From positions 24,557 to 88,556 of the forward strand of contig CAIWCC010000241.1 in assembly GCA_903911085.1 (NCBI GenBank): a stretch of 64,000 bases of DNA, written 5' to 3'. The notes below the pieces were generated by a model, which was given only the letters and a program-made list of their open reading frames with translations, made no database searches and was not told the DNA's origin. This stretch comes from an uncultured Bacteroidales bacterium (lineage in GTDB: Bacteria > Bacteroidota > Bacteroidia > Bacteroidales > Paludibacteraceae). Shown one piece after another: positions 1 to 64,000 of this stretch. The position numbers and the translations under genes are program-made. How positions within the stretch are numbered: the stretch's first letter is position 1; each line of letters starts with the position of its first letter.

Positions 1-1363
1 TTTTGTCAGTAATTTTCAAATCGCCACTCAAAGCCAACGCCACTGTTGAATCGGAAAGATAACCTTGAGTTTTATTGTACAAAGTATCGGGTGGAGTGAT
101 GGCTGCAAGAACATTGCTTGACACAAAATGAGTTCCATTTAAAATTGAATTCGTAAAAGTACTTGTATTAGCAGTAAGTGCCTGAGTAACAAACATAACA
201 TCAGCATATTTCGATTTTTTTGTTGTTCCAGAATTGTTGTAATTAGAAAGCACACAACCATTTAAAGCAAACTGCATCTGTGTGGTATAGTTATCTACAT
301 CTATGGCCGCGCGCCCTGATGTGGTTCTCGAAGAATAATTTCCAATTAAACTGCAATGTGTCATATTAAGATTATTCAAAAGGCTTCCAGTTGTATTATT
401 AAACCATATTACTGAACCTTTTCCTGTAACTAAACTATTTAAAAATATTGATTTAGTGACATTGAAAGTACTAGCATAACCACTAGTTCCAACGATATAA
501 AAACAACCACCATTACTAAAATTATCAGCCGAAGCGGTACATTGATTAGTATCAAACAAACAATCCGAAATATTTACTGTCATATTTGTGCCAAAATAAC
601 CTACAGCGCCACGACCAAAGGCAGAATTGCTTTTGAAAATAGAATTTTTGATGTTAATAGTTTTAGCCGTAGTTCCATTATTGAAATATATTGCTCCACC
701 ATATCCGTTTGGATAATTAGTTGCTGGTGGAGTAATTACTGTACCAGGTAATGATTGATTATTCTCAAACACGCAACCATCTAGAGTTACTTTAATGTCA
801 TAAGCAAAAGCAGTTTGCATAGCCAATGCGCCGCCAATTGTGTTTGTTGTAATATTATTGGTAAATGTAAGATTCTTTAAATCAATATCACCTTGAGCTG
901 TAGTAATAGTCATGGCAGCACCTTGCGAAGGTCCATTGAAACCATCAAAATAAAGACCATCCAATGTTATTTTATAACCATAAGAACCTGTTGTTGTATT
1001 AATGTTTATGGCACGTGTAGTGCTTCCAGCATCAGGTTTAAAAATAGATTTATTAGCTAAAATATCACGTTTGCTAAGGTCTGTGCCTGTTGAAGTTGAA
1101 GCGTAACCACCCAAAACAGTAACATATTTTGTAATGGTTATTGCTGTTGTTCTTACGTATTCTCCTGCAGCAAGGTGAATTACATCATTATCGTTAATAG
1201 AAGTGCCAACTAAATAACTAATATTTGCAGCATTTTCCCAATCGACACCTGTTCCGCTAGCATTTTGACGAATAAATACATCTTTTGCACTTAACGAACT
1301 TAAGCTAAATAGCACTGCTATGAGTGCCACTGAAATTTTGGTTTTAAGTAATGTTGTTTTCAT
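1..1363 (-). CDS. Surface/secreted protein, probable right-handed beta-helix type; 3' end runs off the left window edge
   Basis: Not in the ORF track. Hand translation from ATG at 1363 gives MKTTLLKTKISVALIAVLFSLSSLSAKDVFIRQNASGTGVDWENAANISYLVGTSINDNDVIHLAAGEYVRTTAITITKYVTVLGGYASTSTGTDLSKRDILANKSIFKPDAGS: signal peptide plus a typical beta-helix N-terminus. Checked open to about 1021; remainder assumed open. Confidence 0.75.
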   Translation of the reverse strand, partial: MKTTLLKTKISVALIAVLFSLSSLSAKDVFIRQNASGTGVDWENAANISYLVGTSINDNDVIHLAAGEYVRTTAITITKYVTVLGGYASTSTGTDLSKRDILANKSIFKPDAGSTTRAININTTTGSYGYKITLDGLYFDGFNGPSQGAAMTITTAQGDIDLKNLTFTNNITTNTIGGALAMQTAFAYDIKVTLDGCVFENNQSLPGTVITPPATNYPNGYGGAIYFNNGTTAKTINIKNSIFKSNSAFGRGAVGYFGTNMTVNISDCLFDTNQCTASADNFSNGGCFYIVGTSGYASTFNVTKSIFLNSLVTGKGSVIWFNNTTGSLLNNLNMTHCSLIGNYSSRTTSGRAAIDVDNYTTQMQFALNGCVLSNYNNSGTTKKSKYADVMFVTQALTANTSTFTNSILNGTHFVSSNVLAAITPPDTLYNKTQGYLSDSTVALALSGDLKITDK

Positions 1364-1448
1364 AATGATTAAATTCTAAAAATTATTTTTTGGAGTTATT
1401 TCCGTGACAAATTTACATCAATAATTGAGCTATTCAATAGTAAAATCA

Positions 1449-1475
1449 TATCAAAAAATAGAAATATTGTTACAT
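1449..1475 (-). promoter_or_regulatory. Candidate dyad operator (TWTCA-N14-TGWTACA), site A
   Basis: TATCA-N14-TGTTACA, 61 bp from the reverse-strand TAnnTTTG box (caaattta, 1407-1414) of the beta-helix gene. Confidence 0.6.
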
Positions 1476-1717
1476 TATTCGAGATACAGTAACAAAAATC
1501 ACTTGGTAATCAATTAATTTCCACGATATTCATCTACTAGATAAAAAAATAATACTGGTTGTAGAAATGATTGACTCTATGACGCCAGCTATCGCGTTAT
1601 TGAGGCTCGACTAAATCTAAATGTAATGTACATTTCTATGAAGTAAGCATTCCAAATCTCAAAATAATTAATCGGCATTGCCAACAGTAGAATTATAATG
1701 ATTTAGTAAAAAAAATA

Positions 1718-1741
1718 TCCTGCACAAAAAATTGTACAGGA
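1718..1741 (-). terminator. Hairpin downstream of the 1774..5523 gene
   Basis: tcctgcacaa/ttgtacagga, one mismatch, flanked by A/T runs. Confidence 0.55.
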
Positions 1742-1773
1742 CATTTTCAATCAACTTATAAAAAACATAAACT

Positions 1774-4700
1774 TTATTGAACAATTATTTTGGAAACATT
1801 TACTACTGTATTTGCTTTTACTTTTACTAAATAAGCACCTTTTGCTAATTGATCTATTATTTGACTTGAATTGGCGGTATACGTTTTCACTTGTTGTCCG
1901 TTCAATTTAAAAACAGATACGGCATCGCCTACACTTAAACCATTTATCATCATTTTCTTTCCTTGAGCATAAACATTCAAAGATGATTTTGCTGCGCCGT
2001 CTATACCAGTTGCTGTATCCGTTTTACCTGTTACAAATGGTTTTGATAGGTTGGCAAATGTACCAGTATAAGTTCCAGTTACTGGAGTTACATAGGTATT
2101 AGCATAGCTACCTGCGCCATCCGATACACCAATTATACCATAAGTTCCGCTAACAGCATCAGTAGAAGGAGTAAGCGATATAACTGTAGAAGAGGTTGCA
2201 AGAGGTGTCAGTGTCCATTCTCTGGGATTGTAAAAAGTACCCGAAGCAGGAGTTCCCGATAATGTAGCAGAGACCTTGGCTGAGAAAGCCGTTGCATCAG
2301 TTGCTGTTACTGTTGCAGGATCGTAGCTACTTGTTGAAGTTCCGATAGGTAAAATTGTAGCTGTAGCAGCAGCAACAGGCAAGTTCAATTTACCAGCACC
2401 ATCCGTAACTACATAACTCGTGGCCGAACCACCCGAAATAGAACCCGCAACGCCAATTGTCAAATCATTATCACCCAATGAAACTTTTCCATTAGTTAAC
2501 GTTAATAAATTTTCAACAGTAATCGGACTAAGAAGGGTTATACCACCTGTACCGTTTACAGTCATTTTGTAGATGTTTCCACTAAACAAATTGGCTGGCA
2601 AAGATAAAGCAGATGTGTTAGCAAATGTGATGCCAGAACCACCTGAAGTTGAACCTATTACACCTGCATTTAAGAAGCCACCATTACAGATGATATTACT
2701 ACCTTTATACGTCAAAGTACGAGGATTTACTGTTGTGCCAATAGTTAATGTACCAGCGTTTAATTCCAATGTACCATTCACAGTTCTGTCACCAGAAATA
2801 ATAACACCACCAGCATTATTAACCGTTAAATTATTCAATTTACTTGCATCAATTGAAATTTCATAACCTGTAGTTGTAGCTAAAGTGTTATTATAAGTAA
2901 GGTTAGCCACACTAGAAAAGACAGGATAATAACCCGAAATGGAACCAGCAGTCCTAACAATAGTCACCGGATTAGTGCCATCGCCAAAGGTGATATTATA
3001 TGCTTGAGAATTTGCAATATTACCAGCAGTCAAATTCAAAGTTCCATTTATTTTAATGCCTTCACTCAATATAATTCCACCCGTTCCATTCACTGTTAAT
3101 GAACTAATACTACCATTTATTAATCCTGCAGGCAAAGTTATTGCTGAAGCATTTGTAAATGCAAGTACTGCACCAGCATTACTTGCATCTATTGAACCCG
3201 TTGTTAAAGTTGGGCTAATTCCACTCAATGTCAATGTATTTGCACCTATTGATAATGAACCAGCACTAAGAGCTAAACTTCCTGCAACTGTTGTAGATGA
3301 GCCTAAAGATACTCCTGTCAAATTATTAATGGTCAAATTATTAAATGTTGATGTTGAATATATAGTTTGAGCAACACTTCCATTCATTGAAACATCCAAT
3401 TTACCTTTTGTAATATTTGTAACAATACTACCTGAATTTGTGATATTTCCACCAACAGTTAAATAGTGAGTAACATCTGTACCTTGTGCGATTCCAAGAT
3501 CTAATGTACCAGCAGCACTCACAATCACATCGCTAGTCACATTTAAAGTAACGGGAGTAGCGGAATTAGGATATGACAATTTTCCTAATAAATTCAATGC
3601 ATTAACTGTTATTGAAGTAGGCAACAATGATAAAGTTGCAGTTGCAGTAGTTAAAGAATTTCCTATATAAGCCCATTTTGCACGACCATCGTTAATGGCA
3701 TCTTTGGCTGAACCTGTTCCTGTTGGAGCTGTTTGAGTTGCTGAACCAGTATAAGCTGTTGTACAAACATAATAATTTGAACCACTTGAAACCACAGCAT
3801 TAATAACATATGAAGTTCCTCCAGCCCATGCGCTTGGAGTGGCTGGTGCAGTAAATGAAACTGTAGGAAGACTTGAATAAACACCTGTAGCTGTAGAAGT
3901 TAATGAGTATAAATAACCATTATATAATGGTGAAGTCAACACATTAGCTGTACCAGTTAAAGTACCACCATTCAATGTAGGTGTTGGTGCTGTTCCACCA
4001 TATCCATTTCCACCGTTAAATGCAGAAATATAATAACCTGGTGCAAGAGCAGGAGAATTCAAAGAATAGGTAATACCTGGGTTTACTGTTAGCGTGCCAA
4101 TCTTGCCCATTGTTCCTAAAATTTCATTATCGGCTGTACATGATCCAGCAATGGTAATGTTTACTTTTTCGGCAGGAGCTGTTCCATAAACCGGTGGTAA
4201 CATCAGTTTTCCAGCAGTTCTGGTAATTGTACCACCATCAACCACAGTTATTGTATTTGTTGTAGAATTTGCAATTGTACCTAAGGTCAACACTAAGTTT
4301 TTAATAAACATTGGTGCAGTTGGAACAAATGTGCTATTTCTATTCAATTCAAAATAATTAATTGGTGTTGCAGCGGTACCAGGTCTAAAAATTGTTCCGA
4401 TAGCGTTTAAAACACCTGCATTTCCAGATGAGACAATAACTTTACATGTAGTATTACTAGCATCAATTGAACCAGATGTCGCAACATTTCCTAGAAAACA
4501 AGATCCATTTCCTGTTAAATTAAATGTAACTCCATCGCCTAAAACTAATGTTTGACTATTGCTTGCAGACTGATTAATACGTTGCGTTGCAACACTATTT
4601 TTAATGGTTATTGTACCTTTTGTATTGGCAATTGCCCCCCAACCATTCACCTGAGGTAAACTGGCAGGTACACCACCAAAACTACCATTTCCTGAAATTG

Positions 4701-5523
4701 TGTTTTGATTAAAATATACATTCAATGGGCTTGATGTATTAAAGGTTATATAGCCACCGCTGTTACCATCAAAATAATTGGTAGCAGAATTTCCTGTCAT
4801 ATAAAAAGTACTACCACTACCTAAAGTAATAGTTTGTCCATTAGCAAATGGACACTGAGTCCATGTTGAATTATTTAAAAATGAGAAATCATAAGTAGAA
4901 GTACCGTTTCCAATACCACCATTTACTGTAACTGTAAAGCATGCCTTCACATTGGCATTGTCTAATGTCACTGTTTTAGTAGTGATACTTGTTGCAGTTG
5001 TTGGAACAAAAGCCAATATAGCAGGATTGTTCGGGTTTCCTGCATAAGGGTTGTTAGTATTTAAAGTAACGCTTGAATTGGAAGCAAAAGAAGCAACAGT
5101 TGTAGCGAATGGTATAGCTCCTTCTCCTGATTGCACATACACAAATTGACCAGCAGCTATACCTGTTGTATTTGTAAGGCTAATTGTTTTGCTGGTTGTT
5201 GTGATTGCTCCAGCGGCAGCGCTAAGGGTTGCAGTAGGAACAATAGCAAATGTTACATTACAACCTGTAGCATTCAAACTATTTAATACAGGGGATGCGC
5301 CAAGGCAATATGCAATTACATTTGTACCACTATTTGCATCGAAATATACATCGTCGCCAACAACTGGAACGCTTACAACATCAGATCCACCTGAAGTTGA
5401 AGCCCAGTTTGCTACAGTACTCCAATTGGCATTAGTACCTCTACCAACCCAATACTTTGGGCCTGCTCCAAACACATTGGTCATTGCCAATGCAAAAACG
5501 ATAAAAAGAAAAGTTTTTTTCAT
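1774..5523 (-). CDS. Giant Thr/Ser/Asn-rich repetitive surface adhesin with T9SS-like C-terminal sorting domain
   Basis: ORF 1774..5532; likely start MKKTFLFIVFALAMTNVFG (signal peptide). C-terminus SLNVYAQGKKMMINGLSVGDAVSVFKLNGQQVKTYTANSSQIIDQLAKGAYLVKVKANTVVNVSKIIVQ is T9SS type A-like. Confidence 0.85.
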   Translation of the reverse strand: MKKTFLFIVFALAMTNVFGAGPKYWVGRGTNANWSTVANWASTSGGSDVVSVPVVGDDVYFDANSGTNVIAYCLGASPVLNSLNATGCNVTFAIVPTATLSAAAGAITTTSKTISLTNTTGIAAGQFVYVQSGEGAIPFATTVASFASNSSVTLNTNNPYAGNPNNPAILAFVPTTATSITTKTVTLDNANVKACFTVTVNGGIGNGTSTYDFSFLNNSTWTQCPFANGQTITLGSGSTFYMTGNSATNYFDGNSGGYITFNTSSPLNVYFNQNTISGNGSFGGVPASLPQVNGWGAIANTKGTITIKNSVATQRINQSASNSQTLVLGDGVTFNLTGNGSCFLGNVATSGSIDASNTTCKVIVSSGNAGVLNAIGTIFRPGTAATPINYFELNRNSTFVPTAPMFIKNLVLTLGTIANSTTNTITVVDGGTITRTAGKLMLPPVYGTAPAEKVNITIAGSCTADNEILGTMGKIGTLTVNPGITYSLNSPALAPGYYISAFNGGNGYGGTAPTPTLNGGTLTGTANVLTSPLYNGYLYSLTSTATGVYSSLPTVSFTAPATPSAWAGGTSYVINAVVSSGSNYYVCTTAYTGSATQTAPTGTGSAKDAINDGRAKWAYIGNSLTTATATLSLLPTSITVNALNLLGKLSYPNSATPVTLNVTSDVIVSAAGTLDLGIAQGTDVTHYLTVGGNITNSGSIVTNITKGKLDVSMNGSVAQTIYSTSTFNNLTINNLTGVSLGSSTTVAGSLALSAGSLSIGANTLTLSGISPTLTTGSIDASNAGAVLAFTNASAITLPAGLINGSISSLTVNGTGGIILSEGIKINGTLNLTAGNIANSQAYNITFGDGTNPVTIVRTAGSISGYYPVFSSVANLTYNNTLATTTGYEISIDASKLNNLTVNNAGGVIISGDRTVNGTLELNAGTLTIGTTVNPRTLTYKGSNIICNGGFLNAGVIGSTSGGSGITFANTSALSLPANLFSGNIYKMTVNGTGGITLLSPITVENLLTLTNGKVSLGDNDLTIGVAGSISGGSATSYVVTDGAGKLNLPVAAATATILPIGTSTSSYDPATVTATDATAFSAKVSATLSGTPASGTFYNPREWTLTPLATSSTVISLTPSTDAVSGTYGIIGVSDGAGSYANTYVTPVTGTYTGTFANLSKPFVTGKTDTATGIDGAAKSSLNVYAQGKKMMINGLSVGDAVSVFKLNGQQVKTYTANSSQIIDQLAKGAYLVKVKANTVVNVSKIIVQ

Positions 5524-5623
5524 AATAATCAAATTTTTAGAATTGTATTTATAGTTGTTGATTTTTTGATTTATTTCCGTTGCAAATATAGTATCATTTA
5601 AAAATTTTTGAATAGTAAAATCA

Positions 5624-5650
5624 TTTCAAATAACAGAAGATATGTTACAT
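5624..5650 (-). promoter_or_regulatory. Candidate dyad operator, site B
   Basis: TTTCA-N14-TGTTACA; -7 box caaatata at 5583-5590, offset 60. Confidence 0.6.
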
Positions 5651-5742
5651 CAAGCAACTAATTACATAAAAATGAGGGAACAAAGCTGAAAGTGATTAGT
5701 TTTTTTTTAATGAATTAAGCATAATCAATTATTTTCCGTAGT

Positions 5743-7452
5743 TTATTTCTCCACCCTGAACCAGTCGAAATCGGCATAGCCAGTTTCGTAGGTTTTTCCT
5801 TTACGAAGTGCGAAAATACCAACCTTCGCTCCTATCCATTTTCCTTTTTTGGCAGCAAACGATTCGCCTATCTGTTTGTAGTTCTTTCCATCGGTACTAT
5901 AACTGAAAGTACAGCTTGCATTTCCCCACTTGCTGCATTCTGCTGTGTCGAAAGTTTTGTAATCGGGAGATGCTGGTTCTACATTTTCCACCTTCACTTT
6001 AAAATAAACAGTACTTGAACTTACATTTTCTTCCGCACTTCGGGTTTCGGGCTTTCCTGCTTCGGCATTTTTGCAAATAGATTGATAAATCACTAGTCCT
6101 GTTGCTGTTTTCTTCAGTGACAAATAGCTGTAATCGATGCCCATGATGATGAGTCCTGCCTCTTCATTTTCGGTGCGGGCAGTGAAAGTGAACTTGGTTA
6201 GAACAGTAAAATTTGGTGCAGGGAATTTTTGCGTCAACAGGTTTGGCACGTTCCACATATTTGTGAGTCCTTCCTGCATTGGTACATTATACATACGTAT
6301 AAATCCATAAGCCGAGCCTGCTGGAAACGCCCAATTACTTTTGGGATTTGCCGCCCACTGCCATTGCAAACCGAGTTGATTGCAATTAAATTCATCAGAT
6401 TCCTGTGGTGTTTGGATTGGGAAAGTTTTGCCAATATTCGGTTTTTTGTAGTTCAGCACCGGTTCGCCAATGCCGTTTCCATCTATATCAACGCCAATCA
6501 ATGGCCAGTTGTTCACCCATTTCATTGGTTCCAAATGCACTATGCGACCATACGCATCTTTGTCCTGAAAGTGAATGAACCAACTTTCTCCAATTTGAGT
6601 TTCTACCCAAGCACCTTGATGTGGACCGTTGGTAGTGGAATTACCTTGTTCCAGCACAATTTTCTCCTCGTACGGACCATAGATATTTTTACTTCGCAAT
6701 GCCAGTTGCCAACCAGTACCAACACCTCCAGCAGGTGCCAATATGTAATAATAGCCGTTTCGTATGTGAATTTTTGGACCTTCCACGGTTGGGTTTTTGT
6801 CATGTCCATCAAAAACGATAACACCATTATCCAATAACCTTGTGCCATCTGCACTCATTCGGTTCAGTATCAATGTACTTTTCACACCCGAGCGACTTGC
6901 TGCCATGCCATTAATAAGATATGCATTTCCATCTTCGTCCCAAAAAGGGCAAGGATCTATCCAGCCCAATGATTTTTTTACGAGTAGAGGTTCGCTCCAC
7001 GGACCAGCTGGATTGGTGGTTTTTACCATCCAAATTCCATGGTCTGGATCGGGATAATATATGTAGAATTCTCCTTTGTGGTAGCGCATTGCAGGTGCCC
7101 AAACGCCACCGCCATGCACCACAGAATCGTATCGGACATAAGGAGGTTGATGCAAAAAAACATTGCCAATAATGGTCCAATTCACCAAATCTTTGGAATG
7201 TAGAATGGGCAAACCCGGCACTTGATTAAAGCTGGAGGCGGTCATGTAATAATCATCGCCCACGCGAATTGCGTCGGGGTCAGAGTAATCGGCATGAAGA
7301 ATTGGATTATTGTAAGTGCCATCACCATTATCTGCCACCCATACTTTGGAGATGTAGTTGGTGGGCTGATTTTCTTTGGTTTGAGAACTTAGAAAACCGA
7401 AGGCAATAAAAGTACTAACTAATAGTAATGTAAACTTTTTTATGTAATTCAT
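5743..7452 (-). CDS. Glycoside hydrolase family 43 (beta-xylosidase/arabinofuranosidase-like) with C-terminal concanavalin-like domain
   Basis: NPILHADYSDPDAIRVGDDYYMTASSFNQVPGLPILHSKDLVNW and GGGVWAPAMRYHKGEFYIYYPDPD are classic GH43 blade motifs. Start taken at MNYIKKFTLLL (signal peptide). Confidence 0.92.
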   Translation of the reverse strand: MNYIKKFTLLLVSTFIAFGFLSSQTKENQPTNYISKVWVADNGDGTYNNPILHADYSDPDAIRVGDDYYMTASSFNQVPGLPILHSKDLVNWTIIGNVFLHQPPYVRYDSVVHGGGVWAPAMRYHKGEFYIYYPDPDHGIWMVKTTNPAGPWSEPLLVKKSLGWIDPCPFWDEDGNAYLINGMAASRSGVKSTLILNRMSADGTRLLDNGVIVFDGHDKNPTVEGPKIHIRNGYYYILAPAGGVGTGWQLALRSKNIYGPYEEKIVLEQGNSTTNGPHQGAWVETQIGESWFIHFQDKDAYGRIVHLEPMKWVNNWPLIGVDIDGNGIGEPVLNYKKPNIGKTFPIQTPQESDEFNCNQLGLQWQWAANPKSNWAFPAGSAYGFIRMYNVPMQEGLTNMWNVPNLLTQKFPAPNFTVLTKFTFTARTENEEAGLIIMGIDYSYLSLKKTATGLVIYQSICKNAEAGKPETRSAEENVSSSTVYFKVKVENVEPASPDYKTFDTAECSKWGNASCTFSYSTDGKNYKQIGESFAAKKGKWIGAKVGIFALRKGKTYETGYADFDWFRVEK

Positions 7453-7632
7453 TCCGTAGTAATTTAGTATGATGTCATCAACCATATATTAATAAATAAT
7501 ATCTGGCTAATGCCAATTTCGTTTCCATAACATTGAATTGGCTCACGCTTTACTGGATAAAATGAACCCAATTATTGAAGCTTTGTAATTTCAACATATT
7601 TTCAGCCATCAAAAATAGTCTATTCAAACGAC

Positions 7633-7668
7633 AAAAGCAAATTAATGATTTCTCATTAATTTGCTTTT
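7633..7668 (-). terminator. Perfect 16-bp hairpin between the DUF5017-like gene and GH43
   Basis: aaaagcaaattaatga-tttc-tcattaatttgctttt. Confidence 0.65.
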
Positions 7669-7685
7669 GCTAAAACAAAGACTAT

Positions 7686-8873
7686 TTACAAGCTATCGGC
7701 ACTACCTTTTACCAGAATCACAAATTCTCGCACAACCTTCGATGTACCATTTGTGCCCACATTCATTCCTACGATAGAAGCTTTGTACACACCTTTTTCT
7801 TTGTAAATATATTGGTAATACAACATCGAACTTTGATCTACTTTCTTGACTAAGGTAGCTGGATCGGGAGTTACTGCTGCTGGATTTAAACCTCGGCTAA
7901 TAAGCCAAGTTTCGGAAGGTGTAGTTCCAGCCGCTACTTTTTTTGCTACAGCACCGGGAGCTGTAACAATTATTGGATAGCTAGTTGCTAATTTCACACT
8001 ATCGAAGTTCACTGGGATTGCACCATTATTTATTGATGGATTTGCTTGATACCTTGTTTCACCAATTTCACCCATATTCCAATTGTAACCCGAAGCATTA
8101 AGCACTTTTGTTGTTCCACCAGGTGCAATAGTTGAATCGGGTGCATATTTTCCCCATGCTGCCGACGAAAGTGTATTTATTATTATTGGATAGTTGACAG
8201 TTTTCTTATTCACCACTGTTACCCCTTTTTTCACATAACCATAATCGCGCACCTCAGTGTTTGTAACAGTAAATCCAATTGCCGAAATTGATAGCATATT
8301 TTTAATAGCATCAGCACTTTTTGCTGATATTGCAAAATTCAAATCACCAGATTTAAGATTTAATGGAGTAGAAACGTTTGTAAAAGTGTAATTATCAGTT
8401 ACAGAAAGTGAATCAAATGATATAGCACGTAGTTTCATCAACTCAGTTTTTGTGGCAGTATTGAATTCTGTTGACGACGATTTGACTAAACCCGAAACAG
8501 CAACTAATGAATAGTCTTTAGCCAAAAGTTTAACAAAACTTTTTACAGTTGTATTTACACTAACTTTCGATTCAAATACAGTTCCATCATTGGACTGATA
8601 ATTACTACGGTTAGCAAAGCGGTATTCTCCGCCTGTTGGAACTGATTCACCAGAGTAAAATAGAATCTGATCGGGACATCCTGCTGGAAAATTGAATGTT
8701 ATTTTTTCATTCACATTAACTACAAAAGTATCAGATATCATACTCACTTGATCAGTAACATTAACTTCAAAATTATCTGGAGCAATAACCAAAGAACGCT
8801 CATCGGTACAGCTGCTTAATGCAAAACCAATGACTGACAGCATAATAATGCCTTTATTTATATGTTTTTTCAT
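7686..8873 (-). CDS. DUF5017-like surface lipoprotein (glycan-binding, SusE/F position)
   Basis: MKKHINKGIIMLSVIGFALSSCTDE lipobox; ITFNFPAGCPDQILFYSGE resembles the DUF5017 signature; located directly after SusD. Confidence 0.7.
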   Translation of the reverse strand: MKKHINKGIIMLSVIGFALSSCTDERSLVIAPDNFEVNVTDQVSMISDTFVVNVNEKITFNFPAGCPDQILFYSGESVPTGGEYRFANRSNYQSNDGTVFESKVSVNTTVKSFVKLLAKDYSLVAVSGLVKSSSTEFNTATKTELMKLRAISFDSLSVTDNYTFTNVSTPLNLKSGDLNFAISAKSADAIKNMLSISAIGFTVTNTEVRDYGYVKKGVTVVNKKTVNYPIIINTLSSAAWGKYAPDSTIAPGGTTKVLNASGYNWNMGEIGETRYQANPSINNGAIPVNFDSVKLATSYPIIVTAPGAVAKKVAAGTTPSETWLISRGLNPAAVTPDPATLVKKVDQSSMLYYQYIYKEKGVYKASIVGMNVGTNGTSKVVREFVILVKGSADSL

Positions 8874-9016
8874 ATTGTATCTTTTTTTTCTCCGCTCAAC
8901 CCCTCCCCTTGAGAAGAAAGCAGCAGTAAGAGTTATATATATATATTTGGATAAATTTAATGATTTGAATGTCTGCAATTATTAATTATCAATTATTAAT
9001 TATTAATTAAAAAGTC

Positions 9017-11044
9017 TTACCATCCTGGATTCTGATAAAAAGTATTTGATGCTCTACCTATTTCAGCATTTGGGATTGGCATTAACGAATACTTAGTATA
9101 GTTGCTCATTAATGCTTTGATGGCATAAATCGGTTTTGGTTCATTGTTACCAACAGAATTTCGACCAGCATCATTTTTATAGGCAGTAGAATTGTCAGTT
9201 CCATCCGATCCATACACTTTTGTATCGACTACAATTTTATCGTAAACAGCTTTGTATTTATCATATCCCCAACGAATTAAATCCATTCGTCGCACTCCCT
9301 CGAAACACAATTCCCGTGACCTTTCATCTTGAATATAAGCCAAATCGTAAGTACTTATGTCAACCCTCTTGCCAAATGCACGGTACCTAATTTTATTGAG
9401 ATAAACTAGTCCGTCAGCGATAGTAGCTCCTTGATTGCCTTTTTTGAATAATGCGGCTTCGGCAGTCATAAGTAATACATCAGCATATCGCAAAATTGGG
9501 AAGTTACAAGAACCATTGTATTGTTCGCGAGGCGAAGTATAATTAATTTCATATTCGCGTCGCCATTTACCAATTCCTCTTGAATATACATTCATATAAC
9601 CTGAAGCAGAAGCACCTACCATTTTAACTGAAACAATTGATCCACCTACGACCACAACATTAAATTTGGTTCCAGTCGTACCGCTTGAAGGTGCAATTGT
9701 AATGGCACTAGTACTTGGAATAAAAATGTTATTATATCCTACAACCTTCATTTCCCAAGTTCCATCAGTATATCCGCTTCCACCATTTTCAATCACCGTT
9801 TCGTCAACTAATTTCTCACCTTTCACAACAAACAAAAGTTTCGCCCTTTTATCAATTGAAGGTGTACCCATTGCTGCGGGCAAAGTGTCCGAAATATATT
9901 TGTATGGCTTATTATCAAAGTTGTTTTTATAAGCATAAGTAGCAATATTCCAATCGCGACGAAGGTCACCTGCTGCATATTTGTTCCAAAGTGTAGCCTG
10001 TGGACGGTAATGAGTTGCAGAATATCCAATTTTACTTTTTCCATAATCACCATCAGCACAGTCCACTCCCATATAAGAACCCAGCCAGTTTACATAAGAA
10101 CTATTCCAAGACGCATAAGTACCTGTAAGATTTGATTTCATAAAGAAAGAGCAATCCCACATTGACTCGCTCATAGGATTAAAAGCTACATTATTCTGCA
10201 TATTGTAAATAAAAATTCGTGCATAAGCAGGTAATTGATCAGCAATACCACTACCACCTGTAACAGTTAATGGACTTGTATTCAAATCATGTACATTTCT
10301 GTCAATTAATTGTTTTCCCCACACAGCCACAGAATCGTACATCACCGAATCTTTTATGTCGGGATGAGAAGCCATGAATAAACCTACGCGCATCGATAAT
10401 CCTTCAGCAACAGATTTGGTTATATATGTGGTGGTTCTAGTAGTAGTTATTTCATTCAACATTGGTACAGCATCACGAAGTTCTTTAACTGCAAAAGCAC
10501 ATACGTTTTTAATAGGGTCGCGAGGTAAATCGAGATTTGTCATCAAGTGAGTAGGAATAATTTTGATGGGCACAGGACCAAAATGAACCGCAAGCATAAA
10601 ATGCGCGAAAGCACGAAGCGACATTGCTTGCCCAACCATATTGGCTTTTTTGGTTTCATCCATCTTTACCGTTTTTGCCATATCAATAACAATATTGCAT
10701 GATTCAATAATCTGATAAAATGCTCTCCAACTTTCTTGAATATGAGTGGTAGTAGTACTATTACAGTTGTGCAATCCAATAGTGTTCACTTCAGAATTCT
10801 TAGTATCTTTATAGAACGACTCATCTGTATCACAGCCATTAATAGCTCCCCAAAGTCCATAACCATAAGTACTTCTATCAGTAGTGAGGGTACTGTAGGC
10901 AGTAGTGAGCATACCATTCATCAATGCTTCCGAAGGCACCTGAAGACTTGGTTTTGTACTTATAAGGCTTAAATCATCGTTGCAAGCTGAATTACTTAAA
11001 AGTAATACCAAAATGATTAATTGCAAAAAATATTTTGTTTTCAT
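9017..11044 (-). CDS. RagB/SusD family nutrient uptake lipoprotein
   Basis: Lipobox LLSNSAC; SusD features FPILRYADVLLMTAEAALFKKGN, YIQDERSRELCFEGVRRMDLIRWG; C-terminal SLMPIPNAEIGRASNTFYQNPGW. Confidence 0.95.
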   Translation of the reverse strand: MKTKYFLQLIILVLLLSNSACNDDLSLISTKPSLQVPSEALMNGMLTTAYSTLTTDRSTYGYGLWGAINGCDTDESFYKDTKNSEVNTIGLHNCNSTTTTHIQESWRAFYQIIESCNIVIDMAKTVKMDETKKANMVGQAMSLRAFAHFMLAVHFGPVPIKIIPTHLMTNLDLPRDPIKNVCAFAVKELRDAVPMLNEITTTRTTTYITKSVAEGLSMRVGLFMASHPDIKDSVMYDSVAVWGKQLIDRNVHDLNTSPLTVTGGSGIADQLPAYARIFIYNMQNNVAFNPMSESMWDCSFFMKSNLTGTYASWNSSYVNWLGSYMGVDCADGDYGKSKIGYSATHYRPQATLWNKYAAGDLRRDWNIATYAYKNNFDNKPYKYISDTLPAAMGTPSIDKRAKLLFVVKGEKLVDETVIENGGSGYTDGTWEMKVVGYNNIFIPSTSAITIAPSSGTTGTKFNVVVVGGSIVSVKMVGASASGYMNVYSRGIGKWRREYEINYTSPREQYNGSCNFPILRYADVLLMTAEAALFKKGNQGATIADGLVYLNKIRYRAFGKRVDISTYDLAYIQDERSRELCFEGVRRMDLIRWGYDKYKAVYDKIVVDTKVYGSDGTDNSTAYKNDAGRNSVGNNEPKPIYAIKALMSNYTKYSLMPIPNAEIGRASNTFYQNPGW

Positions 11045-11058
11045 ATTAGATTAATTTT

Positions 11059-14000
11059 TTAAAAAGTTATATTTACACCACCGTTTAATGTTAGCGAACG
11101 AGGATATGCAGCATTATCCATTCCTCCTGTCATTGAAGAATAGGAAGTAGTGTTTGTAAGTTCGGTATATCCAGTACCTCTTTTCTGATTTACTCCACCA
11201 TAATTCGATACTTCAGGATCTTGACCTGAATAGTTGGTCCACAATGCAATATTTTGTGCTGAAAGAGTGAACATAAGATTTGCTAATTTGATTTTTGATA
11301 GTGTCTTTTTTGGAACTGTATAGCTCACTGACAATGTTTTGAAACGAATAAACGAACCATCTTCCACAAACTTGTCGGTTACACGTGGGGTACCCACACT
11401 TACATCGCCCCCACCAGTGTATTCCAAAATACGTGGTATATCTGTATTGGTATTATCAGGTGTCCAACGGTTGGCAAACGATTCGTACATATTACCACGA
11501 TTCCAATACTTGCCCGATTCTCCAAATTTCAATGCATTGTAGTTCAACACCTTGTTGCCGTAACTATATTGAAAGAAAGCTTGAACACTAAATCCTTTCC
11601 AACTAATATTTGTTGACACACCGCCTGTAAGAAATGGTATAGGTGAACCCAAAGTTGTTCTGTCATTATCGTCAATAACGCCATCACCATTCAAATCTTT
11701 GTATTTACGGTCACCTGGTTGAACAGGATTGTTTGCACTTTTCAGCGATTTGAAATTCACTACATCTGGTTTGAGTATATAAGTACCGTTTGGATTTGTA
11801 TAAAAATCATCGTATTGGTACAATCCATCGCTCATAAAACCATAGAATTGGGAAATACTGCTTCCTTTTTTTGCAATCCACACAGTATTATTTTCAAAAC
11901 TTTGTGCCAATACATCGTTTCCTTGAGCAATGTCTAATATTTTATTAGTATTGTAGCTCGAATTGACATTTACATTCCAAGTTACCGCTTTTGTTTTAAC
12001 TAAAGTAGCTCCTACAGTAAGTTCCACACCTTGATTTAAAACATTACCTACATTTTCGTACCGTGTATTTGATCCATTAAAATAACCAGCATAATAAGGT
12101 ATATTTTTTGCCATTAAAAAGCCAGAAGTAACTCTTTGGTAATAATCGGCAGTGAGTGTAAATCTATCATTAAACAATGACCAATCAGTTCCAATATTGT
12201 ATTCAGTTGTTTTTTCCCACGTTAAACTGGGGTTTGGGTAAAAGTATTGTGCAAGTCCATTTATGAGTGTGCTTCCATCGAAATTATAGGCTCTAAATTT
12301 TTGCAATTGTCCTAATTCCAACAAATAAGAAAAATCATTTACACCACGTTGATTCCCAACAGTTCCAGTACTGATGCGGACTTTAGCATCACTTACCACA
12401 CTCTTTAAACCTTTCATAAAGGGCTCTTGTATCAATCGCCAACCAAAAGCTCCCGAAGGAAAATAACCCCATTGATTGGATTTGATAAACTTAGAAGAAC
12501 CATCGGCACGGAAATTTACAGTGAACAAATAGCGATCCATTAAGGTATAATTTATTCTACCCAAATATGACAACAATTGATTGGATGAACCGTTATAGCC
12601 TGTTTGGGTACCTGCAGAAGAAGTGAAAGCTTGAGCCGAAGACAAATTATATAACCCTAAGTATTCAAATTCAGGAGTCATATTTATTGCCCTGAGTGTT
12701 TGGGTTTTGAACTCGCCATATTGATATGTAAGACCCAATAAAACATCCAGAGAATGGTTTTTATTGAACTTTTTTCGGTAATTCAACAAATTTTCATTCA
12801 GTAAATTGGTTACGTCTTGATTGTCAATTAATCCGTTTACACCATTTACGTTGAGTATTCTTGTGGCAACTTTATCCTTTGAAGTCCAGATATCTTGTAG
12901 CAGGCCTTGAACCGTTTTTGAATTATAAAATAGTTCAGTATTAGTGTTTATAAAAGAACCACCTACCGAGGATGTAAAAATAAAATCTTTGAGAAAACGC
13001 CATTCGAGTTTTGCATTCACCTGTGTGGTAGCTTGTTTTCGGATATTTTTCTCATTTTCCGCTTGTTGTAATGGATTAACGAAAATTGATGGATCAATTC
13101 CATATTCAAGATCTCCACCCGACGTCATGTCATTGTCCAATTCTGCAGCCAACAAATCGAGTCCACCAATTCCTGATGTAGGTCTGTACTGACGCATATT
13201 GTTCATTACAGAGTTAATCTTAGTTGTTATATTGTTATGCGTTGCCTTAAATTGCAATTTAATAGCTTTACTCAATCGTTGTTCCAAACTAGCTTGCGCA
13301 TTGTATCGTTTCATGCTGGTATTCAAGAGAGTCCCAGTCTGATCGACATATCCAAAATTCAAATTGTATTTTGTTTCAGCTGTTCCTCCGTTCATCGATA
13401 AGTTGTGAGTTTTCATAGGAGCATTGCTCATCAAAATATCGGGCCAGTTATATCCAGCTTCATTTTTATAGGAGTCGAGTGTGCGTTGAATATTTTCAGT
13501 TCCAACTTTTCCGTTATCAAGATACATACTTTTGAAAATAGAATAAGTTGATGTACCTTCTTTTGTAGCAATTTCTTGTTGCATTTTGACGTATTCATAA
13601 GGTCCCATCATTTTGGGCATCTGAGGTTCCATAGTCATCGAAAAATTATAACTATAATCAACCTTTGGTTTGCCCATCACGCCTTGTTTGGTATTGATAA
13701 TCATTACACCATTGGCACCACGCGACCCATAAATGGCAATAGATGAGGCATCTTTCAATATATCAATGCTTTCAATGTTTTTAGGGTCGAGCGTAGCCAT
13801 ATCGAAGTTTTCCATTGGAAAACCATCTATGACAAATAATGGTGAAGCATCTTGCGATAACGAACCACCACGAATTGTTACTTGGGCTTGAGCTCCTGGA
13901 GCTGCATCGGCAGCAATAATATTTACACCTGCAATACGTCCCGACAGCGCCTGATCGATAGTAGAAACAGGTACTGAATTAATTTCATTCATGTTTACTT

Positions 14001-14421
14001 TACTAACAGCACCCGTGAGGTCTTTGCGCTTAACAGTTCCATAGCCAATAACGACAGCGTCAGTCAACTGTATCGATTTATCCTGAAGGATGATATTAAT
14101 TACTGGTTGGCTGGTTACCTTAACTTCGGTAGATTCGTAACCAATAAAACTGATTACTAAAGTTGCATTATTAGCAGCTTGGATGGTAAATCTACCATCA
14201 ATGTCTGTAATTGTACCTACAACATTAGCACCTTTTGAACCTTTAACCACAACCGAAGCGCCGATAATTGGTTCTTTCTGTTCATCGGTAACTGTACCAT
14301 AAACTGCTTTTTTCTGGGCTATCATAGAAGTACTGATGGAAAAAAACATCAGCATTAATACCCATTTAATTCTTTTTCTGAATAGGTGCATAAAACATTT
14401 AATTTTAAGGTTAATATTCAC
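11059..14421 (-). CDS. SusC/RagA family TonB-linked outer membrane protein
   Basis: Carboxypeptidase-like N-domain (GTVTDEQKEPIIGASVVVKG), plug (GYGTVKRKDLTGAVSKV, SIAIYGSRGANGVMIINTKQG), C-terminal beta-barrel. Confidence 0.96.
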   Translation of the reverse strand: MNINLKIKCFMHLFRKRIKWVLMLMFFSISTSMIAQKKAVYGTVTDEQKEPIIGASVVVKGSKGANVVGTITDIDGRFTIQAANNATLVISFIGYESTEVKVTSQPVINIILQDKSIQLTDAVVIGYGTVKRKDLTGAVSKVNMNEINSVPVSTIDQALSGRIAGVNIIAADAAPGAQAQVTIRGGSLSQDASPLFVIDGFPMENFDMATLDPKNIESIDILKDASSIAIYGSRGANGVMIINTKQGVMGKPKVDYSYNFSMTMEPQMPKMMGPYEYVKMQQEIATKEGTSTYSIFKSMYLDNGKVGTENIQRTLDSYKNEAGYNWPDILMSNAPMKTHNLSMNGGTAETKYNLNFGYVDQTGTLLNTSMKRYNAQASLEQRLSKAIKLQFKATHNNITTKINSVMNNMRQYRPTSGIGGLDLLAAELDNDMTSGGDLEYGIDPSIFVNPLQQAENEKNIRKQATTQVNAKLEWRFLKDFIFTSSVGGSFINTNTELFYNSKTVQGLLQDIWTSKDKVATRILNVNGVNGLIDNQDVTNLLNENLLNYRKKFNKNHSLDVLLGLTYQYGEFKTQTLRAINMTPEFEYLGLYNLSSAQAFTSSAGTQTGYNGSSNQLLSYLGRINYTLMDRYLFTVNFRADGSSKFIKSNQWGYFPSGAFGWRLIQEPFMKGLKSVVSDAKVRISTGTVGNQRGVNDFSYLLELGQLQKFRAYNFDGSTLINGLAQYFYPNPSLTWEKTTEYNIGTDWSLFNDRFTLTADYYQRVTSGFLMAKNIPYYAGYFNGSNTRYENVGNVLNQGVELTVGATLVKTKAVTWNVNVNSSYNTNKILDIAQGNDVLAQSFENNTVWIAKKGSSISQFYGFMSDGLYQYDDFYTNPNGTYILKPDVVNFKSLKSANNPVQPGDRKYKDLNGDGVIDDNDRTTLGSPIPFLTGGVSTNISWKGFSVQAFFQYSYGNKVLNYNALKFGESGKYWNRGNMYESFANRWTPDNTNTDIPRILEYTGGGDVSVGTPRVTDKFVEDGSFIRFKTLSVSYTVPKKTLSKIKLANLMFTLSAQNIALWTNYSGQDPEVSNYGGVNQKRGTGYTELTNTTSYSSMTGGMDNAAYPRSLTLNGGVNITF

Positions 14422-14486
14422 TACTTTTTTTTGAATAATTATAGTGCAAAGATATTTTTAATGTAGTGCTTAATGCTAAAAAATAG

Positions 14487-14513
14487 TATCAAATGCTAGG
14501 AAAATTGTTACAT
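14487..14513 (-). promoter_or_regulatory. Candidate dyad operator, site C (susC)
   Basis: TATCA-N14-TGTTACA; -7 box caaagata at 14447-14454, offset 59. Confidence 0.6.
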
Positions 14514-14600
14514 TGAGTGATATTTCATTCTATTTATTGCTGTAAACCTTTGTAAAGACAATGATTTAAATCATTGGTGTCCGTAAAAAGAGAATCTAAA

Positions 14601-14751
14601 ATAATGTCGCCCCGATGGGGCTTATTGCCAATTCTAATTCATTGACTACCATAATGTCGCTTCTCCGAAGCTATTTAAAAGTCTCAACGGGACGAAATTA
14701 TGGTAGAAAATATTCATAAATAAAATCTAATTCCCATCGGGGCGACATTAT
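14601..14751. repeat. Palindromic intergenic element with perfect 19-bp terminal inverted repeats
   Basis: ataatgtcgccccgatggg (14601-14619) and cccatcggggcgacattat (14733-14751); inner arms ctaccataat (14646-14655)/attatggtag (14697-14706). Confidence 0.85.
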
Positions 14752-15093
14752 CTCAAAGCATTATTGGAAGCGGTTTTCAGATGAAAAAAAAAGTTTAACG
14801 GACATAAATGATTTTCAATGCTAAATAATAACTGATGGCAGGTTTAATTATGAAACACATAAAAGTTTAAAAATGTTTTTAGATGCAAAAAAAACTTTTT
14901 GGGTAATGCTGCTTAGTGCGCATAATTTTTCGTTGAAGTAACTGGCAATAGAAATTAGTAAGTAGTTTGAAGGGTAAAAACTCCCAAATTCTACTTTACT
15001 AAAAATAGAACTTGGTCAATAATATAGGTTGGGCTGTAAGTGACTTTGTTGGTGGTTCTAATGTCTTTGTTATTATCAACCTTTTTCAAAACA

Positions 15094-15140
15094 AAAAAAT
15101 CCTCAAAGGTCAGCATTTATCTGACACTTTGAGGATTTTT
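15094..15140 (-). terminator. Hairpin downstream of the giant adhesin
   Basis: aaaatcctcaaaggtcag...ctgacactttgaggatttt, imperfect inverted repeat just after the stop of the minus-strand gene. Confidence 0.6.
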
Positions 15141-15164
15141 GTACTACAAACTAAAAACTACAAT

Positions 15165-18100
15165 CTACCTACTATAAACTATCTTTTTCACCCAGCTTTT
15201 TGCACCTGCTTCAATTTGCACAGTGTAAATACCTTTTGACGAAATATTGATTTCAAATGAATTATTGCTAGCTGTTTTATTGGCTACCATGCGTCCAAGT
15301 GCATCAAATACTCGAACAGTTGCTTTTCCATCCAAATTCTTAATTAATAGTTGACCGTTGATAATTGACAGTTGAGGAGCATTTACATCTGTTTCAGTTT
15401 CAATTGCAGTTGGAACTCGCTGAGCAGTAATTGTAAAACGAGAATTATTTGTTCCAGCTGCAGCAGTAAATGTGTAACTAGACATCAACAAATCGGTTAC
15501 TTTTATTGGACTAACACCATAATCGGTCAATAATAAACTCGATAAACTTGGCGCTTGCGTAGCATCAACACTGATAGTAGTTGAACCTGCTGTTTTGGTA
15601 TAATAACCAATTGGAAGATTCGTTACACTGCTCATTGGTAATGCATTATAAGAATAATTTACGCCTCCCAACATACTATAAACTTGTGGTTTATCGGTAC
15701 CTAAACCTATCATTTTTTCATAATCCATACCAATTTCGTATGCAGTACTTTGATTATTATCCATTATAAAGTTGGTTTTATCCACGCCTGTAGCACTTGC
15801 AAAATTAAGTTGTACTTTATCAGACAAATCTGTTGAAACTACTGTTTTTGCAGCTTGACGACCTAGTTTATCAAAAGAAATTGAACTAGTACCACCTAAT
15901 ACCTGTACAAAATATGCTGCCATTGGTGGTATAGTATAATTATCGGCATTAGAAATATCCGTGTAAGTTATATTATTTCCATCGATAAATGACATGTGTG
16001 CAGCAGTGGTTTTTCCATTACTGTTAAAATTACTTATATATGGTAATCCTATCAAGTTCCATCCATAATGGTTACCAGCAGCTGTACCTGTGAATGCAGT
16101 TACTGGAGCTGTACGACCATCTGTTTCTGCGTGAAGAACATTTGGAGATAAAGGTATGGACAATTCTACGTTATATGGCGCACCTACAGTTTTCAAACCA
16201 AAAATATAACCATGGTTGGCAAGTAGTTTGGTTGGATCTGGTGCCAATGCAATGTGTTTCCAATTCGGAATAGTAGTTCCACTTTCAGCACGTTGTGCAC
16301 CATCGTAATACTTAATAAACCAATTGCCGCCTTCGCCTAAAGTACCCAAAGAGCCACCATCCGATTTGGTTATAGCTGCAATAGTTACATCGCAAGGGAA
16401 AGACATAAAATACCATTTTGTGTCGTCGATGGTTTTAAACAAGCGCACCGTAGTGGCTGTAATATCGGCATCAATTTTTGCACTAAAAGTAGTCGCATCT
16501 TTTCCAGCTTTAAAAGTTACTGTTTCAACAGTTATTGGACTTGCCACATTCAGTTTTCCACCTGCATCCACAGTTACGCTATTTACTTTAGGTGATGCAT
16601 TTACTGTTAATGTACCTGTATTTGCGACAGTTAAATCAGTACCAGCATTAACACTCAAATCACCTAAGTTTAGTGCAGTTGCAGCAGGTACAGGTACTGT
16701 GTTTGGAGCATCAATGGTAATAGTACCATTAGCTGGCGTAAAGCTATAATTGGTAGCTGTTAAACTTCCAACTATCGGCGAAATGGTTTCACCCGTTGTT
16801 CCTGCAGTAGTAGCATTGGTATAAGTAGTACTGTAAGTTACTGAACCACTTATCACGCCAGCTCCTTCACTATTTACAAACCCAGATGGAGTGTAAGTTC
16901 CTGCACCTGTTACCGTGGCAGCAGCGGTTCCATAAACTACCGATTGATTCGCGGCAGTAATAGTTAAAGCCACTTTTTCAATTGTAAATGCAGTAGCAGA
17001 AGAACTTGCAGAACTATAATTTCCATTTGCTGCAACAGTTGCGGTAGCAGTGTAAGAACCTGCATTCGTTGGTAAAGTTGCGCTAGCAGTGTAAGATGTT
17101 CCATTTGTTCCTTCATAACTGAAAGTTACTGCTCCAGCTGAACCACCTGTAGTAGCTGCAATTGGACCTTGTGGCGAACCATTATAAGTATAAGTACCAA
17201 TTGGAGTTACTGTAAAAGTTGGAGTTATAATGGCAACTTCACCAATGGCAAAAGTACCAAAAGTTGAAATGCCAGTAGCTTTTGTAGTTGTAGCAGTTTT
17301 TGTACTAATTGTTGGCAAAGACCATACTGAACTAGTATATTTACCTACAACAAAATTTCCTGTAGTTGCACCACCATCAATATCACCCGCCACAAAAGTA
17401 AATGTAGGACTGTACGAAGTTAATCCAGTTAATGCATTAGGATTACTTATTGTCCAAGTGCGATTAACACTTTTGGCGGCATCAATGCCCGAAGTAGCTA
17501 TCTGAGCATGGTCGCCCGAAGTGGTACTTGCTTGAATTGAGCCGGTACTTCCTACAATTGTACCAGTAATGGCAACTGTAACAGGAGCATAAGTTGTTTC
17601 ATCACCAATTTCGAAAGTTTTGCTTGGGTTTGCACCTGCTGCGATTAGTTTTTTCAGATTACCATTGACGTATGAAGTGGATGTTACATTACCTACTGTA
17701 CCACCGGAAGCAATAGTCACCACATGTGAACCAGTTGTCAAAACACCTGAACCTGAGTTAAAGTAAAGCGTAGCGTTTATAGTTGCAGAACCACCCAATA
17801 CAGCTCCGGCTGTATTATTGACATTTAAACTGTTGTATGTAAATGCCGGAATTGTTTGTGCACCGGTGGTTCCATTAAAAACAATTGAACCTTGTGATGC
17901 AGATGTTGTACTTCCCGGTGTAAAGGTATTGGCGATATACAAATATGTAGCAGGGAAAGTGGTAGTGCCTGAATTAGACAGTTTAAAGTTGTAGGCACTT
18001 ATTCTTGGTATAACCTGATCAACTCCACCAAACTCAACTGTTGAGAGCTGTGTTGTTCCATAACTCGTACTAACAGTGTAAAGCGTACCATTAATTTTAA

Positions 18101-20663
18101 TTGTACCCGCTTCAGTACCAATACCCCAGTTAACAGTTCCAACTATGCCATTATCAACATCCAGATCATTGTAAATACCTGGTACAATGCGGTTATTTCC
18201 ACCACTTGTATATTGCACTTTACCGTCCCAAGTTAAATCTCTTGGCAATCTATAAGCACCAGCATTATTATCAGCAGTTTGTAGTGTACCTGCACCGGTT
18301 GAGCCTGTAAAACCAGTTCCACTACTGATAGCTACACCGTTAGGAAGAAGGAGTGTTGAACCGGTATTCAAAGTCAGTACATTTCCAATAGTTAAACTAG
18401 CCGCTGCTGTATTCACACCACTTGTATTGCTCATTGTTAATCCACCAGTGTAAGTACCTGCAATAACTGATTGCCCACCTGTGGCATTGTTATATTCTAC
18501 CTCAAACGGCCAAGTTTTGGCAGTTGGTATGGCAGTAACAGTTGATTGTGTTTGCAGTTTACCTGTTCCACTTATGGTTGTTGCTGCACTCAATGCATTG
18601 GCTTGCATATTTAATACTGCACCACTATTAATTGCTAAGGTAGTGGTACTTAAAGCACTTTGTAAACTAACGGCACCCGCTCCACTTACTATAAAATTGG
18701 AAACGTTTCCGGTAAATATGCTTGATGGCAATGTAATAGGCGAAGCATTTGCAAATGTAATACCTGAACCGGTAATAGTACCATTTATATTGCCCGATGT
18801 ACGGGTAACGCTGTTTCCTTTGTAAGTTAACGTTTGTGGAGTGCCTGTTACGCCAATAGCAAGAGTTCCGGCAGTTAAGTTCAATGTTCCATTAACAGTT
18901 CTATCAACGGCAGACATTATTACACCACCTGCATTATTAATGGTCAAGTTATTTAGTTTTGAAGTACTAGTTGGCATCTCTAAACCGATAGTAGTGCTGG
19001 TGGAGTTGTTATAAGTAATATTCGCCGAACTTGTAAATACAGGAGCTTGAGCACCAGTGCCACCTATTGAACCTGCTGTACGCGTAATCTCTACAGGAGT
19101 TGCACTACCACTATTGAATGTGATATTGTTTGTAGAGGCATTTGTTAATGTACCCGAAGTGAGTGTTAAGGCACCTGTTATGGTTAAGGCAGCATTTAAG
19201 TTTACTGCTTTAGTAGCCGTAGAAATTGTTAAACTATTAACCGAAGAAGGTAACTCGAATGATGATGTTGTAACATCGGCTGCGGTATTGTTATAAATTA
19301 CATTCGGCGAAGCACCATAAGACGTTAGTGCAGCAGTTAAAACCCCTACATTAGAGGTAATAGTACCATCATCACTCAGTGTTATGTTGTTGGTGGAATT
19401 GTTGATGGTGCCGCTTGTTAATACAAGATTTTTTACGTTTATTGCTTGAGGTAATACGAATATTGAACCACTTTTATAAAATTCCAAATAATTTATAACT
19501 GCAGGACTTGGTTTGAATATTTTATTCCCTGATGTAGTTGCTAAAAAAGTTGCACCTGACTGTGACACAATTATTTTTGAACCAGATGCACTACCATCAA
19601 TTCCTTGGCAATTTGAGGTTGCATTGAATGAACAAGAGCCACTACCAACAACAGTTAACGCAACGTTAGGATTCAAAACTATTCCTTGTGTAAGATTTGT
19701 CCCGTTAGAACCAAATACAAAACGGTTTGTAGCAACATTATTGGCTAATGTCATTATTCCCTTGGTAGGAGAAAGTGATCCCCAACCAGCCACTGAAGGT
19801 GCTGCTATAAAAGGGCCACCTATACCGCCATTTCCGGCTATGGTACTTTGATTAAAATAAAGCGTTTGGTTAGTGAGTGAATTCACTGTAATATAACCAT
19901 TTGAACTGCCATCAAAATAATTGTCAGGTGAGTTTCCTGTCATAAAAAAAGTATTAGCAGCAGCACCTAATGTTATACTTTGACCACTTGCCAAAGGACA
20001 TTGGGTCCAGGTAGAACTGTTCAAGAATGAGAAGTCATAAGTAGAAGTACCATTCCCTACTCCCCCATTTACTGTTACAGCAAAGAATGCCTTTACATTG
20101 GCATTATCTAATTTTACTGTTTTAGTTACAATAGAAGTAGCAGTAGTAGGAGCAAAAACCAATGTAGCTGGATTGCTAGGGTTTCCAACAAAAGGAAATT
20201 GGTTTAAAGTAACACTTGTACCTGCAACCAAAGAGGCTACAGTTGTACCATAAGGAATAGTTCCATCTCCTGAAACTACATACGCAAACTGAGCCGCAGC
20301 TACACCTATTGTGCTTGTAAGGTTGATTGTTTTACTTCCAGTGGTGATTGTTCCAGCGGCAGCAGGTAAAGTAGCAGCAGGTACAATAGCAAAAGTAACA
20401 TTACAATTAGTAGCATTTAAACTGTTTAATATCGGTGTTGCACCTGTACAATAAGCAATTACATTTGCTCCACTTGCAGCATTAAAATAAACATCGTCTG
20501 ATGCCACTGGGATAGCAGCTCCAGCTCCAGTACCATCCGATGCCAAAGACCAAGATGAGGTACTTGCCCAGTTTCCACTTGTGCCACCTACCCAATACTT
20601 GGCAGTTCCAAACACATTAGCAATCGAAATTGCAAAAACGATAATTAAAAGTAATTTTTTCAT
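15165..20663 (-). CDS. Giant repetitive surface adhesin with MBG/YDG-type repeats and T9SS-like C-terminal sorting domain
   Basis: Signal peptide MKKLLLIIVFAISIANVFG; MBG-like segment LTITAANQSVVYGTAAATVTGAGTYTPSGFVNSEGAGVISGSV; C-terminal LSIINGQLLIKNLDGKATVRVFDALGRMVANKTASNNSFEINISSKGIYTVQIEAGAKSWVKKIVYSR. Confidence 0.88.
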   Translation of the reverse strand: MKKLLLIIVFAISIANVFGTAKYWVGGTSGNWASTSSWSLASDGTGAGAAIPVASDDVYFNAASGANVIAYCTGATPILNSLNATNCNVTFAIVPAATLPAAAGTITTGSKTINLTSTIGVAAAQFAYVVSGDGTIPYGTTVASLVAGTSVTLNQFPFVGNPSNPATLVFAPTTATSIVTKTVKLDNANVKAFFAVTVNGGVGNGTSTYDFSFLNSSTWTQCPLASGQSITLGAAANTFFMTGNSPDNYFDGSSNGYITVNSLTNQTLYFNQSTIAGNGGIGGPFIAAPSVAGWGSLSPTKGIMTLANNVATNRFVFGSNGTNLTQGIVLNPNVALTVVGSGSCSFNATSNCQGIDGSASGSKIIVSQSGATFLATTSGNKIFKPSPAVINYLEFYKSGSIFVLPQAINVKNLVLTSGTINNSTNNITLSDDGTITSNVGVLTAALTSYGASPNVIYNNTAADVTTSSFELPSSVNSLTISTATKAVNLNAALTITGALTLTSGTLTNASTNNITFNSGSATPVEITRTAGSIGGTGAQAPVFTSSANITYNNSTSTTIGLEMPTSTSKLNNLTINNAGGVIMSAVDRTVNGTLNLTAGTLAIGVTGTPQTLTYKGNSVTRTSGNINGTITGSGITFANASPITLPSSIFTGNVSNFIVSGAGAVSLQSALSTTTLAINSGAVLNMQANALSAATTISGTGKLQTQSTVTAIPTAKTWPFEVEYNNATGGQSVIAGTYTGGLTMSNTSGVNTAAASLTIGNVLTLNTGSTLLLPNGVAISSGTGFTGSTGAGTLQTADNNAGAYRLPRDLTWDGKVQYTSGGNNRIVPGIYNDLDVDNGIVGTVNWGIGTEAGTIKINGTLYTVSTSYGTTQLSTVEFGGVDQVIPRISAYNFKLSNSGTTTFPATYLYIANTFTPGSTTSASQGSIVFNGTTGAQTIPAFTYNSLNVNNTAGAVLGGSATINATLYFNSGSGVLTTGSHVVTIASGGTVGNVTSTSYVNGNLKKLIAAGANPSKTFEIGDETTYAPVTVAITGTIVGSTGSIQASTTSGDHAQIATSGIDAAKSVNRTWTISNPNALTGLTSYSPTFTFVAGDIDGGATTGNFVVGKYTSSVWSLPTISTKTATTTKATGISTFGTFAIGEVAIITPTFTVTPIGTYTYNGSPQGPIAATTGGSAGAVTFSYEGTNGTSYTASATLPTNAGSYTATATVAANGNYSSASSSATAFTIEKVALTITAANQSVVYGTAAATVTGAGTYTPSGFVNSEGAGVISGSVTYSTTYTNATTAGTTGETISPIVGSLTATNYSFTPANGTITIDAPNTVPVPAATALNLGDLSVNAGTDLTVANTGTLTVNASPKVNSVTVDAGGKLNVASPITVETVTFKAGKDATTFSAKIDADITATTVRLFKTIDDTKWYFMSFPCDVTIAAITKSDGGSLGTLGEGGNWFIKYYDGAQRAESGTTIPNWKHIALAPDPTKLLANHGYIFGLKTVGAPYNVELSIPLSPNVLHAETDGRTAPVTAFTGTAAGNHYGWNLIGLPYISNFNSNGKTTAAHMSFIDGNNITYTDISNADNYTIPPMAAYFVQVLGGTSSISFDKLGRQAAKTVVSTDLSDKVQLNFASATGVDKTNFIMDNNQSTAYEIGMDYEKMIGLGTDKPQVYSMLGGVNYSYNALPMSSVTNLPIGYYTKTAGSTTISVDATQAPSLSSLLLTDYGVSPIKVTDLLMSSYTFTAAAGTNNSRFTITAQRVPTAIETETDVNAPQLSIINGQLLIKNLDGKATVRVFDALGRMVANKTASNNSFEINISSKGIYTVQIEAGAKSWVKKIVYSR

Positions 20664-20754
20664 AAAAATAATGTATTAAATTCTAATTAATAATTTTGTT
20701 GATAAATCACAAGGCAAAAATAAATCATCTAATTCTATGTATATAAAACTATTG

Positions 20755-20781
20755 TTTCAAAATATGGGATGATTGTTACAT
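20755..20781 (-). promoter_or_regulatory. Candidate dyad operator, site D
   Basis: TTTCA-N14-TGTTACA; -7 box caaaaata at 20715-20722, offset 59. Confidence 0.6.
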
Positions 20782-20828
20782 CTTTGATATTTGTTGATTA
20801 TATTGTAATACTACTAAATAATCTACTC

Positions 20829-23800
20829 CTATTTTATACAATACCGCTCACCATTCTTTCGTTGAATATTTATTATTATAAAACCTTTAGACCTTAATGA
20901 AGCTGTACTTTCTTGGCTTACAAATGATTCCAGTTTTCGTCCACTTGCATCAAAAACAGTTATTATATCACCCTTTTCTAAATTGAAAAGATTGTTTTGG
21001 AAGCGATAAACTGCGTTTGTGTTTTTTAATTCTTTAATTGAAGTTGGTGTGGTGTAAATCAATGCTTCATACGCACCTACACTAGGGGAATTTAAATTGC
21101 GAGCGGCACCTGAAATATCGGTTGATGGTGTATTAAATAATTGAGTTCCTTTTCCAACCAAATAAGAACCTGGCAAAACACTCCAGTTGGATTTGACTAT
21201 TGAACTTAATGAATCGAGCGATGCTTGTGCAACATTTCCCCAAACTGCACCTGCAAATGAACTCGTAGTTTTGAATTGTGCCGCATTAGTTGTTGCAGAA
21301 TTTAACGCCGCCAAATCAATATATTTATTTGCTTCTGCGTAATAAGGAGCTGTGGTTGCCGATATACTAATAGCTTGCGGAGTAATATTATTGGAATATT
21401 GAACCAATGGTTGAGGTGTAACATTTGTAATATTTACGGTCAGCCTAACGCTTTGATAAGATGAAGAAGTGCCAGGTGCCGAATTTCCCCAAAACACATT
21501 ATTTATCACATAATTATCGTAAGTGGTTGCGGTATTACTGTTTTGAACAAAAAGCCCAGCACCTTGTCCTGCACTTGAAGCGGTGGCTACCACATTACCA
21601 GCTAAATCGAGCACTGTAGCACGATTATTTACTATTGTATTATTGATTATTTGTCCACCATTTTCATTTGCAATACCACCACCTCGAATCACTATGGTAC
21701 TTGCAGCATTTGCTGTATTCCAATTAAAAACTCTTGCTTCATTATTAGCTATCACACAGTTAGAAACTTTAGAAGTACGCAATGTAGAATAAATTCCTGC
21801 ACCAAATAGATAGGGATTGAGGGAAACGGCATAAGTATTTTCGGGGGCACGATTCATATTATAGATTATTCTGTTATTACGAACAATCGAATTTTGTAAA
21901 ACGCCACCCGAAATATAGGCTCCTCCTCCCCTACACTGTCCTCCACGTGTGCCATTAATTTGTGATGCTTGTGCTTCACAATTTTCAATCAAACATCCAT
22001 CTACAATTGCATCCGCTACTGTTGTACAAATTCCACCAGGGGCATTTGCATTTACCTCACCCGTAGAATTATACACACGGCAATTGCGCACTATTGAATT
22101 AATAAATGTGCATTTTCCTGATATATTTACTCCTGCTGGATTTCCATTTCCTAAATAAAGCCCTTCATCAACTGTGATTCCATCAATTCTAACATCGCTT
22201 GAAATTCCACCACTAATTTTCAACACTGTAAAACTCAATGGCGTAGCCTTGAATCGACCTCCAATAATGCGAGTTGGATAAATGAATTCCCAAGGTTCGA
22301 TAATTCCATTTTTATCAAGATCATCACGTTGTCTATTTGCAGTCGAAGATTCTGTTCCTTGAAAACCTCCATAGATATTCAGCACTTTACTATCAATTGT
22401 AACCGATGTTGCCTGTTGATAATCGCCTGTTTTCAAATAAATATTATCACCATAAGTTGCCATATTCAATGCTGATGTTAATGAACAACAATCGTCCCAG
22501 CTTGTGCCATATCCATTTCCCGTTGGCGAAACATACCATGTAATAGCTGAAGATGCACCATTGATTATATAAAAAGTTCGCGTGACAGCAGTTGCAGTTT
22601 TTACAGCAGGTGAAACTGTGCCTTGATGATAGGCCGTTACAGTAATTGGCATTGGAAAGCGTGTACGAAAAGGAATACTATCTTTATCGATAATTAATTG
22701 ACCATTAGCAATATGAGCTGCACCACTAGACACAAAATAACGAACTGTAACCCCAGAAGAACTTGTTGCATTCAAGTTAATTGGAGCTAAATTATTGATG
22801 CTTTGATTGGCTATCAGTGGAAATGTAATTACATTGTCCGTTCCAGTTGCCAAAGTTGGTAAATTTACATTGCCTTGTAATACCGATGAACGATAAGTGG
22901 CATTACCTTGTTGGCGTACCACAAAGTAGTTTGTACTTTTGAAACGGGGAACAAATTCAAAAGTTTTAACTCCAGTCTGAATCCAATTTCCACTCGATAC
23001 TTCTATTTGACTTGGATTACCAGAGTTAGTAAATGAATTTTCCGCTTTATTAAAAAAAGTTTGTGTTGGATTAAAACTATTATCAAAATAATCGGTTCGA
23101 TTTGGCATTCGATAATAGGGTGCTGTATTGAGTGTAACTGAATGTCCATCTGCATTCAACGAAAATGGAATATTTAACATTATAGCACGCCACCAATAAC
23201 TTTGAGTATCATAAAGTCCATTCACATCAACAAAACCAGTAATTTGAGCAGTTCGAGTCATCGACACATTTGCCATATCGTATGCAGCTTGTGCTGTGCG
23301 CTGACTTGGAAACCATGCGGCAGATTTTACTTGTGCCAATGTTAATGAAGCAGTTGCCTGATTTGTAAAAGGAATTGGTTGGAATTTATCGGCAAGAAAA
23401 CCTGCACAAGGTAAGCCTGTAATCCAACCTTTGGTTTGGTCCACAGCAATCATATTTCCTTGAGCATCAAAACGTAAATCGAAAATATCATCAACCCACA
23501 TTGAGATATTATTTAACAGTGGTTTACTGCAATCGAAGTGGCCTGTATTTGGATCAAAAAAATACGATAGAAGCTGTCCATAATTTGATCGTTGATTGCG
23601 GGTATAGTCGTAAGTTCCTTCTGTACTGATATTTACAGTCAAATCTTTATTATAACTATCCCATTCCATAAATTCACCTTGAGTTGAAAGAATTGGAACA
23701 GTGGTACTGTTTCCACAATAAGCAGCTGCTTTATTGATAATGGCAAAAGCAATATTAGCTGGTGAATTTGTAACAATATAGCGTGGCATAGGATTGGTTC

Positions 23801-24215
23801 CCGAATGACCTGTTACAATCCATGGCACAGTTTTCAATTCGCTATAACCTGTTAAAGAAGAAAAAGCTTGAAGCATTGATTGAATTTGACCAGCAGCAGT
23901 TACATCATCGTGATAAAAATTATCGGACGACCAAAGTATGGCAATTCCATGTTTTGCGCAAACTGCACGAAATGCCACATCTTCAACTATTGTCTGTTCG
24001 AGCACAGCAGTACTAGCAACAAATACAGCCGTAACTTTTTGGCAAGCAGGAGGAATCCAAAAAAAAGGTGTCAAAGTATACGCACTACCCTTGTTGTCGG
24101 TAGTTGAAATTGAAGCTCGCCATTGCCAATCTTGACGTTTTGTTTGCTCCGATTTAACTGTAAAATTAAATGTAAGTAGAATGGATAAACTAAATAATGT
24201 AATAATTCTTCTCAT
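20829..24215 (-). CDS. Secreted protein: N-terminal hydrolase-like region followed by right-handed beta-helix and T9SS-like tail
   Basis: Signal peptide MRRIITLFSLSILLTFNFTVKS; VPWIVTGHSGTNPMPRYI has an alpha/beta hydrolase GHSG nucleophile-elbow look; ITWYVSPTGNGYGTSWDDCCSLTSALNMATYGDNIYLKTGDYQ is a beta-helix entry; C-terminal GDIITVFDASGRKLESFVSQESTASLRSKGFIIINIQ. Confidence 0.75.
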   Translation of the reverse strand: MRRIITLFSLSILLTFNFTVKSEQTKRQDWQWRASISTTDNKGSAYTLTPFFWIPPACQKVTAVFVASTAVLEQTIVEDVAFRAVCAKHGIAILWSSDNFYHDDVTAAGQIQSMLQAFSSLTGYSELKTVPWIVTGHSGTNPMPRYIVTNSPANIAFAIINKAAAYCGNSTTVPILSTQGEFMEWDSYNKDLTVNISTEGTYDYTRNQRSNYGQLLSYFFDPNTGHFDCSKPLLNNISMWVDDIFDLRFDAQGNMIAVDQTKGWITGLPCAGFLADKFQPIPFTNQATASLTLAQVKSAAWFPSQRTAQAAYDMANVSMTRTAQITGFVDVNGLYDTQSYWWRAIMLNIPFSLNADGHSVTLNTAPYYRMPNRTDYFDNSFNPTQTFFNKAENSFTNSGNPSQIEVSSGNWIQTGVKTFEFVPRFKSTNYFVVRQQGNATYRSSVLQGNVNLPTLATGTDNVITFPLIANQSINNLAPINLNATSSSGVTVRYFVSSGAAHIANGQLIIDKDSIPFRTRFPMPITVTAYHQGTVSPAVKTATAVTRTFYIINGASSAITWYVSPTGNGYGTSWDDCCSLTSALNMATYGDNIYLKTGDYQQATSVTIDSKVLNIYGGFQGTESSTANRQRDDLDKNGIIEPWEFIYPTRIIGGRFKATPLSFTVLKISGGISSDVRIDGITVDEGLYLGNGNPAGVNISGKCTFINSIVRNCRVYNSTGEVNANAPGGICTTVADAIVDGCLIENCEAQASQINGTRGGQCRGGGAYISGGVLQNSIVRNNRIIYNMNRAPENTYAVSLNPYLFGAGIYSTLRTSKVSNCVIANNEARVFNWNTANAASTIVIRGGGIANENGGQIINNTIVNNRATVLDLAGNVVATASSAGQGAGLFVQNSNTATTYDNYVINNVFWGNSAPGTSSSYQSVRLTVNITNVTPQPLVQYSNNITPQAISISATTAPYYAEANKYIDLAALNSATTNAAQFKTTSSFAGAVWGNVAQASLDSLSSIVKSNWSVLPGSYLVGKGTQLFNTPSTDISGAARNLNSPSVGAYEALIYTTPTSIKELKNTNAVYRFQNNLFNLEKGDIITVFDASGRKLESFVSQESTASLRSKGFIIINIQRKNGERYCIK

Positions 24216-24298
24216 AATATGACTTTTTTTGAATAACTCGTATATATGTATTTGATTTATACACAAAAATAATAGTTTTCATTATCATGTTTATAAGA

Positions 24299-24334
24299 AA
24301 ATTGTATCATAAAATCAGACAAATGATACAATTT
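24299..24334 (-). promoter_or_regulatory. Candidate dyad operator, site E (perfect dyad)
   Basis: aaattgtatcat-N12-atgatacaattt (perfect 12-bp arms); TATCA-N14-TGATACA; -7 box caaaaata at 24264-24271, offset 60. Confidence 0.6.
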
Positions 24335-24351
24335 CAATTATTCTAAAAAAT

Positions 24352-24401
24352 TGAAGCGTGAAGCAAAAAAAACATTATTTGTTCTTTTGCTTCACGCTTC
24401 A
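24352..24401 (-). terminator. 17-bp perfect hairpin downstream of purL
   Basis: tgaagcgtgaagcaaaa ... ttttgcttcacgcttca. Confidence 0.7.
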
Positions 24402-24522
24402 GTATAATACAGCCAAAACTGAGAGTATTTTAATCGAATTATTTATCGAAGTCTAAATTCAAACTGATATTTATACATTTTACTAAATAATCTAATCAAT
24501 TATTCATCAAAAATTCATTTGC

Positions 24523-27500
24523 TTAAATGTTATTTTCCACCCACAATCGAGCATTCACAAACGCTTCCATCCACGGAGTTATTTGATCTTGTGCTTTACG
24601 ATCGGCTGGATAATGCGCCCATTGCCATGGGAAAATAGCACGTTCCAAGTGTGGCATCATTGCCAAATGACGACCATCAGCTGAGCAAATACCTGCTACA
24701 GCATAATCAGAACCATTTGGATTAGCAGGATAAGAAGTATATGAATATTTTGCAATCACATGATAATCATTTTCAACCTGGGGTAAATAGAATTTTCCTT
24801 CACCATGTGCCACCCAAACGCCTAACTTGCTTCCACTTAATGAACCAAACATCACCGAATGATTTTCAGGAATAGTTAAACCTACAAAAGCCGATTCAAA
24901 TTTATGAGAATCATTATGCAACATACGAGGTTGAACATCATGTTCTGGATTAATCAAGCCAAGTTCCACCATTAATTGACAACCATTACATATACCCAAA
25001 CTTAAAGTATCATTTCGTTTGTAGAAATTATCCAAAGCTAATTTTGCTTTTTCATTGAACAAGAAACCTCCTGCCCAACCTTTTGCAGAGCCAAGTACAT
25101 CCGAATTGGAGAATCCACCACAGAATACAATTAAATTTACATCTTCCAACGTTTCACGACCTGAAGCCAAGTCGGTCATGTGAACATCTTTTACATCAAA
25201 CCCTGCAAGATACAACGAATAAGCCATTTCGCGCTCCCCATTAGTTCCTTTTTCGCGAATAATGGCAGCAGTAATACCGCTTGGTTTGCGATCTTGAGAT
25301 AAGTTAAATTGAGAAAATTTACCACTGAATGATTTTGCAAAATTGAATTCTAATGGTTGATTTTTATAATTATTGAAACGTGCAGAAGCACATATCTCAC
25401 CACTTTGTTTATTGTCTAACAAATATGAAGAACGGAACCAAATATCACGTAATTCATTGATAGAAAAAGTAAATGCAGCTGTTTTCTTTTTAATCTCTAA
25501 ACGTCTTTCAGCTATCGGAGTGGCTATGCGTGCAAAACCAACACCATTATTTTCTAATATTTTTTCAACTGCTTTTTTATCTTTCACTTGAATTAAAACA
25601 CCTGGATTTTCGGAGAAAAGTATTTTCACCAACGAAGTCTCAGCTATTTCATCCAATTTCACACTTAAACCACCATTAGCATTGGCAAAACACATTTCGA
25701 GCAATGCAGTAATCATTCCACCTTCAGAAATATCATGACCAGCTAGAATCAATTCCTTGCCCACCATTTCTTGAATACTTTCAAAAGCAGCTTTGAAATA
25801 TTCTGCATCTTGCACTGTTGGCACTTCATCACCGAGTTTGTTTAAGGTTTGACCCAATACCGAACCACCTAATTTATAAGTATCGAATGAAAAATCTACA
25901 TAATATATTGTAGTTTTTAAATCATTTACAATTACAGGTGAAACAGTTTTTTGAACATCCGAAACTTCAGCCCCACCCGAAATAATCACTGTACCTGGTG
26001 AGAATACTTTATCGTCACCATATTTTTGAGTCATCGAAAGAGAGTCTTTTCCTGTAGGAATATTTATTCCCAAAGAACATGCAAAATCGCTACAAGCCTC
26101 TACAGCTTTATAAAGACGCGCATCTTCTCCTGGATTTTTGCATGGCCACATCCAGTTAGCACTTAACGAAACGCTATCCAATCCTTCGGCCAATGGTGTC
26201 CATATAATATTTGTCAGTGCTTCGGCAATGGCCAAAACCGATCCAGCTTCAGCATTAACCATAGCTGCCAATGGTGCATGACCTATAGAAGTTGCAATAC
26301 CAGATTTTCCACGATAATCCAATGCCACAACACCAAGGTCGTTAAGAGGCAATTGAATTTCGCCCGCAGTTTGTTGACGAGCAATTTTACCTGTTATCGA
26401 GCGGTCAACTTTATTTGTCAACCAATCTTTACAAGCCACCGATTCAACTTGCAATACATTTTGAATGTAAGTTAATAAATTATCTTCATTCACTTCAATA
26501 GCTGCATATTTTTCTTCAACAGTATTATCCGTAATGATAGTACGCGGTGGTTTACCTATCATATAATTCAATTTCAAATCGATAGGACGTTGACCATCAG
26601 CTTGTTCAAACACAAATTGCATATCGTCGGTAGTTTCGCCCACCACATACATCGGTGCTCGTTCGCGCTCTGCGATACGTTGTACAGCTTCAATATCATC
26701 TTTTTTGATAATCATTCCCATACGCTCCTGACTTTCGTTGCCAATAATTTCTTTGGCACTTAAAGTTGGATCACCAACAGGAAGCTTCGAAATATCAATT
26801 TTTCCACCAGTATTTTCTACCAATTCCGAAAGACAATTCAAATGACCACCAGCACCATGATCGTGCATCGAAACGATAGGATTGTAATCTGATTCGGCCA
26901 AAGTACGAATAACATTTGCTACACGTTTTTGCATTTCGGGATTGGCACGTTGAACCGCATTTAGTTCGATAGAATTATCGTAGTCGCCTGTTTGAACAGA
27001 CGATACAGCTGCGCCACCCATACCAATACGGTAATTGTCGCCACCCATCACTACCACTTTTTCACCTGCCACAGGTTCAGCTTTAAGTGCATCACGCACA
27101 GTACCAAAACCTACACCTCCAGCCAACATAATTACTTTGTCGAAACCAAATTTCTTTTCATTTTCTTGGTGTTCAAAAGTCAACAATGAACCACAAATAA
27201 GAGGTTGTCCAAATTTATTTCCAAAATCGGAAGCACCATTTGAAGCTTTGATAAGTATTTGTTCTGGCGTTTGATAAAGCCATTTTCGTGGATCCATTAT
27301 ATTTTCCCATGACTTCTCTCCCACTCCTTCATTTGGATAAAAAGTAGAAGTTCGTGGGTAACTAGTCATATAAACTGCTGTTCCAGCCATTGGCAAACTT
27401 GCTTTTCCACCTGCCAAACGATCGCGAATCTCGCCACCACTACCAGTTGCAGCACCATTAAATGGTTCAACAGTTGTTGGAAAATTATGCGTTTCGGCTT

Positions 27501-28248
27501 TTAAGGAAATGACTGATTCAATTTCTTTTATCTCAAAAAAATCGGGTTTATCACCACTTTTTGGTGCAAATTGCTCAATTTTTGGACCTGCATTAAACGA
27601 CACATTATCTTTGTAAGCCGATACCAAACGATTAGGATTTTCTTCCGATGTTTTGCGTATCATTTTGAACAAAGTCAATTCTTTTTCTTCACCATCAATA
27701 ACAAATTGACCATTGAAAATTTTGTGACGACAGTGTTCAGAATTCACTTGTGAAAAACCAAAAACCTCACCATCAGTCAATTTGCGACCGATTTTTACGC
27801 TTACATCATTCAAATAATCAATTTCATCTGCATTCAACGCTAAACCTTCTTTTGCATTGTAAGCAGAAATATCATCAATAAATAAAATTGGTTCTGGTTG
27901 TTTATTTACCGTGAAAATATCTTGATTAACACCTGTGTAAATACGTTGTAGCATTGGGTCGTACTCCAAACCACCTTTTACTGATGGCGTTGAAGGCATA
28001 GCAGTAAACTCCTCGATACGAATAATGCCGCTGATGCCCATATTTTGGGAAATTTCAACGGCATTGGTACTCCAAGGTGTAATCATTTCGCGGCGTGGTC
28101 CCACAAAATTACCTTCTATCGATTCCTGATTTTGAAGAGGCGCTCCTCCAAAAAGCCATTCTAACTTTTGGACATCCTCGGGGGAAATTGGTTGTAACGT
28201 TTGAACAGCGTAAAGATGTTGTGCGGGAGTTCGGAAAAATTGAATCAT
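24523..28248 (-). CDS. purL: Phosphoribosylformylglycinamidine synthase (large, single-chain)
   Basis: FGQVNSEHCRHKIFNG-like motif (FSQVNSEHCRHK), LKAETHNFPTTVEPFNGAATGSGGEIRD, C-terminal GATase LGICNGCQLMVELGL. Confidence 0.97.
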   Translation of the reverse strand: MIQFFRTPAQHLYAVQTLQPISPEDVQKLEWLFGGAPLQNQESIEGNFVGPRREMITPWSTNAVEISQNMGISGIIRIEEFTAMPSTPSVKGGLEYDPMLQRIYTGVNQDIFTVNKQPEPILFIDDISAYNAKEGLALNADEIDYLNDVSVKIGRKLTDGEVFGFSQVNSEHCRHKIFNGQFVIDGEEKELTLFKMIRKTSEENPNRLVSAYKDNVSFNAGPKIEQFAPKSGDKPDFFEIKEIESVISLKAETHNFPTTVEPFNGAATGSGGEIRDRLAGGKASLPMAGTAVYMTSYPRTSTFYPNEGVGEKSWENIMDPRKWLYQTPEQILIKASNGASDFGNKFGQPLICGSLLTFEHQENEKKFGFDKVIMLAGGVGFGTVRDALKAEPVAGEKVVVMGGDNYRIGMGGAAVSSVQTGDYDNSIELNAVQRANPEMQKRVANVIRTLAESDYNPIVSMHDHGAGGHLNCLSELVENTGGKIDISKLPVGDPTLSAKEIIGNESQERMGMIIKKDDIEAVQRIAERERAPMYVVGETTDDMQFVFEQADGQRPIDLKLNYMIGKPPRTIITDNTVEEKYAAIEVNEDNLLTYIQNVLQVESVACKDWLTNKVDRSITGKIARQQTAGEIQLPLNDLGVVALDYRGKSGIATSIGHAPLAAMVNAEAGSVLAIAEALTNIIWTPLAEGLDSVSLSANWMWPCKNPGEDARLYKAVEACSDFACSLGINIPTGKDSLSMTQKYGDDKVFSPGTVIISGGAEVSDVQKTVSPVIVNDLKTTIYYVDFSFDTYKLGGSVLGQTLNKLGDEVPTVQDAEYFKAAFESIQEMVGKELILAGHDISEGGMITALLEMCFANANGGLSVKLDEIAETSLVKILFSENPGVLIQVKDKKAVEKILENNGVGFARIATPIAERRLEIKKKTAAFTFSINELRDIWFRSSYLLDNKQSGEICASARFNNYKNQPLEFNFAKSFSGKFSQFNLSQDRKPSGITAAIIREKGTNGEREMAYSLYLAGFDVKDVHMTDLASGRETLEDVNLIVFCGGFSNSDVLGSAKGWAGGFLFNEKAKLALDNFYKRNDTLSLGICNGCQLMVELGLINPEHDVQPRMLHNDSHKFESAFVGLTIPENHSVMFGSLSGSKLGVWVAHGEGKFYLPQVENDYHVIAKYSYTSYPANPNGSDYAVAGICSADGRHLAMMPHLERAIFPWQWAHYPADRKAQDQITPWMEAFVNARLWVENNI

Positions 28249-28400
28249 AATGTATTTTGAAGTTTATACGTATTTGCAGATAGCTAAGCAGCACTATATA
28301 AGGCTATTACAAGCACTTAATGTGTACTTTCAATTTGAACGCAAAGATAGTCATTTTTAGTGGTACAAAAAATATATTTTAGACAAATAATAATGCTATT

Positions 28401-29141
28401 TTATAAAACCGATTGATTAATAACAAACTTTTCGGCTTCACCCAACACATTTAATTTGCCTACATCCAACATTTTAAAATTTTCGGGAACAAATCCACTA
28501 ATAACCTCATTCTGTGCATTCGACAAATAAAAATCCATTATTGGAAATCTGGGTTTCAAATCTAGCATTAAATCGAAAACGCTTGTTGAAAGTACTTGTA
28601 TACCCGCAAAAGCAAGTTTATTATAATCCGAAACATTTGAAATTATGTTTGGTTTTGTTTCACCTGTGTTTTCGTTTATCCATCCTCTTAATCTATTTTT
28701 TTGATTAAAAAGCAAATATCTAAATGTGTTGCGCTGACTAACAACTAAAGTTGCAATCGACTGTGAATTAACGTGCTGATTATACAATTCATTCAAATTC
28801 ACATTTGAAAGTATGTCAACATTGTGAACTAAAAAAGGTTTTCCATCATCAAAAAACCAAGCCGCTTTACGAATTGCACCACCAGTATCGAGTAACTCGT
28901 TGCGTTCATCCGAAACTGCTATTCTTATTCCAAAAAAATTATTTGCTTTCAAAAAGTTTATAATCAAATCGGGGAAATGATGAACATTTACAATTATTTC
29001 GTCAAAACCAGCTGATTTTAATCTTAATATTATGTGTTCCAACAATGGTTTTCCAGCTATTGGAACCAAAGCTTTAGGTAAATTATCGGTGAGCGGTTTT
29101 AGCCTTGTGCCTAGTCCCGCTGCAAAAATCATTGCTTTCAA
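28401..29141 (-). CDS. Sugar-1-phosphate nucleotidyltransferase, MurU-like
   Basis: MKAMIFAAGLGTRLKPLTDNLPKALVPIAGKPLLEHIILRL; ATP-/NTP-transferase signature. Confidence 0.88.
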   Translation of the reverse strand: MKAMIFAAGLGTRLKPLTDNLPKALVPIAGKPLLEHIILRLKSAGFDEIIVNVHHFPDLIINFLKANNFFGIRIAVSDERNELLDTGGAIRKAAWFFDDGKPFLVHNVDILSNVNLNELYNQHVNSQSIATLVVSQRNTFRYLLFNQKNRLRGWINENTGETKPNIISNVSDYNKLAFAGIQVLSTSVFDLMLDLKPRFPIMDFYLSNAQNEVISGFVPENFKMLDVGKLNVLGEAEKFVINQSVL

Positions 29142-29168
29142 ATTGGTAATATAATTGATTGTAATTAA

Positions 29169-30593
29169 TTATTTTGGGGCTAAAATTTCCTCAATATTCT
29201 GCTCTCTGTGAATAAGTTGCACTTCTACACCAAAAGTAGAATTGATATGCTCTGCAATTTTTTGCGCAGAATAGACTGACCTATGTTGACCACCAGTACA
29301 ACCAAAACTTACCATAAGATTGGCAAACCCACGATCTTTATAGCGTCTAACCGATGCATCAACCATTGCAAATGCGTGCTCCAAAAAAGGCAGAATTTCA
29401 CCATCTTCTTCCAAAAATTGCTTTACTGACTCATCAAGTCCTGTTGAATGTGCATAACGTTCGTATTTTCCAGGATTATTCACTGCTCTACAATCGAAAA
29501 CAAAACCACCACCGTTACCAGAATTGTCATTTGGAATTCCCTTTTTATACGAAAAACTATACACTTTTACTACCAAAGGTTTGCGCACTGTCACCTCCCT
29601 GAACTGTTTCAAATCAGTCATTTGCTTTAAAATATCAAGCAAATAAGGATATTCGGAATACTTATTTTTAAGAATTGCTCTCAAATTTTCGAGAGCAAAA
29701 GGAATGCTTTGTAAGAAATGCGGCTTTTTCTCAAAATAGCCTCTAAAGCCATAAGCACCAAGCACTTGAAGTGTACGAAACAAAACAAAATGCTTCAACT
29801 GAGTCCGAAAATCATCTTCGTCTACTGGTTGTAATTCCTTCAAAGCATCTAAATAAACTTGCAATAACTCATCCCGTAATTCACTACTATATTGAGCTTT
29901 AGCTTGCCACAAAAAAGAAGCAACATCATAATACAATGGACCTTTGCGACCTCCTTGAAAATCAATAAAATAGGGTTCGTTAACTTTTACCATCACATTG
30001 CGACTTTGAAAATCGCGGTACATAAATGTATTGGAATGTGAACGTAATAATATCTCTGACAAACGTGAAAAATCATCTTCTAAAAGATTTTCTTGAAAAT
30101 CTAATCCTGTGGATTTTAAAAAACAATATTTAAAATAATTCAAATCCCACAGTATCGATCGTTCGTTAAATTCTGGTTGAGGATAACACACCGAAAAATC
30201 AAAGTCTTTGGCTCCAAGCACTTGAAATGCTGCAAGTTTACGCATCGTTTTTCGCAAAATTTCTTTTTCTGCTTCACAAAAAACACCTGTTTTACGTCCT
30301 TCGGAAATAACATCAAAAAGCAAAACATCACCCAAATCTTCTTGAATATAAAATCGTCCATCCTTAGTTTGATCCAAAAATTTTGGAACTGGCAAACCTT
30401 GTTTCGTAAAATGTTTTGCCATTTGAATAAACGCATTATTTTCCTCGATGGAGGTGCCTTCAACTCCTATCAAAGTATGTGTTTTACTTTCTAATCTAAA
30501 ATATCGACGATTAGAACCGGAAGCCGAAAGTTCTTCTTTGCTAAGAAGTTTTTCGTTGGTTTGATGTTTAAAAAGATTTTCTAACTCATTCAT
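29169..30593 (-). CDS. Fusion of APH-family (AmgK-like) sugar kinase and RapZ C-terminal domain
   Basis: N-terminal kinase: RYFRLESKTHTLIGVEG, MYRDFQSRNVMVKVNEPYFIDFQGGRKGPLYYDVAS (catalytic HRDxxxxN-like and DFQ). C-terminal: VVKVYSFSYKKGIP...GGGFVFDCRAVNNPGKYERYAHSTGLD...VSFGCTGGQHRSVYSAQKIAEHI, diagnostic of RapZ C-terminal domain. Confidence 0.88.
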   Translation of the reverse strand: MNELENLFKHQTNEKLLSKEELSASGSNRRYFRLESKTHTLIGVEGTSIEENNAFIQMAKHFTKQGLPVPKFLDQTKDGRFYIQEDLGDVLLFDVISEGRKTGVFCEAEKEILRKTMRKLAAFQVLGAKDFDFSVCYPQPEFNERSILWDLNYFKYCFLKSTGLDFQENLLEDDFSRLSEILLRSHSNTFMYRDFQSRNVMVKVNEPYFIDFQGGRKGPLYYDVASFLWQAKAQYSSELRDELLQVYLDALKELQPVDEDDFRTQLKHFVLFRTLQVLGAYGFRGYFEKKPHFLQSIPFALENLRAILKNKYSEYPYLLDILKQMTDLKQFREVTVRKPLVVKVYSFSYKKGIPNDNSGNGGGFVFDCRAVNNPGKYERYAHSTGLDESVKQFLEEDGEILPFLEHAFAMVDASVRRYKDRGFANLMVSFGCTGGQHRSVYSAQKIAEHINSTFGVEVQLIHREQNIEEILAPK

Positions 30594-30702
30594 ATTGCGT
30601 TACTTGTTTTGCGTTTATGGTTTCGGTTTAGGCGTTTTGTGTTTATTTTACAACAGTTTATGAAACCTCTTTTTAGGGGCAGTCTCTATCCGAACAATTA
30701 TT

Positions 30703-32337
30703 TTATTTTCTTTCAATTTCTCTCAAATTTTCCATTTTCTTTTTGGCTAGGAAACCATAAATATCTTCTAAATGCTCAGTTACTTTCTGATTTCCAAACT
30801 CATATACTTTAGTCACTAAACCGTCTAAAAAATCACGGTCGTGCGAAACAACAATAATAGTTCCATCAAAATCGACCAAAGCTTGTTTTAAAATATCTTT
30901 AGTTTTCATATCCAAATGATTGGTTGGCTCATCTAGTATTAATAGATTTACAGGTTCTAGCAATAATTTAATCATTGCTAATCGAGTTCGTTCACCACCC
31001 GAAAGCACCTTAACTTTTTTGAAGGACGCATCACCACCAAACATAAAAGCACCCAATAAGTTCTTGATATTGTTACGAATATCGCCAACGGCCACATCAT
31101 CAATTGTTTGGAATACTGTCAAATTTTCGTCCAACAATGAAGCTTGATTTTGAGCAAAATACCCAATTTTTACGTTATGACCAAGAGTCAGACTTCCCTC
31201 ATGCTCAATCTCTTGCATAATACATTTTACCAAGGTTGATTTTCCTTCACCGTTTTTGCCTACAAAAGCGATTTTTTCACCACGCTCAATCATAAAATTT
31301 GCATTGCCAAAAATCCTTTTCTCCCCATAAATTTTACCTACATTTTCGGCTGTAACAGGATAATTGCCCGAGCGTGGCGATGGAGGAAATTTTAGTCGCA
31401 AAGCCGATGAATCTTCTTCATCAACTTCAAGTATTGGAAGCTTTTCCAGCATTTTCACTCGCGACTGAACTTGATTTGTTTTGGAATAAGTACCACGGAA
31501 CCTTTCGATAAAATCCATATTTTCGGCAATCATTTTTTGTTGCTCCTCATACTGTTTTTGTTGTTGTTCGCGGCGTTCTTTTCTAAGTTCAAGGTAATGC
31601 GAATATTTTGCTTTGTAATCATAAATACGGCCCATAGTAACTTCTATGGTTCGGGTTGTAATGTTATCCACAAAAGCCCTATCATGCGAAATAACCACCA
31701 CAGCTTTTGCCGAGTTAATCAAAAACTCCTCCAACCACTGAATAGATTCAATATCAAGATGATTAGTTGGCTCATCCAATAAAATCACATCTGGTCGACG
31801 CAATAAAATCTTAGCCAGCTCAATACGCATCCGCCAACCTCCACTCAATTCGGAAGTTTTACGGGTAAAATCTTCACGCATAAAACCTAGTCCAAGCAAA
31901 GTCTTTTCAATATCGGCATCATAATTTATTTCTTCGATACTATAAAATTGTTCGCTTAAAGCCGAAACTTGCTCAATCAACTCCATGTAGCTATCTGACT
32001 CATAATCAGTTCTTGTATTCAATTGCTCATTTAGTTCTGCAATTTTGGTTTCCATTTCGGTAATTGCCGAAAAAGCCATGGCTGTTTCTTCAAAAACTGT
32101 ACGCGTATCTTCTGTTAACAAATGCTGAGGTAAATAGGCCACAACCAATTCTTTTGGGTAAGATATTGTACCACGTGTTGGTTCCCGCGAACCTGCCAAA
32201 ATTTTAAGTAAAGTGGACTTCCCTGCACCATTTTTGCCCATGAGAGCAATTCGGTCACTTTCGTTAATTACAAATGAAATATCTTGAAAAAGAGCTTGTC
32301 CTCCAAACTCAACTGTAAGTGTGTCAACTGATAACAT
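30703..32337 (-). CDS. ABC-F family ATP-binding protein
   Basis: Two ATPase domains (GKNGAGKSTLLK, LSGGWRMRIELAKILLRRPDVILLDEPTNHLD; GKNGEGKSTLVK, LSGGERTRLAMIKLLLEPVNLLILDEPTNHLD), no TM domains. Start taken at MLSVDTLTVEF. Confidence 0.93.
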   Translation of the reverse strand: MLSVDTLTVEFGGQALFQDISFVINESDRIALMGKNGAGKSTLLKILAGSREPTRGTISYPKELVVAYLPQHLLTEDTRTVFEETAMAFSAITEMETKIAELNEQLNTRTDYESDSYMELIEQVSALSEQFYSIEEINYDADIEKTLLGLGFMREDFTRKTSELSGGWRMRIELAKILLRRPDVILLDEPTNHLDIESIQWLEEFLINSAKAVVVISHDRAFVDNITTRTIEVTMGRIYDYKAKYSHYLELRKERREQQQKQYEEQQKMIAENMDFIERFRGTYSKTNQVQSRVKMLEKLPILEVDEEDSSALRLKFPPSPRSGNYPVTAENVGKIYGEKRIFGNANFMIERGEKIAFVGKNGEGKSTLVKCIMQEIEHEGSLTLGHNVKIGYFAQNQASLLDENLTVFQTIDDVAVGDIRNNIKNLLGAFMFGGDASFKKVKVLSGGERTRLAMIKLLLEPVNLLILDEPTNHLDMKTKDILKQALVDFDGTIIVVSHDRDFLDGLVTKVYEFGNQKVTEHLEDIYGFLAKKKMENLREIERK

Positions 32338-32466
32338 TGATAATAATGTAAAATGAATAATGGAAAATGAAATTATTTGCTTCCTCACAAAAAAACTCAC
32401 CAACGTTGAATGCTGATGAGCGTTTTTATTTGGGCTATTGAATTAAATGTTTTTTTGAAATAAATA

Positions 32467-32891
32467 CTATCTCTTGATACTTTTCAGATGTTCATCCGCT
32501 GACATAACAGGAATATTCGATGCTTTAAAATCTTTTTGATTTCTAGTTAAATGTTTTAGATTTAATGTAGCCATTGGTAAGTTATTAGTAATACTTGTCG
32601 CAGCAATAAAGATGTCAGCCAAATCAATCATTTTATTGCTCTTTTTGAGTTGCTTAAAAATTTTAATTGCTTGAGAAGAAGATTGCATATCAAAATCTAA
32701 GACTTCAACCGATTCCAAAAATTCAGACCAAAATGAATTCTGATTGTCATTACTTCCTGAAAATATCTCGTAATGTGTAATAATTGATATTGCAAAGTCA
32801 TTTTCGGTTGCTGCCAATTTATAGAACAATGTTTTTCTTTATTGATTGACCGAAATAATTCTATGAGAACAAAAGAATCTAAAAGTATCAT
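32467..32891 (-). pseudogene. PIN-domain (VapC-like) toxin split by a -1 frameshift in a 5-A run
   Basis: Frame 1 MILLDSFVLIELFRSINKEK (32891-32832) continues in the other frame as TLFYKLAATENDFAISIITHYEIFSGSN...MIDLADIFIAATSITNNLPMATLNLKHL. The junction is the T-run (plus strand) 32832-32836. Confidence 0.75.
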
Positions 32892-33121
32892 GCTAACCGT
32901 GATTTATTGAAATGCTCCCTAACCGATTGATATTCATTATACTCGGCATCGGTCCAAGTTGGTGCTTTTAAAATCAATGATTGCAAATCAGTCACCTTAG
33001 ATTGCGTCTTAACATTAATCTCATTAATGATAGTTGTGTTCAACTTTTTCAATTCAGACACAGGTAGCTGTTTTACAATACCAACCAAGTCTTTATAGGC
33101 AATATTAAAGTTTACTTGCAT
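32888..33121 (-). CDS. Small antitoxin-like protein (VapB position)
   Basis: 77 aa; stop codon overlaps the PIN gene start (ATGA overlap at 32888-32891), typical of toxin-antitoxin operons. Confidence 0.65.
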   Translation of the reverse strand: MQVNFNIAYKDLVGIVKQLPVSELKKLNTTIINEINVKTQSKVTDLQSLILKAPTWTDAEYNEYQSVREHFNKSRLA

Positions 33122-33413
33122 AAAAAATTTTGTTTTGAATTAAATAAAATATATTGGATGTAATCAAATAAACCCATAATGAAGTTTGATTTGCAGTTCA
33201 ATTTTTATATTTTTTTAGATTGACGTTACAAAGATACAAACAACTCATGAAATTGAAACTAAAACAGAAAAAAAATCTAGTATTAAAACTATTTCGGATA
33301 AACTTCAATGATTGAAACTCAGCAGAAATTCTTATTTGAAATCCTAAGTTTTTTATCAAAAACTTCATCAACTTGATTTTCCAAATAAAAAAGATGATCG
33401 TCCTTGGTTATAT

Positions 33414-34274
33414 TTATTTTACTTCACAAAATTCAAAATTAGTTTTCCCTTCCGAAACATCGATTTTAAGGTATCCTGCATTTGGATAATCATCTCTTAA
33501 TGCGCCAATTATGACATATGTAGTATTTCCAAAAACATTGACTGCACTAACATGGTCGTGACCTGAAACAACCATATTTACATTATTTTTTGCAAATAAG
33601 TCAAGTAAAACATAAAGTTCTGATACCAAAAGACTAGATGACCCTGAATGTCTGTTTCTGAAAAAATTCACGTGTGAAAAAATGATGCAATTCCGAAAAT
33701 TGTTTCTTTGGCTTTCTAGGGTATGTTTCAACCAAGTTAATTGTTTGCCACCTATAGTTCCACTGCCAGAATCCAAACAAATAAAAATATCACTAGCTTT
33801 AGGTGTTTGTACAGTAAACCAGTAAGTTGAAGCACCAAATTCTTGATAAAAACTCTGCCAACCATCAAAAAACAAATCATGATTCCCAACTAATATAAAA
33901 TGTGGTTTTTGTTCGAATGTAGGTAATAATTGCTGTAAATTTGAGTAATCTTCATTGCGACCAGTAACAATATCTCCGACCAAAACAAATGCTAAATAAT
34001 CTGGCTTTTTTGCTTCATTTATAAAATTACTAATATTTGATATCCCTCCAATATGTGTATCTGATGCCGCTAAAATAAAATAATTGTCGTCGTCAACCGT
34101 CAAATTTTTAAATGGATGTGTAACATTCCATGACTGAGACTGCTCAAAGCGCTCATCAGCCGTTTCGGGAGAATAAACAAAACCTGTAAAGTCATTCTCT
34201 TTTTTACAATTGGAGAAAATAACTAGAAAAAATACCAAATAGCTAATTTTAAAAATTCTCAATTTATTGTCCAT
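33414..34274 (-). CDS. Calcineurin-like metallophosphoesterase lipoprotein
   Basis: ILAASDTHIGG, LVGDIVTGRNED, LVGNHDLF, SGHDHVSAV metal-binding motifs; lipobox VIFSNCKK. Confidence 0.9.
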   Translation of the reverse strand: MDNKLRIFKISYLVFFLVIFSNCKKENDFTGFVYSPETADERFEQSQSWNVTHPFKNLTVDDDNYFILAASDTHIGGISNISNFINEAKKPDYLAFVLVGDIVTGRNEDYSNLQQLLPTFEQKPHFILVGNHDLFFDGWQSFYQEFGASTYWFTVQTPKASDIFICLDSGSGTIGGKQLTWLKHTLESQRNNFRNCIIFSHVNFFRNRHSGSSSLLVSELYVLLDLFAKNNVNMVVSGHDHVSAVNVFGNTTYVIIGALRDDYPNAGYLKIDVSEGKTNFEFCEVK

Positions 34275-35011
34275 ATCATTCCTCCTCTGAATAAAAATCC
34301 AAAATAGCCAACATGAACATTAAAAAAACCGGATTGCATATAACACAATTCACTGTATATTTGCATATTATGACTTATACCACGTGATAACTTTGCTATA
34401 AACATGGGATTAGTTTCTTGCAAAATTGTAAATTTATCATAATTAGTAATACTACCATCAAATAAAAGCAATCGATTAATTGAGTTGAAATATGAAAATC
34501 TATACATTAAATTGAGCGGCTCAGTGACACTAATATTATAATTCAGATTATATTTCTGTTTGGCTGCATTAGAAAAACTATATTTACGAGAATTGAGCCC
34601 AAGAGCATATCCAAAATGTCTTGTTTTGATGTCAGCTAACAATCCGATATTTACCTCTCTCAAATCAACCGAAAATGGCCTCCAAACATAGAATGAACCA
34701 ATATTTAAATAGCGGTGAGATATTTTTATGTTTTTTGTGAGTGCCAAAGAATAAGCCGAAAAAAGATTTTTTTGTACGTTTGAAAGTGTCAATAAACCAC
34801 CTGCAGAAGCACTAAAACCAGCATAATTCCCATTAATTGCTGTTGAAAAATCACCAACAACACCATCCGAAACAAGGCTTTGCCCCACCCCAAAATAAGT
34901 ATCTACTGAAATCTGTGCGAAACCATGATTTTTTAATCCTAAAAGCAAAAATAAGACAATAAACAAATATTTACTTTTAAAAACTTTATCATAGAGTATA
35001 AAATTATTCAT
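34259..35011 (-). CDS. Predicted outer-membrane beta-barrel protein, function unknown (PorP/SprF-like at most)
   Basis: Signal peptide then alternating aromatic/hydrophobic strands; overlaps the metallophosphoesterase gene by 16 bp. Confidence 0.5.
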   Translation of the reverse strand: MNNFILYDKVFKSKYLFIVLFLLLGLKNHGFAQISVDTYFGVGQSLVSDGVVGDFSTAINGNYAGFSASAGGLLTLSNVQKNLFSAYSLALTKNIKISHRYLNIGSFYVWRPFSVDLREVNIGLLADIKTRHFGYALGLNSRKYSFSNAAKQKYNLNYNISVTEPLNLMYRFSYFNSINRLLLFDGSITNYDKFTILQETNPMFIAKLSRGISHNMQIYSELCYMQSGFFNVHVGYFGFLFRGGMIWTIN

Positions 35012-35042
35012 AACCTGAATATGAAACACTAAAATATAACTA

Positions 35043-35513
35043 TTACGATTGAGGTAAATTTCTCAACACCCTTTCAATCACATTGTTTTCAAATCCACGG
35101 CTTTGTGCAAATCGGAAAAGTTTTCCTTGTTTTTCATACTCATATTCATATTTCAAACCTACTAATTTTGTTTTAAGAATTGAAGCCAACATTTCCTGGT
35201 ATTCACCCTCATCAATAGAATCTAAAGCCTCAGAAATAAGCATTTTATCCAGTCCTTTCCCTTTTAAAGCATACGAAATCTTAATTTTCCCCCATTTATT
35301 AAACCTAAATTTATCCTTTACAAAATGAAGACAATATCTTTTTTCGTTGATAAAATCTTCTTGAATCAATCGGTCGATAATTTTCGATTTGTTATCACAT
35401 GTCACGCACCACGCATTTAGTTTCTCTTCCAATTCCGAAATACAGTGTTCAGATATTGAACAATATGAAGCCGCTTTGTGCAATAATTCTTCTAAAGTGT
35501 ATTCTTTTTTCAT
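35043..35513 (-). CDS. recX: Regulatory protein RecX
   Basis: YTLEELLHKAASYCSISEHCISELEEKL...IDRLIQEDFINEKRYCLHFVKDKFRFNKWGKIKISYALKGKG. Confidence 0.85.
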   Translation of the reverse strand: MKKEYTLEELLHKAASYCSISEHCISELEEKLNAWCVTCDNKSKIIDRLIQEDFINEKRYCLHFVKDKFRFNKWGKIKISYALKGKGLDKMLISEALDSIDEGEYQEMLASILKTKLVGLKYEYEYEKQGKLFRFAQSRGFENNVIERVLRNLPQS

Positions 35514-35613
35514 AATTTTTAATAATCAGATTTTTATTTGAAACAAAGTTTTTTTCGTTTACAAACATTGTGTATATTAACAATCAAGATATAAACCACT
35601 AGCAAAATATCAA

Positions 35614-36552
35614 TTAAAACTTAGCTCTTACCATTATTACAGATCCCATTAGCATTGGCAAAACAAAATTAATTATCCACAAACACATTCCTGCAAGTGC
35701 TATTCCAACAATATTATGTGAATAAGCGCCAATTATTAATACTGCAAACGAACTACGAATAGCTACTTCCGAAAAAGCCAATGATGGTGTAAATGTTACT
35801 AACAAATAAATTGAAGGAATGCAAATAATAGCTTGCCAAACCGTTAAATCAATACTAAAAAAGCTCAACATTAAGTAGAACTGAGTACAAAAAACAGTAT
35901 ATCTCAACATTGAAACTAACATTATGCTAACCAAATATGTGAATTTATAACCAGTAAGACAATCTGTAAAAGGGGTAATTTTAGCTGCCATTTTACTTAT
36001 TTTCAAACGTTTACTCAACAACGGAAGACAAAAATAGAATATACTAAAAACCAGAATACAAGTTGCCAATGCACCTACATATTGAACCATATTTATTTCT
36101 AGTTTCTCCGAAGCTTTTAAATAAAAAAAAATGAATGCAGGAATTCCACACAAAGCCATTACAATGTTCTGTGTCAAACTATTAACAACACTTAAAGTCA
36201 CCCCTGATTTGCGATTTTCTACATTTAAAAACATAATTCTACCTACCAACTCTCCCACTCGATTAGGCGTAAAAAAGCCCGATGAAATACCCGCAAGTAC
36301 TGCTTTTATTGCTGTTACGAAACTTAATTTTTGAATATTGGAGCACAACATTTTCCATTTTATTGCTTCTAAAAACCAATTAAAAGGAAGTAATGCAAAG
36401 ACTCCTAGCAACCACACAAATTGCGTCAAAGGAATTTGTTTCCATTCCTTTAAAAATTCATTGTAATGGTTAAAGGTAGCAAGTTTATAACCCAAAAACA
36501 AATAGGTTGCAATTAAAATTAACCATTTTATAATGGAAAACGGTTTAAACAT
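35614..36552 (-). CDS. Lysylphosphatidylglycerol synthase TM region/UPF0104 family membrane protein
   Basis: Multi-pass; GISSGFFTPNRVGELVGR motif and hydrophobic pattern of this family. Confidence 0.8.
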   Translation of the reverse strand: MFKPFSIIKWLILIATYLFLGYKLATFNHYNEFLKEWKQIPLTQFVWLLGVFALLPFNWFLEAIKWKMLCSNIQKLSFVTAIKAVLAGISSGFFTPNRVGELVGRIMFLNVENRKSGVTLSVVNSLTQNIVMALCGIPAFIFFYLKASEKLEINMVQYVGALATCILVFSIFYFCLPLLSKRLKISKMAAKITPFTDCLTGYKFTYLVSIMLVSMLRYTVFCTQFYLMLSFFSIDLTVWQAIICIPSIYLLVTFTPSLAFSEVAIRSSFAVLIIGAYSHNIVGIALAGMCLWIINFVLPMLMGSVIMVRAKF

Positions 36553-37036
36553 TTTTAAATGTGAATTTTTTTTGAGAAAAATAGCTGAATAATGTAGTAA
36601 AAAAAGTTATTGTCATTTTAGCTGGTGTTGGAAAAAAATGAAGACCATCAACCAAAAGCTTTAGTCCGACATAATTTAACATTAAATTTATAAATACAAC
36701 AATAAAATAACGATACAATTGCACATGACCCCGTAAATCAGAAGCTGTAAAGGTAACATATTTTTGAAGTAAAAAACCAGTAAATGAAGAGATTGGAAAT
36801 ATAATTGCCAGTGTAGCAATATGGGAACTTAACGTTACAAAACCTAGGTGCAACATTTGATGTTGTAGCACAAAATTATAGACAAGAAAATATAAAACTA
36901 AATCGAAAGCCATGTTAGCAACTCCAGACACCCCATATCTAAAGAACTGCAATGTCATATAGTTACCAAAAGGTGGATAAAAAAAATCGATGGCAATGCT
37001 TATCCAACTGCCAATTGTTTCAAATATATTTCTCAT
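36545..37036 (-). CDS. GtrA family membrane protein
   Basis: FFRYGVSGVANMAFDLVLYFLVYNFVL...FPISSFTGFLLQKYVTF...KKFTF. Confidence 0.85.
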   Translation of the reverse strand: MRNIFETIGSWISIAIDFFYPPFGNYMTLQFFRYGVSGVANMAFDLVLYFLVYNFVLQHQMLHLGFVTLSSHIATLAIIFPISSFTGFLLQKYVTFTASDLRGHVQLYRYFIVVFINLMLNYVGLKLLVDGLHFFPTPAKMTITFFTTLFSYFSQKKFTFKNV

Positions 37037-37296
37037 TTAAAATTATAAATAATGAACTTTAACGGACAATAAAAACCGAAAAAATAGGATAATCAAACAA
37101 TTATAGTTACTTTTGTGCGCTCAAAAAAAACTTGTACGTTCTGCAAAGATACAATTTTAGTATTTACGATTTCATATTTGAAATTTTCATTTTTCAAAAT
37201 TGTTGATATTTAACTATAAAAACGAGTTCTAAAAATCTATTGCAAACATAAGCATTTAAAATTCAACCAGTAATATGCCCGACGACGACACGAAAT

Positions 37297-38076
37297 ATGG
37301 CACAAGTAAAAGCAAAAAAATACTTGGGACAGCACTTCCTCAAAGACATGGAAGTAGCGCGTCGTATAGCCGAGAGCTTAACTCTCGACGGTAAAACATC
37401 TGTATTGGAAATTGGTCCTGGAATGGGCGTTCTCACTCAATATTTACTTCAAAATCCACTTATTGATCTCACAGCTGTTGAACTCGATGGCGAATCGGTG
37501 GAATATTTACATCTTCATTACCCAAACTTGAATGTTATCGAAGCAGATTTTTTGAAAATGGATTTAAAAACCTATTTTCAAGATAAATTTTGCATAATCG
37601 GTAACTTTCCATATAATATTTCTAGCCAAATATTTTTTAAAATGCTTGAAAACAAAGATTCAATTCCTTGTTTGGCAGGCATGATTCAAAAAGAAGTGGC
37701 TGAACGCATTGCTGCACCTGCAGGAAGTAAAACCTACGGTATTCTGAGCGTATTGATGCAAGCATATTACAAAATCGAATACCTTTTCACTGTTCACGAA
37801 CACGTCTTTGACCCTCCTCCAAAGGTCAAATCGGCTGTTATTCGCTTTACACGTAATGAAGTTTCGCAAATCGATTGTAACGATGCGCTCTTCAAAACTG
37901 TGGTGAAAACAGCCTTCAACCAACGCCGCAAAACTTTGCGCAACTCCCTCAAACCATTGGTAGAATCAGGACATCCTATGTATGCCGACCCGCTTTTCGA
38001 CTTGCGTCCGGAGCGACTGGATGTGGCTGCATTTATTGATCTTACCAACAGAGTAGAGGCTGCCCTAGATAATTGA
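37297..38076 (+). CDS. rsmA: 16S rRNA (adenine1518-N6/adenine1519-N6)-dimethyltransferase
   Basis: KKYLGQHFLKDMEVARRIAESL, VLEIGPGMGVLTQYLL, IIGNFPYNISSQIFFKML, FNQRRKTLRNSLK. Confidence 0.97.
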   Translation: MAQVKAKKYLGQHFLKDMEVARRIAESLTLDGKTSVLEIGPGMGVLTQYLLQNPLIDLTAVELDGESVEYLHLHYPNLNVIEADFLKMDLKTYFQDKFCIIGNFPYNISSQIFFKMLENKDSIPCLAGMIQKEVAERIAAPAGSKTYGILSVLMQAYYKIEYLFTVHEHVFDPPPKVKSAVIRFTRNEVSQIDCNDALFKTVVKTAFNQRRKTLRNSLKPLVESGHPMYADPLFDLRPERLDVAAFIDLTNRVEAALDN

Positions 38077-38208
38077 CTTTTATCAATTATTTACTTTACA
38101 TTTTCGTTTAACCTTTATGAACTTTTCCATGCGGCATAAAAAAACAAGTTGATAAACTCATAGTGAGTTATTTACATGCCGATAAATAATAGAAAGGAAA
38201 CAAATATT

Positions 38209-39156
38209 ATGTCAGAATTAAGAATTTTTTACCACGAAGATAATAGAATTAAAATTTCGAAAAGCCTCGATATTTTAAAAAAAGTAGACCTCAAAGAGTT
38301 GGTTTGGATTGACTTAAACGATGTTTCGGAAGAAATTGAGGACAAATTGGAAGAATTTCTAAAAATCTATATTCAAGAAGATGAGGAGATTGAAGAAATT
38401 GAGATGAGTTCGCGTTATATGCAAACTGACGATAGCATTGTGGCTAATTCTAACTTTTTGCAAGAAAATTACACTGTTGAACCAGTTTCATTTATTATTA
38501 AAAATGGCATTTTGGTATCAGTTAGAAATACTGATTTAAGGTCATTTAGCGAAACAGTTAAGAAAATTTTTGCAAATACTCGTAATTTTCTTACTGGTTA
38601 TCATGTGTTGGTTACATTACTCGAAACTCGTGTAGAATATGATGCCGACATGATAGAGGATGCTACAGACCAAATTACTAGTTTAAGTAAGACTCTGAAT
38701 ACTGAAGACGATTTGGATCAAGATATTTTGATTAGAATCAAGGACTTGCAAGAAAAGGTTATGATTATCCGTCAGAATATTATGGATAAACAAAGGGTAG
38801 TTTCCAACATGTTAAAGTGCGATTTTTTTCCAACTGAACTACTGCCTCGACTTGCGATGATTATAAAAGACATAAATTCACTTTTTGAGTACACCCGCTT
38901 TGGATTCGACCGTTTGGACTATCTTCAAGATACTTTTCTTGGTTTGGTAAATCTTCAACAAAATAAAATTATCAAAATTTTTACTGTTGTATCGGTAATA
39001 TTTATGCCCCCAACGCTTATTGCAAGTATTTATGGTATGAATTTCAAGCACTTACCAGAACTCGATTGGAAGTTGGGTTATCCAATTTCATTATTAATGA
39101 TGATAGGTTTTTCTGGTGTGGTAATGCTTTACTTTAGACGTAAAAAGTGGCTGTAA
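38209..39156 (+). CDS. corA: CorA family magnesium/cobalt transporter
   Basis: C-terminal IFTVVSVIFMPPTLIASIYGMNFKHLPELDWKLGYP with GMN motif. Confidence 0.95.
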   Translation: MSELRIFYHEDNRIKISKSLDILKKVDLKELVWIDLNDVSEEIEDKLEEFLKIYIQEDEEIEEIEMSSRYMQTDDSIVANSNFLQENYTVEPVSFIIKNGILVSVRNTDLRSFSETVKKIFANTRNFLTGYHVLVTLLETRVEYDADMIEDATDQITSLSKTLNTEDDLDQDILIRIKDLQEKVMIIRQNIMDKQRVVSNMLKCDFFPTELLPRLAMIIKDINSLFEYTRFGFDRLDYLQDTFLGLVNLQQNKIIKIFTVVSVIFMPPTLIASIYGMNFKHLPELDWKLGYPISLLMMIGFSGVVMLYFRRKKWL

Positions 39157-39171
39157 AAAAACATTACAGCC
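39149..39171. terminator. Hairpin shared by convergent corA and the PLP-enzyme gene; contains the corA stop codon
   Basis: ggctgtaa (39149-39156) / ttacagcc (39164-39171), A/T-rich loop; only about 16 bp separates the two stops. Confidence 0.65.
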
Positions 39172-39172
39172 T

Positions 39173-40405
39173 CTATTTTACGGCTTGTTCGATATCTTTG
39201 AATAAATCTTCCACATCTTCCATACCAACAGAAACACGTATCGTTTTATCTGAAACACGCATTTCCTGTCGAAGTTCAGGAGTAAATGGTCCAAATATTG
39301 TGCTGGCAGGATGAATTGCTAATGTCTTATTATCAAACAGATTAGTAGCACGTTTAATCAATTTCAATTTATTTAGAAAACTGAAACATGCTTCACGAGA
39401 GGCTAAGTTAAAGGTAAACATAGCACCTGGATTTTTGCCAAATTGACTTAAACTAAGTTCATAAAAATGATTTGACTCTAATCCATTATAATTTACCGAT
39501 TCAACGCCCGTTAACGTTTCAAGTCGTTTAACCAAATTCAAGCAACTGCTAGTTGCCCGCTCATAACGCAAACTTAGCGTTTCCAATCCAATACTTTGAA
39601 GGGCAGCCACTTGAGGCGTCATATAGGCACCAAGGTTTCGATGAATTTCTTTTCGGAGTTTAACAGTGAAAGCAGCTGGTCCAAATTCTTTTGATAAAAC
39701 ATGTAATTTGGGCGATGAAATCCAATTGAAATTTCCATAATCAATTATCAACCCTCCCAAACTTGTTGCACCGCCAGAAATATATTTTGTGCTCGATACA
39801 ATTTCGATATTTATACCCCATTGTTTAGCCTTAAATGCGCAAAAAGGCACTATTGTTGTATCGGCAACTAATGGCACACCAGCGGCTTTAGTGATAGCTG
39901 AAAGAGCCTTTAAATCAACAACTTCCATTTGAGGATTTGTTATTATTTCCAAAAACACTGCGCAAGTATTAGCATCAATATGCGACTCTACTTCGTCAAT
40001 ATTTGTCAAATCACAAAATCTTGTTTCTACACCAAAAGCAGCCATTGTACTTGAAAAAAACGAATATGTGTTTCCAAATAAGTGCTTGGAAGTAATAATG
40101 TTACTACCCGTTTTTGCCAATGTAATAATAGCATTAGAAATGGCGGCCATTCCTGAATTTAATGCAGTAACACCAAAAGCACCAGTAATTGTTTGAATTT
40201 TACTTTCAAAATGCTGAACTGTTGGATTTGTTATGCGTGAATATGTATGTTCAGGTATTTTTCCAATAAATGCAGCTTCCATTTCTTCGGCTGTTGCAAA
40301 TTCATAAGCAGCATTTTGATATATGGGCATGCTTAACGCACCATAAGCATCAGGTTTTGAGTAAGGTGTGTGAAGAAATTTGTTATTGAAATTATTTTCG
40401 CTCAT
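39173..40405 (-). CDS. Cys/Met metabolism PLP-dependent enzyme (O-acetylhomoserine sulfhydrylase-like)
   Basis: YSRITNPTVQHFESKI, ALNSGMAAISNAI, SSTKYISGGATSLGG lysine site. Start taken at MSENNFNNK; the upstream ORF extension encodes an intergenic repeat. Confidence 0.88.
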   Translation of the reverse strand: MSENNFNNKFLHTPYSKPDAYGALSMPIYQNAAYEFATAEEMEAAFIGKIPEHTYSRITNPTVQHFESKIQTITGAFGVTALNSGMAAISNAIITLAKTGSNIITSKHLFGNTYSFFSSTMAAFGVETRFCDLTNIDEVESHIDANTCAVFLEIITNPQMEVVDLKALSAITKAAGVPLVADTTIVPFCAFKAKQWGINIEIVSSTKYISGGATSLGGLIIDYGNFNWISSPKLHVLSKEFGPAAFTVKLRKEIHRNLGAYMTPQVAALQSIGLETLSLRYERATSSCLNLVKRLETLTGVESVNYNGLESNHFYELSLSQFGKNPGAMFTFNLASREACFSFLNKLKLIKRATNLFDNKTLAIHPASTIFGPFTPELRQEMRVSDKTIRVSVGMEDVEDLFKDIEQAVK

Positions 40406-40410
40406 TGGAA

Positions 40411-40475
40411 ATGTGTTTTGCGTTTCGTGTTTTGCGTTTCGTGTTTCGCTATATGAGAACACGAAACACGAAACA
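40411..40475. repeat. GTTTCGTGTTTYG-type tandem/inverted repeat between pheT and the downstream gene
   Basis: tttgcgtttcgtgttttgcgtttcgtgtttcgctatatgagaacacgaaacacgaaac; arms gtttcgtgtttcg (40436-40448)/cgaaacacgaaac (40462-40474). Confidence 0.8.
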
Positions 40476-40480
40476 TTAGT

Positions 40481-42940
40481 TTATCTTAATTTTGCATCTA
40501 ATTTTGTTTCAAAATTCAATTGCAACTTTTTCATTATTGGCTCAATTTGCCCATCGGTAAGTGTTTTGGTATCATCTTGCAAAATAAAACTTACAGCATA
40601 CGATTTTTTTCCTGCTTCTAAATTTTTACCTTCGTAAACATCAAATAAGTTGACAGATTTCAACAATTTACGTTCTGTGTCGTAAGCAATTTTTTCAATT
40701 TCAGCGAAAGTAACATTTTTATCAATCAACAATGCCAAGTCGCGTTTCACTTCAGGGAATTTGGACAACTCGGTGTAACGAACATTTTTGTCGTTAAGTT
40801 CAGCAACAATTGCAGTCCAATTCAAATCGGCAAAATAAACATCCGCCTCAACATCAACCATTTTACGAATTTTTGATTGTACAATTCCAAAAACTGCAAG
40901 TTGTTTTCCTTGACGACTATAAATAGTCAACGCCTCACTTAACAAATCATCTGTATAATCGCCAATTACTAATTTACGCAAATTAAAACATAATCGACGA
41001 AAGATATTTTCTACATAAGATTTTAATTCATAGGCAGTTGATTTTTCGTCAGCAGTCACCCACGATTGTGCTCGCTTATTGCCTGTGAGCCACATTCCTA
41101 AATGAAAATCTTCGGAATAAGCCGACAAAGCTTTTCCTTCAGTTTTATTTTCAGGATGGTAATAATAACAATTTCCAAATTCATATAACTTCAAATCGGA
41201 ATTCCTACGATTAATATTACGCGCAATATTTTCTAATCCTCCAAAAAGTAAAGTTTGACGCATTACATTCAAATCCGAACTCAGTGGATTTAGCATTTTA
41301 ACTGAATTTGCACTAGGAAACAAATTCAAATTGGTATAATAAGCACCTTTAGTCAAAGAATTGTTCAATACTTCGTTAAATCCTTGTGCTGTTAATTGTT
41401 CAGCTATTGTATGTTGTAATTTGTAGCTATCGGGTTTAGTTCCAAAGCTCAAATTTGATTTCAATGTATCACCAATTTCTACATTATTATATCCATAAAT
41501 ACGCAAAATATCTTCAATCACATCAACATCACGTTGTACATCAACCCTATATGCAGGCACTTCTAATTGATAAGCATCTTGAGTTTGACTCACAATTTTC
41601 ATTTCGAGCGCCGCCAAAATTGTTTCAATATTTTTTTTGCCAATTTCTTTTCCTATCAACGAATTTATTTTGCGAATGGATAATTCAACTTCAAATGGCT
41701 TAACCACTTCGGGATAAATATCAATAATATCACTCGAGATTTGTCCCCCAGCCACTTCTTGAATTAATAATGCACAACGCTTTAGAACATAAATAGTGTT
41801 AGTAGGATCACAACCGCGTTCAAAACGAAACGATGCATCAGTATTTAACAGGTGTCTACGTGCAGTTTTACGAATTGTTACTGGATTAAAATAGGCACTT
41901 TCCAAAAATACATTTTTAGTAGTTTCGGTAACTCCCGATTGCAAACCACCAAATACACCACCGATACACATAGCCTCTTCAGCATTACAAATCATCAAAT
42001 CGACTGCATTCAATTTTCTTTCAATCCCATCAAGAGTAGTGAAAACAGTTCCTTCGGGCATATTTTTTACGCGAACTTCACCGCCTTTAATTTTATCGGC
42101 ATCGAAAGCATGAAGTGGTTGACCCAATTCGTGCAAAACAAAATTTGTAGCATCTACAATATTATTGATAGGGCGAAGTCCAATAATTAGTAAATAATTC
42201 TTCAACCATTCTGGCGATTCGGTAACCGTAACACCAGAAATTGTAACAGCACTATAACGTGGACATGCAGCAGTATTTTCTACAGTTACAGGAATATTTA
42301 AGTTCGTATTTTGAATTGAAAATGTTTCAATTGATGGTTTAGTCAATTTAACAGAATCATCTTTTAATGCATAAAAAGCTGCTAAGTCGCGCGCTACTCC
42401 AAAGTGCGAAGCGGCGTCAATACGATTAGGTGTAATATCCACTTCTAATAAAAAATCACTTTTAATACCGTAATAATCTTTGGCCAAAGTACCAACTACT
42501 GCATCGGTAGGTAAAACAATAATGCCATCGTGACTTGTACCAATACCAATTTCATCTTGTGCACACAACATACCTAACGATTCTACACCACGAATTTTAG
42601 ACCGTTTAATGCTAAAACTTTCATCGCCCGAATAAAGTTTAGTACCTACTGTAGCTACTACTACTTTTTGACCTGCTGCCACATTTGGAGCTCCACATAC
42701 TATTTGCAATGGTTCACCTGAACCAATATTTACAGTAGTAACGTGTAGATGATCAGAGTTTTCGTGTGAACCACATGTCAAAACTTCTCCTATAACTAAA
42801 CCTTCCAAACCTCCTTTTACAGTTTGAACTTCTTCAACTCCACCGACTTCCAAGCCTATAGATGTCAATGCTTTAGATAATGCATCTGGCGTCACATCAA
42901 GATTGATGTAATTTTTCAGCCAATTATACGATATATTCAT
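40481..42940 (-). CDS. pheT: Phenylalanine--tRNA ligase beta subunit
   Basis: MNISYNWLKNYINLD, tRNA-bind domain, B3/B4 and B5 domains, C-terminal FDX-ACB (FPEVKRDLALLIDKNVTFAEIE). Confidence 0.97.
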   Translation of the reverse strand: MNISYNWLKNYINLDVTPDALSKALTSIGLEVGGVEEVQTVKGGLEGLVIGEVLTCGSHENSDHLHVTTVNIGSGEPLQIVCGAPNVAAGQKVVVATVGTKLYSGDESFSIKRSKIRGVESLGMLCAQDEIGIGTSHDGIIVLPTDAVVGTLAKDYYGIKSDFLLEVDITPNRIDAASHFGVARDLAAFYALKDDSVKLTKPSIETFSIQNTNLNIPVTVENTAACPRYSAVTISGVTVTESPEWLKNYLLIIGLRPINNIVDATNFVLHELGQPLHAFDADKIKGGEVRVKNMPEGTVFTTLDGIERKLNAVDLMICNAEEAMCIGGVFGGLQSGVTETTKNVFLESAYFNPVTIRKTARRHLLNTDASFRFERGCDPTNTIYVLKRCALLIQEVAGGQISSDIIDIYPEVVKPFEVELSIRKINSLIGKEIGKKNIETILAALEMKIVSQTQDAYQLEVPAYRVDVQRDVDVIEDILRIYGYNNVEIGDTLKSNLSFGTKPDSYKLQHTIAEQLTAQGFNEVLNNSLTKGAYYTNLNLFPSANSVKMLNPLSSDLNVMRQTLLFGGLENIARNINRRNSDLKLYEFGNCYYYHPENKTEGKALSAYSEDFHLGMWLTGNKRAQSWVTADEKSTAYELKSYVENIFRRLCFNLRKLVIGDYTDDLLSEALTIYSRQGKQLAVFGIVQSKIRKMVDVEADVYFADLNWTAIVAELNDKNVRYTELSKFPEVKRDLALLIDKNVTFAEIEKIAYDTERKLLKSVNLFDVYEGKNLEAGKKSYAVSFILQDDTKTLTDGQIEPIMKKLQLNFETKLDAKLR

Positions 42941-43109
42941 ATGTAATTCTAAATTTTAAAATTCTCAATGCTTCAAATAATTCCTTGTTGCATTGTTTTT
43001 ATTTTGAGGGCACAAAGATACGGCTTTTTGCATATAAAATATACATTTGACAAAGTCGGTTTTGCACAACAAAATTAAAAACAATGGCTTAAAACCCAAA
43101 TTTATCAAA

Positions 43110-44147
43110 TTAGTTATACTTTAGTGACATAAGTTCATCTAAAAGTATGCTGTTTTCTTGAGGTGTTCCTACTGTTATTCGCAAACAACCATTGCACAAA
43201 GCAACACTATTTCTATTGCGGACAATAATACTTTTTTCAACTAAATATTTATAAACTGCATTAGCATCAGCTACTTTTACTAACACAAAATTAGCATCGG
43301 TTGGATAAATATGTTGCACCAATTTAAGTTGCAGTAATTTACTCATCAATTCTTCTCGCTCTTTCAACAATTCATCTACCCATTTTTTAACTTGACTAGC
43401 ATTTTTCATTGCCAACAAAGCCTGCTGTTGTGTTAGAATGTTAATATTATAAGGATATTTGATTTTATTTAACACAGCAATTATTTCGGTAGAAGCAAAA
43501 GCCATTCCAAGGCGTATTGCTGCGCTTCCCCATGCTTTCGAAAATGTTTGAAGTATCACCAAATTTGGAAATTCTGTAAGTTTTTCGGTAAAGCTTTTTT
43601 GACTAGAAAAATCGATATAAGCCTCATCTAGTACCACAATACCGTCGAAAGAATTCAAAAGTTTAATAATTTCAACTTGATTCAAACTGTTACCTGTTGG
43701 ATTATTAGGTGAGCAAAGCCATATTATTTTAGTATATAAATTTGTAGCTGCCAACAATTTATCTGCCGAAAACTGAAAATTTTCATCTAGTAACACTTTA
43801 CGGTATTCCACATCATTAATTCCAGCACTTACTTTATACATTCCGTAAGTTGGTTCAATTGCCACCACATTATCAACCCGTGGTTCGCAAAACGCACGGT
43901 ACAAAAGATCTATTGGCTCATCGCTCCCATTCCCCAAAAAAATATGTTGAGAATCAACACCTTTAATCATAGAAATCGATTCTTTAACATCCCATTGTAA
44001 AGGATCGGGATAACGATTGAAAGGTGCGTTATAAGGATTTTCGTTTGCATCCAAATATACAGATGCTTCACCTTTAAACTCATCGCGTGCGCATGAATAT
44101 GGTTGAAGTTGACGTATATTTTCTCGTAATAGTTTTTCGATATTCAT
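43110..44147 (-). CDS. hisC: Histidinol-phosphate aminotransferase
   Basis: [55 protein letters not shown]-lysine motif. Confidence 0.95.
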
Positions 44148-44454
44148 AAAACGGTATATCTAATTGAATAATAATTCATTTAACACGCAAAACTTAGTAT
44201 TTTTTGCATTAATATATCAAAAGTTTAATTTTCTGCAAAGGTAAAATAATTATTTCATAGGTAGGTATCAAATTTAAAATACAACACGAAAAAAACACAA
44301 AACATAGGTGAAAAATGAAACCAAAAAACAAATAGTTGAGAAAGAATTTAAGAAAAAAATATTTTTTGTTAAATATATTTCAAATATGAGTTGTATTTTT
44401 TGATAAATTATAGGTCACAATTGAATTTAGTCAATAAATCTCTTCAATTTTATA

Positions 44455-44484
44455 TTGATAGTTCAAAAATAGTTTATACATTTG
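44455..44484 (+). promoter_or_regulatory. Candidate Bacteroidota sigma-A promoter upstream of the hybrid histidine kinase
   Basis: TTG (44455-44457), 19 bp spacer, TACATTTG (44477-44484) matching TAnnTTTG. Confidence 0.45.
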
Positions 44485-44678
44485 TGCTTTCATTAATTTA
44501 AAGCCCTAAAAAGTATTCTACTTATATTTGAAATAATGTTAAAGACTTAATTTTTAAGCATTATAAAAGAACCAAACAATCTTTATCATTTATCCATAGC
44601 ATTTTAAATTTTCATTCTCCAAAATTAAAAATGTATGTATTTATTTAATTTCCGATTTATTGTTAAGCAACTGAAAAT

Positions 44679-47600
44679 ATGCAAGATCTTATTAAAGAAT
44701 TAGTTGATCAAATTGAGAATATAAACGAAATGAGCGAGTTTATGTCTTATAAAACTGAGCTTATCAAGAAGTTGAATTTTTTGTCAACTAATGATAATTT
44801 GGTTCAAAATAAAAGTATTCCAGCCGATTTTGAAATAATACTTGAACACAACTCTTTTTATAAATCGATATTTTACAATCAAAAAAGTTCACTGTGGTTC
44901 AAAGATACAAATCATAAATTCGTACTTGTAAATAACACTTTTTCAAAGATGTTTGGTATTGAGAATCCTGAATTACTAATTGGAAAGACAGACTTTGATA
45001 TTTGGCCAAAAAAATTGGCAAAAAAGAATAATGCTGAAGAGAATGATATAATACTGTCGGGCAATCCAATAATTACCGAAGAGATAATTTTAATAAATGG
45101 AATAGAAAAGTGGTTCGAGATATATAAGGCACCAGCATATAATGAAAAAGGAGTAATAATTGGCACTATTGGTTATTTAAATGACATTACAGTACGACGA
45201 GAAAAAGAAGAGCATCTTCGCAAATTGTCGAAAGCCATAGATCAAAGTACGGTTAGTATAATGATTACAGATTTGAATGGCAATATTGAATATGTCAATA
45301 ATCAATTTAGTGAGGTAAGTGGTTTCTCGTACGATGAAGTAATTGGTAAAAATCCTAGAATATTGAAATCTGAATCTTTGAGTTCCGATAAGTATAAAGA
45401 ACTATGGAGCACCATTATTTCGGGTGGAGTTTGGAAGGGAGAATTTGAAAACATAAATAAAAATGGTAAATCATTCTGGGAGTATGCATCCATTTCTTCA
45501 ATCAAAAATCACAACGGTGAAATAACTCAATTTCTGGCTGTTAAGGAAGATATTACATCGCGTAAAACTGTTGAAAAAGAGTTGTATCGAATGTCACAAT
45601 TGCAAGATATATTAATAAAAATGGCATCAAAATATATCAATCTTGAATTGTCGGACATTGACCCAAGTATTAACAAATCATTAGGAGAACTAAGCGATTT
45701 CTTTGAAGCAGATAGAGCTATAATATTTGATTACGATTGGGAAAATGAAGTTTGTAATAACACTTACGAATGGTGTGGGGCAGGAATAAAATCATATATC
45801 AAAGATTTACAAAACATACCATTATCTCAAATGAATGAATGGGTTGTTGTGCATTCAAAAGGCAAAACGCTCGATATTCCAGATATCAAATCGTTTAATG
45901 GCTTAACGAGAGACATTCTGGAAAAAAAAGGAGTAAAAAGTTTAATTTCAGTTCCAATAATGAACAATGAGAAATGTATCGGATTTATAGGATTCGATTC
46001 AATTCGTAAACGTCATCGTTATTCAGAAAATGAAAAATCGCTTCTTTTTGTTTTTGGACAAATGATAGTCAACCTTTTACAACATTCAAACTTAGAGAAT
46101 ATATTGATTCAAGAAAAAGAAAATGCACAAAAAGCAACTAAAGCAAAATCGGAATTTGTTGCCAATATGAGTCACGAATTGCGAACTCCATTGAATGGTG
46201 TAATAGGATTTTCGGAATTATTGATTCAAACAAATTTATCAGAAGTTCAAAATCAATATGCTAGCGCGATTAATATAAGTGCCAATTCACTTTTAGGAGT
46301 AATTAATGACATTCTTGATTTCTCAAAAATTGAAGCAAATCGATTAGAATTAGAGATAACAAAGACAGATATTGTAAAATTAATTGAACATAGTTTAGAT
46401 ATTGTAAAGTTTCCTGCAGAGAAAAAGAAGCTGGAATTATTATTGGATATACCTCAAAATTTACCAAAATATGCTTTTGTAGACTCCATACGATTAACAC
46501 AAATTTTATCTAATTTAATTAGCAATGCGGTAAAATTCACATCGGTTGGTGAAATTGAGTTGAAAGTTACATATAAAAAAATATCCGATCACTTAGGAGA
46601 ATTTGTTTTTTACGTTCGTGATACAGGAATCGGAATTTCTGAAGAACAAAAATCTAAACTTTTTAAAGCTTTCAGTCAAGCCGACAGCTCTACTACTCGA
46701 AAATTTGGCGGCACAGGATTAGGATTAATCATATCCGAAATGATAGCAAAAAAAATGGGAAGTAAAATTTTATTCGATAGTAAAAAAGGTTTAGGCACAA
46801 CTTTTTATTTTAGTTCTCAACTTAAGGTAGAATACGATAATACAATAAATATCAAACCACTAACTAATATTAGTAGAGTTTTAGTAATTGATGATAATCA
46901 AAATAGTAGAAACAATTTAGAAAAACTTATAACAGGCTGGGGCATAAATTGTGAAACTTGCGAAAGTCCATTTAATGCAATTATGATTTTACAATTATCC
47001 GAACCATTTGATGCAATAATTGTAGATAATAGAATGAATAATATTGATGGAATGGGATCAATAAAAATGATTTGTGATAAATTAAATATTTCAACAACAA
47101 ATCAAACCTTTATTTTACTACATTCAATATCAGAAGATTATCTTTTTTATGAAGAATGTAACGAAATGGGTATAAATATATTTTTCACTAAACCCATAAA
47201 AGCAAAAGAGTTATATACATGCTTAAGTGGATTAAACATCAACAAAGATCCAGAAAAAAATATTATCGAAGATACGAATACTCATAAATCGGAAACATAT
47301 AAAATATTAATTGCAGATGACGATTTATTTAACATGTATTTGGCAAAAGCGATGATAGGTACAATAATACCAAATGTAATAATTCATGAAGCAAATAATG
47401 GTAAGGAGGCTTTGGAGTTAGCTATGACTTCAAAATTTGATATGATTTTTATGGATGTGCAGATGCCTGAAATGGATGGCAATGAAGCAACAATTGCAAT
47501 TAGAGAATTTGAAAAACCACTAAATATTTATACGCCAATAATTGGGCTTACAGCTGGGGCGCTTAAAGAAGAAAGAGATAAATGCCTAGATTCTGGCATG

Positions 47601-47693
47601 GATGAATTTCTAACTAAACCTATAGACACTAACAAGTTAAAAGAAACTATTCATAACTATATATTTGAAAAAAGATCTGTAAATTTTACTTAA
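44679..47693 (+). CDS. Hybrid sensor histidine kinase (PAS-PAS-GAF-HisKA-HATPase-REC-REC)
   Basis: KSEFVANMSHELRTPLNGVIGFSELL, DTGIGISEEQKSKLFKAFSQADSSTTRKFGGTGLGL, ILIADDDLFNMYLAKAM...DMIFMDVQMPEMDGNEAT. Confidence 0.95.
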   Translation: MQDLIKELVDQIENINEMSEFMSYKTELIKKLNFLSTNDNLVQNKSIPADFEIILEHNSFYKSIFYNQKSSLWFKDTNHKFVLVNNTFSKMFGIENPELLIGKTDFDIWPKKLAKKNNAEENDIILSGNPIITEEIILINGIEKWFEIYKAPAYNEKGVIIGTIGYLNDITVRREKEEHLRKLSKAIDQSTVSIMITDLNGNIEYVNNQFSEVSGFSYDEVIGKNPRILKSESLSSDKYKELWSTIISGGVWKGEFENINKNGKSFWEYASISSIKNHNGEITQFLAVKEDITSRKTVEKELYRMSQLQDILIKMASKYINLELSDIDPSINKSLGELSDFFEADRAIIFDYDWENEVCNNTYEWCGAGIKSYIKDLQNIPLSQMNEWVVVHSKGKTLDIPDIKSFNGLTRDILEKKGVKSLISVPIMNNEKCIGFIGFDSIRKRHRYSENEKSLLFVFGQMIVNLLQHSNLENILIQEKENAQKATKAKSEFVANMSHELRTPLNGVIGFSELLIQTNLSEVQNQYASAINISANSLLGVINDILDFSKIEANRLELEITKTDIVKLIEHSLDIVKFPAEKKKLELLLDIPQNLPKYAFVDSIRLTQILSNLISNAVKFTSVGEIELKVTYKKISDHLGEFVFYVRDTGIGISEEQKSKLFKAFSQADSSTTRKFGGTGLGLIISEMIAKKMGSKILFDSKKGLGTTFYFSSQLKVEYDNTINIKPLTNISRVLVIDDNQNSRNNLEKLITGWGINCETCESPFNAIMILQLSEPFDAIIVDNRMNNIDGMGSIKMICDKLNISTTNQTFILLHSISEDYLFYEECNEMGINIFFTKPIKAKELYTCLSGLNINKDPEKNIIEDTNTHKSETYKILIADDDLFNMYLAKAMIGTIIPNVIIHEANNGKEALELAMTSKFDMIFMDVQMPEMDGNEATIAIREFEKPLNIYTPIIGLTAGALKEERDKCLDSGMDEFLTKPIDTNKLKETIHNYIFEKRSVNFT

Positions 47694-47898
47694 AATGACA
47701 TGTGATATATTTATTTGAAAACTTAACCTTTTTCAATTATTTTATCAAACAATAAATAAACTTTAATTCGAAATTAATCGAGATATGGAATAATATTCCA
47801 ACACATGTAAAAACCAACATAGTATAATTAACTAAAATCAGATAAAGAGATAATAAATTTACATCGAATTCTTTTTAATAGTAACAACAAATATAGAA

Positions 47899-48993
47899 AT
47901 GGATAACTTTAAGAATAAGCACATATTGATTATTGATGACAATCCTATGAATCTGCTACTGACATCAAAACTACTCGAAAATCATGGTTTTAAAGCGAGT
48001 ACAGCAGAAAGCGGCGCATTAGGTATTGAATTTTTAAAAAATATATCACCTTCATTAATCCTATTGGATGTAATGATGCCTGATGTTGATGGCTATGAAG
48101 TGTGTAGGGAAATAAAAAAAGTTGAAAAATGGAAAGATATACCCGTTATATTTTTAACTGCAAATGATCAAACCGAGAATGTAGTTGAAGGATTTGATGC
48201 TGGTGGTGTGGATTACATTACAAAACCATTTAAAAGTGAGGAATTGTTAGTACGCATTAAAAATCATATTGAACTTGCCGTCTCTCGCAAAACAATATTG
48301 GAAATGAATCACTCAAGAGATAAGCTTTATTCAATTATTGCACACGATATTCGATCTCCACTTTCAGGTATTTTGCAAACTGTCGATGCAATTGATCAAG
48401 GATTTTTTGATCCAAGTAGCGAAGATTTTATGGATATAATACATCATCTTAGAATAAGAACTAAAGACACTAGTACCCTATTAAACAGCCTTTTACAATG
48501 GACTAGAGCACAAGATGACAACATTCAACTTGAACCACAAAATACAAATATTTTCTCAATTATTAGTAGTTGTCAAACATTACTGGAGGCAGTAGCTCAA
48601 AATAAGAATATCGAAATACTGCTTGATGTTCCACAGGATATAGAAGCTTGGTGCGATGAAGTTTCTATTAATACTGTAATACGAAATATTATTTCTAACT
48701 CTATTAAATTTACTCCAAGTAATGGAAAAATAACCGTTACAGCAAAACAACAAGTTGATACAGTTGATATATGTATAAGTGATACTGGTGTTGGAATGTC
48801 TGACGATGCAATGAAAAAGATTTTTGAAGAAAACCAGCATTTTACAAGTTCTGGTACTGATAATGAATCGGGTACAGGTTTGGGATTAATGTTAGTCAAA
48901 GATTTCATAAAAAAGAACAATGGTAGTTTAAGAGTTGAAAGCAAATTAAATATTGGTACTAGTTTAACAATATCATTACCTAAGTTTCACTAA
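47899..48993 (+). CDS. Response regulator-histidine kinase (REC-HisKA-HATPase)
   Basis: IIDDNPMNLLLTSKLL...LILLDVMMPDVDGYEVCR; KLYSIIAHDIRSPLSGILQ; DTGVGMSDDAMKKIFEE...GTGLGLMLVKDFIKKNNG. Confidence 0.94.
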   Translation: MDNFKNKHILIIDDNPMNLLLTSKLLENHGFKASTAESGALGIEFLKNISPSLILLDVMMPDVDGYEVCREIKKVEKWKDIPVIFLTANDQTENVVEGFDAGGVDYITKPFKSEELLVRIKNHIELAVSRKTILEMNHSRDKLYSIIAHDIRSPLSGILQTVDAIDQGFFDPSSEDFMDIIHHLRIRTKDTSTLLNSLLQWTRAQDDNIQLEPQNTNIFSIISSCQTLLEAVAQNKNIEILLDVPQDIEAWCDEVSINTVIRNIISNSIKFTPSNGKITVTAKQQVDTVDICISDTGVGMSDDAMKKIFEENQHFTSSGTDNESGTGLGLMLVKDFIKKNNGSLRVESKLNIGTSLTISLPKFH

Positions 48994-49003
48994 ATAAAAT
49001 ATT

Positions 49004-50377
49004 ATGGATAATAAACTGTTAAGTATTTTAATAATCGATGATGACATCGTATATCGAAAATTATCTAGTTCTATTTTAAAAGAACGATTTAACGTTTATG
49101 CTGCCGAAGCACCATCAATAGCATTCAAAATTTTGAAAGCAGAAAGTATTGATTACGTTATTTGCGATTATCGACTTCCAGAAATGAATGGTTTGGAAGT
49201 ATTAGAGCGAATAAAGATGGATTATCCACATATTGAGCTAATTATGATTAGCGATTCTGGCGATATGGACACAGTAATTCAAGCATTAAGACGCGGTGCT
49301 GTTGATTATTTTAAAAAACCATTTACACCAGCTGACATTTGGATGTCAATTGAAAAAACACAAAAGTTTGCAGAACTAAATAATAATTACAAAGCCGAAA
49401 AAAATAAAAATTCACATCTAAAAGAAATTGTAGACCGCGAATTTGGAGTTGAAATTATTGGGAATTCTAAAGCTATTAAAGAACTAAAATTACAAATGCG
49501 TTTGGTAGCTCAAACTCCTGATACTTCAGTACTTATTTTAGGAGAAAGCGGTACTGGCAAGGAGCTTGTAGCCAAAGGAATTCACAATTTAAGTAATAGA
49601 AAAGATGAGTTTTTTGGTGCAGTAAATATGTCAGCTATACCAGAAAGTTTATTTGAAAGTGAATTTTTTGGTCATAAAAAAGGTAGCTTTACAGGAGCAA
49701 TTTCTGATAAAGCAGGTTGGTTCGAAACCACAAATAAAGGAACCTTATTTCTCGACGAGATTGGTGAAATGACGCATAACTTACAAGTAAAACTTCTGCG
49801 AGTACTCGAAGATAGAACTTACATAAAAGTTGGTACTCAAACCGCGAATAAATATGATATCCGGATTGTAGCAGCAACAAATAAACCAATTGAAGAGATT
49901 TCGGATGGAAAAAACTTTAGAGTCGATTTATTTCATCGAGTTGGAACTTTTATTATTCACTTACCACCATTACGCGAGCGCAAAGAAGACATTCCCGATT
50001 TAGTAAAGCATTTTGTTACTTTTTTTTCGGCTAAAATGGCCAAAAATATTATTGAAGTTCAACCAGCTGTATTCGATATGTTTAACAAATACAGCTTTCC
50101 CGGCAATATTCGTGAACTAAGAAATATTATGGAAAGAGCTATTATACTTTGTACAGATAATGTGCTGAAACCTGAAAACTTTAGTATTATAAACAGTTTT
50201 AGCAAACAAAAAAACACTAATACTATTGAAAGCTACGACTTGGAAGTAATTGAAAAACAAACCATACTAAATGCATTACAAAAAGCAAATAACAATAAAG
50301 CAGAAGCTGCACGATTGTTGAATATTGAATGGAATGCTTTATATCGAAGACTTCAAAAATTTAATATCGAAATTTAA
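49004..50377 (+). CDS. Sigma-54-dependent response regulator (NtrC family: REC-AAA+-Fis HTH)
   Basis: ILIIDDDIVYRKLSS...DYVICDYRLPEMNG; ILGESGTGKELVAKGIHNLS; GHKKGSFTGAISDKAGWFE (GSFTGA variant of the sigma-54-contacting GAFTGA loop); C-terminal NKAEAARLLNIEWNALYRRLQKFNI. Confidence 0.96.
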   Translation: MDNKLLSILIIDDDIVYRKLSSSILKERFNVYAAEAPSIAFKILKAESIDYVICDYRLPEMNGLEVLERIKMDYPHIELIMISDSGDMDTVIQALRRGAVDYFKKPFTPADIWMSIEKTQKFAELNNNYKAEKNKNSHLKEIVDREFGVEIIGNSKAIKELKLQMRLVAQTPDTSVLILGESGTGKELVAKGIHNLSNRKDEFFGAVNMSAIPESLFESEFFGHKKGSFTGAISDKAGWFETTNKGTLFLDEIGEMTHNLQVKLLRVLEDRTYIKVGTQTANKYDIRIVAATNKPIEEISDGKNFRVDLFHRVGTFIIHLPPLRERKEDIPDLVKHFVTFFSAKMAKNIIEVQPAVFDMFNKYSFPGNIRELRNIMERAIILCTDNVLKPENFSIINSFSKQKNTNTIESYDLEVIEKQTILNALQKANNNKAEAARLLNIEWNALYRRLQKFNIEI

Positions 50378-50391
50378 ATTCTTTCAAAAAA

Positions 50392-50407
50392 TCTTCGTTT
50401 TCGAGCA
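50392..50407 (+). promoter_or_regulatory. Candidate activator (UAS) site upstream of LruC gene 1
   Basis: tcttcgttttcgagca, 91 bp upstream of the -24 box; shared with sites at 52671 and 55269. Confidence 0.6.
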
Positions 50408-50482
50408 TTATTGCTTATAATTGGAGATTACAACCTTAATGCATATCTGTTTATACTGCTCATATTCAAAGAGATATTTTTT

Positions 50483-50498
50483 TGGCATATATATTGAC
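50483..50498 (+). promoter_or_regulatory. Sigma-54 -24/-12 promoter, LruC gene 1
   Basis: TGGCATATATATTGAC; GG (50484-50485) and TTG (50494-50496) at consensus spacing (TGGCACG-N4-TTGC). Confidence 0.7.
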
Positions 50499-50548
50499 TA
50501 TAGTTTTAAAATTATAATATGATTAATGTCTATTTAATAAATTAAAAT

Positions 50549-52612
50549 ATGAAAACTTATAAATTCAACTTAGCTCTTGCTGTAGTTACTTCATTTTTTC
50601 TTACATCTTGTTTAGATGAAAAAAATAATGATATTAACAATACAAGCAATTTTTCGTCATTTGATTTCAAGACAACGAAAGAGTACAATGTGTCGGTCAC
50701 TACGTTGAATAATGAAAACCAACCCTTCAATAAAGTTTTGGTGAAATTATTTACTCGGAATCCTTTGGATTCAGTAGGTAATTTAAAGGCGGATTATATG
50801 GATTACCTTATTTTTAAAGGAAATACCAATGAAAATGGAGAACTAAATTGTAGAATTTCACCCGCTACAACAGTTGATAGTTTAAGCGTTTTAGTAGAAC
50901 ATATAGGATTGCCTACTTTGCAAACAGTTAAACTTGTTGGAACAAATGTTAATATTCGAATTGGTGGACAAACTCAAGCTGTAAAACAAGCATCTAAAAT
51001 TGGACTTTATAAAGTTGTGACACCGCAAACACCAAATGCAAGTGGTTTCTACGTTTTAGGAGATTGGAACTCATTGGGTGTGCCAAATTATCTTTCTGCA
51101 AATGACGTAATCTCTAATTCACTGCTAGCAGATATTAATGCTTCATTACCTGAATACAAACCATTGACAACTACTCATCCACAATATCTGGAAGATACAA
51201 ACGATGGAAGTGTTAAGCTTTATGAGGACGCTGAAGTATGGGTTACTTTTGTTCATGAAGGTGCAGGTTGGTCAAATGCATTAGCATACTATACTTATCC
51301 AAATGGAAATCCCCCAGCAACCGCTGATGCAATAACCGACAAAACAATAATTTTTCCAAACTTTTCATTTGTAAATTTGGGTGGTGGTTTAGTTTCTGGA
51401 AACAAAGTACAATTACAGTATTTAGACCCAGTAACAAAACAATATACAACTAGATTTCCTAAAGGAACTACAGTAGCTTGGATACTTAGAGCACAAGGAT
51501 GGAGTAGTTCTTCACATCAAGTTGTAGCTGGTTTATGTACTCATTATTCTGATTCTCGTTTTAACAGTGAAAGTGATTCAAAATTAAAAAAACACAATGT
51601 TGTGTTAAACGATGCAGCAAGAAAGTTATTATTGATTGGTTTTGAAGATATGCGCCGCGACAATGGAGCTGACAATGATTTTAACGATGCTGTTTATTAT
51701 GCAAGTGTGAATCCTTACACAGCAATAGATGAAAAACAATACAAAGTTATTGATAAACCTGTTGATACAGATGGAGATGGTGTTACAGATGTAAATGATG
51801 AATATCCAAACGATCCAACAAGAGCATACAATAATTATTATCCAGCTAAAGGTCAAACAGGAACATTAGCTTTCGAAGATTTATGGCCATCTAAGGGCGA
51901 TTATGATTTTAATGATATGATAGTAGATTATAATTATAATCAAATAACAAATGGTGCTAATCAAGTAGTTGCTTTTAATGCCGAACTATCCCTAAGAGCC
52001 AAAGGCGCTCATTATACAAATGCTTTCGGAATACAATTTAACACAAATCCCGAAAATGTAAAATCAATTACTGGACAGCATATTACTAATGGATATCTAA
52101 ATATTGGATCAAACGGCACCGAAAATAACCAAAGCAAGGCAGTAGTTATTGTTTACGATAATGCTTATGATTTATTGAAAACTTATAATACTATTATTGG
52201 TCAAACATATTATACTCCAAAAACAATAAAATTAAATATTGAATTTTCATCACCTATAGATCCAATTGTTTTTGGTACTGCACCATACAATCCATTCATT
52301 ATTATTGACAAAAACAGAGGCAAGGAAGTTCATTTACCAACCTTACCACCAACTGATTTAGCCGATAAAAACTTGTTAGGAACAAAAGATGATAATTCAA
52401 ATATTGCTCTTGGAAAATATTATATGTCTGACAAATACTTGCCATGGGCAATTAACATACCTATCACCTTTGACTACCCTGCCGAGAATGAAGATATAAC
52501 CAAAGCATTCCTCAACTTTAACAAATGGGCTGAAAGTAATGGAGCTACCAATACCGATTGGTATGTAAATAAAGCTGGCTATAGAGATAACAGCAAGATA
52601 TTTATAAAATAA
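50549..52612 (+). CDS. LruC domain (DUF4842) + DUF4114-like lipoprotein, paralog 1
   Basis: Lipobox FFLTSC; DTDGDGVTDVNDEYPNDPTRAYNNYYPA calcium-type motif; LAFEDLWPSKGDYDFNDMIVDYNYNQITNGAN. Confidence 0.9.
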   Translation: MKTYKFNLALAVVTSFFLTSCLDEKNNDINNTSNFSSFDFKTTKEYNVSVTTLNNENQPFNKVLVKLFTRNPLDSVGNLKADYMDYLIFKGNTNENGELNCRISPATTVDSLSVLVEHIGLPTLQTVKLVGTNVNIRIGGQTQAVKQASKIGLYKVVTPQTPNASGFYVLGDWNSLGVPNYLSANDVISNSLLADINASLPEYKPLTTTHPQYLEDTNDGSVKLYEDAEVWVTFVHEGAGWSNALAYYTYPNGNPPATADAITDKTIIFPNFSFVNLGGGLVSGNKVQLQYLDPVTKQYTTRFPKGTTVAWILRAQGWSSSSHQVVAGLCTHYSDSRFNSESDSKLKKHNVVLNDAARKLLLIGFEDMRRDNGADNDFNDAVYYASVNPYTAIDEKQYKVIDKPVDTDGDGVTDVNDEYPNDPTRAYNNYYPAKGQTGTLAFEDLWPSKGDYDFNDMIVDYNYNQITNGANQVVAFNAELSLRAKGAHYTNAFGIQFNTNPENVKSITGQHITNGYLNIGSNGTENNQSKAVVIVYDNAYDLLKTYNTIIGQTYYTPKTIKLNIEFSSPIDPIVFGTAPYNPFIIIDKNRGKEVHLPTLPPTDLADKNLLGTKDDNSNIALGKYYMSDKYLPWAINIPITFDYPAENEDITKAFLNFNKWAESNGATNTDWYVNKAGYRDNSKIFIK

Positions 52613-52616
52613 TTCA

Positions 52617-52664
52617 ATTTTGAATAATTGCTTGTAATACAAATTTCAAGCAATTATTCAAAAT
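52617..52664 (+). terminator. 18-bp perfect hairpin after LruC gene 1
   Basis: attttgaataattgcttg (52617-52634)/caagcaattattcaaaat (52647-52664). Confidence 0.7.
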
Positions 52665-52670
52665 AAAGAA

Positions 52671-52705
52671 ACTTCATTTTCGAACATCAATCTTCATTTT
52701 CGAAG
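52671..52705 (+). promoter_or_regulatory. Two tandem candidate UAS sites upstream of LruC gene 2
   Basis: acttcattttcgaaca (52671-52686) and tcttcattttcgaag (52691-52705), 20 bp apart; the distal site is 91 bp upstream of the -24 box. Confidence 0.65.
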
Positions 52706-52761
52706 TAAATACAAAACACTCAATACACGCTATATTAATGATATATATACACTTACAAAAG

Positions 52762-52777
52762 CGGCACGATAATTGTT
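52762..52777 (+). promoter_or_regulatory. Sigma-54 -24/-12 promoter, LruC gene 2
   Basis: CGGCACGATAATTGTT; GGCACG-N4-TTG, near-consensus. Confidence 0.8.
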
Positions 52778-52813
52778 TATATTTTATACTAAATAAATAC
52801 ATAATATATAAAA

Positions 52814-54883
52814 ATGAAACAAATTAAAATTCGTCTACTGATTGCACTTGCTTTAACCCTAACACTTTCATTTTCATCATGTAATGATAAAATTACTGAT
52901 TTCTCACCTAATGACAGTTCATTGAATTTTGATTTCAAAACAATCAAAGAAGTTAATGTTTCGATTTCAACATTGAACAACAACAATGAACCATTGCCTG
53001 GAGTATATGTTGAAATTTACTCACAAAACCCACTAGATGAAAATGGTGGTCTTATAGCTAACAGAACAGATTTTCTTTTACAAAAAGGTTTAACTGATGC
53101 TACGGGTCTACTATCCAGCACAATTGCTCCTGCAACTACAGTTGATAGTTTAGTTGTTCTTGTTAACCAAATAGGTTTACAAAGTTATCATTCTGTAAAA
53201 TTAACTTCAAATAATATTAAACTGACAATAGGAGGCAATAATGCCCAAAGCAAAGTAAAATATAAAGCAGTGGCTTCAACTTCTGCTATTATACCACCAG
53301 TATCGAATGTTGATGATTTTTTTGTACTTGGAGGATGGAATAAATCAGGCGTTCCAAATTACCTACTTGCTGATGATTTGATTAGCAATGACTTTTTAGT
53401 TGATGTAAATGCCTCGTTACCTGAACGAGTTGAATTATCAACTTCACATCCAGAATACTTAAACAGTTCTGATAATGGTAACTTAGTGCTTGACAAAGAT
53501 GCAGAAGTTTGGGTAACATTTGTACACGAAGGTGCTGGTTATTTGAATACATTGGCATACTACACATATCCTAACGGAAACGCCCCTAAAAAAAGTAAAG
53601 ATATTACCGACAAAACTATCATTTTTCCTAATGCATCTTTTTCTGGTTCAGGCGGTGGAATGAATTCAGGGAATAAAGTTCAATTATTTTACTACAATCC
53701 AACTAAAAAGTCTTATACAAATATCTTTCCAGCTGGTACTACAGTTAGCTGGATAATAAGATCAAATGGTTGGACAGGTTCTGCAGTAGGAACTGGATAT
53801 AACAATTTTTATTCTGACAAAAATTTAAATCCCGAAAAAAATACTGAAAACCAAAAGCACAATGTTGTTCTTAAGGATTTGAGTCGTCAAATCTACCTTG
53901 TAGGATTTGAAGATTTGAATCGTGAAACTGGTAATTCAGACAACGATTTCAATGATGTGGTAATTTATGCAACAGTAACTCCATTCGACGCTGTTAATGA
54001 ATCATTATATAAAGCTGTTGATTCAAAAATTAAAGACAAAGATAATGATGGTGTTCCAGATGATAAAGATGAATATCCGGAAGACAAATCAAGAGCTTTT
54101 AACAATTATTATCCTGCTAAAAGTCAAACAGGAACATTAGCATTCGAAGATTTATGGCCATCTAAAGGTGATTATGATTTCAATGATATGATAGTAGATT
54201 ATAATTATAATCAAATAACAAATGGTGCTAATAAAGTAGTAGCTGTATATGCTGAACTAACTCCACGAGCTAAAGGTGCTCATTATTCCAATGCATTCGG
54301 GATAGAATTTAACACCACTCCAGAGAATGTAAAATCGGTTACTGGTCAGTCTATTACAAACGGATACCTTAATATTGGATCTAACGGAACCGAAAACAAC
54401 CAAAGCAAAGCTGTAGTTATTGCTTTCGATAATGCATATGATTTCTTGAAAACTTATAATACAATAATTGGACAAACATATTATACTCCAAAAACATTAA
54501 AAATCAATATTGAATTTGTAACACCAATAGATCCAATTGCATTTGGATCAGCACCTTACAATCCATTTATAATTATAAATAAAACAAGAGGAAAAGAAGT
54601 GCATTTACCAACATTAGCTCCTACAAGTTTAGCTGATTTAAGTTTACTTGGCACTGTAGATGACAATTCAAATATTGCTCTAGGAAAGTATTATACATCA
54701 GACAAATATCTGCCTTGGGCAATAAATATACCAGTGACTTTTGATTATCCAGCTGAAAAAGAAGATATTAGAAAAGCATTTTTATTCTTCAACAAATGGT
54801 CAGAAAGCAAAGGTCTTACTAACAAAGATTGGTATGTAAACAAAGATGGTTTTAGAGACCTTACAAAAATTTACCACAAATAA
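52814..54883 (+). CDS. LruC domain (DUF4842) + DUF4114-like lipoprotein, paralog 2
   Basis: Lipobox LSFSSC; LAFEDLWPSKGDYDFNDMIVDYNYNQITNGAN; KDNDGVPDDKDEYPEDKSRAFNNYYPA. Confidence 0.9.
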   Translation: MKQIKIRLLIALALTLTLSFSSCNDKITDFSPNDSSLNFDFKTIKEVNVSISTLNNNNEPLPGVYVEIYSQNPLDENGGLIANRTDFLLQKGLTDATGLLSSTIAPATTVDSLVVLVNQIGLQSYHSVKLTSNNIKLTIGGNNAQSKVKYKAVASTSAIIPPVSNVDDFFVLGGWNKSGVPNYLLADDLISNDFLVDVNASLPERVELSTSHPEYLNSSDNGNLVLDKDAEVWVTFVHEGAGYLNTLAYYTYPNGNAPKKSKDITDKTIIFPNASFSGSGGGMNSGNKVQLFYYNPTKKSYTNIFPAGTTVSWIIRSNGWTGSAVGTGYNNFYSDKNLNPEKNTENQKHNVVLKDLSRQIYLVGFEDLNRETGNSDNDFNDVVIYATVTPFDAVNESLYKAVDSKIKDKDNDGVPDDKDEYPEDKSRAFNNYYPAKSQTGTLAFEDLWPSKGDYDFNDMIVDYNYNQITNGANKVVAVYAELTPRAKGAHYSNAFGIEFNTTPENVKSVTGQSITNGYLNIGSNGTENNQSKAVVIAFDNAYDFLKTYNTIIGQTYYTPKTLKINIEFVTPIDPIAFGSAPYNPFIIINKTRGKEVHLPTLAPTSLADLSLLGTVDDNSNIALGKYYTSDKYLPWAINIPVTFDYPAEKEDIRKAFLFFNKWSESKGLTNKDWYVNKDGFRDLTKIYHK

Positions 54884-54934
54884 TAATATTAGCATTTCAT
54901 ACTAAACATTTTTATTTGTTTTGGGTTTAATAAG

Positions 54935-54968
54935 AATCAGGTGTATATTTCAAAATATACACCTGATT
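54935..54968 (+). terminator. 16-bp hairpin with T-rich tail after LruC gene 2
   Basis: aatcaggtgtatattt-ca-aaatatacacctgatt followed by ttatttttagc. Confidence 0.8.
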
Positions 54969-55268
54969 TTATTTTTAGCTAATATTTTGTAGTTTCGAAA
55001 CTCACGAAAAGGTTGAAATAAATATTATGATACCAATAATGAAAGTTTAGAATCTCAAGATATATCAGGGAAACAAAAAGTTTATGTACTGTTTTCTAAT
55101 TTCTTTCCACAAAGTGAAATTTTAAATTGACTTAATATCAAAGTTGACTTTTGGCTAAAATGCTCATGTGTTTTAAAAATTAAATAAGCATATTTACCAA
55201 ATTAACATTAAAATCAAAAAAATATTATTACAAAACACACAATTGAATTAAGCTTAATTAAACTACTA

Positions 55269-55284
55269 TCTTCGTTTTCGAACA
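55269..55284 (+). promoter_or_regulatory. Candidate UAS site upstream of LruC gene 3
   Basis: tcttcgttttcgaaca, 92 bp upstream of the -24 box. Confidence 0.6.
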
Positions 55285-55360
55285 AACCTCTTTATTTATA
55301 AATAATAATCAACCGACTCAAAATAAGGTACACACTTAATTATCTTACACTTACAACTTA

Positions 55361-55376
55361 TGGCATATAAATTGTT
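55361..55376 (+). promoter_or_regulatory. Sigma-54 -24/-12 promoter, LruC gene 3
   Basis: TGGCATATAAATTGTT; GG and TTG at consensus spacing. Confidence 0.75.
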
Positions 55377-55414
55377 TTAGATTGAGAAATATACACCAAA
55401 TAAAATAATCGAAA

Positions 55415-57496
55415 ATGAAAAAATTAAATCTCAAATTATTTTTTGTTGTTTTTACTATCTTATCGTTTTCATCATGCTTAGATGAAAAAATTAGCGATCT
55501 CAACAATGCTAGCACTACCTTGGGTTTTGATTTCAAAACCACTAAAGAATTCAATGTATCATTAACTACCCAGAACAATGAAAATCAAACCATTGGTGGT
55601 GTTTATGTAAAACTTTACTCACAAAACCCTCTTACAGAGAGTGGACTACTAAAAGACGACAGTGAAAACTTCCTTGTTTTCAAAGGCTTAACTGACTCAA
55701 ATGGAAATATTGCAACTAAAATTGCTTTACCAACTTTTGTAGATAGTTTAAGTGTGCTAATAAACCACATAGGACTACCTAATTATCAAATTGTAAAACT
55801 AAATGGTGGTAATATTAATGTGATAGTTGGTGGATCGTCTGTACAAAAAACTAAAACCAATGTTAGTCGATCTAAAGCACCAAATTCTGGCATGTGGTGG
55901 ATTAGTGATTTTTGGAAAGTAAATGATTTCTATGCCTTTTCAAATTGGAATAGCTTAGGAGTACCTAACAATTTAGAAGCAACAAATGATGTTATATCAA
56001 ACCAATTGTTGGCCGACGTAAATGCTACATTACCTGAGCGAATTAAATTAACGGTTTCACATCCCGAATATTTAACAAGCCAAGATGATGGAAGTATTGT
56101 ACTTATAGAAGATGCTGAAGTTTGGGTTACTTTTGTACATGAAGGAGCTGGATTTTCTAACACATTAGCATATTACACACATACCAATGACATGCCACCA
56201 GCTACAAAAGCTGATATTAAATACTCTACTATATCATTCCCAAATGTTTCATTTTTAAATTCAGGTGGCGGTTTGAAATCCGGAAATAAAGTACAATTGC
56301 TCTACTACGATCAAGCTAAGGCTCAATATACAAATGTATTTCCTGCTGGAACTACAGTGGCATGGATGTTTAGAGCTAATGGTTGGGACAGTGGTTCGGC
56401 AACTGTAAAAAATGGTTTATATAATTTTTATTCTGATAAACGTTTTAATCCAGAAGCCGATTTAACTTTAAAGAAACACAGCGTAATTCTAAAAGATGAT
56501 GATCGTAAATTACTTTTAATTGGATTCGAAGATTTGCGCAGAGACCAAAGTTCAGATGAAGACTTTAATGATGGTGTTTTTTATGCTACAGTAACTCCAT
56601 ACACTGCAGTAAAAAATGGAATTTACAAGAAAATTGATACACCAAATGATACCGATAAAGATGGCGTAAGTGATGTTATTGATGAGTATCCTACCGATCC
56701 AACTAGAGCATATAATAATTACTATCCTGCAAAAGGTCTTACAGGTACGTTGGCATTCGAAGATTTATGGCCATCAAAAGGAGATTATGATTTCAATGAT
56801 ATGATTGTTGATTATAATTTTAATCAAATAACAAATGGTGCAAATAAAATTGTAGCCATAAATTCAGAACTAACTCTTAGAGCCAAAGGAGCTCATTACT
56901 CAAATGGATTCGGTATAGAGTTTAACACTACACCTGAAAATGTAAAATCAATTACAGGTCAAAAAATTACAAATGGGTATCTAAGTGTTAATTCAAATGG
57001 AACTGAAAAAAATCAAAGTAAAGCAGTAGTTATTGCATTTGATAACGCTTATGATTTGCTACCTTCATTCAACACAATTAACGGTCAATCATATTCTACT
57101 CCAAAAACAATAAAAATAAATATTGAATTTACAACACCAATAGATCCTGTTGCATTAGGAACTGCACCTTATAATCCATTTATTATTATTGACAAAACCA
57201 GAGGCAAAGAAGTTCATTTACCTACTTTAGCACCTACAAGTTTAGCGAATTTGAACTTATTTGGAACAAGTGATGACAATTCAAATATTGCTTTAGGAAA
57301 GTACTATATGTCAGATAAATACTTACCTTGGGCTATCAATATACCTGTTACTTTTGATTATCCTGCCGAGAAAGAAGATATTACAAAAGCATTTCTAAAT
57401 TTTAACAAATGGGTTGAAACTAAAGGTATCTCAAACACCGATTGGTACATAAATAAAGCAGGATATAGAGACAATTCAAAAATATTTAGTAAATAA
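55415..57496 (+). CDS. LruC domain (DUF4842) + DUF4114-like lipoprotein, paralog 3
   Basis: Lipobox LSFSSC; DTDKDGVSDVIDEYPTDPTRAYNNYYPA; LAFEDLWPSKGDYDFNDMIVDYNFNQITNGAN. Confidence 0.9.
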   Translation: MKKLNLKLFFVVFTILSFSSCLDEKISDLNNASTTLGFDFKTTKEFNVSLTTQNNENQTIGGVYVKLYSQNPLTESGLLKDDSENFLVFKGLTDSNGNIATKIALPTFVDSLSVLINHIGLPNYQIVKLNGGNINVIVGGSSVQKTKTNVSRSKAPNSGMWWISDFWKVNDFYAFSNWNSLGVPNNLEATNDVISNQLLADVNATLPERIKLTVSHPEYLTSQDDGSIVLIEDAEVWVTFVHEGAGFSNTLAYYTHTNDMPPATKADIKYSTISFPNVSFLNSGGGLKSGNKVQLLYYDQAKAQYTNVFPAGTTVAWMFRANGWDSGSATVKNGLYNFYSDKRFNPEADLTLKKHSVILKDDDRKLLLIGFEDLRRDQSSDEDFNDGVFYATVTPYTAVKNGIYKKIDTPNDTDKDGVSDVIDEYPTDPTRAYNNYYPAKGLTGTLAFEDLWPSKGDYDFNDMIVDYNFNQITNGANKIVAINSELTLRAKGAHYSNGFGIEFNTTPENVKSITGQKITNGYLSVNSNGTEKNQSKAVVIAFDNAYDLLPSFNTINGQSYSTPKTIKINIEFTTPIDPVALGTAPYNPFIIIDKTRGKEVHLPTLAPTSLANLNLFGTSDDNSNIALGKYYMSDKYLPWAINIPVTFDYPAEKEDITKAFLNFNKWVETKGISNTDWYINKAGYRDNSKIFSK

Positions 57497-57557
57497 AATA
57501 CACAAATAGTATAAACTTCAAAATAAATTATTATTTTTGAGCGTTTATTTCAAAAAC

Positions 57558-57593
57558 ATGTCAGATGTACAAGTCAAAATGTACATCTGACAT
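57558..57593 (+). terminator. 14-bp perfect hairpin after LruC gene 3
   Basis: atgtcagatgtaca-agtcaaaa-tgtacatctgacat; no clear T tract follows, so an operator is possible. Confidence 0.55.
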
Positions 57594-57637
57594 TAACTGT
57601 ATAAATTAAAGTACTAACTAGTTAAAAAATGACACAA

Positions 57638-58009
57638 ATGAAAAAGAAAATTTTAATCGTCGATGACAAATCTGAATTTCGCAGATTAACAAAAGCAATT
57701 TTAATAAATAAATATGATGTCGAAAGCGCCGAGAATGGCGTTGATGCCTTATCATTACTTCAAAATGGATATATTCCTGATTTAATAGTTAGTGATTTGA
57801 TGATGCCCGAACTAGGTGGTAAAGGTCTGGTGGAACAACTTAAAACTAGTGGAGCTTTTAAAAACATACCAGTAATAATACTTTCAAGTATCGATAAAAG
57901 TTCGGAAAAAATTCAACTAATAAATTTAGGTGCTAGCGACTATCTCGAAAAACCATACAACCCCTCTGAATTACTTGCGCGCATCGAAAACCTACTCAAA
58001 AACAGATAA
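57638..58009 (+). CDS. Single-domain response regulator (REC)
   Basis: KKKILIVDDKSEFRRLTKAIL...PDLIVSDLMMPELGGKGLV...VIILSSIDKSS...LEKPYNPSELLARI. Confidence 0.92.
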   Translation: MKKKILIVDDKSEFRRLTKAILINKYDVESAENGVDALSLLQNGYIPDLIVSDLMMPELGGKGLVEQLKTSGAFKNIPVIILSSIDKSSEKIQLINLGASDYLEKPYNPSELLARIENLLKNR

Positions 58010-58096
58010 TTATCATTCAACCTATTCTTTTTAAAATTGATTTTTTCTTAACTTTCCGATCATCAAGTTTAATTTTACTCTAAAACAATTTAATAC

Positions 58097-59212
58097 ATGG
58101 AATATAAAGGAATTTACATTGGAAGTAACATCGATTTGTTCAACAAACTAACAAAAGAGAATAATCTAATCAGTTTTATTTTGACCAGTCAAACAATGGA
58201 TGTTGTAGAAAAAGCGGATGAAATTGATCTTGTAATTTATGAAGAGTCAGATAAGATTAATGATTTATTAATCATTCAAAACCTTAAAGAAAGTCTTACA
58301 AAAAATAAAGTTGTGATTTTCGTTATTAGCAATTCAGCCAATGTTATAGATTATATTAATTCTGGGGTTCATGACGTTTTTGATATTAATGTCAATTCGC
58401 AAAATATCACTACTCGCTTTGAATTTGTAAAGAACCATATTGATACACTTGAAGGCAAAAAAACAGATATTCTACACACGTTCAAACTTCCAATTTGGAA
58501 AAGAACATTTGATATATTATTCTCTGGTACTGTACTATTGGTTTTATTACCATTTTTTATAATTATTGCAATCCTAATTCGTTTAGAATCAAAAGGTAAA
58601 GTTTATTATGCTTCCCCAAGAGTTGGAACAGGTTATCAAATATTTGGATTTTTAAAATTCAGAAGTATGTACACTGATTCTGACAAAAAAGTAGACAGTA
58701 TGATGAAAAATAATCAGTATACTAATACGGCAACTGATAGTAGAGAATTTGATGATTTACATGATAGTGGACCTGTGTTAATTGATGATGATGGATTTGT
58801 GCGTGAAGGTAAAATTAAGCACCAAAAAGCGTTGAAACGCGAAAATGCTTTTTTTAAAGTAGCTAATGATCCAAGAATAACCAAAGTTGGCAGATTATTG
58901 CGCAATACAAGCATTGACGAATTACCTCAATTTATAAATGTATTGAAGGGCGATATGTCAATTGTTGGAAATAGACCATTACCATTATACGAAGCCGAAT
59001 TAATTACAACTGACCAATGGGCAAAACGCTTTTTGGCACCTTCTGGAATTACTGGACTTTGGCAAGTTACCAAGCGAGGTGGAGCAAACGTAATGTCGGC
59101 TGATGAACGGAAGCAGCTTGATATAGAATATGCTGAAAATTTTTCATTTTGGTATGATATAAAAATACTACTCAAAACCATTCCTGCCATGCTTCAACAT
59201 GAAAATGTTTAA
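58097..59212 (+). CDS. Initiating sugar transferase (bacterial sugar transferase/PGT family) with N-terminal receiver-like domain
   Basis: KRTFDILFSGTVLLVLLPFFIIIAILIRLESKGKVYYASPRVGTGYQIFGFLKFRSMY ... RITKVGRLLRNTSIDELPQFINVLKGDMSIVGNRPLPLYEAE...APSGITGLWQV; about 115 aa N-terminal domain with receiver-like beta/alpha pattern. Confidence 0.93.
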   Translation: MEYKGIYIGSNIDLFNKLTKENNLISFILTSQTMDVVEKADEIDLVIYEESDKINDLLIIQNLKESLTKNKVVIFVISNSANVIDYINSGVHDVFDINVNSQNITTRFEFVKNHIDTLEGKKTDILHTFKLPIWKRTFDILFSGTVLLVLLPFFIIIAILIRLESKGKVYYASPRVGTGYQIFGFLKFRSMYTDSDKKVDSMMKNNQYTNTATDSREFDDLHDSGPVLIDDDGFVREGKIKHQKALKRENAFFKVANDPRITKVGRLLRNTSIDELPQFINVLKGDMSIVGNRPLPLYEAELITTDQWAKRFLAPSGITGLWQVTKRGGANVMSADERKQLDIEYAENFSFWYDIKILLKTIPAMLQHENV

Positions 59213-59987
59213 TCAAAATTACAATATGTATAGATTAATAATTGCTTTTTTTTTACTTGTAGCAATTACATTCTCGGTTAAAAGCCAAGAAAAGAAAATT
59301 ACTACACAAAAAACCGATTCGGCAGAACTCAAATCAATTAAGTACGAATTACCAGATTTAAATGTATTCATAGAATCTGCTTTAAAAAATTCCCCGTTAC
59401 TTAAAATAAATGAAAAAGAATTAGGAAAAATACTCGAAGAAATTAAAATGCAAAAAAAATCTTGGATGGATCTTATCCAAATAGATGCAAATACGAAATA
59501 TGGATTATATAACCAATTAGCAATCAATGATCCTGTTTCTTCCGATGCTTCAGAGGTTGCTGTTCAATCAAATAAAACACAGTTAAATTATTTTGCAGGT
59601 ATTACAATAAAAATACCTTTGTCAAACTTTACAAATCAAAAAAATAAGCTTAAAGTTTTAAATTATAGCGTTCAAGAGTCTGAAATAAAAAAAGATCAAA
59701 TAAAAAATGACTTAACTCTTATTGTTATAGACGAATATTTTAAATTTAAAAACTTTAGCGAAGTGTTAGATTTGGTTCAAAATGATTTGCAAACGATGAA
59801 AATCAAGTATTTAAAAAGTGTTAAAGAAGTTGAAAATGGAGTTCTAAACTTTTCAGACTTTGCAATTATATCTGCTTCATATTCTAAAGCTCAAGAAAGT
59901 TTTTCGAAATCTAAAAATGAGTATTATGCTCAATTTTATAAACTTCAAATCCTTACAGGGATTAACATACAACAATCTACTAAATGA
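59199..59987 (+). CDS. Short TolC-family-like outer membrane protein
   Basis: Signal peptide YRLIIAFFLLVAITFSVKSQ; LNVFIESALKNSPLLKINEKELGKILEEIKMQKKSWMDLIQIDANTKYG typical of TolC; only about half normal length. Confidence 0.7.
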   Translation: MKMFNQNYNMYRLIIAFFLLVAITFSVKSQEKKITTQKTDSAELKSIKYELPDLNVFIESALKNSPLLKINEKELGKILEEIKMQKKSWMDLIQIDANTKYGLYNQLAINDPVSSDASEVAVQSNKTQLNYFAGITIKIPLSNFTNQKNKLKVLNYSVQESEIKKDQIKNDLTLIVIDEYFKFKNFSEVLDLVQNDLQTMKIKYLKSVKEVENGVLNFSDFAIISASYSKAQESFSKSKNEYYAQFYKLQILTGINIQQSTK

Positions 59988-62152
59988 ATTTAATTAAGTT
60001 TATTAAAGTACTAGTAAAAAAGTTTCAATACATTATTATTCTACCAATTATTACTGGCGGAATTGTATTTTATCTTACTAAGGATTTACCAGCAAGCTAT
60101 CAGTCGGAAGGAACAATTTTCACTGGAATTACTTCAAATACAGGACTTGTTGTAACAGAAACGCGTGTAGATAAAATTGCTGCACAAAATGAATATGACA
60201 ATGTATTAGCAATTTTTAAATCAGAAACCTTTTTTGAAGAAATTTCTTTACGTCTATTGTGTCAACATCTTATACTTCAGAAAGCAAAAAAAGAAATTAT
60301 TTCAGAAGGAGCGTTCAAACAATTAATGAAAAACACACCTGACAAAGTAAAAAAACTTGTTGTAAAAGGTAATTTTGAAAAAACATATTCCAACTTAGTA
60401 TCATTTATAAAACAAGACGAAAAAAATTATATTTACCATTTATTGAATTATGGAAATCCTTATTATGGAACAAGTTCAATATCAAGACTAAAAGTTGAAC
60501 GACTGAATAATAGCGATTTAATAAAAATAACTTATGAATCGAATGATGCTGCAATAGCTTATAATACTATTAAGTTTGCATCAGAAATTTTTATAAAAAA
60601 GTATTCTAGTCTCAAGGACAATCAATCGAGTTCTGCTGTTGCATATTTCGAACAAAAACTAAAGGAGGTACAGACAAAATTAGATGAAGCTGAAGCTCAA
60701 CTATTAGCATTCAATGTAGATAATGTTGTAATTAATTATTACGAACAAACCAAACAAATTACCACACAACAAGAGAAAATTGAAATTCGTCTACAAGAGG
60801 TCAAAATGGAATATGAAGCTGCAAATGCTGTGCTTGCCAAATTAGAAAAAGAAGTTGAAATAAGGTTTAGAATTAATTTAAAAAACAAGGAGATACTTGC
60901 ATTAAGAGAAAAATTGGTAGACTTTAATCTTCAAATTACAAGATCCGAAGTAGATGACAAAATTGACAAATCTAAAATTAGTGCCTTAAAATTACAGAAG
61001 TTTTCGATTGAAAAAAAACTTGATAATAAAATTGATTCAATAAACCAATATGAAAATAATAGTGAAGGTATTGAATCACAAAGAATATTAGGCGAATGGT
61101 TGGATGCGGTAAAAAATGTTGAAAACAATTCTGCATTATTAAAATCTATGCAAGAACGGCTTGTTGTGTTTATGAAAGATTTTAAAAAATATGCACCACT
61201 TGGTGCAACTATCAAACGCATTGAACGTGAAATAGATGTAGATGAAAGACAATACCTGAATATACTTAATCTTCTAGGATTGGCTAAACAAAAACAACAG
61301 AATGTGGATATGGTTTCGAACATGAAAATAATGGACGAACCAAAATTACCTATCAATGCAATTCCATCAAAGATGAAAATATATGTAATAGCCGCAGCAT
61401 TATTTTCAGTAATACTATTTATTTTAGGGCTCTTTATTATTGAGTTAATGGATTCTCGTATAAAAACACCATCGTTATTGAAAAAACTTTCGGGATTAGA
61501 TGTAATTGGTGCTTTCTGTACTTATGATAATAAGAAATTCATAAACACTGAGAAAATCACTGACAAAGCTGCTACATTTATTTTTGAAAAAATTAAACTT
61601 TTAACGACAAAAAAAAACAAACCTTTTGTTATTCAAGTTCTTAGTAACTGGGATGGTGCAGGAAAATCATTTGTATCCGATATATTAAATAAAGAAATAC
61701 AAAAACAAGGATTAACTTCTCAGGTAATAAATTTTGCAGAACCGCAATCGAAAAATGAAACTGAGAATAAGCTAGATAGCGAAACTGAAACAAATGAGTC
61801 AAATATAAACATTTCTAATTCATCGTTCAACAGTTATTCGGAATTAGTTTTATCTGAAAAAATTCAATCCGATTTTATTATTAGCATAATTCCTTCAATT
61901 AGTAATGGAATTGAAAATTCATTATTTATAAAATCTGCTGATATTAATTTGGTGATTTTTGATGCAAATACCACATGGGTTGAAGCTGACAATTACAATT
62001 TGGATAAATTGAAACAACTTATTCAAGAAAACCTATATGCGATACTAACTAAATCATTTCCTGATAATTTAGAAGAAATGTATGGTGAAATACCAAAGAA
62101 GCGTTCAGCTATTAGAGTGTTAGTTAAAAAGCTCCTGAAACGATTCGTATAA
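59984..62152 (+). CDS. Wzz/GumC-like polysaccharide chain-length/export protein with divergent C-terminal BY-kinase-like domain
   Basis: N-terminal TM (YIIILPIITGGIVFYLTKDLPASYQSEGTIFTG), long coiled coil, second TM (MKIYVIAAALFSVILFILGLFIIELMDSRIKTPSLLKKLSGLDVIGAF), Walker-A-like SNWDGAGKSF. Confidence 0.85.
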   Translation: MNLIKFIKVLVKKFQYIIILPIITGGIVFYLTKDLPASYQSEGTIFTGITSNTGLVVTETRVDKIAAQNEYDNVLAIFKSETFFEEISLRLLCQHLILQKAKKEIISEGAFKQLMKNTPDKVKKLVVKGNFEKTYSNLVSFIKQDEKNYIYHLLNYGNPYYGTSSISRLKVERLNNSDLIKITYESNDAAIAYNTIKFASEIFIKKYSSLKDNQSSSAVAYFEQKLKEVQTKLDEAEAQLLAFNVDNVVINYYEQTKQITTQQEKIEIRLQEVKMEYEAANAVLAKLEKEVEIRFRINLKNKEILALREKLVDFNLQITRSEVDDKIDKSKISALKLQKFSIEKKLDNKIDSINQYENNSEGIESQRILGEWLDAVKNVENNSALLKSMQERLVVFMKDFKKYAPLGATIKRIEREIDVDERQYLNILNLLGLAKQKQQNVDMVSNMKIMDEPKLPINAIPSKMKIYVIAAALFSVILFILGLFIIELMDSRIKTPSLLKKLSGLDVIGAFCTYDNKKFINTEKITDKAATFIFEKIKLLTTKKNKPFVIQVLSNWDGAGKSFVSDILNKEIQKQGLTSQVINFAEPQSKNETENKLDSETETNESNINISNSSFNSYSELVLSEKIQSDFIISIIPSISNGIENSLFIKSADINLVIFDANTTWVEADNYNLDKLKQLIQENLYAILTKSFPDNLEEMYGEIPKKRSAIRVLVKKLLKRFV

Positions 62153-62242
62153 TATTTTTACAAATTATTATTTGAGATTCTATTATATAAAAGTATTATT
62201 TCATTGAAAGTATAATTTTGAAAAGTTAATTAATTGTTTCTT

Positions 62243-63721
62243 ATGAAATTTAGACTCTCGCTTTTCTGGAATTCAAATAAAAAACACAGAGCACTTATTT
62301 TGACAATAAGTGCTATTTTTATCATACTAATATCAGGGATAATATTTTTTTTTTCGAAAAATAATTTAATTGGTGGTATAGCCATATTTATCCTTCCTTT
62401 TCCTCTGATATATCTATATTTAGTATTTGCAAACCCACGATTAGGTTTTATATCAGTACTTTATGCAAATTATTTTGCATTGGGTTTATCTCGATATGTG
62501 CCTGCTCCTACTGGTCTATTAGTCGATGCATTATGTTTCCTCACTCTCTTATCAGTAATCTTTAGTCAGTTCAATCATAAAGTTGAATGGAAAAATGCAA
62601 ATAAAGATTTCACAATGTTTGCATTGTTTTGGTTTTTAATGACAGTACTACAATTGGTTAACCCTGAAACAATTAGTCGTGAAGCTTGGTTTTATGCCAT
62701 GAGGGGGCAAGCATTATATATAGTATTGATTGTGCCGCTAACTTATTTGGTTTTTAATCGTCCAAAAGATTTTGAAGCATTTATAATGCTATGTGCATGG
62801 TTTACTCTTTTGGCTGTTATGAAAGGAGTTATGCAAAAACATATTGGAGTTGATAACTGGGAGAAACAATGGCTTAACAAACCTGGTAATAGAAGTACAC
62901 ATATTTTATTCGGACAGTTAAGAGTTTTTTCTTTTTTCTCTGATGCCGGCACTTATGGTGGTACAATGGGATATTTTGGAGTTCTATTTTCAATTCTTGG
63001 TATACATGAAACTGCAATAAGAAAAAAGCTATTCTATTATTTTGTAGCATTCTCATCTTTGTATGCAATGATGATATCAGGAACCAGAAGTGCAATTGCT
63101 GTTCCGTTGGTAGGATTTGTAATCTACACAATTTTAACAAAAAAAGTGAAGATTATGATTTTTGTTGGTGGAATAATATTTGTCGTTTTCTTTCTATTAA
63201 AATTTACAACAGTTGGTCAAGGTAATTATGATATCAGAAGGATGAGAAGCGCATTTGGCGAAGAAAATGCTTCGCTAAATGTAAGATTAGAAAATCGTAG
63301 ATTGTTTGGTGAGTATTTAAAAAATCGTCCATTTGGAGGCGGTGTTGGTTCGGCAGGTAACTGGGGAATGCGATTTACTCCTGGCACATTCTTAGCCAAT
63401 ACCGCTACTGATGGTTGGTATATTCAGCTTTGGGCTGAACAAGGTATAGTTGGACTAACATTTTATATGATAATGATTTTTTATGTAGTTTTGAAATCAT
63501 CGTTTTTAATTTTTTTCAGATTAAAAAAGCCCGAAAACATTTTTAGAGCCATAGCTTTTACAAGTGGAATGTATGGTCTTATGGTATCTTCATATAGCGC
63601 ATCGAGCCTTGGTCAAATGCCAAACACAATCATTGTTTTTGTTGCTGCTTGTATTATATCACTGATGCCTCAGTGGGAAAAAGAAGAAGAGGATTTAAAA
63701 AAAATGAATGAAAAAAATTGA
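62243..63721 (+). CDS. O-antigen ligase/Wzy polymerase-like multi-pass membrane protein
   Basis: Multi-TM; SGTRSAIAVPLVGFVIYTIL and NRPFGGGVGSAGNWG...TDGWYIQLWAEQGIVGLTFYMIMI are typical of the Wzy/WaaL superfamily. Confidence 0.88.
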   Translation: MKFRLSLFWNSNKKHRALILTISAIFIILISGIIFFFSKNNLIGGIAIFILPFPLIYLYLVFANPRLGFISVLYANYFALGLSRYVPAPTGLLVDALCFLTLLSVIFSQFNHKVEWKNANKDFTMFALFWFLMTVLQLVNPETISREAWFYAMRGQALYIVLIVPLTYLVFNRPKDFEAFIMLCAWFTLLAVMKGVMQKHIGVDNWEKQWLNKPGNRSTHILFGQLRVFSFFSDAGTYGGTMGYFGVLFSILGIHETAIRKKLFYYFVAFSSLYAMMISGTRSAIAVPLVGFVIYTILTKKVKIMIFVGGIIFVVFFLLKFTTVGQGNYDIRRMRSAFGEENASLNVRLENRRLFGEYLKNRPFGGGVGSAGNWGMRFTPGTFLANTATDGWYIQLWAEQGIVGLTFYMIMIFYVVLKSSFLIFFRLKKPENIFRAIAFTSGMYGLMVSSYSASSLGQMPNTIIVFVAACIISLMPQWEKEEEDLKKMNEKN

Positions 63722-64000
63722 TTAACTATCAATTCTACATTAATATTAGTGTTTTTATGTGTTTTTACTACAAAAATTAAATTATTTATTACAGAAAAAA
63801 CTTTATTATACTACATGTAATTTATTTTTTTTCATCTATATTTGCCATCAATAAATTTGTTGATTTATTATAATAATTATCAATTTTATAATTTCCTTTA
63901 ATTTACTAAGCAGTTGTAAATATTGATTTATTAAAACGATTTATAAAAAAAACAAGCTAGCCCTTAACAATTAGGTTTTTGATCAATGGAAATAATACCA

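Follow-up and report, generated by a model that had tools for sequence, protein, structure and literature searches.

A conserved inverted repeat upstream of sigma-54-type promoters of LruC lipoprotein genes in Bacteroidales, a predicted enhancer site of the neighbouring NtrC-type activator

Sigma-54 has been described as a controller of the cell exterior, from which control of lipoproteins and exopolysaccharide has been inferred (Francke et al., 2011, PMC3162934; 2025 regulon survey, PMC12316311). In Proteobacteria, the PrsK/PrsR pair places PEP-CTERM genes under sigma-54 control (Haft et al., 2006, PMC1569441), and the RpoN dependence of PEP-CTERM genes has been shown in Aquincola (PMC9850573). 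Activation by sigma-54 involves DNA loops, for which helical phasing has been described in general (review PMC7408454). No passage on Bacteroidota was found in the text of Francke et al. (2011), and the available part of the 2025 survey does not describe an activator site such as the one presented here. The literature searched held neither a sigma-54 activator site of this kind for Bacteroidota nor a paper treating LruC together with sigma-54. The system discussed below is probably of the sigma-54 enhancer type, and its site is undescribed in that literature.

The window, a stretch of 64,000 nucleotides, lies within contig C241 of a 6.25 Mb Bacteroidales genome that has a single RpoN gene. All genes in the neighbourhood of interest are on the + strand. 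A hybrid PAS/GAF histidine kinase (44679..47693) and a receiver-histidine kinase (47899..48993) precede an NtrC-type activator (49004..50377), which contains a receiver, a sigma-54 AAA+ domain with a GSFTGA loop, and a Fis-type HTH with the helix LLNIEWNALYRR. The receiver-histidine kinase is the conserved neighbour of the activator and its probable phosphodonor. Three LruC-domain lipoprotein genes follow, each with DUF4114 and DUF4842, a lipoprotein-like N-terminus in the product, and a proposed role as target: LruC1 (50549..52612), LruC2 (52814..54883) and LruC3 (55415..57496). Terminator-like hairpins are found 3' of LruC1 (52617..52664, +) and 3' of LruC2 (54935..54968, +). Farther on are a single-domain response regulator (57629..58009), a conserved member of the cluster, and the start of the exopolysaccharide genes (58097..62152), encoding a sugar transferase, an OEP protein and a Wzc-like protein. 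A strong inverted repeat past LruC3, at 57555-57595 (TGTCAGATGTACA ... TGTACATCTGACA), is terminator-like. Another promoter is therefore likely for the response regulator and the exopolysaccharide genes; the composite model defined below gave no match for them in the window.

The element of interest is an inverted repeat of 12-16 bp, TMTTCR-TTTT-CGAAKA, located before each of the three LruC (DUF4842) genes. Its 12-bp core is TTCR-TTTT-CGAA, and the extended consensus across the family is TMTTCRTTTTCGAAKA. Distances run from the leading T of TTC to the base (T or C) that precedes the -24 GG. Putative activator site 1 (50394..50405, +; TTCGTTTTCGAG) has one mismatch in the inverted repeat and lies 89 bp before the -24 box of promoter 1 (50483..50498, +; TGGCATATATATTGAC). 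Before promoter 2 (52762..52777, +; CGGCACGATAATTGTT) there are two putative sites of the same sequence, TTCATTTTCGAA: site 2a (52673..52684, +) at 89 bp and site 2b (52693..52704, +) at 69 bp. Putative site 3 (55271..55282, +; TTCGTTTTCGAA) is a perfect repeat, TTCG-TTTT-CGAA, 90 bp before promoter 3 (55361..55376, +; TGGCATATAAATTGTT). The four copies are all found where an earlier note on this DNA had placed them; its spacings of 91, 91, 71 and 92 bp are the 89, 89, 69 and 90 bp given here, counted from two bases earlier, and its tandem copies before LruC2 are exactly 20 bp apart. The note had also called three sigma-54 promoters. All three have the GG-N10-G pattern and can be called sigma-54-type, but they are not textbook examples: where TTGC would be expected at -12 they have TTGAC, TTGTT and TTGTT, and in promoter 2 CGG replaces TGG. 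Among 24 related sites the GG, the TTG and the -12 G are invariant (24/24), but the next position is seldom C and more often A or T.

By itself, the motif word carries little meaning. TTCRTTTTCGA occurs 37 times on both strands of the 6.25 Mb genome (about 3e-6 per strand position), as frequently as a control with the pattern reversed (43 copies). At this density about 0.001 copies would be expected in three 120-bp upstream stretches, where four are observed. The bare motif was consequently dropped as a genome-wide marker on these counts, as was the TTCGNNNNCGAA repeat, which is not enriched (90 against 119 in the control). The composite, defined as the motif plus a GG-N10-G promoter at fixed spacing, behaves differently: the control composite has no match in the host genome and just two across 48 genomes of the genus. 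Only the composite is diagnostic, and the bare word is not. The concern that the motif might be equally frequent at random positions thus holds for the word and not for the composite. Composites spanning 91, 95, 96 and 107 bp, and one at L155, fall within coding sequence and were set aside as chance matches, as was a single composite at L283.

Conservation at orthologous loci, which the earlier note had named as one test of its proposal, is extensive. About 15 distinct genomes from several families retain the gene order kinase, activator, LruC, response regulator, sugar transferase, OEP, Wzc, and with it the site before LruC. In syntenic kinase-activator-LruC-exopolysaccharide clusters the composite lies upstream of 21 of 22 LruC genes, against 1 of 70 LruC genes elsewhere (Fisher p ~2e-18, from counts that are not independent because close relatives and duplicate records are among the loci). 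The sole exception among the 22 is the first LruC gene of L066, which starts 18 bp past the activator stop codon; the second LruC gene of that locus has the composite. The one positive outside the clusters, L137, is an LruC gene adjoining an activator that is transcribed divergently, has 48% identity and carries the same type of recognition helix. At L051 (G105) no more than a weak site is present, TTCACAAATGAA. Some LruC paralogues look decayed (the LruC gene of L074/L046 and the first LruC gene of L082/L050), with an N-terminal frame interruption in one genome and a 143-residue remnant in another; both retain composites.

The composite also follows the recognition helix of the activator. Every full-length activator orthologue examined has the GSFTGA loop. 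Site-linked activators share the helix LLN[IL]xWN[AS]L (L137 reads MLN), and activators of 45-48% identity lacking the site have LLGISRDALIRK or a similar helix. In an out-of-sample test, activators were taken from 393 genomes of the order and 40 neighbourhoods were fetched, with the composite pattern allowing a free spacer of 60-112 bp. The composite was present in 6 of 7 new loci of the WNAL type and in 1 of 30 loci with other helices (Fisher p = 2e-5), this last one sitting inside coding sequence. Judged post hoc, the seventh WNAL locus (L276) has a site with one mismatch, 79 bp before its promoter, ahead of a DUF4402-like gene. The pairing of the site with the protein encoded at 49004-50377, suggested by the earlier note, is thus supported, since the composite occurs together with the activator gene and with a particular recognition-helix sequence in its product. 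In G320 (L274, G320:C17:52000-70000), which has an activator of 67-69% identity (7291-8640) and a receiver-kinase of 60%, the DNA-binding helix is degenerate (LNIDSKTLSKK). A search of this locus found no composite, and reader and site have apparently been lost jointly.

A sequence profile of the composite, searched over the 48 genomes of the genus, separates hits of at least 33 bits from those of at most 27 bits. Composites of the upper class occur in 12 genomes, 10 of which encode the activator. In G209, with a strong composite, the receiver-kinase has 65% identity and the match to the activator breaks off after its first 84 residues. In G172 (97% complete), neither an activator nor a receiver-kinase orthologue was detected, which is an exception to the pairing of activator and composite; this genome has a tandem composite (L212, G172:C381:15000-24000, 3133-3247; 87 and 67 bp) before a gene for a 135-residue lipoprotein resembling the first gene of the host C127 operon. 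That operon, a lipoprotein gene followed by a fourth LruC gene with sites at 88 and 69 bp, is one of two additional targets predicted in the host; the other encodes a 272-residue lipoprotein (C208, sites 88 and 68 bp upstream). Predicted targets in other genomes encode lipoproteins of small and medium size, secreted proteins of very large size (L215, L216), DUF4402 proteins and single-domain response regulators. In Salinivirgaceae (L081, 11222-11330), a 77-bp composite precedes a UDP-glucose/GDP-mannose dehydrogenase gene in an exopolysaccharide region, suggesting that this enzyme, which makes an exopolysaccharide precursor, is controlled directly.

The distances between site and promoter form a ladder. 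Over all loci they are 88-90, 77-80, 69-70 and 99 bp, or steps of about 69, 79, 89 and 99. The genus uses 88-90 bp; Salinivirgaceae, Carboxylicivirga, Marinilabiliaceae, Plebeiobacterium and G105 use 77-79 bp, L137 uses 70 bp, and the out-of-sample loci have 78, 78, 78, 80, 90 and 99 bp. The best period of the spacings outside the genus is 10.0-10.6 bp (p ~1e-5 for the collapsed set, a statistic that overstates independence because many spacings are common by descent). This period is the helical repeat of DNA, indicating a face-of-helix rule.

A scan of the motif profile over all offsets past the first site gives one peak, exactly at +20 bp (z = 7.0, reached by 0 of 5000 shuffles). When obvious doubles are removed the peak persists (z = 6.4). 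A strong upstream site with a weak downstream partner two turns away is thus typical of the genus. In the window, a degraded second copy lies 20 bp past the start of site 3 (55291..55302, +; TTTATTTATAAA), and a possible one at the same offset from site 1 (50414..50425, +; CTTATAATTGGA), which is weak alone although the offset is significant over the set. Doubling is therefore not special to LruC2, as had been supposed; the +20 copy, usually degraded, is general in the genus, and the near-perfect LruC2 pair is its extreme case. The second copy was not seen at +20 in the families with 77-79 bp spacing.

From the regularities found by computation, namely the sites, their fixed spacing, the helical-turn steps, the conservation and the association with the activator gene and helix, we infer a mechanism in which phosphorylation, binding and looping are the predicted steps. 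Once phosphorylated by the adjacent kinases, the activator would dock as a dimer on TTCR-N4-YGAA, the inverted repeat some 110 bp before the transcription start, in many cases joined by a second, more weakly bound dimer 20 bp, or two helical turns, closer to the promoter. Oligomers on one face of the helix would then loop to the RNA polymerase-sigma-54 complex and open each LruC lipoprotein promoter, switching on genes for exported proteins that accompany exopolysaccharide production. The products of the target genes may serve the exopolysaccharide matrix. Judged from sequence comparison, it is very probable that the NtrC-type activator 49004-50377 uses the element as its upstream activating (enhancer) site. 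The enhancer role proposed by the earlier note is supported by conservation among orthologues and by covariation with the activator gene and its helix. With moderate confidence we extend this reading to a hitherto undescribed, order-wide Bacteroidales sigma-54 regulon, in which one activator lineage would serve scattered exported-protein genes and an exopolysaccharide locus from an enhancer that could not move freely but would keep to helical-turn positions, arranged in one genus as a strong-weak pair 20 bp apart.

Other explanations of the repeat have been considered. A different regulator, either another NtrC-type activator or a repressor, might bind it at the same promoters: the host genome has 79 first-look candidates for other proteins of the activator type, and G172 carries the composite with no detected orthologue of the activator. 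The composite nevertheless tracks the activator gene and its helix type through rearranged loci and across families, and it is missing from G320, whose closely related activator has the degenerate helix; these observations make a different regulator improbable. Duplicated upstream regions, in which chance and common ancestry would account for the likeness, come to mind because LruC1, LruC2 and LruC3 are paralogous and the genome has no more copies of the bare word than of its control. However, the intervening spacers are dissimilar while motif, promoter and distance are alike, and the same composite is found at unrelated genes (short lipoproteins, DUF4402 proteins, the UDP-sugar dehydrogenase, response regulators). 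In the 48-genome profile search it was not equally common in genomes lacking the activator. We regard this explanation as very improbable.

The repeat could also act in RNA, as a hairpin or terminator of the preceding gene, since CTTCG-TTTT-CGAAG is able to form a 5-bp stem and site 1 sits 16 bp past the activator stop codon. Sites 2 and 3, however, lie downstream of separate and stronger terminator-like hairpins: the one after LruC1 is upstream of site 2a and distinct from it, and some 300 bp separate the one after LruC2 from site 3. The window copies have no T-run on their 3' side, the position of the motif is tied to the promoter and not to the preceding gene, and the motif also precedes genes that run divergently to the activator gene (L137; L279). 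An RNA role is accordingly just as improbable as shared duplication. Taken as an enhancer, the element comes with a probable reader, a set of predicted target genes and a rule for spacing, each of which can be tested directly. On this reading LruC proteins are linked to exopolysaccharide production, and the natural series of 69, 79, 89 and 99 bp, together with the loss of helix and site in G320, offers ready tests of how strict the phasing of sigma-54 enhancers is.

In its general design the activator resembles NtrC, ZraR and AtoC, which share its receiver, its AAA+ domain with the GSFTGA loop, its Fis-type HTH and its predicted use of inverted-repeat sites upstream of sigma-54 promoters. Its nearest solved structures are of the NtrC family (4l4u, 1ny5). 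It differs from these proteins in having its own recognition helix and site, and among its best 25 matches to named NCBIfam equivalogs none is above the cut-off. The likeness to PrsK/PrsR is in the arrangement. In both systems a kinase and an NtrC-type regulator are encoded close to exopolysaccharide genes, an activator motif (17 bp for PrsR, putative here), sometimes repeated, lies upstream of a -24/-12-type promoter, and the targets, predicted ones in the present case, are dispersed individual genes encoding exported proteins. The two part in detail. The window activator scores 315.9 bits against TIGR02915 (PrsR), below the cut-off of 502.6. PrsR motif 1 ends in TTTACA, unlike the consensus and core found here, and the PrsR spacer is 62.8 bp (SD 10.6), whereas the spacing here moves in helical-turn steps with about 1 bp of scatter. 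Instead of PEP-CTERM proteins, the predicted targets here include LruC proteins and further lipoproteins; the LruC proteins of the window match only DUF4114, DUF4842 and LruC_dom, with no PEP-CTERM domain detected. The sequences are thus best read not as a member of the PrsR system but as a probable Bacteroidales counterpart of PrsR/PEP-CTERM control that uses a different site.
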